Assembly (NCBI GenBank): GCA_029210175.1
Contig: JARGPL010000023.1
Coordinates: forward strand, 1-32,184
DNA length: 32,184 nucleotides
Origin: Minwuia sp.
GTDB lineage: Bacteria > Pseudomonadota > Alphaproteobacteria > Minwuiales > Minwuiaceae
Direction: 5' to 3'
A program made the translations under genes and the position numbers. Shown here piece by piece: positions 1-32,184 of the stretch (its first letter is position 1; the number at the start of each line of letters is the position of its first letter). The notes under the pieces were generated by a model, which saw only the letters and a list, made by a program, of their open reading frames with translations, was not told the origin of the DNA and searched no databases.

Positions 1-120
1 GAAACCGCCAAGCTGAATGCCGTCGATCCACAGGCATGGCTGGCCGATACCCTTGCCCGCATACCTGACTACAAGATCACTCGTGTCGACGATCTGCTAC
101 CCTGGAAAACCGCGACATAG
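1..120 (+). CDS. tnpC: IS66 family transposase (TnpC), C-terminal 39 residues
   Basis: This open frame runs in from the left edge and stops at TAG 118-120. The residues NAVDPQAWLADTLARIPDY, followed by KITRVDDLLPW, match the very conserved C-terminal tail of IS66 TnpC transposases, where NxxDPxAWLxDxLxRIxDxxxxxxxxLLPW is the usual ending. The family moves the element by DDE chemistry, but the catalytic core lies outside the window. The tail KTAT after LLPW is slightly longer than in many copies. It is called partial only because of the window edge. Confidence 0.85.
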   Translation, partial: ETAKLNAVDPQAWLADTLARIPDYKITRVDDLLPWKTAT

Positions 121-130
121 GCAGTCACAC

Positions 131-141
131 CGGACGCTTAC
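131..141 (-). repeat. IS66 terminal inverted-repeat tip
   Basis: Read on the minus strand from 141 inward, the sequence is GTAAGCGTCCG, the expected outermost bases of an IS66 terminal inverted repeat. It lies 11 bp beyond the transposase stop, as expected for the right end. The TAA within this tip (138-140) doubles as the stop codon of the interrupted vsr gene. Confidence 0.65.
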
Positions 142-563
142 GACCCTTCTCCCTTCAGCCAGGCGCTCACATGATCTGCCGTGTCGTCACCGGTGACGCC
201 CCGCAGGCCACACTCCCAGACAATGCCAACGCGCCATCCCGCTGCCTGCAGGTCCCTGATGTTGCGCGCGTCCCTGGCCACATTGGCGTCGAACTTGGCC
301 TGCCAGAACCCGGCGCGCGTAGCTGGTGTGGTGGCATAGCGACAACCGGGGTGTCGGTGCCAGAAACAACCGTGGACGAGAACGACGGCACGCTAGCGTG
401 GCAGGACCAGATCCGGTCGCCCAGGCAGCCCCTTCACGTGAAGCCGATAGCGAAAGCCACGTGCATGCAGGGCGCGGCGCAGGATCAGTTCCGGCTTCGT
501 GTCGCGGCCCTGTATACCTGCCATCATCCGAGAGCGTGTTGCCTTGTCCACTACATCGTTCAA
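138..563 (-). pseudogene. vsr: vsr very-short-patch-repair endonuclease, interrupted by an amber codon
   Basis: The minus-strand frame encodes a near full-length Vsr-type T:G mismatch endonuclease of about 141 codons, which nicks next to mismatches formed by deamination of 5-methylcytosine. Seen in order: the N-terminal block DVVDKATRSRMMAGIQGRDT, then GRPDLVLPR with the catalytic Asp, then VHGCFWHRHPGC with the His/Cys metal-site residues, then a C-terminal WECGLRG block. The frame is unshifted, but codon 393-395 is TAG where the family has Tyr (LPRY), between the catalytic Asp and the metal-binding motif. No ATG fits the start; TTG at 563 gives the usual N-terminus. The stop codon lies inside the IS66 tip, so the natural C-terminus was probably lost. 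Unless the amber codon is suppressed or is a sequencing error, the gene is dead. Confidence 0.88.
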
Positions 564-612
564 TAGTTGTAGCCACGATGTCCTGACCCTCATCCGCGAG
601 ATCGCCCCGACC

Positions 613-693
613 ATGGTTGTCCCCTTTGCAATTGTCGATCTGTTCGTCGGCCAGGCCCGTGAAACCGGCAACAGTCGATTTGCAGCGAGGTAG
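613..693 (+). pseudogene. Probable N-terminal stub of a Dcm-type DNA cytosine-5 methyltransferase
   Basis: A short frame from ATG 613 to TAG 691-693 begins MVVPFAIVDLFVG. Cytosine-5 methyltransferases commonly start with this segment (xxxxAIVDLFAGPGG...), which holds the first Gly of SAM motif I. After LFVG the match is lost (QARETG...), so the motif is broken and the rest of the enzyme is absent. It diverges from vsr with 49 bp between the starts, and vsr genes normally accompany dcm-type methyltransferases. I read it as what is left of the vsr partner after the defence genes arrived. The match is short, so chance similarity is possible. Confidence 0.5.
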
Positions 694-698
694 GGGCA

Positions 699-2834
699 AT
701 GGACGAGCTTTTTGGGATGGGTAGAGTGCTTGGCGAAACTATCGCCGGATATGTTCTATCCATTGCCGGTATTTTGAAAGAAGGGGCCGCGCCAGGCTTG
801 GCATGTCTCGCGATTGTCTTCCTACTTGCCGTTTTTTCATGGTGGTATCTCCGTTCTGCGTCCCGGATCAAGCGGGCTATCAAGAACGCGCAAAGTGCCC
901 TCGGCACCAAATCTGACCCGAAGGAATTTGCTGCCGAGTACACCAACGCCAGTCACCAATTGAAGGTGATGGAGCAGCAAGACAAACCTGCGAAGCAAAT
1001 TGGAACCGCCTGGCGAGAGTTTGAGGAAACACTTCTGACCTCTAACAGCGATGAAAACCCGATATACAATACGGTTCGTCCATCCTTTTTCTTCAGTCGT
1101 GAAGACCTTGGTATCGAAGATGGTTTTTGGCGCTATGTACCGACTTTGTTCGTCTCCGTCGGACTGTTTCTGACCTTCCTCGGCCTCGTTGCAGCCTTGG
1201 ATAGCGCATCCGGGACTCTCAAGGCCGCGTCTGGCGATGGCGGAACAACCCAGGCACTGACTGAACTGCTTGCGGTGGCCAGCGCCAAGTTCATCATGTC
1301 ACTGACCGGACTGCTGTGCTCCATCCTCTTCACGCTGCTACATCGTAGAGAAGGGGGCAGGATTGATGCGCGCCTGCATGAGTTGTGTGTCGAGATCGAA
1401 CGGCGTGTGATCTATCGAACGCCGGAGTCCCTGCTTGTCTCGATCATGAACCAATCGCGGGAACAGACAGAGCAGCTCAAGACTTTCGGGCATGATCTCG
1501 CTGCGCAAATCGGAAAAGATATCAGAGAAGCTGCCGAGGGTCAGGGTGGCAGGATTGATGCGCTAAGTAAGTCATTTTCTGGCGACGTTGCGAACCTGAA
1601 ATCCTCCATTGAGGAAACCATCCCCCGCGCGATTACCGATGCGATGGACCCGGTCGTGCAGAAACTGGAAGAGCAGCGGAAGACCGGTGTCAGTCAGATC
1701 GCCGACGGTCTGGGAGACCGCCTGACCGACAGCGTTAAGACCGCCATGGAAGAGATGCGGGCGACGTTGCAGGACGTGGGCGATACGATGCAGACCCTTG
1801 CCGGACGAATGGACAGTTCCGCGGGCAACATGACCGCCCAGATGGATCAGGCGGTTCAGGCGCTGGCAAGGGAGATCGCACGGCTCGGTGAGACGATGGG
1901 TGAGAGCACGCGCACCGCAGTCAATACCCTGAACCAGGGATCGGAGACTTTGCTGCAGCGGATGGAGGAATCGCTGCAGGCGATACGCGCAAACACGTCT
2001 GAAAGCGGAGAAGCACTGGCACGATCTGCCCAAGCCATGAGTGAGGCAGCCGATGCGTTGTCGAAGCAGATCGAGGCCGCTGGTCAAGCCGCATCCGAGA
2101 GCGCAGGGGCAACCATAGATGCGGCAGCAGCCAAAGCTGGCGACCATGTCGGAGAGGCAGGGCAGCGTGTCACTGCGGCCATGGCCCAGGCCCTGGAGAC
2201 ACTCAACGGCCAGGCCGACGCATTTTCGACCACCTTCCAGTCAGACCTGCTGGCCCCACTTGACGCCCTGCGGTCCGAACTGGCCTCCCTCCGGGACGGG
2301 ATCGCCCGATCGTCCGACAGCGTCGGACGCTATTCGAACGCCGTTGGAGACAGTGCCGCAGCAATAGAGAGCGCCAATGGGGAACTGGCGGGCGCGGCGA
2401 ATGCCCTGACAGCGGCGGCAGGGCCGATAGCAAGTGCGTCTGGCAGCATCGAAGCATCGCACCAGGAAATGCGCCGCGTCATTGAGGATACCGCCAGCAC
2501 GTTGCGCGACGGTATCGCGCGAACCAACTCGGCAACAGCCGCAGCGATCGAGACCGCGCGGGACGGAATTCGCGAACAACAACAGCTGGTCGCAAGCAGT
2601 ACCGAAGCTGTTCGAACGGCTGTGGATGATTTCAGCAATATCGTGAACCGCTATCAGGATATCGACGACCAACTCGGCAAGGCATTCTCACAAATTCAGA
2701 CGTCGGTAGATAGGAGCGTCAACGAAATAAAGGATTTCACAGAGAAACTTAATAAAGATTACAGCGAAGCACTCAGCGTACTGAATGAGGTTATTTCCCG
2801 AACAGAGCCCTTTCCTGGGCCTGACGGAGCCTAG
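699..2834 (+). CDS. zorA: Zorya type I motor protein ZorA (MotA/TolQ/ExbB-like)
   Basis: ZorA is the five-fold MotA-like subunit of the Zorya anti-phage system, forming a proton-driven inner-membrane motor with ZorB. This protein has 711 residues. Three hydrophobic segments are visible at about 33-51, 149-168 (PTLFVSVGLFLTFLGLVAAL) and 198-216 (KFIMSLTGLLCSILFTLL), the last two being the conserved channel pair. Residues 217 to about 700 are an Ala/Gln/Ser/Glu-rich, almost proline-free segment predicted to be one long helix, the cytoplasmic tail typical of type I ZorA. The tail carries a repeated LRDGIAR segment. A GAGG-type ribosome site precedes ATG 699. The gene starts the operon, and zorB follows after 6 bp. 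Confidence 0.95.
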   Translation: MDELFGMGRVLGETIAGYVLSIAGILKEGAAPGLACLAIVFLLAVFSWWYLRSASRIKRAIKNAQSALGTKSDPKEFAAEYTNASHQLKVMEQQDKPAKQIGTAWREFEETLLTSNSDENPIYNTVRPSFFFSREDLGIEDGFWRYVPTLFVSVGLFLTFLGLVAALDSASGTLKAASGDGGTTQALTELLAVASAKFIMSLTGLLCSILFTLLHRREGGRIDARLHELCVEIERRVIYRTPESLLVSIMNQSREQTEQLKTFGHDLAAQIGKDIREAAEGQGGRIDALSKSFSGDVANLKSSIEETIPRAITDAMDPVVQKLEEQRKTGVSQIADGLGDRLTDSVKTAMEEMRATLQDVGDTMQTLAGRMDSSAGNMTAQMDQAVQALAREIARLGETMGESTRTAVNTLNQGSETLLQRMEESLQAIRANTSESGEALARSAQAMSEAADALSKQIEAAGQAASESAGATIDAAAAKAGDHVGEAGQRVTAAMAQALETLNGQADAFSTTFQSDLLAPLDALRSELASLRDGIARSSDSVGRYSNAVGDSAAAIESANGELAGAANALTAAAGPIASASGSIEASHQEMRRVIEDTASTLRDGIARTNSATAAAIETARDGIREQQQLVASSTEAVRTAVDDFSNIVNRYQDIDDQLGKAFSQIQTSVDRSVNEIKDFTEKLNKDYSEALSVLNEVISRTEPFPGPDGA

Positions 2835-2840
2835 TCGGGT

Positions 2841-3968
2841 ATGGCGATTGTAACAGAAAGAACCCGGCGCAGAGAAGAAGAGGGCGAATCCGTATTCGTT
2901 TCCATGACCGACCTGTCGGTGTCTTTCCTGTTTATTCTTCTGATATTGCTGGCCTTCTTTGCCACTCAGATCCACCCGGAAAACACCGTGCCGAGGGAAG
3001 AGCTTGAAAAAGCCTTGGCACGTATCGAAGCGCTGAAACTGCAGGTTGCCGATCTTGAGAAGCAAGTAGAGGAACTGTTGCTCGAGAACCATCTCTTGCG
3101 TGAGATTCTTGCGGCCAAAGACATGGAGTTGAAGCAGCTGCGCGCAGCGTTGAATGAGCAGTCTGATCGCATCGCGTTTCTCCGTGATGCGATCAGCAAG
3201 AAGGACGCACGGATCGACGCGCTGGAAGAGGAGGTTCGGACGCTTGAACTGAGAGTCGCCGAACTGGAGGCAGAGGTTGATCGGCTGAACAGGAGGCGGC
3301 TAGACCCGCTAGCGACCTATCTGCAGCTCGCGACGCTTCAACGCCGAAAGTTCCTGGAGGATATGAAGAAGCGCATCGAGTCGACGGCCGGGATAAAGGT
3401 CACCGTCTTCTCGGAAGAAGGACTCATCCGGTTGGCGGCCGATGAATTCTTTGAGTCTGCCCGCTGGCAGGTCAAAAGGGAGATCAACCCGGAAGCACAC
3501 CGGATCGCGGTCGCCATTGCGCATGCGTTCAAGGAGGTGCTTCCGCCCTACACACTAGGCCCGCAGAGCCGCTTCGATCCCGATCAGAATGGTGCCTTTG
3601 CCCTGATCGAAACGGTTCAGATCGAAGGGCATACGGATGCAGACCCTATTCGCTCAGGTGGCATCCTGATCGACAACCTGGATCTCTCCTCCCGACGGGC
3701 TGCAGACATGTTCCGGGCAATCCGGGACGAGGAACCCGGTCTCCTCCAATTCCTCAATCTGCGGGACGTGCCAGTCCTGTCCTTTTCTGGCTACGGCGCT
3801 TTGCGGCCTTTGAAGATACCCTCCGAATTGTCATCGGAAGAGGTGAAGCGCCGAAACCGGAGGATCGATCTGCGTTTCATCTTGCAGTCCCCTCAAAGCG
3901 AGCGCGAGATCGAGCGTATACGCCAGGCGCTACGGCAAAGCGGTGCTGAGGTAGCTCCCGATGAATGA
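2841..3968 (+). CDS. zorB: Zorya type I motor protein ZorB (MotB/OmpA-like)
   Basis: ZorB is the MotB-like partner of ZorA: a single membrane helix carries the proton-accepting Asp and a periplasmic OmpA domain grips peptidoglycan. This protein has 375 residues. The membrane helix is at about 24-45 (SVSFLFILLILLAFFAT), with the expected Asp24 in MTDLS at its cytoplasmic edge. The OmpA-like domain covers about 250-355, with EGHTDADPIR, a LSSRRA segment, LSFSGYGALRPL and RRNRRIDLRF. Between them, about 50-155 is an uninterrupted heptad-type coiled coil rich in Leu, Glu and Lys. Recalled ZorB proteins are roughly 250 residues, so this spacer makes the protein unusually long. Its last 8 bp overlap zorC. 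Confidence 0.93.
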   Translation: MAIVTERTRRREEEGESVFVSMTDLSVSFLFILLILLAFFATQIHPENTVPREELEKALARIEALKLQVADLEKQVEELLLENHLLREILAAKDMELKQLRAALNEQSDRIAFLRDAISKKDARIDALEEEVRTLELRVAELEAEVDRLNRRRLDPLATYLQLATLQRRKFLEDMKKRIESTAGIKVTVFSEEGLIRLAADEFFESARWQVKREINPEAHRIAVAIAHAFKEVLPPYTLGPQSRFDPDQNGAFALIETVQIEGHTDADPIRSGGILIDNLDLSSRRAADMFRAIRDEEPGLLQFLNLRDVPVLSFSGYGALRPLKIPSELSSEEVKRRNRRIDLRFILQSPQSEREIERIRQALRQSGAEVAPDE

Positions 3969-5376
3969 TGACACTGGTCAGGGGGCGCCGACACCCGATC
4001 GCCAGAATAGGTGGTCAGCCAGCCTGTCCGATATCCTGCGGGATCCGCTCATGAGGAGCTGGCAGCCCCCTTCAATTATGGAGAGTCCGAAAGCGACAAT
4101 CCGTGCTGCGCGAGAGATACGCAAACGTTGGCCCGAGATTGAACCGAAGGTACGGGAAGAGGATGCAGAATGGATCGCTCGCGACATGGCCAAGCGCCTG
4201 TCGAACGACGACTGGACGGACTGTTTCTGGTCGGATGTCAGGCGATCAGCACGTGCACTGTTCGGGCATGATCTATGGCAGCGTCAGGAGTTTTCGGCTC
4301 TCCGGAGAATGCTGCTCAACCTCATTCGTCCCGATCGCAACAGATCGTATCTCCGGACTACGTATCTGATTTATCTGGAAAGCTGGGACCCCCGATCCGA
4401 ACTGACGGAGGAACTGGCCCAGCGCCTTTCCATTGCCTGGAAGGAAGGACTGTTGAATCTCGAGCCCATTCTTGACGTCTGTGAACTCTTCAACGTCAAG
4501 GAAGCCTCCAAGGACATGGCTGTTTTTCTCTCTCAGAACCATCCGCCACATGAAGCAGTTCGTGCCCTCGGCATACGCCAACCTCACGGCACGGGTTTCA
4601 TGCAGGCCGCTCACGTCAGGTTTGTGGAAAATGCGCGCACTGTCCTGGCGGCAGGCAATGAGCACGCGGTCCGCCAGATGCTCGACTGGATCACCCCCGA
4701 AGGTGATGGCGCGATGCGCGATGGCGCTAATCTGGCAATCAATGCCCTGCTCGAACCATGGAACGACCGAAAACCGTCTGAAGACCTTCGCAAGATGATC
4801 GAAGCGCGTTTGATCGACGCTTACGGCGATCCTCGAACAGAGAAAACTGGGGTTTGGCTTGCCTGCAGCAAGCAGTCACTCTCGGTCATCCGTCGCTGGC
4901 TGACAGAACGAACGTTGCTCGCATTCTTCAATATCATTGACCGAGTTGAACCATCTGATATGTGGCACGATCGACGGGTGTACTGGACCGAAAGATTCAA
5001 AAAGGGGTTTATCCAGGAAGCGTGGGTGGTTCTCAATGCGAGTGGCCAACGAGAGGCTATCGCGCTCGAACGAGAGAATCCCGAACTCAGGCTGGGCAGG
5101 ACCGGGCACAATCATTCCGGTTCGTCAGATCAGAACAAATGCTTCCTCATCATGTTGGACTCAGGACTGCCGGTTATCGAGGGGTCACACACCTACAAGG
5201 TGCACGTATTCAAACCCGATATTGCTCAGCAGATTGACCTCAGACCAAACAGGTTCGATGCGCAGGGTCCGCGAATTTTGAAGCTGAAGTACCCGCAGCA
5301 TGTGGCTCAAATCATTCACACTCAGGGCAGCTGGCAGTGGAAGGTTACTGACCAAATTGCGAAATGGAAGCCATGA
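3961..5376 (+). CDS. zorC: Zorya type I protein ZorC (EH_Signature domain)
   Basis: ZorC is the cytosolic EH-signature protein of type I Zorya, thought to bind DNA and act with ZorD after the ZorAB motor senses phage. This protein has 471 residues, no membrane segment, and a mostly helical middle. The C-terminal third holds the recognisable EH-signature region: WTERFKKGFIQEAWVVL, then a GxxGxNHSGSSDQNKCFLIM stretch, then the EGSHTYKVHVF segment. The identification rests on this C-terminal pattern plus its place between zorB and zorD. It overlaps zorB by 8 bp and zorD by a few bases, so translation is probably coupled. It seems shorter than the E. coli protein, mostly at the N-terminal side. 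Confidence 0.85.
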   Translation: MNDDTGQGAPTPDRQNRWSASLSDILRDPLMRSWQPPSIMESPKATIRAAREIRKRWPEIEPKVREEDAEWIARDMAKRLSNDDWTDCFWSDVRRSARALFGHDLWQRQEFSALRRMLLNLIRPDRNRSYLRTTYLIYLESWDPRSELTEELAQRLSIAWKEGLLNLEPILDVCELFNVKEASKDMAVFLSQNHPPHEAVRALGIRQPHGTGFMQAAHVRFVENARTVLAAGNEHAVRQMLDWITPEGDGAMRDGANLAINALLEPWNDRKPSEDLRKMIEARLIDAYGDPRTEKTGVWLACSKQSLSVIRRWLTERTLLAFFNIIDRVEPSDMWHDRRVYWTERFKKGFIQEAWVVLNASGQREAIALERENPELRLGRTGHNHSGSSDQNKCFLIMLDSGLPVIEGSHTYKVHVFKPDIAQQIDLRPNRFDAQGPRILKLKYPQHVAQIIHTQGSWQWKVTDQIAKWKP

Positions 5377-8300
5377 ACGAGCGGGTTCAAGCGGTGGTCG
5401 ATGTCGGTGATTCAGGCGTGACAATCTCGATGCCGGAGAAATCACCCCGTGGGTTTCTCCGAATGCTTTTACCCGACCGATCGGGACCAGCGAAGATCGA
5501 TGATTGGGTTTCGGAGAACGCGGCGCTTTGTGATGCCGTTGCGGCGCTGCGCCGGTTCGGTGAGGAAGAGGATTGCGTGGTCACCATAGAAGACCAGCGC
5601 ATCAGCGCGGACCACCGGGCAATCGCCAAGCTGAGCCAACATCAGGCCACGGCACTGGGGCTGCCGCCGCTGCCCACCTATGTCTTCGAGGTCGGAACCA
5701 CCGGAAGTATAGGCAAGGACAGTTTCAGGCTCGTCTGCTCATGGCTGAATGGCGACATACCGGTAATGGTCAAACATCAGGGTGCCATTCTGGAAACATC
5801 CGATGGCAAGTTCCGCATTCCGGACCCGATCTTTTCGGCATTGACCCTGGCTGAGGAATTTCATGCTCAAGAGGTTGATGTAACTGAACACTGGTCCGCT
5901 CTGGCACGTTTCCGCCAGTTGCTGGACCCTGACAATGCGCCCTCTCCCGAACAGAACCCCACAGGGCGGGATATTGTCCGGATGGCCAGCAGTTTGCAGC
6001 GGATGAAAATCTACACTGCCTCATCCTTCTCGCTTGCCCTTCGTGACGGTCCGGACGGCGTCAATTTTGATCCCGTGCTCTTTTCTCGTGATGCCGTCGA
6101 GACGGCGATGGAAGGAAACGGTGAGATTTCGGAGACGGATGGCTTGTTGCCGGAAGACCTTCTGCACCGGTTCCAGGGCGAGGGGAGTACCGCATTCGTG
6201 AGTTTCGATCAGGCCAAGCCGACCTACCTTCTCGGCGAAGGCCAGTACCTGCTTCTCGGTCCGGACCTGGAAGCCGCGTTGCGTGTGGTGCGCGAGAAGC
6301 AGAAGGCGAGCCCCAGGGAACGGGAGGTCTTCGCAGCCAATCCCAGGGCCGCCCTTCGAGAGGCCATCGGGCGCGCCTCCGAACCCGAGACAGCCGATGA
6401 TCTGGTCGTCGAAGAAGAAGCCGATGACCGGCTGGCCGCCGTGTTCCAGGAGACCCTTGAGTTCGCCGACCGGGCTATCGGAATCGGGATATGGGAGAAA
6501 CCGAAGTTCGATTTCCTGCCCAAGTCATCGAATGACTGGTTGCCGGAGGTCTTCCCCCTCGTGATCGACGGGAAGCACTTCTTCGTCAAGCCGGATGACG
6601 TCGAACCCCTGCGGACCCAGATCAAGACGGCGATAGAGGAAAACCGCGAGACGGTCGACCATCACGGCGACCCGCTTCCAGCGACGGAAGCCGCGCTCGA
6701 ACAACTCGATCAGGTCCGGGCACGCATCGAGATTGCCACCAGACCAGATGCGGAGGTCCCGAAACCACAGCCAGATACCGATGACCCAACTGAGGCTGGT
6801 CGCCCCCTGGTCATCAAGGTCCACGAGAATTTCGTATCGAACAGCTGGGAACCAAGCAGAGTGGACCGTCGCGATGGCGGGGACTGGTCGATGCCAGAGC
6901 AATTGCTGAGCGAGCCACTGCCCCATCAGGAAAAAGGCATCGCTGCATTGATCGAGGCATGGCGCTCACCACTCCCCGGTTTCCTGCAAGCCGACGATCA
7001 GGGTCTCGGCAAGACGTTTCAGACGCTGGCCTTTCTTGCATGGCTTCGGAACCAGCAGACCCTGGACCGAGATGCCTCCCCAATGTCCGGATTGCCGATC
7101 CTGATCGTCGCACCGACCAGCCTGTTGAGAACCTGGGAGCAGGAAGCGCGAACCCATCTGCGGCCCGGCGCACTAGGTGAGTTGTTTCCCGTCTACGGAA
7201 ACCATCTCAAGTCGCTTCGGACCGGGGCCGGGAAGGAACTTGACGATGGAAGGCCCAGGCTGGACTTGAGCAGACTGCAGAGTTCAGGCGCCGGAAGCGG
7301 TGAGCGCGGATGGTGGGTTCTGACCACTTACGAAACGCTGGCGAACTATCAGCACAGTTTCCACGCGATTCCCTTTGCCGTCGTGGTCTTCGACGAGATT
7401 CAGAAGATCAAGAACCCGGCCACGATCAATGCCCAGGCGGCAAAATCCGTCCAGGCGGATTTTCGCATTGGCCTGACGGGGACACCGATCGAGAACCATG
7501 TCGCCGATCTGTGGGCAATCATGGATGCCATCACGCCGGGCCGTCTGGTCAGCATGAAGGATTTCGCCCGTCATTATGGCGTGGTGACCGAGGATTCCAT
7601 GAAGGATCTGCATGCCCGGCTGTTCGAGCCGCAGGAACACAACGGCAGCAGCTTCCCCCCGCTTGCGATCCGCAGAATGAAGGAGGGCAGCCTCGAAGGG
7701 CTGATGCGCAAGGATTTTCGTATCTATCCGGTCGACATGCCGACGGAGCAGATGGAGGCCTATGACTCAGTCCGGGAAAAACTGCGCGATGGTGCGAAGG
7801 GGTCCGCGCTGAAGCTTCTCCATCACATCCGGTCCGTATCACTGCACCACCAGTCCGGGCGGGGGTTCAACGGCAGCCCGGATGACTTCATCAGCGGGTC
7901 TGCACGACTGGCGACGCTGTTTGAATTGCTTGATCACATCGAGGCACTGGGGGAGCGGGCGCTTGTCTTCATTGAAGATCGCGACATGCAGTACCGGATC
8001 GCCGAACTGATCCGAAGCCGTTTCGGCCTGGCTCAGGTGAGGATCATCAATGGACAGACAACGATTCCCAGACGGCAGGCGCATGTCGAGGCCTTCCAGC
8101 ACCATCTCGCGCAAGATCGAGGCTTCGATGTCATGGTCCTTGGGCCCAAGGCGGCCGGCGTGGGGCTCACCCTGACCGCGGCGACCCATGTGATCCATCT
8201 GAGCCGGTGGTGGAACCCTGCGGTAGAGGAACAATGCAATGACCGGATCTACCGGATCGGTCAGAAACGGGATGTGACCATTCATCTCCCGATGGCCGTG

Positions 8301-8843
8301 CATCCGGGCCACAAGGAAAAGTCCTTCGACTGCATTCTGAACGAATTGATGAAACGAAAGCGACTGCTGGCGCGGGCTGCTCTATGGCCTCCGACGGATC
8401 AGGACAGCGATGTGGAAGTCCTGATGTCTGGCCTCAGCGGCTCGAGTCCGCTTGACCTGACCGAGATCGACGGTTTCGACTGGCAGAGGTTCGAACAATG
8501 GGTTCTGGACCAATGCGCGAAGACCGGTGAGTGGGACTGTTTCGAAACCAGGGCTTCCGGAGACGGGGGAGCCGACGTCGTACTGAAACACAGGCAACGC
8601 CCGGATAGCTGGAGCATCATCCAGGTCAAGCACAGTGGTCGGACCGACAGGAAGCTTGGTCGGTCAGCGGTCGAAGACACGTTGCGCGCCCGGGCTTCCT
8701 GGAACAAACCGAACCCGCAACTCGCCGTTGTCACGAACATCCGCGAGTTCGATGAGGAGGCAATGAAGCTTGCCCGTGCCGAGAATGTCCGGCTCGTCAG
8801 CCGTGGCCACCTGAGCCTCTGGCCGCGCCACATCCTGGCGTGA
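5373..8843 (+). CDS. zorD: Zorya type I effector ZorD (SNF2 helicase with Mrr-like nuclease end)
   Basis: ZorD is the SNF2-type translocase/nuclease that degrades invading DNA in type I Zorya. With the ATGA start at 5373, which overlaps the zorC stop and is preceded by GGAAG, it has 1156 residues; an in-frame ATG also exists at 5364. Residues 1 to about 500 form the family-specific N-terminal region. The SNF2 core has Walker A ADDQGLGKT (540-548), Walker B DEIQ (674-677), GLTGTPIENHVADLW, and the motif V-VI stretch GLTLTAATHVIHLSRWWNP with RIYRIGQKR. The last ~115 residues are an Mrr-like restriction fold with GGADVVL and IIQVKHS (Gln1084, Lys1086 of a QxK active site). Walker A and B differ slightly from the common DEMGLGKT/DEAH. 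Confidence 0.93.
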   Translation: MNERVQAVVDVGDSGVTISMPEKSPRGFLRMLLPDRSGPAKIDDWVSENAALCDAVAALRRFGEEEDCVVTIEDQRISADHRAIAKLSQHQATALGLPPLPTYVFEVGTTGSIGKDSFRLVCSWLNGDIPVMVKHQGAILETSDGKFRIPDPIFSALTLAEEFHAQEVDVTEHWSALARFRQLLDPDNAPSPEQNPTGRDIVRMASSLQRMKIYTASSFSLALRDGPDGVNFDPVLFSRDAVETAMEGNGEISETDGLLPEDLLHRFQGEGSTAFVSFDQAKPTYLLGEGQYLLLGPDLEAALRVVREKQKASPREREVFAANPRAALREAIGRASEPETADDLVVEEEADDRLAAVFQETLEFADRAIGIGIWEKPKFDFLPKSSNDWLPEVFPLVIDGKHFFVKPDDVEPLRTQIKTAIEENRETVDHHGDPLPATEAALEQLDQVRARIEIATRPDAEVPKPQPDTDDPTEAGRPLVIKVHENFVSNSWEPSRVDRRDGGDWSMPEQLLSEPLPHQEKGIAALIEAWRSPLPGFLQADDQGLGKTFQTLAFLAWLRNQQTLDRDASPMSGLPILIVAPTSLLRTWEQEARTHLRPGALGELFPVYGNHLKSLRTGAGKELDDGRPRLDLSRLQSSGAGSGERGWWVLTTYETLANYQHSFHAIPFAVVVFDEIQKIKNPATINAQAAKSVQADFRIGLTGTPIENHVADLWAIMDAITPGRLVSMKDFARHYGVVTEDSMKDLHARLFEPQEHNGSSFPPLAIRRMKEGSLEGLMRKDFRIYPVDMPTEQMEAYDSVREKLRDGAKGSALKLLHHIRSVSLHHQSGRGFNGSPDDFISGSARLATLFELLDHIEALGERALVFIEDRDMQYRIAELIRSRFGLAQVRIINGQTTIPRRQAHVEAFQHHLAQDRGFDVMVLGPKAAGVGLTLTAATHVIHLSRWWNPAVEEQCNDRIYRIGQKRDVTIHLPMAVHPGHKEKSFDCILNELMKRKRLLARAALWPPTDQDSDVEVLMSGLSGSSPLDLTEIDGFDWQRFEQWVLDQCAKTGEWDCFETRASGDGGADVVLKHRQRPDSWSIIQVKHSGRTDRKLGRSAVEDTLRARASWNKPNPQLAVVTNIREFDEEAMKLARAENVRLVSRGHLSLWPRHILA

Positions 8844-9002
8844 CGGCGCGTTGCCAACCTGAGCGACCTTCGGCCCTGCATTGGTGGCATGCGTGTCCCA
8901 TCCGCAGGCCCAGCCGTTATTCCGTTGCCATTCCGCCGCCCGCCGCGCCATTCTTGACCCACGCATTACCGCGCGAGCCACAGGTGGGGAGACAATCACA
9001 GG

Positions 9003-10541
9003 ATGCTGACAGGCGCCATTCGCAGCCAGGTTGACCAGATATGGAATGCCTTCTGGTCGGGCGGCGTATCCAACCCGCTCTCGGTCATCGAACAGATCAC
9101 CTATCTGCTGTTCATCAAGCGCCTGGACGACCTGCACACGCTGGAGGAACGCAAGGCGGAGGCGCTGGGCCAGCCGATGGCGCGCCGCATCTTTCCGGAA
9201 GGCACCGACGAGAGGGGCCGCGCGTACGAGGACATGCGCTGGTCGCGTTTTCTGAACTTCGAACCGCGGGACATGATGACCGTGGTCGACGAGCATGTCT
9301 TTCCCTTCCTGCGCGACCTCGGCGAACAGGGCTCCAGCTACGGCACCCACATGCGCGATGCGCGGCTGGGCATCCCGAACCCCAACCTGCTGGCCAAGGT
9401 CGTGCAGATGCTCAACGACATCCCCATGGACGACCGCGATACCAAGGGCGACGTCTACGAGTACATGCTGGGAAAGATCGCCAGCGCCGGGCAGAACGGG
9501 CAGTTCCGCACACCGCGCCACATCATCAGCCTGATGGTCCACCTGATGCGGCCAACGCCGGAGGACGTGATCTGCGACCCGGCGGCAGGCACCTGTGGTT
9601 TTCTCATCGCGGCGGGGGAATACCTGCGCGACAACCACCCGGAGATGCTGCGCGACGACCGGCTGCGCCAGCACTTCCACACCCAGATGTTCCACGGCCA
9701 TGACTTCGACGCCACGATGCTGCGCATCGGCGCGATGAACATGACGCTGCACGGGGTGGAAAACCCCGACATTTCCTATCGCGACAGCCTGGCGGAGGAA
9801 CATGGGGCGGAGGTCGGCAGCTATTCCCTGATCCTCGCCAATCCGCCCTTCGCCGGTTCGCTGGATTACGACACCACCGCGAAGGACCTGCTGAAGATCG
9901 TCAAGACGAAGAAGACCGAGCTGCTGTTCGTCGCCCTGTTCCTGCGGCTGCTGCGCACCGGCGGCCGGGCGGCGGTGATCGTGCCCGACGGCGTGCTGTT
10001 CGGGTCCAGCAAGGCGCACAAGGAGATCCGCCGCATGCTGGTGGAGGACCACAAGCTGGAGGCGATCATCAAGCTGCCCTCCGGCGTCTTCCGCCCCTAT
10101 GCGGGCGTGTCCTGCGCCATCGTCCTGTTCACCAGGACCGGCGTCGGCGGCACCGGGAATGTCTGGTTCCATGACATGCAGGCGGACGGCTTCTCGCTGG
10201 ACGACAAGCGCACACCGCTGCTGGACGCCGATAAGCTCGGCCCGGTGCCTGCGACGGCGCTGAGCCCGGAAGATCATGCGAAGAACAACCTGCCCGATAT
10301 CCTGACCCGGTGGGCGTCACTGGAGGCCGAAGCCGAGCGTCCGCGCACCGCGCAGAGCTTTCTTGTTCCGGCGGCGGATATCATTGCCACTGGCAGCTGG
10401 GACCTGTCGCTGAACCGCTACAAGGAGACCGAGCACGAGGAGATCGACCACCAGCCCCCTGCCGAGATCATCGCCGAACTGCGCGCCATCGAGGCTGAGA
10501 TCACCGAAGGGCTGAACCGGCTTGAGGAAATGCTCGGATGA
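9003..10541 (+). CDS. hsdM: Type I restriction-modification DNA methyltransferase subunit HsdM
   Basis: HsdM is the N6-adenine methyltransferase subunit, which with HsdS protects host DNA and with HsdR forms the restriction complex. This protein has 512 residues, normal for the family. An N-terminal HsdM_N domain (QVDQIWNAFWSGGVSNPLSV, then ITYLLFIKRLDDL) is followed by the catalytic domain with SAM motif I DPAAGTCGFL (from Asp192) and catalytic motif IV NPPF (280-283). FRTPRHIISLMVHLM is the usual block before motif I. ATG 9003 follows a GGGGAG ribosome-binding stretch. It starts the hsd locus 159 bp after zorD and overlaps hsdS by ATGA. Confidence 0.97.
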   Translation: MLTGAIRSQVDQIWNAFWSGGVSNPLSVIEQITYLLFIKRLDDLHTLEERKAEALGQPMARRIFPEGTDERGRAYEDMRWSRFLNFEPRDMMTVVDEHVFPFLRDLGEQGSSYGTHMRDARLGIPNPNLLAKVVQMLNDIPMDDRDTKGDVYEYMLGKIASAGQNGQFRTPRHIISLMVHLMRPTPEDVICDPAAGTCGFLIAAGEYLRDNHPEMLRDDRLRQHFHTQMFHGHDFDATMLRIGAMNMTLHGVENPDISYRDSLAEEHGAEVGSYSLILANPPFAGSLDYDTTAKDLLKIVKTKKTELLFVALFLRLLRTGGRAAVIVPDGVLFGSSKAHKEIRRMLVEDHKLEAIIKLPSGVFRPYAGVSCAIVLFTRTGVGGTGNVWFHDMQADGFSLDDKRTPLLDADKLGPVPATALSPEDHAKNNLPDILTRWASLEAEAERPRTAQSFLVPAADIIATGSWDLSLNRYKETEHEEIDHQPPAEIIAELRAIEAEITEGLNRLEEMLG

Positions 10542-11701
10542 TCACACGCGAAAGCGTTAGGGGCATCTACCCTGTCGAACCTCTAGGCGAAGTCGTCCAG
10601 TTCTTGGATCACAAGCGCCGCCCCGTGAAGCAGTCTGAGCGGGTCGAAGGGTTGTATCCGTATTTTGGAGCCAACGGTCAACAAGGCACCATCGACGACT
10701 ACATTTTTGATGAACCGCTGGTGCTCGTTGCGGAAGACGGGGGACATTTCGACGCCCCCGAACGAGGTATCGCGTATCAAATCGAAGGTAAGACGTGGGT
10801 TAATAATCATGCACACGTTCTTCGACCAAATTCGAAAATCGACATACGATTCCTGACACGAGTTCTCGAGAATTATGATGTCCGCCCGTTCATTTCTGGA
10901 ACCACTCGGGCAAAACTAACAAAGGGGCAGGCTTCAAGAATTGAAATCCCCCTCCCGCCGCTGGAGGAGCAGAGGCGGATTGCGGCGATCCTGGATCAGG
11001 CGGACGCGCTGCGCCGCCTCCGCCGCCGCGCCCTCGACCGCCTCAACACCCTCGGCCAGGCGATCTTCCATGAGATGTTTGGAGCATTTCATGATGGATT
11101 TGAAGGATGGCCAACGCAGACGCTAGCTGATGTCATTGTCGACGCTAAGATTGGTGCTGTGCGTGGCTCAAAGGATATGTCTGACGAAGCACCCGTTCCC
11201 TACTTGCGCATGAATTCGATCGGCATAGACGGCAGCCTCCGCTTAAGTGGATTAAAACGCGTTGAGGCAAGCGATACAGAATTAGAAATTTACTCATTAA
11301 GAAAGGGTGATTTTCTATTTAATACTCGAAATTCCCGCGAACTAGTAGGTAAGACCGCCGTCGTTCATCAAGATTTTGACGGAATTTACAATAACAATAT
11401 TTTGCGCTGCCGCTTCAGCAAAATGCGAGTTAATGCTGATTTTATAGATTCATTCTTGAGGACTCGCAAGGGCAGATCATCTTTGGACAATGTCAAATCT
11501 GGAACAACAAGTGTGTTCGCCATTTATCAGAAATCACTGATGACGCTTCTTATACCTTGCCCTCCGATGAAGAAGCAGCAAGAATTCTCCAAGCAACTTG
11601 AACGCCTGAAAGCCGAAGAGGAAGCAACCCGCATCTCTAATGAAAAAGCTCAATGCTTGTTCGCCTCCCTCCAACACCGCGCCTTCAGGGGCAGTCTCTA
11701 A
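10538..11701 (+). CDS. hsdS: Type I restriction-modification specificity subunit HsdS
   Basis: HsdS sets the DNA target of the type I complex. Its 387 residues show two target-recognition domains: about 8-135 (with LYPYFGANGQQGTIDDYIF and VLVAEDGGHF) and about 190-340 (with YLRMNSIG and LRKGDFLFNTRNS). They are separated by the conserved helical spacer at about 137-183 (LPPLEEQRRIAAILDQADAL) and followed by a C-terminal helix pair. The GC content is mosaic: the spacer DNA (10945-11085) is very GC-rich, while both recognition halves, especially 11240-11560, are visibly AT-rich. This is the signature of swapped recognition domains. The start overlaps the hsdM stop as ATGA, so the two are probably coupled. 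Confidence 0.95.
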   Translation: MITRESVRGIYPVEPLGEVVQFLDHKRRPVKQSERVEGLYPYFGANGQQGTIDDYIFDEPLVLVAEDGGHFDAPERGIAYQIEGKTWVNNHAHVLRPNSKIDIRFLTRVLENYDVRPFISGTTRAKLTKGQASRIEIPLPPLEEQRRIAAILDQADALRRLRRRALDRLNTLGQAIFHEMFGAFHDGFEGWPTQTLADVIVDAKIGAVRGSKDMSDEAPVPYLRMNSIGIDGSLRLSGLKRVEASDTELEIYSLRKGDFLFNTRNSRELVGKTAVVHQDFDGIYNNNILRCRFSKMRVNADFIDSFLRTRKGRSSLDNVKSGTTSVFAIYQKSLMTLLIPCPPMKKQQEFSKQLERLKAEEEATRISNEKAQCLFASLQHRAFRGSL

Positions 11702-11703
11702 AA

Positions 11704-12561
11704 ATGCGCGGGGAACTCATAAGCGTCTTGTCCGAAATGTGGTGTCAGTTCTGGAAGAAGCTTGCTTATCACAAGGACGCCTCGAGCGATACCTTTTGCG
11801 ATCTTTACCGTGAGCTGAACACGCCTCGGGTGGTTCCGCTCGATCCTGCCACCGAACTCGCCGACATCGTCGATGACCGGGAACAGGCCCGCGTCGGCTT
11901 TCGCGACACGGAGGCTGCGGCCCTAAAGGATGAAGTCGTGGTTCTCGAATTCCTGGAACGCGCGCGCACGGTGATCGAGGATTTCGGCAGCAAGGCCCTG
12001 ACGAATCAATACTTCAATCTGGTGCGCGATCTTCTCGACAGATACAGCCTGCGTTACGTTCGGCGCCGTCCTTTCAGCCTGCACCTGACCTTGCGGGGGT
12101 TATTCGCACGCCTTGTGCGCGACTTGCGGCAGATCACATCACAGGACTCCGCGCTCGCCGCGCCGACGCATGATTTCAAGGGGTGTGTTCGAGACCTGAA
12201 GGACGATCAGTCCGCAAGAAAGATCAAGCAGTGCTTCGCCTCCCGGTTCAATCTACCGGAGGCGCTTCGCAAACAGCATCCCGACTTCGTGGCATACAAT
12301 TCAACAGCCAAACGCGCGACGAACACGTTTGAGGCAATGTGCGACAAGACAATTACATGCCCAAACGAAGCCATCAAGGATTCTGCCAAGGGAATCCATC
12401 GCCTCGCCGGTGACCAACCCGGCATCCGGCACAGCGGCAACCAAGCAGGCAAGCTCCGTAGAATTGACATGCGGGACCTGATTTCCGTGACGATCTTGCT
12501 GGCAGGTTTCTCGCCATACTTCAGTCAGGCCTTCAGCGCTGACGCAATTGGTTCAGGTTGA
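11704..12561 (+). CDS. Unrecognised protein inside the type I RM locus; possible Abi-like C-terminus
   Basis: The product has 285 residues and I do not recognise its family. The ATG at 11704 lies 2 bp after the hsdS stop, with CAGGGGC as ribosome site; an upstream ATG at 11653 would overlap hsdS and lacks such support. The N-terminal part is helical and charged, with no membrane segment or signal peptide. Near the C-terminus, IHRLAGDQPGIRHSGNQ followed by a hydrophobic helix (ISVTILLAGFSPYFSQAF) faintly resembles the Arg/His-Gly plus helix layout of abortive-infection C-terminal domains. That resemblance is weak inference. Tight coupling to hsdS argues for a role in the same defence locus. 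The codon bias looks genuine for this genome. Confidence 0.7.
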   Translation: MRGELISVLSEMWCQFWKKLAYHKDASSDTFCDLYRELNTPRVVPLDPATELADIVDDREQARVGFRDTEAAALKDEVVVLEFLERARTVIEDFGSKALTNQYFNLVRDLLDRYSLRYVRRRPFSLHLTLRGLFARLVRDLRQITSQDSALAAPTHDFKGCVRDLKDDQSARKIKQCFASRFNLPEALRKQHPDFVAYNSTAKRATNTFEAMCDKTITCPNEAIKDSAKGIHRLAGDQPGIRHSGNQAGKLRRIDMRDLISVTILLAGFSPYFSQAFSADAIGSG

Positions 12562-12604
12562 AGCGATGCAGCGCCAGTTCTCAGCCGTCAATTGAGGCCC
12601 CAAC

Positions 12605-13159
12605 ATGATCAAGCAGAATCGATGGACCAGGGGAAATCGCGATTTCCGGTTGCCGACGATGCCCGATGAGCAGCCACGCCATGGATGCGGGTTTTCCAGG
12701 ACAACCTTTGATCCGGACGTCGGCGAAGAGGCATACGTGCTTTTCTGCGAAGACCCTCCACATGCCAGGGCGCTTGCCCAAATCCGACCGATGACCTTGA
12801 TCGCCCACAAGGGCATCGCAGCCACACCCCACGGGTTGGTGGCCTACATCGTCTGGCAGATTGCGGCGGGTTCCAGCCAAGAGTCCTTCGTCGAGACATT
12901 CCTGAATCCGTTCAAGATAGACACACTGCAACTAGTGTCGGACGCAGCCAATCAAACGCATCTGAAATTTCTGACAATTGATCGATCCGATCAATCCGTG
13001 GTTTCGATGACCGATTTTGAGAACATATTCGAGCTTGACCATTTTCTGTTCCAAATGATCATGCATATCGGGTACGCGAAGCCCACAGAATTTGCAGAAG
13101 CGACTTCGTTCATCATGAATACTGTGGAAATCGAGAAACTTGTCGAGGATGCTATCTGA
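12605..13159 (+). CDS. Small unrecognised protein inside the type I RM locus
   Basis: The product has 184 residues and no family I recognise. It starts at ATG 12605 after a GAGG ribosome site and ends at TGA 13157-13159. It appears soluble, without membrane helices or signal peptide. The middle has mixed alpha/beta character and the C-terminal third is acidic (SMTDFENIFELDHFLFQMIM). No nuclease, helicase or HTH motif is visible. It lies 43 bp after the preceding unknown gene and 195 bp before the GIY-YIG gene, all in one orientation, so co-transcription with hsdMS is likely. Function unknown; it could be a regulator, inhibitor or small subunit of the neighbouring system. Confidence 0.6.
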   Translation: MIKQNRWTRGNRDFRLPTMPDEQPRHGCGFSRTTFDPDVGEEAYVLFCEDPPHARALAQIRPMTLIAHKGIAATPHGLVAYIVWQIAAGSSQESFVETFLNPFKIDTLQLVSDAANQTHLKFLTIDRSDQSVVSMTDFENIFELDHFLFQMIMHIGYAKPTEFAEATSFIMNTVEIEKLVEDAI

Positions 13160-13354
13160 TGATGAACCGATCTGCCTTCCGTTCGATCAATTTTCCTGAC
13201 CTTGCCGGCCTCTGATGCGTGTCGTGACTTGATGCAGCCGACACATGGCCCAACGGCTCCGAACCAGACCGCACCGGCCCCTGCAGGGCTGGGGCAGACA
13301 CATACCGACAACCGGTCGCGTTCAGGCGGCCGCAACCAGGAGAACTGAACCGAT

Positions 13355-14224
13355 ATGCAGGTATTCTTCACCTACATCTATTCCCGTGACGATACCTACA
13401 CCTATGGCGATCAGGAAAATCAGGGCTGGCCGCTAACATTCGGGGCAGAGACCGCACGGTCCATGGCGCGCAAGATGATCACGACAGGCGACCTCGTCTT
13501 CGGGATTGTCAGCAGCACCCCCGGTCATGACGCTGTCGTCCCGGAGAAATTCAAGGGCCGAGTTGTATCCGCCTGGCAGATCACGCGGCAGAACGTCCTG
13601 CTGACCGACTATGACCTCGAACTCAGCGACTTCGACCTGCAATGGCCTGTCGCACTGCAGCCGATCCGAGCGTGGGAGATCGCGGCGCCGCCCCGGTTTC
13701 GTGAGCAGGACGGTTACGACAGTACGACACACACGCCCCGGTCCATAAGTTCTGTCGAGACAGTGAACGAGACACTGGCCCGAAGCCTGATTGCCACCCT
13801 GCGGGACCAGGGGAACGAAGTGCGGCTGCCACGCTTCAGGTATCCGGCGATGGAACAGCGAAACGCGCAACTGCGCCAACGTCATCCCTTCAGGATCGAG
13901 GGCCATGTGGTCGCGCCTGTCGATGCGGAAAAGCCGAACCACGTCTACATTGCGACACTGGGCAAGGGATCGCGCACGCTGAAGATCGGACACTCAAGCG
14001 ATCCCGCCGAGCGGGTAGCGAGTCTCAACAAGTACCGCCTGAGTTCCGAGCCGCAATGGATCCTCCATACGGCCCAGCCGATGGGCACTGTACAGCAGGC
14101 AATCAAGGCGGAAGCCACGCTGGGCGAGTTGTTCGCGAAATACCGGACAGAGCAGAACAACAATGAGGTCTTCGTCGGGCTTGGTGCCATCGATGTCCTG
14201 ACACGATTGGCCACGATGCGATGA
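13355..14224 (+). CDS. GIY-YIG/T5orf172-type nuclease-like protein with a possible PUA-like N-terminal domain
   Basis: The product has 289 residues. The C-terminal domain (about 195-275) fits the T5orf172/GIY-YIG pattern: VYIAT (197-201), then LKIGHSSDPAERVASLNKY with Lys210, Gly212 and a following Arg, and ending with an acidic NNNEVF (Glu271) where the metal-binding Glu is expected. The N-terminal half (FFTYIYSRDDTY, then TGDLVFGIVSSTP and FKGRVVSAWQI) has the strand-rich look of a PUA/ASCH/EVE-type fold. Such folds often read modified bases; that part is inference. The ATG follows an AGGAG site at about 13 bp. It lies 61 bp upstream of the GmrSD-like gene, suggesting a joint role against modified phage DNA. 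Confidence 0.7.
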   Translation: MQVFFTYIYSRDDTYTYGDQENQGWPLTFGAETARSMARKMITTGDLVFGIVSSTPGHDAVVPEKFKGRVVSAWQITRQNVLLTDYDLELSDFDLQWPVALQPIRAWEIAAPPRFREQDGYDSTTHTPRSISSVETVNETLARSLIATLRDQGNEVRLPRFRYPAMEQRNAQLRQRHPFRIEGHVVAPVDAEKPNHVYIATLGKGSRTLKIGHSSDPAERVASLNKYRLSSEPQWILHTAQPMGTVQQAIKAEATLGELFAKYRTEQNNNEVFVGLGAIDVLTRLATMR

Positions 14225-14285
14225 AACAGGATTGCCGCTCCGCCCGAATGGCCTGCATCTGCCCCTCCAGCAAGGGACCTCACCC

Positions 14286-16385
14286 ATGAAAGCCACCGAA
14301 GCGCAGTTCCTGGCGTTCCTGAGGAAATCGTCCCAGTTCGTCATCCCGATCTACCAGCGAACCTATTCCTGGACGGCCCGGGAGTGCCGGCAGCTCTGGG
14401 ACGACGTGGTGCGGGCGGGGGGCGATGACGGCATCGATGTGCATTTCGTCGGCTCGATCGTCTACATTGAGGACGGGCTGTCGCAGGTGTCGCTGCAGGC
14501 ACCGCTGCTGGTCATCGACGGTCAGCAGCGGCTGACCACGGTGACGCTGCTGCTGGCGGCCCTGGCGGAGGCGCTGGGGGATGAGGAAGTCATCGACGGG
14601 TTCAACGCGCGAAAGGTCCGCAACTACTACCTGCTCAATCCGGAGGAATCGGGTGAACGCCAGTTCAAGCTGCTGCTGTCCCAGGGCGATAGGGCGACCC
14701 TGACATCCATCGTCGCCGGGCAGGACCTGCAGGGTGAACGATCGATCACGGTGTCGGAGAACTTCGCCCTGTTTCGGGAATTGATCGCCGGGCGCAAGGG
14801 CGATCTGGCCGTTGTCTGCCGCGGCCTCGCCAAGCTGGTTGTCGTGGACATCGCGCTGAACCGCGACCATGACAATCCGCAACTGATCTTCGAGAGCATG
14901 AACTCCACGGGGCGGGAACTCAGCCAGGCCGACCTGATCCGCAACTTCATCCTGATGGGGCTGGAACCGGAACTGCAGACCCGGCTGTATCGGGACTATT
15001 GGCGCCCGATGGAGGTGGCTTTCGGGCAGCAGGCCTATACCACGCATTTCGATGCCTTCATGCGTCACTACCTCACTGTCCAGACGGGCAATATCCCGAA
15101 ACTGTCCGACGTCTATGATGGGTTCAAGACCCACGCCCGGACGTTCGGTTCGTCGGCGGCGGATATCGAGCGGCTGGTGCGGGATGTGCGGGACTTTGCG
15201 CGGTACTTCTGTGCCATGGCCCTTGGCGCAGAACAGGAACCCGACCTGAAACGTGCGTTCCAGGATCTCGTCGAGTTGAAGGTGGATGTCGCCTATCCGT
15301 TCCTGCTCGACCTCTACCGCGACTACGCTGCTGGTCAGCTCGACAAGACCGGGTTCCTGGCGGCAATCCGCCTTGTGGAGGCCTATGTTTTCCGCCGGGC
15401 AATCAGTGCGATCCCGACCAATTCGATGAACAAGACCTTCGCCACCTTCGCCCGGTCGGTTGTGAAGGAGCGGTATCTGGAAAGCATAAAGGCGCATTTC
15501 CTCGGCCTGCCATCCTATCGCCGGTTTCCACGCGACGACGAGTTCCGGCGCGATATCCAGACCCGCGACCTCTACAATTTCCGCAGCCGGAGCTACTGGT
15601 TGCGGCGGTTCGAGAACTTCGGGCGCAAGGAACGTGTCCCGGTTGATGAATATACCATCGAACACATCATGCCGCAGACCCTCGACCTTTCGCAGGCCTG
15701 GCGCGATGCACTGGGGCCGGACTGGGAGCAGGTGCAGAAGAACTGGCTGCACACGCTCGGCAACCTGACCCTGACAGGCTACAACTCCGAATATGGTGCC
15801 CGGCCATTCCCGGAAAAGCGTGACATGTCCGGCGGCTTCGGTATCAGCCCGCTGAAGCTGAATGCCGGGCTGGGCCAGCTCGAAACCTGGAACGAAGGTA
15901 GCATCCGATCACGGGCGGCGACGCTGGCAGGCGCAGCGGTCGATGTCTGGGCGGCACCTTCGCTTCCCGAAGATGTCCTTGCTGCGTACAGCGTGAAGAA
16001 ACCTGCTGCCAGCAGCTACACGCTCGACCATTACCCACAGCTTGCCCAGCCGGGCCTCGCTGAATTGTTTGCTGCCTTCCGCAAGGAAGTACTGGCACTG
16101 GACCCCTGCGTGACGGAGGAATGCCTGAAGCTCTACATCGCCTACAAGGCCGAAACCAATTTCGTCGATGTCGTGCCGCAGGCCAGCCGATTGCGCCTGT
16201 CACTCAACATGCGCTTTGCCGACATCGACGACCCGAAGGGGCTGTGCAAGGACATTTCCGGGTTGGGTCGCTGGGGCAACGGCGATGCGGAGATCGGCCT
16301 CAGCAGCCTGGATGAACTGCCTTATGTGCTGGGCTTGGTGCGCCAGTCGCTGGAGCAGCAACTCGGGAGCGGAGATGCGGCATGA
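14286..16385 (+). CDS. GmrSD-like DUF262/DUF1524 protein with a DUF5655-like C-terminus
   Basis: This looks like a single-chain relative of GmrSD/BrxU type IV enzymes, which cut DNA carrying modified (glucosylated or hydroxymethylated) cytosines using nucleotide energy. With ATG 14286 it has 699 residues. The N-terminal DUF262 domain shows IPIYQRTYSW and the nucleotide-site motif VIDGQQRLTT (76-85). The DUF1524 HNH-type nuclease domain has EHIMPQ (His460) and LHTLGNLTLTGYNSEYG (Asn493). Residues beyond about 580 resemble DUF5655 (LKLYIAYK, then a LRLSLNM strand). The stop overlaps the hsdR start as ATGA, so it is translationally coupled to the restriction subunit. An earlier in-frame start at 14232 has no ribosome site. 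Confidence 0.9.
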   Translation: MKATEAQFLAFLRKSSQFVIPIYQRTYSWTARECRQLWDDVVRAGGDDGIDVHFVGSIVYIEDGLSQVSLQAPLLVIDGQQRLTTVTLLLAALAEALGDEEVIDGFNARKVRNYYLLNPEESGERQFKLLLSQGDRATLTSIVAGQDLQGERSITVSENFALFRELIAGRKGDLAVVCRGLAKLVVVDIALNRDHDNPQLIFESMNSTGRELSQADLIRNFILMGLEPELQTRLYRDYWRPMEVAFGQQAYTTHFDAFMRHYLTVQTGNIPKLSDVYDGFKTHARTFGSSAADIERLVRDVRDFARYFCAMALGAEQEPDLKRAFQDLVELKVDVAYPFLLDLYRDYAAGQLDKTGFLAAIRLVEAYVFRRAISAIPTNSMNKTFATFARSVVKERYLESIKAHFLGLPSYRRFPRDDEFRRDIQTRDLYNFRSRSYWLRRFENFGRKERVPVDEYTIEHIMPQTLDLSQAWRDALGPDWEQVQKNWLHTLGNLTLTGYNSEYGARPFPEKRDMSGGFGISPLKLNAGLGQLETWNEGSIRSRAATLAGAAVDVWAAPSLPEDVLAAYSVKKPAASSYTLDHYPQLAQPGLAELFAAFRKEVLALDPCVTEECLKLYIAYKAETNFVDVVPQASRLRLSLNMRFADIDDPKGLCKDISGLGRWGNGDAEIGLSSLDELPYVLGLVRQSLEQQLGSGDAA

Positions 16386-19300
16386 GCCAGTTCACTTTCC
16401 TGCGCGATGATTTTCCGGCCCTCTTCGATTTCGCGGAGAAGGCCGAACACATGGCACTTTCCGATGCGCGGAGTTCATGCTTCTACGCCCGCCTGACGCT
16501 GGAGGCGGCGGTCGACTGGCTCTACAGGGCGGATGCCACGCTGAAATCGCCGTACCAGGAAACGCTTGCCGCACGTATCCACGAGGCGACCTTTCGCCAG
16601 CTTGTCGGCACGGCGCTGGTCACGAAGGCGCAGATCATCAAGGACCATGGCAACCGCGCGGTTCACGACAAGCGCCCGGTCGCGAAGAAGGCCGCCGTCA
16701 CCACCCTGCGCGAACTTTTTCACCTGCTCTACTGGCTCGCCCGCACCTACAGCAAGGATGCAACGCCTGCCGCGGGCCTGCAGTTCGATCCAGCGCGGCT
16801 GGAAGCGACGATCAACGTCACTGCCAGCACCGTCGAACAGATCCGCAAGCTGAGGGAGGAGCATGACAGGCACCTCGCTGACCTGGCGGTGGAACGCAAG
16901 ACACGGCTGTCCGTCGAGGACGAGCGACTGAAGCTCGAGGCGAGCGTGCAGGCCCTCCAGGCGGAGATCGCAGCGGTCAAGAAGGCCAACCAGGCCGTGC
17001 CGGACAATCACGACTATGACGAGGCAACGACGCGAGATGCCTTCATCGACCTGTTGTTGCACGAAGCAGGCTGGCCGCTGGATCAGGAGCAGGACATCGA
17101 GTATCCGGTGGTTGGAATGCCGAGCACCAGCGGTGACGGTTTCGTCGACTATGTGCTGTGGGGTGACGACGGGAAGCCGCTGGCCCTCGTAGAGGCCAAG
17201 CGATCACGCAAGGATGCCATGGTCGGCCAGCAGCAGGCAAAGCTGTACGCAGACTGCCTGGAGACGATGCACGGCAGACGCCCGGTGATCTATTGCACCA
17301 ATGGCTACCAGCACTGGCTCTGGGATGACCGGATGTATCCGCCCCGGGCCGTCAGCGGTTTCATGAAGAAGAGCGAACTCGTGCTGCTGCACCAGCGCCG
17401 CACGACCCGCCGCAAGCTGGATACTGTCCCGGTCGATGAGGCGATCGCCGGCCGTTACTACCAGACCCGCGCGATTCGGCGGGTCGGGCAGACCTTCGAG
17501 ACCGATCGACAGCGCCGTGCCCTGCTGGTCATGGCAACCGGGTCTGGCAAGACCAGAACGGTTGTGGGATTGATCGACCAGTTGATGCGGGGCAACTGGG
17601 TCCGGCGGGTACTGTTCCTGGCCGACCGGATCGCGCTGGTCAGACAAGCACACGGTGCCTTCAAGACGCACCTGCCGTCGTCGCCCAGCGCCAACCTGCT
17701 GGAGCGGCATGACGCATCGAAGAATGATCACAACGGCGCGCGTGTCCTGCTGTCCACCTACCCCACCATGATGCGCATGATCGACGACCTCAACGGCGCG
17801 GAGAGGCGCTTCGGCGCCGGTCATTTCGACCTGGTGGTGATCGACGAGGCACACCGCTCCGTCTACCGGAAATATCGGGCAATCTTCGACTATTTCGATT
17901 GCCTGCTGATCGGGCTGACCGCCACCCCGCGCGATGAAAGCGACCACGACACCTACGCCCTGTTCCAGCTGCAGACGGGGGTTCCGACCGACTACTACGA
18001 ACTGGACCAGGCCGTCAGCGATGGGTTCCTGGTACCACCCGAGGCGATCTCCGTACCACTCAAGTTCCAACGGGATGGCATCCGCTACGATGACCTTTCT
18101 GATGAGGAAAAGGAGAGATGGGACGCCCTCGACTGGAGCGATGGCGACGACTCGCCTGACGCCGTGTCTGCTTCCGATGTGAACAAGTGGCTGTTCAACA
18201 CCGATACCGTTGACAAGGTGCTGGAACACCTGATGACCAACGGGGTGAAGGTGCAGGAGGGGAGCAGGCTGGGCAAGACGATCATCTTCGCCAAGAACAG
18301 CCGCCATGCGCGTTTCATAGCGGAGCGCTTCGACATCAACTATCCGCACCTGAAAGGGCAGTTCGCCCGGGTGATCGATTACAGCGTCGACTATGCCCAG
18401 TCCCTTATCGATGACTTCTCCGATGCCGGAAAGGCACCACACATCGCGATATCGGTCGACATGCTGGATACCGGTATCGACATCCCGGAAGTGGTCAACC
18501 TGGTGTTCTTCAAGATCGTTCGGTCCCGCACGAAATTCTGGCAGATGATCGGTCGCGGCACACGCCTGTCACCAGACCTGTTCGGGCCTGGCGAGCACAA
18601 GGACCGCTTCCGGGTGTTTGACTTCTGCCAGAACTTCGAATTCTTCAGCCAGAACCCAACGCTCGTTGATGGCAGCAATGGTGCCTCGATCGACGAGAAG
18701 CTGTTCTGTGCCCGTATCGACCTGATGGGCACCATTGACGGCATTGTCGATGAGATTGTTCCTCCCTCCGGTTCTTCTGCAGCACCGGGCCTGAACGAAG
18801 GAGCCAATCAGGCACCGTTCGTCGCGCAGCCGGGCCTCGAAGCCCTTCGGGAAAGTCTCGAACAGCGTCTCTTCGAAGAGGTATCAGCCATGAACCTCGA
18901 CAACTTCATCGTCCGCAACAGGCGTCGGGAGGTGGAACGGTTTCAGGTCCGGGCGAACTGGCAGGATCTGAACGCCGAAGACCAGGAGACCCTGAAGGAC
19001 CATGTCGCCGGATTGCCCAGCGCCTTCACTGACGATGACCTTCAGGCCAGGCAGTTCGATTACCTTGTACTGCTGGCGCAGCTGGCGCTGCTCAAGGGTG
19101 GTACAACGTTCCCCAGGTACCAGGAACGCATGCAGACCATCGCATCTGCCCTGGAAGACCTGGGTGCCATCCCGATGGTGGCGGCTCAGATGACACTCAT
19201 TCTCGATATCCTGACGCCCGATTGGTGGCAGGACGTGACCGCATCAATGCTGGAAGAGGTGCGGCAGAAACTGCGCGGCCTGGTACGGCTGATCGAACCC

Positions 19301-19858
19301 GCCTCGCGCAAGATCGTTTATACCGATTTCCAGGACGAGATCGGAGCAGGGGTCACGTTCGACCTGCCCGATGTGAGCGTAAACGCGGATCTCGGCCGCT
19401 TCCGGGAAAAGGTGCGGCAGTTCCTCAAGGAGCACGAAGATCACATCGTGCTGCAGAAACTCCGGCGCAATGAACAATTGACGCCGCAGGATATCGAGGA
19501 ACTGGAACGAATGTTCCTTGAGGCCGGTATCGCTGGCAGCGAGGACCTGAAGAGACTGCAATCCGAGGGTGGATTGGGAATCTTCCTGCGGTCACTTGTC
19601 GGGCTTGATCGCGAAGCGGCCAAGGCTGTACTTGGAACATTCGTCGCCGACAAGTCGCTGAACGCCAATCAGATCGAGTTCGTCAACATGATCATCGACC
19701 ACCTGACGGATCAGGGAATCATGGAACCCTCCATGCTCTACGAGAGCCCATTCACAGATTTCGACGATCAGGGTGTCAGCGGACTGTTCCCGATGGCGGA
19801 TATCCATGAACTGATATCTCTCCTGAAAGACATTCGACAGCATGCAATCGCGTCCTGA
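16382..19858 (+). CDS. hsdR: Type I restriction-modification endonuclease/translocase subunit HsdR
   Basis: HsdR pumps DNA with ATP and cuts it when the complex meets unmethylated targets. This protein has 1158 residues. The N-terminal ~115 residues resemble DUF4145 (SSCFYARLTLEAAVDWLY, then DHGNRAVHD), followed by a short coiled coil (about 155-205). The PD-(D/E)XK nuclease has Asp256 (FVDYVLW) and EAKR (Glu271, Lys273). The SF2 motor has MATGSGKT (384-391), DEAH (488-491), GLTATPRDE and the DTGIDIPEVVNL/QMIGRGTRL motifs. The last ~250 residues fit the EcoEI-type R C-terminal domain, suggesting a type IB-like enzyme. It overlaps the GmrSD-like gene by ATGA and ends the hsd locus. Confidence 0.97.
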   Translation: MSQFTFLRDDFPALFDFAEKAEHMALSDARSSCFYARLTLEAAVDWLYRADATLKSPYQETLAARIHEATFRQLVGTALVTKAQIIKDHGNRAVHDKRPVAKKAAVTTLRELFHLLYWLARTYSKDATPAAGLQFDPARLEATINVTASTVEQIRKLREEHDRHLADLAVERKTRLSVEDERLKLEASVQALQAEIAAVKKANQAVPDNHDYDEATTRDAFIDLLLHEAGWPLDQEQDIEYPVVGMPSTSGDGFVDYVLWGDDGKPLALVEAKRSRKDAMVGQQQAKLYADCLETMHGRRPVIYCTNGYQHWLWDDRMYPPRAVSGFMKKSELVLLHQRRTTRRKLDTVPVDEAIAGRYYQTRAIRRVGQTFETDRQRRALLVMATGSGKTRTVVGLIDQLMRGNWVRRVLFLADRIALVRQAHGAFKTHLPSSPSANLLERHDASKNDHNGARVLLSTYPTMMRMIDDLNGAERRFGAGHFDLVVIDEAHRSVYRKYRAIFDYFDCLLIGLTATPRDESDHDTYALFQLQTGVPTDYYELDQAVSDGFLVPPEAISVPLKFQRDGIRYDDLSDEEKERWDALDWSDGDDSPDAVSASDVNKWLFNTDTVDKVLEHLMTNGVKVQEGSRLGKTIIFAKNSRHARFIAERFDINYPHLKGQFARVIDYSVDYAQSLIDDFSDAGKAPHIAISVDMLDTGIDIPEVVNLVFFKIVRSRTKFWQMIGRGTRLSPDLFGPGEHKDRFRVFDFCQNFEFFSQNPTLVDGSNGASIDEKLFCARIDLMGTIDGIVDEIVPPSGSSAAPGLNEGANQAPFVAQPGLEALRESLEQRLFEEVSAMNLDNFIVRNRRREVERFQVRANWQDLNAEDQETLKDHVAGLPSAFTDDDLQARQFDYLVLLAQLALLKGGTTFPRYQERMQTIASALEDLGAIPMVAAQMTLILDILTPDWWQDVTASMLEEVRQKLRGLVRLIEPASRKIVYTDFQDEIGAGVTFDLPDVSVNADLGRFREKVRQFLKEHEDHIVLQKLRRNEQLTPQDIEELERMFLEAGIAGSEDLKRLQSEGGLGIFLRSLVGLDREAAKAVLGTFVADKSLNANQIEFVNMIIDHLTDQGIMEPSMLYESPFTDFDDQGVSGLFPMADIHELISLLKDIRQHAIAS

Positions 19859-20313
19859 CAGTTACGGGTGATCACGCCTGCTGGGGTTTGTGACTGCAGC
19901 GCCAGCGGTCTCAGGTCAGGCTTTGCCGATGACTTGCATGCCAGCGATTCGATTCCCTCTATTTGCCTGATGCAGACCTGAGGAAGCTCGTATTCCAAAC
20001 GAGACCGGAAGTGAGCTCATTCTGATCGAACTCCGGCCCAAGGTACTGATATTGAACGCGGTCCTTTTTTCACCGGAATCCGATTGACCTGCAGGTTCGC
20101 GTCAACCCGCTCAAGACACCAGGAACGCGCATAAATCCTCATGCAACACACAGTCAGGATTCCGAATGATGTGCCTGCAAAGACGGGCAACAACTTCAGC
20201 GTCGTTCGCCATGACCCGCTGCATCAAGGTGCCCCATGGGTGCCCCGAGAATTAAGAAGCCCATCCGGAAAATCACCAGATACCGAAATCACTAACAATT
20301 TCATTAGGATAAA
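19859..20313. other. Gene-free stretch between hsdR and tRNA-Val
   Basis: There is no convincing gene in these 455 bp. Small open frames exist on both strands, but none has a ribosome site or a recognisable sequence. The region is less GC-rich than its surroundings and lies directly at the 3' side of the tRNA, where integrase genes and attachment sites of islands are usually found. No integrase fragment could be recognised. It contains the GGTGCCCC direct repeat described separately. Confidence 0.7.
20228..20246. repeat. Direct repeat GGTGCCCC x2, 11-bp period
   Basis: Two copies of GGTGCCCC (20228-20235 and 20239-20246) are separated by ATG, placing them 11 bp apart on one face of the helix. 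They lie 68 bp from the 3' end of tRNA-Val. Paired short repeats beside a tRNA attachment site can be integrase arm or excisionase sites; that role is only inferred here. Confidence 0.45.
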
Positions 20314-20388
20314 TGGTGGGCGCGGCTGGGATTGAACCAGCGACCCCTACGATGTCAACGTAGTGCTCTCCCACTGAGCTACGCGCCC
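20314..20388 (-). tRNA. tRNA-Val (GAC anticodon), CCA encoded
   Basis: Read on the minus strand, the 75-nt gene folds as a full cloverleaf. The acceptor stem is GGGCGCG/CGCGCCC with an unpaired A and encoded CCA. The D arm is GCTC-AGTGGGA-GAGC. The anticodon stem CTACG/CGTAG encloses loop TTGACAT, giving anticodon GAC. The T arm is GCTGG-TTCAATC-CCAGC. The 3' end points toward the defence island, which fits use of this gene as an integration site. A good promoter lies just upstream. Confidence 0.97.
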
Positions 20389-20392
20389 TCCG

Positions 20393-20419
20393 GCACCCCC
20401 GTGGGAACGTTGGGGGTGC
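20393..20419 (-). other. Hairpin in the tRNA-Val leader
   Basis: A perfect 8-bp inverted repeat, GCACCCCC (20393-20400) and GGGGGTGC (20412-20419), encloses an 11-nt loop. It lies between the tRNA promoter and the mature tRNA 5' end, ending 4 bp before it. No T-tract follows in either direction, so it is not a classic intrinsic terminator. It may be a processing or leader structure of the tRNA precursor. Confidence 0.55.
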
Positions 20420-20426
20420 GGGCGGT

Positions 20427-20455
20427 TCTATAGCCGGGGCAGGGCGGGGCCGCAA
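20427..20455 (-). promoter_or_regulatory. Sigma-70-type promoter for tRNA-Val
   Basis: On the minus strand, a -35 box TTGCGG (20455-20450) and a -10 box TATAGA (20432-20427) are separated by exactly 17 bp. A GC-rich discriminator (ACCGCCCGC) follows, as is usual for stable-RNA promoters under growth-rate control. The predicted transcription start is about 30 bp upstream of the mature tRNA. Confidence 0.65.
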
Positions 20456-20507
20456 GGGGTTTTGGCGGATGTGGCTGCTGGCACGGCCCAGCGGCCCTAC
20501 GGGCCTG

Positions 20508-21239
20508 TCAGCTGCCGGTGAAGCGCGGAGCGCGTTTTTCGTTGAATGCGGCGGTACCTTCCGCAAAGTCGTCGGAATTGCGGATGGTCTCGATATCACG
20601 CCGGGCCAGACCGGCCAGTTCGGACGGCCCCCTGGGCAGGGTCGCCGCCACATGGCGTTTCAGGGTACGCACCACCAGCGGCGCCATGGCGGCAAGACGG
20701 GTTGCCTGATCCAGTGCCACCTCCATCAGATCGGCCTGCGGCACCACCCGATTGACCAGCCCGACCTCATAGGCGCGCTGGGCCGACAGCGGGTCCCCCA
20801 ACAGCATGAATTCCATCGCAATCTTGTGGGGAATGCGCGAGACGAGAGAACTGATCAACCCGCCAGACAGCCCCACCTTGGCCTCCGGATAGATGAAACG
20901 GGCGTCATCGGCCATGACACAGAGGTCACAGAACTGCACCAGGATGAAGGCGCCGCCGACGCAGGTGCCATTGACCGCGGCAACCACCGGCTTGTCGACG
21001 GCAACCCCGACATCGGGACTGAAAGGCCAGATCTCCGGCGGGTCGGACAGGTCGGCCCCGACGGAGAAGTGCTTGCCGGCACCGGTCAGCACGGCCGCAC
21101 GTTCCGGGCCGTCCTGGAACCGTTGCCAGGCGGCGGTCAGTTCGTCGCCCAGGTCGCGTGACACGGCGTTGTACTTGTCGGCGCGGTTCAGGGTGATGAT
21201 GGCGACATCGCCCCTGATCTCGTAACTGATCAGGCTCAT
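20508..21239 (-). CDS. Enoyl-CoA hydratase/isomerase (crotonase) family protein
   Basis: Crotonase-fold enzymes hydrate, isomerise or hydrolyse CoA thioesters. The protein has 243 residues, with GKHFSVGADL (first oxyanion-hole region), AAVNGTCVGGAF (second), and YPEAKVG followed by LVSRIPHKIAMEFMLLGD. The Glu corresponding to rat crotonase Glu164 is present (YPE), but the Glu144 position in the GGGCE block is Ile here (GGAFI). A classical hydratase role is therefore doubtful, and an isomerase or hydrolase is possible. ATG at 21239 directly abuts the MaoC stop. It is the last gene of the minus-strand HAD-MaoC-crotonase operon, suggesting breakdown of an acyl-CoA. Confidence 0.9.
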   Translation of the reverse strand: MSLISYEIRGDVAIITLNRADKYNAVSRDLGDELTAAWQRFQDGPERAAVLTGAGKHFSVGADLSDPPEIWPFSPDVGVAVDKPVVAAVNGTCVGGAFILVQFCDLCVMADDARFIYPEAKVGLSGGLISSLVSRIPHKIAMEFMLLGDPLSAQRAYEVGLVNRVVPQADLMEVALDQATRLAAMAPLVVRTLKRHVAATLPRGPSELAGLARRDIETIRNSDDFAEGTAAFNEKRAPRFTGS

Positions 21240-21755
21240 CTATGCGTCCTCCCCAGGGTTCGCAGTTGGTTTCGGATCGGGATTGCGTTTCTTCACCAGA
21301 TAGCTGTGGCTGCCTTCCAGCACCTGCACGCCATCCTGATTGTGCACGGTGGCCCGGCAGACCACCACGCCCGTGGTGCGGCCGGGGCGCAGTTCGCTGA
21401 TGGTCAGCAGCGGATAGAGCGTGTCCCCGGCGTAGACGGGGGCCAGGAACTTCGCCGACGCCTCGATGAAGCCGATCAGGGATTCGCCGATCACATGCGG
21501 GAAGATGCCGGCGCCGGCTGCCGTCTGCGCCATGACCTGCAGACCATGGGCAAGCAGCCCCCGATGCCCCTGTCGCTTGCAGTATTCCTCATCATAATGG
21601 ATCGGGTGATTGTCCCCCGAAGTCAGCTGGAACGACGCGAACAGCGCATCGGTCTGGGTGCGGGAATTGATGTAGAATTCCTGCCCCAGTTCCAGATCCT
21701 CGAACCAGGACGGTTCGCACATCCGGTGCTTTGCCGGATCGAAAGTCTCGCTCAT
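21240..21755 (-). CDS. MaoC-family (R)-hydratase-like dehydratase
   Basis: MaoC-like hotdog proteins add water to or remove it from acyl-CoA substrates. The protein has 171 residues, with the hydratase-2 motif region LTSGDNHPIHYDEEY (Asp and His as the catalytic pair) followed by GHRGLLAHGLQVMAQ. PVYAGDTLYP, and the LRPGRTTGVVV strand, are typical of the fold. A proline-rich C-terminal tail (NPDPKPTANPGEDA) is probably disordered. The start overlaps the HAD stop as ATGA and the stop touches the crotonase start, so the three genes are read together. The substrate is unknown. Confidence 0.9.
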   Translation of the reverse strand: MSETFDPAKHRMCEPSWFEDLELGQEFYINSRTQTDALFASFQLTSGDNHPIHYDEEYCKRQGHRGLLAHGLQVMAQTAAGAGIFPHVIGESLIGFIEASAKFLAPVYAGDTLYPLLTISELRPGRTTGVVVCRATVHNQDGVQVLEGSHSYLVKKRNPDPKPTANPGEDA

Positions 21756-22498
21756 CCTCTACCCCTCCCCTGTGGGCCCATGGTGCTGCCCCGCCGCAGA
21801 TATTGCGGCAGGTCCGCGACCGAGCCGAGCACGACATCGGCCAGCGGTGCCAGATCCGGCCGGTCACTGGTGCCGGACAGCACGCCGACGGCCAGCCCGG
21901 CCCCGCCGCTGCGCGCCATTTCCAGATCATGGACATTGTCGCCCACCATGGCGACTGTGTCCGGCGCGCAGCCGACATGCGCAGCAAAGCGGTGCAGCTG
22001 ATCCGCCGCCGGTTTCGGACGTGGCACGGAATCATAGCCCTGCACCAGGCTGAAACAGTCCAGCAGGGTCAGCGCCCGCAAGGTGGCGATCGCGCTTTCC
22101 GCGCCGTCATTGGTGGCAACCCCGAGCAGGTATCCGGCGGCCCGCAAGTCAGCCAGCGCGCCCCCCACCCCCGGCAGGGCGACCGCCCGTGCCGCACCTT
22201 CGGTCACGCAGGCGCGGTTGAAATGGTCGATCATTGCCTGACGCGGGTTCGCGTCGTCATCAGCCAGGTCGGGATACCAGAGGTCCACGGTCTCCGCGAT
22301 CGTGCCTGCCGCGATGACGGACCCCGCCCTGAACCGCTGTGCCGCCGCATCATACCCCCCCGCGTCGAGCAGCTGCGCGGCGCGTGCCTGGTCGCCCGCT
22401 GCCGCTTCTGCCGCCAGCATCGCCATCACCGGATACCAGGTCCGGTCGAAGTCGATCAGCGTCCCGTCCTTGTCGAACAATATCGCGCGCAGCGCCAA
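21752..22498 (-). CDS. HAD-family phosphatase (phosphoglycolate phosphatase-like)
   Basis: The protein belongs to the haloacid dehalogenase superfamily, subfamily I, typically phosphatases of small metabolites. All four motifs are present: FDKDGTL (nucleophile Asp9), VATNDG, RPKPAAD (Lys) and MVGDNVHDLEMA. The start is TTG at 22498, preceded by a strong GGAGGAGG ribosome site at 7-8 bp; the frame is open further upstream but encodes an unlikely Pro/Arg/Gly-rich leader there. Length is 248 residues. It is the first gene of the operon with MaoC and crotonase, and diverges from the esterase gene with 91 bp between starts. Substrate uncertain. Confidence 0.9.
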   Translation of the reverse strand: MALRAILFDKDGTLIDFDRTWYPVMAMLAAEAAAGDQARAAQLLDAGGYDAAAQRFRAGSVIAAGTIAETVDLWYPDLADDDANPRQAMIDHFNRACVTEGAARAVALPGVGGALADLRAAGYLLGVATNDGAESAIATLRALTLLDCFSLVQGYDSVPRPKPAADQLHRFAAHVGCAPDTVAMVGDNVHDLEMARSGGAGLAVGVLSGTSDRPDLAPLADVVLGSVADLPQYLRRGSTMGPQGRGRG

Positions 22499-22555
22499 GC
22501 CAGATCCTCCTCCGCATGGCCCCCGTGTCCTTGCCCTTGGCACCAACTTGGGGGA

Positions 22556-22570
22556 ATGATGCGCCATCAT
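22556..22570. promoter_or_regulatory. Palindrome ATGATG-CGC-CATCAT in the divergent HAD/esterase region
   Basis: A perfect inverted repeat with 6-bp arms and a 3-bp centre lies between the divergent HAD and esterase genes, 19 bp upstream of the esterase start. Such a site could be an operator for either or both genes. Arms of this length can occur by chance, so the call is tentative. Confidence 0.35.
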
Positions 22571-22589
22571 GCGTCAGGGGAGGGCACGT

Positions 22590-23540
22590 ATGAAACAGGC
22601 CGACTACAGCAAACTGCTCGACGACGAGATCCGCGCCTTCATCGCGGAGACCGACAGCCATTACCCGCCAGACGCCGTGGACCATTCCATTGCCGAACAG
22701 CGCCGGGTCTACGACCGCATGTGCCGTGCCTTCTTTGCCGGCTACCCGGATGGCATCAGCGCCCGGGACAGCACCATCGAGAGTGCGGCTGGTCATCCCG
22801 TGCCCCTGCGCAGCTATGCGCGGGCAGGGCAGCCTGCCGCTGCGGCCGTGCTGTATCTGCATGGCGGTGGATTCGTGGTCGGCGGTCTGGACAGCCACGA
22901 TGACGTCTGCGCCGAGATCTGCGACCGCACCGGCTTCGATGTGGTGTCGGTCGACTATCGCCTGTGCCCCGAACACATGCACCCGGCCGCCTTCGACGAT
23001 GCGATGGCAGGCTGGAGGCATCTGCGCGCGGCGACTGATCTGCCGATCGTGCTGGCGGGCGACAGTGCCGGGGGCAACCTGGCGGCGGCCCTGGCGCATG
23101 CAACACGCGGCACGCGACCGCCACCGGTCGGGCAGGTGCTGGTCTATCCCGGTCTGGGCGGGGACATGGACCGCGGGTCCTATCTGATCCATGCGGATGC
23201 GCCGATGCTGAAACGAAGGGACCTGGTGTTCTACAAGGACCTGCGCAGCGGCGGGCGGGATCTGACAGGTGACGCCAGCTATGCGCCACTGTGGGACACG
23301 GATTTCCGCGGTCTGCCGCCAACTTTCGTGGCGTCGGCCGAATGCGACCCGATCTCGGACGATGGTGATACCTATGCCCGACACATTCGCGCCGCCGGCG
23401 GACGGGCTGTCTGGCTGAACGACAAGGGCCTGGTGCATGGCCACCTGCGGGCGCGTCACCGCAGCAGGCGTGCGGGCCAGAGCTTTGACCGCATCGTCGC
23501 CGCCATCGACAGTCTGGGACGGACGGGCGAACTGCCATAG
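22590..23540 (+). CDS. Alpha/beta hydrolase, hormone-sensitive-lipase (bHSL) family esterase
   Basis: This family hydrolyses carboxylic esters of short to medium acyl chains. With ATG 22590, preceded by GGGGAGGG, it has 316 residues; an ATG at 22569 lacks such a site. Seen: the HSL oxyanion motif HGGGF (from His91), the nucleophile GDSAGG (Ser159), a catalytic Asp in AECDPISD (Asp253) and the catalytic His in LVHGH (His283). SVDYRLCPEHMHPAA is the conserved substrate-pocket block. No signal peptide is visible, so it is probably cytosolic. It stands alone, divergent from the HAD operon and convergent with the DUF3179 gene. Confidence 0.92.
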   Translation: MKQADYSKLLDDEIRAFIAETDSHYPPDAVDHSIAEQRRVYDRMCRAFFAGYPDGISARDSTIESAAGHPVPLRSYARAGQPAAAAVLYLHGGGFVVGGLDSHDDVCAEICDRTGFDVVSVDYRLCPEHMHPAAFDDAMAGWRHLRAATDLPIVLAGDSAGGNLAAALAHATRGTRPPPVGQVLVYPGLGGDMDRGSYLIHADAPMLKRRDLVFYKDLRSGGRDLTGDASYAPLWDTDFRGLPPTFVASAECDPISDDGDTYARHIRAAGGRAVWLNDKGLVHGHLRARHRSRRAGQSFDRIVAAIDSLGRTGELP

Positions 23541-23554
23541 CCGGATTATCTGTG

Positions 23555-23572
23555 CCGGGTTGCCTGACCCGG
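23555..23572. terminator. Possible bidirectional hairpin between convergent genes
   Basis: CCGGGT (23555-23560) pairs with ACCCGG (23567-23572) around a 6-nt loop. It lies in the 34-bp gap between the convergent esterase and DUF3179 genes, where a shared terminator would be expected. There is no T-run on either side, so intrinsic termination is uncertain. Confidence 0.45.
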
Positions 23573-23574
23573 GT

Positions 23575-24621
23575 CTACTGCGTGGTCGTGTGATGGATGG
23601 GCGCATCGGGGTAGAACGCGCTGTAGGCGAAGACGAAATCGACGCCGTGCAGCACGTCGACTTCCCTGCCGTCCTCCATCCGGGTGACGATGAAGTTGCC
23701 GACGTCACGGCCCTCCGCGATTTCCGGTGTGTCGAGGGCGGATGCCTGGCCCGGCTCCCAGCGGATCGTGGTGCCGTCATCCAGATGCACGACGCGATTC
23801 CGTTTCATGAAATCCAGGCTCCAGGCCCCGCGCTCCCCCAGGGTGACCACCCGCATCAGCGGCGGAATGCCTGACGGCAGGTCGCCACGGTACAGGAACG
23901 GACGCGACGAACTGTCATAGGCCTGATAGGGGTTGCCGCCGTAACTGCGGTAATGCTTGCCGTTGGGAACCAGTACCTGCGCCTCTGGCGCCCGCGCCCG
24001 GAACCGCGCCCAGGATTCCAGCCGTGACGGCAGCATTTTCAGGCGAGTCCCGGTCATCTCGCCGACGATGGCTTCGCCCAGAAACTGTTGCCACCAGCTT
24101 TCCGTCTGCCGGTCCCACATGACCAGATCGGACCGGCGCAGCTTGCCGGTGGTGCCGAAGTCCAGCACCTGATCACCGACACGCCGATCAAAGACAATGG
24201 CCGCATTGCACAGCGGACAGAAGGTAACGGACACCGGGACACCACCGATGGTGTCATTCGCGATCTCATGGAACATCAGAACCTGCAGCGGATAGGCCTT
24301 TGCCTCTCCGTTCACGATCAGTCCGATGACCGGTTCACGGTCCGCCAGAATGGCATTCGCTTCCGCGACGCCGACAAATGCGGGCTCATCGATCGGGGGG
24401 ATACCGTCGCGCGGTGGACCACCGTGCAGGATTTCGCCAAAGTCGACGGATGTCTTCGTGAAGTCCGTGTTCGGCCATTCCCGTTCCCAGTATCGGACAT
24501 ACTGTTCCTCGGTCTGGGCCAGCGTCTGGCTGCTGGTGGTGACCGTGGCCAGCGTCACGACGGCCATGACGGCACCAACCAGGCCAGAAAATGCGATGAA
24601 TGCAGACAGGGTGCGCCGCAT
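23575..24621 (-). CDS. DUF3179-domain exported protein
   Basis: The protein has 348 residues when started at ATG 24621, which follows GGGAGG at a good distance; an upstream in-frame start at 24732 is not supported. Residues 1-36 form a signal peptide (MRRTLSAFIAFSGLVGAVMA with a following ATVTTSSQTLAQT cleavage region). The rest is DUF3179: NGEAKAYPLQVLMFHEIAND, the FCPLCNAA motif with its CxxC pair, FGTTGKLRRSDLVMWDRQT and SWWQQF. DUF3179 proteins are exported or membrane-anchored and of unknown biochemical function. The cysteine pair may bind metal or form a disulfide. It is monocistronic, divergent from the dehydrogenase gene across 269 bp. Confidence 0.93.
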   Translation of the reverse strand: MRRTLSAFIAFSGLVGAVMAVVTLATVTTSSQTLAQTEEQYVRYWEREWPNTDFTKTSVDFGEILHGGPPRDGIPPIDEPAFVGVAEANAILADREPVIGLIVNGEAKAYPLQVLMFHEIANDTIGGVPVSVTFCPLCNAAIVFDRRVGDQVLDFGTTGKLRRSDLVMWDRQTESWWQQFLGEAIVGEMTGTRLKMLPSRLESWARFRARAPEAQVLVPNGKHYRSYGGNPYQAYDSSSRPFLYRGDLPSGIPPLMRVVTLGERGAWSLDFMKRNRVVHLDDGTTIRWEPGQASALDTPEIAEGRDVGNFIVTRMEDGREVDVLHGVDFVFAYSAFYPDAPIHHTTTQ

Positions 24622-24890
24622 GTGATCCTCCCCGAAAAGATCGGAACCTTGTATTTCAGCCAATCCTAAGCCTCGAAAAGCCCCGTTTCGACACAAGTTG
24701 CCGTGACGAGACCGCGAAACAATATTACGCAACCACGCGGTTAACGACTGAAATCACCCGCATTGAACCCGGCCCTGTTCGGAATCCTGCTAATTTCGGA
24801 AGGGCACGAGTTGTCGCTTGAAAAGGTGGTCCATGGGGGTGAGATGATGACGATCCTGCGACAAAAGCCCAGTACCCCAGGGAGGCCGTG

Positions 24891-25943
24891 ATGGCTGTCT
24901 TCAACGCACCCGATTTCGACAATCATGAAGCGGTCGTGTTCTGCAACGACCCGGAAACCGGGCTGAACGCGATCATCGCCATTCACGACACGACCCTTGG
25001 CGCCAGCCTGGGCGGTTGCCGTTTCTGGCCCTACGAAAATGACAGTGCCGCCCTGACCGATGCGCTGCGCCTGTCACGCGGCATGACCTACAAGGCAGCA
25101 CTGGCAAATACCGGTCGTGGCGGCGGCAAGTCGGTGATCATCGGCGATCCCCGTCAACTGGGAACGCCTGAGCTGTTCCGCGCCATGGGCCGTTTCGTGG
25201 AACGCCTCGGCGGCAGCTACATCATTGCGGAGGACGTGGGCACATCACCCGCAGACATGGCTCATGTCCGTCAGGAGACGGCCCATGTGGCCGGGCTGGA
25301 AGGGGCGTCCGGCGATCCGTCGCCAGCCACTGCGCTGGGCGTGTTCATCGGCATCCAGGCCGCCCTGAAACATCAGCGCGGCGACGATGATTTGAAGGGC
25401 GTGACCGTCGCTGTTCAGGGTCTTGGCCATGTGGGCTGGGACCTTTGTCGCCAGCTGCACGATGCCGGTGCCCGGCTGGTCGTATCAGACCTGCGTGACG
25501 AGATCACCGCGGAAGCGAAGCGCCGGTTCGGTGCCGCCACCGTGGGCATTGATGCCATCCACGCCGTGCGCGCCAACGTCTTCGCCCCCTGCGCCCTGGG
25601 TGGCAGCCTGAACGACCAGACCATCCCGGCGCTGAAGGCGAGCATCATTGCCGGATCGGCAAACAATCAGCTGGCCGAGGCGCGCCACGGTGATGTGCTC
25701 GCGGCGCGCGGTGTGCTGTACGCCCCGGACTATGTGATCAACGCTGGCGGCATCATCAACATCGCGCATGAAGGCGCTGACTATGACCAGGCGGCAGCCT
25801 TCGATCATGTGCGCAGGATCGGCGACACGCTGCGCCATCTGTTCAGGCGCGCTGACGCGGAACGGGTAACACCCAGCCTGATGGCAGACCGGTTGGCCCG
25901 GGAAGTGCTGGACAAGGCCGCCGGGCGATCCCTCGCCGCCTGA
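24891..25943 (+). CDS. Leucine dehydrogenase-type Glu/Leu/Phe/Val dehydrogenase
   Basis: This enzyme oxidatively deaminates branched-chain (or aromatic) amino acids to 2-oxo acids with NAD. It has 350 residues from ATG 24891, preceded by GGAGG (24881-24885); GTG 24888 is a weaker alternative. The N-terminal domain carries LGGCRFWPY and the catalytic Lys80 in GRGGGKSVI, at the same number as in Bacillus leucine dehydrogenase. AEDVGTSPADM and GDPSPATALGVF are family blocks. The Rossmann domain shows VAVQGLGHVGWDLC (GxGxxG), followed by NVFAPCALGGSLN and YVINAGGIINIA. It is a single gene. Leucine versus valine or phenylalanine preference cannot be read from sequence alone. Confidence 0.93.
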   Translation: MAVFNAPDFDNHEAVVFCNDPETGLNAIIAIHDTTLGASLGGCRFWPYENDSAALTDALRLSRGMTYKAALANTGRGGGKSVIIGDPRQLGTPELFRAMGRFVERLGGSYIIAEDVGTSPADMAHVRQETAHVAGLEGASGDPSPATALGVFIGIQAALKHQRGDDDLKGVTVAVQGLGHVGWDLCRQLHDAGARLVVSDLRDEITAEAKRRFGAATVGIDAIHAVRANVFAPCALGGSLNDQTIPALKASIIAGSANNQLAEARHGDVLAARGVLYAPDYVINAGGIINIAHEGADYDQAAAFDHVRRIGDTLRHLFRRADAERVTPSLMADRLAREVLDKAAGRSLAA

Positions 25944-26025
25944 CAGCGCTGGACGGCCGCATCTGAAACATTGACGTCTTGCCGTACGCATAGTCTGTTC
26001 CGCCAGTCACTTGGGGGAATTGATC

Positions 26026-26880
26026 ATGGCGTTGCAACGCAAGCTTCTGATGGTCGTGCTGGATGGCCTGCCCTGGCGCGCAGCACGTCGCCTGATGGGC
26101 AACCTGGAAGGCTGGGTCGACGCGGGGGAGGCGCGCGTCTGGCGCATGCGCTCGGTCCTGCCATCAACATCCGGCCCCTGCTATGCCTCCATCCATTCCG
26201 GCGTCCCGCCGCAGGTTCACGGCATCACGTCCAACCAGACAGTGCGCCGGGTGGATCTGCCCGATGTGTTCTCCACGGTCAGGGATGCGGGCGGTGTGAC
26301 CGGTGCCGTGACCCATTCCGACTGGTCGCGTCTGTTCAACCGTGACCCGTTCGATCCGGTGCGTGACATCGAATTCGATGATGACAGTCTGCCGATCCAG
26401 CACGGACGACTTCACACCATGATGGGCGAAAATCACGACAACCAGATGACGCCGAGCGATGTGGACCTGTTCGCGACCCTGACCAGCCTGGTCGGGCGCT
26501 TCGGCCTCGACTACGGCCTGCTTCATACCTGCACGCTGGATTCCATGTCGCATCGGTTCGGTCAGGACTGCAGGGAAATGGACCTCGCCTGCTATACGGT
26601 CGATGCATCCCTTGCCGGATTCCTGCCTGCCTGGCGCGCTGCGGGTTACGAGGTCATCATCTGTGCGGACCATGGCCATTCCGACCGGGGTCACCATGGC
26701 GGCAACGATCCGGACATGCGCGACTTCCCCGTCTATTACTTCGGCGACGGTCACGGCCCCGCCGATGACACACTGCTCAGTCAGCTGCAGCTGGCGCCAA
26801 CCATTCTTGCACGCCTTGGCCTGCCGCAGCCCGAGACCATGCTGGCTCAGCCGTTCCTGACTGACCGGAAGGATCGCTGA
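26026..26880 (+). CDS. Alkaline phosphatase/nucleotide pyrophosphatase superfamily protein
   Basis: The protein has 284 residues from ATG 26026, which follows a GGGGGA ribosome site. It has the metal-dependent phosphodiesterase layout: MVVLDGLPW (metal-binding Asp), then VLPSTSGPCYASIHSG with the Ser/Thr nucleophile region and GITSN, then a LDSMSHRFG block, then CADHGHSDRGHHGG supplying Asp and His metal ligands. No signal peptide is seen, which is unusual for alkaline phosphatases but known among NPP-like enzymes. The stop overlaps the next start (TGATG), so it is co-translated with the PaiB-like flavoprotein. Substrate unknown. Confidence 0.85.
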   Translation: MALQRKLLMVVLDGLPWRAARRLMGNLEGWVDAGEARVWRMRSVLPSTSGPCYASIHSGVPPQVHGITSNQTVRRVDLPDVFSTVRDAGGVTGAVTHSDWSRLFNRDPFDPVRDIEFDDDSLPIQHGRLHTMMGENHDNQMTPSDVDLFATLTSLVGRFGLDYGLLHTCTLDSMSHRFGQDCREMDLACYTVDASLAGFLPAWRAAGYEVIICADHGHSDRGHHGGNDPDMRDFPVYYFGDGHGPADDTLLSQLQLAPTILARLGLPQPETMLAQPFLTDRKDR

Positions 26881-27500
26881 TGTACCGCCCGAAACATTTC
26901 AGTGTCGATGATCCGGCCACCAGCCATGACCTGATCAGCAACAACGAATTCGGTCTGCTGCTCACGACAGGCGCAGACGGCGCACCGTTCGGCACCCACC
27001 TGGCGTTCATCATCGACAGGAAAGACGGCCCTAACGGCACCCTGCTGGGTCACATGGCCCGCGCCAACCCACAATGGCGGGATTTCGATCGCGCCCCCGC
27101 GCTGGCCGTGTTCTCCGGACCGCATGCCTATGTGTCACCGACGCTCTATGCCACCAGCCCCAACGTGCCGACATGGAACTATGCGGTGGTACACGCCTAT
27201 GGCACGGCGGAGGTGATTGCGGACCCGGCCGAGGTCTCGGCGCTGATGCGCAGGCTGACCAGCGGGTATGAGGGACCGGAGGGCTGGCAGTATGACGACC
27301 AGCCGGAGGAATACCACGCCGGCATGCAGAAGGGCATCGTCGCCTTCCGCATGCCCATCACCCGGTTGGAAGGCAAATGGAAGATGAGCCAGAACCGCAC
27401 GCCGGAAGATCGCGAAGGCGTTCGCGCCGCCCTCGCCCGATCCCCCGACGCCATGGCACGCGACGTCTCCGGCCTGATCCGTGGCCCCGATCAGGATTGA
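26880..27500 (+). CDS. PaiB-like FMN-binding protein
   Basis: The protein has 206 residues and fits the PaiB family of FMN-binding split-barrel proteins, some annotated as negative transcriptional regulators. Key blocks are [11 protein letters not shown] at the start, [35 protein letters not shown], the [14 protein letters not shown] block, [17 protein letters not shown], and near the end [20 protein letters not shown]. No DNA-binding domain is visible, so a flavin or heme-handling role is as likely as regulation. Its start shares one base with the upstream stop. Its last 10 bp overlap the convergent NIPSNAP gene. Confidence 0.92.
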
Positions 27501-27835
27501 GGCTTGTTTGCCCCGATGATCTGGTCATGCGGTCCTGATGCCAGCTTCAGGAACGTCCGATCCTCCCGCAGCAGAAATTTCTCTCGCTGGGCAAAGGCAT
27601 AGTTCTCCTGCCCCAGGGGATCTGCCGCAAGGCGTTCGCGATAGGCCTCGTAGGCCGCCAGGCTTTCGATGTTGTAGACGCCGTAGGCGAGCGTCGAAGA
27701 GCCTTCGTGTGGTGCGTAATACCCCACAAGGTCCGCGCCGCACCGCGGGATGGCCTGGCCCCAGGTGCGGGCGTACTGCGCGAACGCGTCCCTTTTCGTC
27801 GGGTCGATCTGATAGCGGATGAAACAGGTGATCAT
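27491..27835 (-). CDS. NIPSNAP family protein
   Basis: A small protein of 114 residues with the ferredoxin-like dimeric alpha/beta barrel pattern of NIPSNAP proteins: [40 protein letters not shown], the [19 protein letters not shown] segment, [11 protein letters not shown]. The biochemical role of bacterial members is unknown. ATG 27835 has a GAGGAG ribosome site. It is transcribed divergently from the ArsR regulator 74 bp away, an arrangement seen with regulator-target pairs, so that regulator probably controls it. It ends in a 10-bp convergent overlap with the PaiB-like gene. Confidence 0.93.
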
Positions 27836-27874
27836 GGGATACTCCTCTGATGTGTGCCGGGGGAGACTGACGCA

Positions 27875-27903
27875 TTGCCGGAGATGGGTGCTTCGGTTAT
27901 CAT
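27875..27903 (+). promoter_or_regulatory. Sigma-70-type promoter of the ArsR-family gene, apparently leaderless
   Basis: A -35 box TTGCCG (27875-27880) and a -10 box TATCAT (27898-27903) are spaced by 17 bp. Transcription would start at about 27910, the A of the ATG, so the mRNA would have little or no leader; no ribosome site is present. The TTCG-N8-CGAA inverted repeat over the -10 box could be the operator of the regulator itself. Confidence 0.55.
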
Positions 27904-27909
27904 CGAACC

Positions 27910-28596
27910 ATGAAAGAAGGACCCGATATTGCCCTGCTGGGTGCCATGATCGGTGACCCGGCGCGGGCCAACATGCTGATCGCGCTGATGAGCGGGAAGG
28001 CCCTGACGGCCACGGAAATGGCGTCGGAGGCCGGGATCACCGTGCAGACAGCCAGTTCCCACCTGTCGAAGCTGGAAAGCGCAGGCCTGCTGCAGCAACG
28101 CAAGCAGGGGCGGCACCGGTATTTCACCCTGGCCGACGACGATGTGGCGGAGGTGCTGGAATCGCTGATGGGCCTTGCCGCGCGGCGTGGCCTGATGCGG
28201 ACCCGCACCGGCCCGAAGGACCCGGCGCTGCGCCATGCCCGTGTCTGCTACAACCATCTGGCCGGCGATCTGGGCGTCCAGCTGTTCCACAGCCTGCGGC
28301 AGCGCGACCTGCTGGTCGGCAGCGAAACCGATTTCGCGCTTACCGATGCGGGACGCGCATTCCTTGACGACATGGGTATCGATGTCAGCGCGCTGGAACG
28401 CGAACGCCGTCCCGTCTGCAAGTCCTGTCTGGACTGGAGCGAACGGCGCACGCACATGGCAGGGGCCCTGGGCACCGCGATGCTGGAACGATTCATGGAT
28501 CTCGGCTGGGCCAGGCGGGTGCCGAAGTCCCGCGTCATCAGCTTTTCCCCGAAGGGGCAGAAGGCGTTCGAGGAACATTTCCCGACCATCAATTGA
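27910..28596 (+). CDS. ArsR-family winged-helix transcriptional regulator
   Basis: The protein has 228 residues. The N-terminal winged helix is clear: [17 protein letters not shown], the recognition-helix region [19 protein letters not shown], and the wing [12 protein letters not shown]. The C-terminal half, with [20 protein letters not shown] and FMDLGWARR, matches a long ArsR subfamily with a conserved CxxC-like pair in its ligand or sensing domain. The pair could be a redox or metal sensor; that is inference. It is divergent from NIPSNAP, and its promoter (27875-27903) suggests autoregulation. Confidence 0.93.
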
Positions 28597-28634
28597 CTGC
28601 GCTGCCCCCTCGACCTGACCGCAACGCCCCCCAT

Positions 28635-29927
28635 ATGGATGCCATGGAACATTCAGCATCCCGATGGAACCAGATCAGCGGCCGGATACCGAAGATGGGT
28701 CTCGCGCTGGTCCCAGCCCTGTTCACCCTGTCGTGTGCGGCAATCTCGCAGCCGCTGCCGCCGAACCATCAACCGGTGGGGCAGGCATTCCACATCCGTG
28801 CTGCTGACCTGCCGCCCCCCTATGCGACCGACAGTATTGCAAGCCCCGCCTATCGCGTTGACCGCCGCGCTGACGCAACGTTGAAAGTGCCGCCGGGGTT
28901 CAGGGCCGAGCTGTTTGCAACCGGCCTGTCGCACCCGCGCTGGATGGCCGTGGCGCCGAATGGCGATGTCCTGCTGGCTGAATCCCGCGCATCGCGGATC
29001 ACGCTGCTGCGGGATGCCGATGGTGACGGCAAGGCAGAGATCGTGACCACTTTCGCCGACGCTCTCGACAGCCCGCATGGCATGGCGATCCGCGAAGGCT
29101 GGGTTTACGTTGCCGAGGAAAATCAGGTGCGCCGCCTGCCCTATCGTGTGGGTGACCTGCAGGCGTCGGGAGACGCGGAAGATGTTACCGGACCGCGGGC
29201 GCTGGGTAACGGGGGTGGCCACTGGACCCGGAACCTGGTCTTCAGCCCGGATGGATCGCAATTCCATGTTGCCGTTGGATCCCGTGGCAATATCCAGGTC
29301 GAAGCGGAACCGCGCGCGACCGTGCAGCAGTTCAATGCGGACGGCAGCGGCCAGAAGACCTTCGCGACCGGCCTGCGGAACCCCGTCGGGATTGCGGTCT
29401 ATCCCGGCACCAATGACGTCTACGTGGTCGTCAATGAACGTGACGGTCTGGGCGACGGCCTGGTGCCGGACTATCTGACCCGCGTGCAGCCCGATGGATT
29501 CTACGGCTGGCCGTTCAGCTATATCGGCGCGAACCCGGACCCCAGCATGACGGGCATCAGGGACGATCTGGTCGATCAGACCATTGTGCCCGACGTCCTG
29601 TTCAAATCCCACTCGGCGCCGATCGGACTGGTCTTCTATACCGGCGCCCAGTTCCCGGCAGACTATTCGGGGGACGCATTCGTTGCCCTGCGCGGGTCAT
29701 GGAACGCGGCCACACCGACCGGGTACAAGATCGTCCGGGTGCCGTTTCGCGACGGACGCCCCGTCGGCAGCTACAGTAACTTTGCAACCGGGTTCTGGGT
29801 CACCGGCCCGGGACGGGCTGGCGTCATCGGCCGCCCGGCGGGTCTGGCTGTCTGGAACGACGGCAGTCTGCTTGTCGCCGACGACACGGGACGCGCCGTG
29901 TGGCGGATCAGCTATGTCGGCAAGTGA
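28635..29927 (+). CDS. PQQ-dependent sugar dehydrogenase/sorbosone dehydrogenase family protein
   Basis: The beta-propeller family oxidises sugars or sugar-like substrates in the periplasm, often with PQQ. From ATG 28635 the protein has 430 residues. The start is unsure: ATG 28644 and 28695 are also in frame and none has a clear ribosome site. A hydrophobic export segment (MGLALVPALFTLSCAA, from 28695) ends in a possible but imperfect lipobox. Propeller blocks include GLSHPRWMAVAPNGDVLLAE, the SPHGMAIREGWVYVAEEN region, GGGHWTRNLVFSPDGSQ, ATGLRNPVGIAVYPGTN, YGWPFSYIGANPDP and HSAPIGLVFYTG. It begins close behind the ArsR gene and ends 4 bp from the convergent tag gene. Confidence 0.9.
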   Translation: MDAMEHSASRWNQISGRIPKMGLALVPALFTLSCAAISQPLPPNHQPVGQAFHIRAADLPPPYATDSIASPAYRVDRRADATLKVPPGFRAELFATGLSHPRWMAVAPNGDVLLAESRASRITLLRDADGDGKAEIVTTFADALDSPHGMAIREGWVYVAEENQVRRLPYRVGDLQASGDAEDVTGPRALGNGGGHWTRNLVFSPDGSQFHVAVGSRGNIQVEAEPRATVQQFNADGSGQKTFATGLRNPVGIAVYPGTNDVYVVVNERDGLGDGLVPDYLTRVQPDGFYGWPFSYIGANPDPSMTGIRDDLVDQTIVPDVLFKSHSAPIGLVFYTGAQFPADYSGDAFVALRGSWNAATPTGYKIVRVPFRDGRPVGSYSNFATGFWVTGPGRAGVIGRPAGLAVWNDGSLLVADDTGRAVWRISYVGK

Positions 29928-29931
29928 CCCT

Positions 29932-30582
29932 TCAGCGCGCCCGATCCTTCAGGAATACCTGGCGCGCCGCTTCGACCGGGGCGCGTACGCAGCAGCCTTC
30001 CAGATGGTCGTTGACCAGCCCCATGGCCTGCATGAAGGCATAGGCGGTGGTGGGGCCGACGAACTTCCAGCCGCGCTTCTTCAGGTCCTTTGACAGGCGT
30101 TTCGAGGCGTCGGTTGTCGGGTTGGCCATCAGCGCGTCGTATGTCACCGGCTCAGGCCGTTCGGATGCGGGCGGCACATGCGCCCAGAAGAACCGGCTGA
30201 GACTGCCAGACTCTGCCACCATCTCGACAGCCCGGGCAGCATTGTTGATGGTCGCCTCGATCTTGCCCCGATGGCGGACGATGCCGGCATCGGCCAGCAG
30301 ACGGTCAATCTCGTCAGGGCCGTAGAGGGATACCTTGTGGAAGTCGAAGCCGTCGAATGCGGCACGGAAATTTTCCCGCTTGCGCAGGATGGTCAGCCAA
30401 CTGAGGCCCGACTGGAACCCTTCCAGGCAGATCTTCTCGAACAGCCGCGTGTCGCTGTCGACCGGCCAGCCCCATTCGGTGTCGTGATAGGCCTCATAGT
30501 CGGGCAGTCCGCCATGCCAGAAACAGCGGGGCCGTCCGTCCGCGCCCGGGACCAGCCCATCAGCCGGGCGATCACCGCTCAC
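29932..30582 (-). CDS. tag: DNA-3-methyladenine glycosylase I
   Basis: TagI removes 3-methyladenine from alkylated DNA. The protein has 216 residues with the family marks: RCFWHG (zinc-ligand Cys), YEAYHDTEWGWPV (His), FEKICLEGFQSGLSWLTIL (with the catalytic Glu), KKRGWKFVGPTTAYAFMQAM, and VNDHLEGCCVR carrying the last His/Cys ligands. The start is GTG at 30582, overlapping the upstream cobalamin adenosyltransferase stop as GTGA, so the two are co-translated. There is an N-terminal extension of about 18 residues compared with typical Tag proteins. Confidence 0.95.
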   Translation of the reverse strand: MSGDRPADGLVPGADGRPRCFWHGGLPDYEAYHDTEWGWPVDSDTRLFEKICLEGFQSGLSWLTILRKRENFRAAFDGFDFHKVSLYGPDEIDRLLADAGIVRHRGKIEATINNAARAVEMVAESGSLSRFFWAHVPPASERPEPVTYDALMANPTTDASKRLSKDLKKRGWKFVGPTTAYAFMQAMGLVNDHLEGCCVRAPVEAARQVFLKDRAR

Positions 30583-31142
30583 CGGTTCTTGCCCGGCACC
30601 CAGAGGACATCCGTCGCGCCATTGTCATTGACCACACGACCAAGCTGAAACAGGTGGTCGGACAGACGGTTGAGATAGCGCAACGCGGGCTCGCTCAGCG
30701 TCTCCGTCTCTGCCGCCCGCCAGGCAAGCCGCTCCGCCCGTCGCGACAGGGTCCGGGCCAGATGCAGGTGCGCCGCCCCGGCACTACCGCCCGGCAGGAT
30801 GAAGCTGCTCAGGGGGGCCAGATCGGCGTTCATGGCATCGATCTCGGCCTCAAGCCGATCCACCTGAGCGTCAACGATCCGCAGCGGCTCCCACTTGTAG
30901 CTGTCCGCATGCGGCGTCGACAGGTCGGCACCCAGATCGAACAGGTCATTCTGGATGCGCGACAGCATGGCATCCGGCTCCCCCCCCAGATGCAGGCGCG
31001 CCAGTCCGACCGCCGCATTGGTCTCGTCAACCGCGCCGTAGGCTTCCACCAGGACATCCGTCTTCGGACGCCGTGAGCCGTCGGACAGGGACGTCTGGCC
31101 CTTGTCACCGCCTCGGGTATAGATCTTTGTCAGCTTGACCAT
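30579..31142 (-). CDS. PduO-type cob(I)alamin adenosyltransferase
   Basis: The enzyme transfers adenosyl from ATP to cob(I)alamin to make coenzyme B12. It has 187 residues from ATG 31142, preceded by GAGGG; a TTG 15 bp upstream is less likely. The ATP-binding N-terminus KLTKIYTRGGDKGQTSL, the VEAYGAVDETNAAVG helix, the FILPGGS segment, ARTLSRRAERL, and LNRLSDHLFQLGRVVN are all diagnostic of the PduO/MMAB family. It lies 11 bp after the HIG1-type gene, a neighbourhood common in Alphaproteobacteria, and overlaps tag by GTGA. Confidence 0.95.
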   Translation of the reverse strand: MVKLTKIYTRGGDKGQTSLSDGSRRPKTDVLVEAYGAVDETNAAVGLARLHLGGEPDAMLSRIQNDLFDLGADLSTPHADSYKWEPLRIVDAQVDRLEAEIDAMNADLAPLSSFILPGGSAGAAHLHLARTLSRRAERLAWRAAETETLSEPALRYLNRLSDHLFQLGRVVNDNGATDVLWVPGKNR

Positions 31143-31153
31143 GTCAGCCCTCT

Positions 31154-31363
31154 TCAATCGTCGGTCAGAAAGGCGAGCGCGAGAAACAGGATCGCGAGCG
31201 CCTGAAACAGGATGCGCGCACGCATCAGCCTGTTGCTGTTGCGCTTCCCGAAGTCACTACCGCTGATCATGCTGATCACACCGGTTGCGAGGACAATCGC
31301 CACGGCAATGACCGACGCGATTGCGAGATATTCGAAGATTGCCATGGGGTCGATATAGCTCAT
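31154..31363 (-). CDS. Twin-transmembrane HIG1-domain small protein
   Basis: The protein has 69 residues with two hydrophobic helices (about 12-32, IASVIAVAIVLATGVI, and 50-66, ILFQALAILFLALAFL). They are joined by a basic loop containing SNRLMRARILFQ, the HIG1-type core motif. HIG1 proteins associate with respiratory complexes in mitochondria and alphaproteobacteria; the role here is inferred. The ATG at 31363 has no obvious ribosome site; ATG 31345 (MAIFEYL) is an alternative. It is followed 11 bp later by the adenosyltransferase gene. Confidence 0.9.
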   Translation of the reverse strand: MSYIDPMAIFEYLAIASVIAVAIVLATGVISMISGSDFGKRNSNRLMRARILFQALAILFLALAFLTDD

Positions 31364-31479
31364 TCAGACGGCCACGGAAATGTCGGCAAGGCGGACAATG
31401 GGACGCGCCATGCCAGACAGAACGATCGTATTCAGGCCACCCCGGCATCAGTCCAGACGCGCATGTGACACTTGACCGG

Positions 31480-32034
31480 TCATCCCCGCATGGGTGCGGT
31501 GAAATCCTTCTCCACCTCTGGCGGCGGACCAATATGTGCGGCAATCACGGTCAGAGTCAGACGGACAGCGGTCAGATGTTCCTGATCCTGCGCGTTCGCA
31601 TCGGTGTGACTGCAGAACGTCAGCACACGGCTCTCGCCGACACTCGCGTTCCCGACGGCGACACCATAGAGAAACCGGTATCCTGCATCGAACAACAGAC
31701 GATCAAGCGCCCGTGCCCCGTCGGACAGGTCCGAGCGTTCCTGCAGCGTGCCCGGGAACGCCGTGACCGGTTCCGTCTGCGCCCGAAAGTGAGCGATGAA
31801 CGGATCATCGGCGAACAGGTTCAGTTCCGTGTAGGACGCAAGAAAACCCGGATCCATGGAACTGCGCGCCCAGAGGGGCGTCATGTCCGGGCGCGAAAGG
31901 GCGCCGGCGGTCAACGCGACGCCACCCAATTCCGCGACCAGACCATTCGCCTTGTCCCAGATGGCCTCGGCATCGGTGAGACCATCAAAGGCCGTGATCA
32001 GTTTCCTGGCCTGAGCCTCGATCGAAGTTCCCAC
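31480..32034 (-). CDS. LuxR-like autoinducer-binding domain protein without an HTH
   Basis: The protein has 184 residues from GTG 32034, preceded by GGGGGAAG at the right distance; ATG 32052 lies upstream but has a poorer site. The sequence follows the N-terminal autoinducer-binding fold of LuxR regulators: IWDKANGLVAELGG, then DMTPLWARSSMDPGFLASY, ADDPFIAHF, and the FLYGVAVGN strand. It stops at about where the helix-turn-helix would begin, with EVEKDFTAPMRG. No HTH is seen in other frames after the stop. It could be a signal-binding decoy, a PAS/GAF-like sensor, or a gene that lost its DNA-binding half. Ligand unknown. Confidence 0.75.
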   Translation of the reverse strand: MGTSIEAQARKLITAFDGLTDAEAIWDKANGLVAELGGVALTAGALSRPDMTPLWARSSMDPGFLASYTELNLFADDPFIAHFRAQTEPVTAFPGTLQERSDLSDGARALDRLLFDAGYRFLYGVAVGNASVGESRVLTFCSHTDANAQDQEHLTAVRLTLTVIAAHIGPPPEVEKDFTAPMRG

Positions 32035-32070
32035 AGTTCTTCCCCCGCGCATTTTGCGGATATATTCCAC

Positions 32071-32184
32071 TGTATGTCTTGTATGTCTTGAGTGTTGTTT
32101 TGTGGGTTTGTTGTCTGGGTGCGTGGTTGAAGAGGGATTTGCGAGCCTTTGTTTTCAGCGGTTTGTGGATCGTGTGTGTTGGCC
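32071..32184. other. G+T-rich upstream region with a 9-bp tandem repeat
   Basis: No gene is seen here. GTATGTCTT occurs twice in tandem (32072-32080 and 32081-32089), and most of the rest of the + strand is unusually poor in A and C. It lies upstream of the autoinducer-binding-domain gene, so it may hold that gene's promoter or operator. Confidence 0.4.

Follow-up and report, generated by a model that had tools for sequence, protein, structure and literature searches.

An operon of the alphaproteobacterium Minwuia sp. raises the question of whether genes inserted between hsdS and hsdR of a type I restriction–modification locus work with HsdMSR as one machine or are separate functions housed in the same operon. 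An earlier note, made from the sequence alone, had favoured the former: noting that one inserted gene encodes a GmrSD-like enzyme, it proposed a single composite system of six or seven proteins that would restrict both unmodified and modified phage DNA. Embedding of GmrSD-like enzymes in type I operons is already published for RloF and TgvAB. RloF, from Campylobacter jejuni type I loci, is described as a DUF262 protein between hsdS and hsdR (Miller 2005, as cited in PMC4619093 and PMC11411939). TgvAB, embedded in a type I operon of Vibrio cholerae VPI-2, protects without HsdR nuclease activity, according to PMC11411939. Here we analyse the Minwuia locus in its 32,184-nucleotide window (contig JARGPL010000023.1, positions 1 to 32,184) together with related operons. 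Our analysis suggests, with a probability of about 0.7, that the hsdS–hsdR junction is an exchangeable cargo slot, in which an independent modification-sensing nuclease (here called D) and other candidate defence genes are parked and coupled to hsdR, on a tRNA-Val element beside a Zorya type I system.

Organization of the locus

The operon has the order hsdM–hsdS–g1–g2–GIY-YIG–D–hsdR, all on the forward strand and with motifs intact, as the earlier note had described. The methyltransferase gene hsdM (9003–10541; PF02384, 183.5 bits; PF12161, 66.3 bits; motifs DPAAGT and NPPF) overlaps by 4 bases the specificity gene hsdS (10538–11701), whose product matches PF01420 in two stretches. The restriction subunit encoded by hsdR (16382–19858; PF04851, 128.8 bits; PF08463, 92.7 bits; PF13643, 34.8 bits) has an EcoEI-type C terminus and a DUF4145 N terminus and retains GSGKT, DEAH, TATP and D-x-EAK, and all three subunits of a type I system are thus present with intact motifs. 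The insert begins 2 bases after hsdS with g1 (11704–12561), a member of a conserved family without a name, followed by g2 (12605–13159), an orphan open reading frame, a gene for a GIY-YIG (T5orf172) nuclease-like protein (13355–14224; PF10544, 30.3 bits) and D (14286–16385; PF03235, 113 bits; PF07510, 78.9 bits; PF18899, 36.8 bits). All four insert genes have a codon-position G+C that looks coding (0.55/0.38/0.63 for g2). The start of D is most likely the ATG at 14286, since homologues align from that methionine; an alternative TTG at 14232 would add 18 residues. A 195-base gap separates g2 from the GIY-YIG gene, so gene packing is not tight throughout. We infer that the hsd genes and the insert genes are co-transcribed; a promoter and terminator search gave no excess over shuffles, and an Rfam scan found tRNA only.

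The D stop codon overlaps the hsdR start in an ATGA (16382–16385, forward strand). An overlap of 4 bases or 1 recurs in all 13 loci with D directly 5′ of a related HsdR (the window and two Methanosarcina loci included), with hsdR starts taken from the match starts of the HsdR searches, and it exceeds chance. D is always last before hsdR in these 13 loci, with the overlap invariant, a constancy greater than a passenger needs and one that counts against reading the junction as a slot.

Upstream lies a complete Zorya type I system on the forward strand, ending 159 bases before hsdM. It comprises zorA (699–2834; motor protein; PADLOC ZorA1, 537.6 bits; NCBIfam NF033914, 208 bits against a cut-off of 190), zorB (2841–3968; MotB-like protein; ZorB1, 268.1 bits), zorC (3961–5376; EH_Signature protein; ZorC1, 311 bits; PF15611, 116.5 bits) and zorD (5364–8843; SNF2 helicase with an Mrr-like nuclease domain; ZorD1, 1103.6 bits; PF00176 and PF04471). 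Downstream, a 55-base 3′ part of tRNA-Val(gac) on the reverse strand (20311–20365) is repeated at G000:C41:6489-6543 and is likely to be the right end of an element, an assignment that spans two contigs, C41 and C22, that are not joined. The hsd operon and Zorya I would then travel together on an element that has a tRNA-Val gene as its integration site. No phosphorothioation genes were found among the eleven island proteins scanned.

D is related to DndI and SspE

D has the signatures of the GmrSD family, namely a DUF262 domain with QR, DGQQR and FxxxN and a DUF1524 domain with the His-Me/HNH motif (EHIMP, together with LGNL), and carries DUF5655 (PF18899) as a third domain; a literature search found no papers with DUF5655. 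Among 82 D proteins, DGQQR and EH[IV][ML]P are present in all, F[ED]S[ML]N[ST] in 81, LGN[LI]T in 77 and QR[TNS]Y in 73. D matches the PADLOC models 'Orf5' (609.6 bits) and HEC-06 (205.4 bits). The literature places HEC-06 and HEC-05 within Hma clusters and BrxU (HEC-05) with BREX.

Profile comparison with solved structures placed D nearest DndI (2e-24) and then SspE (3.2e-12). An AlphaFold model of D (pLDDT 85.6) gave the same order, with Z scores of 19.9 for DndI, 16.5 for SspE and 11.8 for BrxU, a ranking that comes from one predicted model and includes rmsd values of about 20 for whole-chain SspE and BrxU. The model shares the DUF262–DUF1524 fold with DndI over 514 residues (rmsd 6.8). By sequence profile and predicted fold, D is therefore nearer DndI and SspE than BrxU. 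DndI (9jfl) and SspE (6jiv and 7drs) are, like D, DUF262 plus DUF1524 enzymes, and PMC11662687 assigns a PT-sensing role to Y25 of DndI, which aligns with Y23 of D. Since these nearest solved relatives restrict DNA that lacks the host mark, attack on modified cytosine by D is unproven. DndI and SspE pair with phosphorothioation genes, whereas dndC exceeds the cut-off in only 2 of 21 D-bearing genomes, each of them from the set where D has no hsd neighbours; we rejected phosphorothioation as the usual partner of D.

TgvAB works only as a pair of proteins, TgvA (DUF262 only) and TgvB (DUF262 and DUF1524), whereas the Minwuia operon encodes one fused protein with an added DUF5655, accompanied by g1, g2 and the GIY-YIG protein. 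D is the single DUF262 gene in the slot, and Pfam detects no DUF262 in the other three. The likeness to RloF is one of position: a DUF262 protein lies between hsdS and hsdR in both. A further known system uses the same slot for different cargo and has a dedicated repressor (RptR).

Cargo turnover at the hsdS–hsdR junction

We scored neighbourhoods by profile searches of six frames and compared the gap before hsdR in 28 loci with a related HsdR, the window included. D occupies 13 of them; the other 15 hold g1 alone (2), a Ymh gene alone (1), other genes (7) or nothing (5). The five empty slots all belong to more distant HsdR proteins (41–49% identical), and none of the 17 loci with HsdR at least 53% identical is empty. 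Apart from the window, every D locus in this set (12 of 13) was reached by searching with D, and L109 and L110 first came to light through g1. Where sampling did not depend on cargo, the slot holds D in one of four other class genomes with strong HsdR matches and in one of 13 plasmid loci opened. Embedding of D in hsd operons also recurs in other bacteria and archaea, in line with the earlier view of a GmrSD-family-like enzyme placed for joint expression with hsdR.

On the HsdR tree (27 rows), the presence of D needs six changes, at least five of them forced by starred branches. As few changes arise in only 12 of 500 shuffles, a clustering that indicates some inheritance of cargo along with the operon. 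Both this tree and the D tree are of the 'quick' type, with long branches. Supported close HsdR relatives carry different cargo in three cases: D in L037 and Ymh in L141; g1 and D in L117 and another gene in L129; g1 in L109 and D in L017 and L018. At the DNA level, L017 and L109 are 84% identical through hsdM and 79% identical from 2 bases before the hsdR start, and between these tracts only 92 bases, inside hsdS, are alike. Cargo thus turns over while hsdM and hsdR stay related, which speaks against the single composite system of the earlier note.

Some features of the cargo are constant. A stop/start overlap with hsdR is found in 16 of 16 loci where D, g1 or Ymh precedes hsdR, and the order is Ymh, g1, D wherever at least two of them co-occur. 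Slot cargo lies on the opposite strand in L134, L135 and L138. The Ymh protein of the slot is presumably a HEPN protein. The labels 'GIY-YIG-like' for a gene in L129 and 'HEPN-like' for a 147-residue product in L052 were read by eye, and Pfam returned nothing for either.

The other insert genes

g1 has no match in PADLOC, PHROGs or NCBIfam, and its Pfam matches are all below cut-off, as is that of its L109 homologue to NNH2 (18.9 bits; cut-off, 27). Eight full-length homologues are 36–49% identical to g1, and all eight sit between hsdS and hsdR or between hsdS and D. At locus L074, which has no hsd genes, a 65-residue g1-like piece (46 bits) adjoins D, a sequence-based hint of a tie between g1 and D. 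The structure predicted from six sequences (pLDDT 39.4) was not taken into the fold search; it is too poor to judge a HEPN fold, and hhalign gave a probability of 0.1 between g1 and the slot Ymh protein. Against solved structures, g1 matched a designed helical repeat protein (1.5e-5) and otherwise rows at chance level only, which we read as helical composition and set aside.

Homologues of g2 were absent from 288 other genomes, the plasmids and the fetched loci. Full-length homologues of the GIY-YIG protein were absent from 288 other genomes and the plasmids, and the plasmids held a single 59-residue match. Each of g1 and the GIY-YIG protein is, we infer, a candidate defence effector in its own right.

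D outside the slot

Of the 89 loci with D, 16 lie inside hsd operons; 23 have hsd genes on the same strand no more than 3.5 kb away, and in 10 such genes are near or on the other strand. Another 16 are free of hsd genes for 4 kb to either side, and 24 are uninformative. The hsd operons that accompany D belong to at least two HsdR families and place it in various positions, and on the D tree the slot label needs eight changes, at least five of them forced. Among 13 genomes in which D lacks an hsd neighbour, 10 have HsdM_N, a higher share than the 67 of 289 genomes of the class sample (p 0.0001); the two sets differ in taxonomy. HsdM_N was not found in the other three, one of which is an isolate genome, Buttiauxella.

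Discussion

The layout, the differing cargo of related operons, the conserved overlap with hsdR and the intact motifs can be read directly from the sequence, and the interpretation of the earlier note is partly supported. That HsdMSR, D, g1, g2 and the GIY-YIG protein act as one machine would fit the shared strand, the tight junctions at both ends, the D–hsdR overlap, the confinement of full-length g1 homologues to the slot and the g1-like piece beside D in L074. Within one HsdR lineage, however, the slot may hold D, g1 or Ymh by itself, other genes or nothing at all; D also occurs in hsd-free settings, and g2 and the full-length GIY-YIG protein recur nowhere in the genomes and plasmids searched. 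We consider a single machine very unlikely. The opposite extreme, in which the junction is merely a recombination-prone, non-disruptive landing place and the function of the cargo is unlinked to the operon, would account for the variety of the cargo and its occasional opposite orientation, but the overlap with hsdR kept by D, g1 and Ymh and their fixed order make it most improbable.

Another possibility is that D, like DndI and SspE, is restrained on DNA marked by HsdMS but cuts phage DNA that is unmarked, so that one methylase would serve two nucleases. Its kinship with DndI and SspE, the alignment of Y23 with the PT-sensing tyrosine and its recurrence with different HsdR families all point this way. 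However, this tyrosine belongs to the region of the QR motif shared by the wider family and may lack specificity, the fold order has the limits of its single model, and D stands apart from hsd genes in 16 of 89 loci, including the Buttiauxella isolate and two other genomes where HsdM_N was not found; we regard this licensing as unlikely. Its explicit form, argued by analogy, in which m6A laid down by HsdMS would stimulate the NTPase of D and release D from self DNA, seems quite unlikely as well. If true, self-mark licensing in DUF262 enzymes would reach beyond phosphorothioate to base methylation, and the company of D with different hsd families and its constant position against hsdR in this lineage would be accounted for.

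We favour the exchangeable slot. Genes would be swapped in at the hsdS–hsdR junction, here g1, g2 and the GIY-YIG gene with D last before hsdR, and the slot would give them the operon promoter and couple their translation to hsdR. D would act on its own, as an NTP-driven nuclease that senses modification and has no need of HsdR, and a single operon would then both restrict unmethylated DNA through HsdR and add a further defence against DNA in a different modification state. For TgvAB, the authors of PMC11411939 propose such a division of labour, in which restriction of modified phages complements that of unmodified ones.

The slot reading turns the idea of a composite system into a testable rule, that the hsdS–hsdR junction of this type I lineage holds exchangeable cargo. 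It would make the junction a place to seek new effectors, g1 among them, and would set D between two opposite modes of DUF262 enzymes, those that attack marked DNA and those that spare it.

Organization of the operon

In the window, hsdM, hsdS, four further genes and hsdR lie in this order on the + strand. Pfam matches are HsdM_N and N6_Mtase in HsdM, two stretches of Methylase_S in HsdS, T5orf172 (GIY-YIG) in the third insert gene, GmrSD_N, GmrSD_C and DUF5655 in the fourth (hereafter D), and ResIII, EcoEI_R_C and DUF4145 in HsdR; the search returned no match above the cut-off for the first insert gene (g1) and no match for the second (g2). The sequence motifs of the operon proteins are intact. 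We confirmed the 2-base spacing between hsdS and g1 and the ATGA overlap of D with hsdR, as described in the earlier note, and found, in addition, an intergenic spacing of 195 bases ahead of the GIY-YIG gene, on which that description is silent. A complete type I Zorya system (zorA–zorD, 699–8843) on the same strand ends 159 bases 5′ of hsdM.

Probable integration at tRNA-Val

Of six other genomes searched, we retrieved the locus from four relatives belonging to the same genus; in these, chromosomal homology to the window begins only at 20298–20311, coinciding with the 3′ end of tRNA-Val(gac) (20314–20388). The 55-base 3′ end of this gene (20311–20365) is repeated in the same genome at G000:C41:6489–6543 (locus L107), where it is not part of any complete tRNA gene, and a tyrosine integrase gene (PF00589; L107 4940–6301) lies less than 200 bases from this repeat. 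The relative G082 carries a 53-base copy of the tRNA end (L108 14139–14191) about 10.8 kb from its own tRNA-Val. These 53–55-base repeats mark an integration hotspot in two genomes of the genus. Because the homology of the relatives starts at the tRNA end, and given the repeats and the integrase, the Zorya and hsd genes are most likely carried on an element integrated at this hotspot, inferred across contigs that are unjoined in the assembly. L107 also encodes a REase-ARP protein (548–1525) and, past the repeat, an MmeI-type restriction-methylase (7555–11019). Next to tRNA-Val, a short ORF (window 20236–20295), whose first residues resemble an integrase start by eye, is possibly the remnant of an earlier insertion.

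Contents of the hsdS–hsdR slot

We compared the gap between hsdS and hsdR (the slot) in loci with a related HsdR, drawn from the scan for D, from 289 genomes of the class and from plasmids (12 of 28 matches opened, plus Ruegeria). D is present in 13 loci and absent from 15; 12 of the 13 were found via D, and the share of D is therefore no frequency. The slot holds g1-g2-GIY-YIG-D in the window, Ymh-g1-D in L014, L015 and L020, Ymh-D in L092 (Methanosarcina), g1-D in L069 and L117, and g1, further ORFs including a nucleotidyltransferase, and then D in L052. D is the sole gene in L017, L018, L037 and L028, and is found in L030, where the upstream sequence falls outside the locus. The slots lacking D contain g1 (L109 and L110), Ymh (L141), a 169-residue protein (L129), XisH, XisI and one ORF (L130), VapC and a small ORF (L137), a small ORF, HTH and PIN (L139), or other genes on the opposite strand (L134, L135 and L138), or are empty, with gaps of −1 to 32 bases (L131, L132, L133, L136 and L140). 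Empty slots go with a more distant HsdR (41–49% identical to that of the window), and none of the 17 slots is empty where HsdR is at least 53% identical. Four other genomes of the class have strong HsdR matches, with D in one, g1 in two and Ymh in one; among the opened plasmid loci, D occupies the slot in 1 of 13.

D stands immediately 5′ of hsdR in all 13 loci, where its end and the hsdR start share either 4 bases or a single base. The 4-base overlap also occurs with g1 alone (2/2) and Ymh alone (1/1), and the gap to hsdR is −1 to 76 bases in nine loci without D, g1 or Ymh.

Cargo turnover and shared inheritance

On the HsdR tree (27 rows), the presence of D requires 6 changes, at least 5 of them forced by starred branches, and that of g1 also 6; the HsdR and D trees are quick trees with long branches, whose starred forks merit less trust. 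Cargo differs between supported close HsdR relatives (L037 versus L141, L117 versus L129, and L109 versus L017/L018). L017 and L109 share 84% DNA identity across hsdM and 79% over a stretch that opens 2 bases 5′ of the hsdR start codon and runs through the hsdR end; in the region between hsdM and hsdR, likeness is limited to 92 bases inside hsdS. The earlier note proposed one composite system of six or seven proteins; since close HsdR relatives carry different cargo, an obligate seven-part complex is hard to reconcile with these data. Strictly independent cargo is in turn opposed by the constant cargo order and hsdR overlap, by shuffling, in which only 12 of 500 replicates gave as few changes on the HsdR tree, and by L074, where a 65-residue g1-like stretch (4123–4317; 46 bits) lies directly 5′ of D and hsd genes are absent from the 4 kb on either side. 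This arrangement may reflect g1 and D travelling as a pair, or a g1 remnant.

D outside the slot

We surveyed D in 89 loci (80 from genome contigs, the best 80 of 134; 2 from further genomes; 7 from plasmids). Sixteen of these loci have D embedded in an hsd operon, 23 have same-strand hsd genes within 3.5 kb of it, 10 have hsd genes nearby or on the opposite strand, 16 have none within 4 kb and 24 are uninformative; the distance limits are our choice, and the counts stand without a random-position control. Type I genes are enriched near GmrSD genes and are their commonest defence neighbours, according to excerpts of a previous study (PMC4619093). Within hsd operons, D follows hsdR or occupies the hsdM–hsdS or hsdS–hsdR gap, with at least two HsdR families. 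In four hsd operons with a different HsdR family, it lies between hsdM and hsdS (L026 and L086) or between hsdS and hsdR (L072 and L077). Among the 13 genomes in which D lacks hsd neighbours, 10 have HsdM_N somewhere, versus 67 of the 289 class-sample genomes; as the two groups differ in taxonomy, this does no more than hint at a tie between D and hsd. No HsdM_N was found in the other three, including the isolate genome of Buttiauxella (L063). In L041, L045 and L048, an hsdR-end-like stretch (about 110 codons) lies 5′ of D with a 972-residue protein upstream, and their close relatives L036, L039 and L042 have a full hsdM-hsdS-hsdR at that place.

Structural relatives of D

AlphaFold modelling of D from 32 sequences gave pLDDT 85.6 and pTM 0.75. 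Among solved structures, D is best matched by DndI, both by sequence profile (E 2e-24) and by fold (Z 19.9 over 514 residues, rmsd 6.8). SspE comes next by fold, with Z 16.5 and rmsd 20.4 for the whole chain and Z 15.0 and rmsd 3.4 for the C-terminal part, followed by BrxU with Z 11.8 and rmsd 20.1. Within D, the DUF5655 region resembles YdhG/DUF1801-type folds with a middling score (Z 8.9, 107 residues). PADLOC matches D to 'Orf5' (609.6 bits) and HEC-06 (205.4 bits). Excerpts of a DndI study report that DndI restricts DNA lacking the host phosphorothioate mark and requires Y25 for sensing, as SspE does Y30 (PMC11662687). D Y23 aligns with DndI Y25, in a motif region common to the wider family. 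These family relations support D as a modification-sensing nuclease without fixing the sign of the response.

Discussion

Intact motifs, layout, overlap and differing cargo are established at the sequence level. In the most likely reading, HsdMS would mark self DNA and HsdR would cut unmarked DNA, D would separately sense the modification state and then cut, and the D/hsdR overlap would tie the levels of D and HsdR together. As a guess, g1 could act in abortive infection.

As far as the available text of PMC11411939 goes, protection by TgvAB against Tevenvirinae is independent of HsdR nuclease activity, and tgvAB alone protects 10- to 100-fold more weakly than the whole cluster against several phages, which in the authors' view may reflect expression. 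According to the same text, the V. cholerae VPI-2 island likewise combines a predicted Zorya I with a type I operon in which GmrSD-like genes are embedded. RloF is placed in the hsdS–hsdR gap in excerpts of PMC4619093. The literature passages that we consulted, mostly open-access, yielded no description of g1 or of the DUF262–DUF1524–DUF5655 clade in the slot; one may exist elsewhere. Because RloF and TgvAB already reside in type I operons, the embedding of GmrSD-like enzymes there is not new in kind, and our analysis adds a sharper account of the slot.
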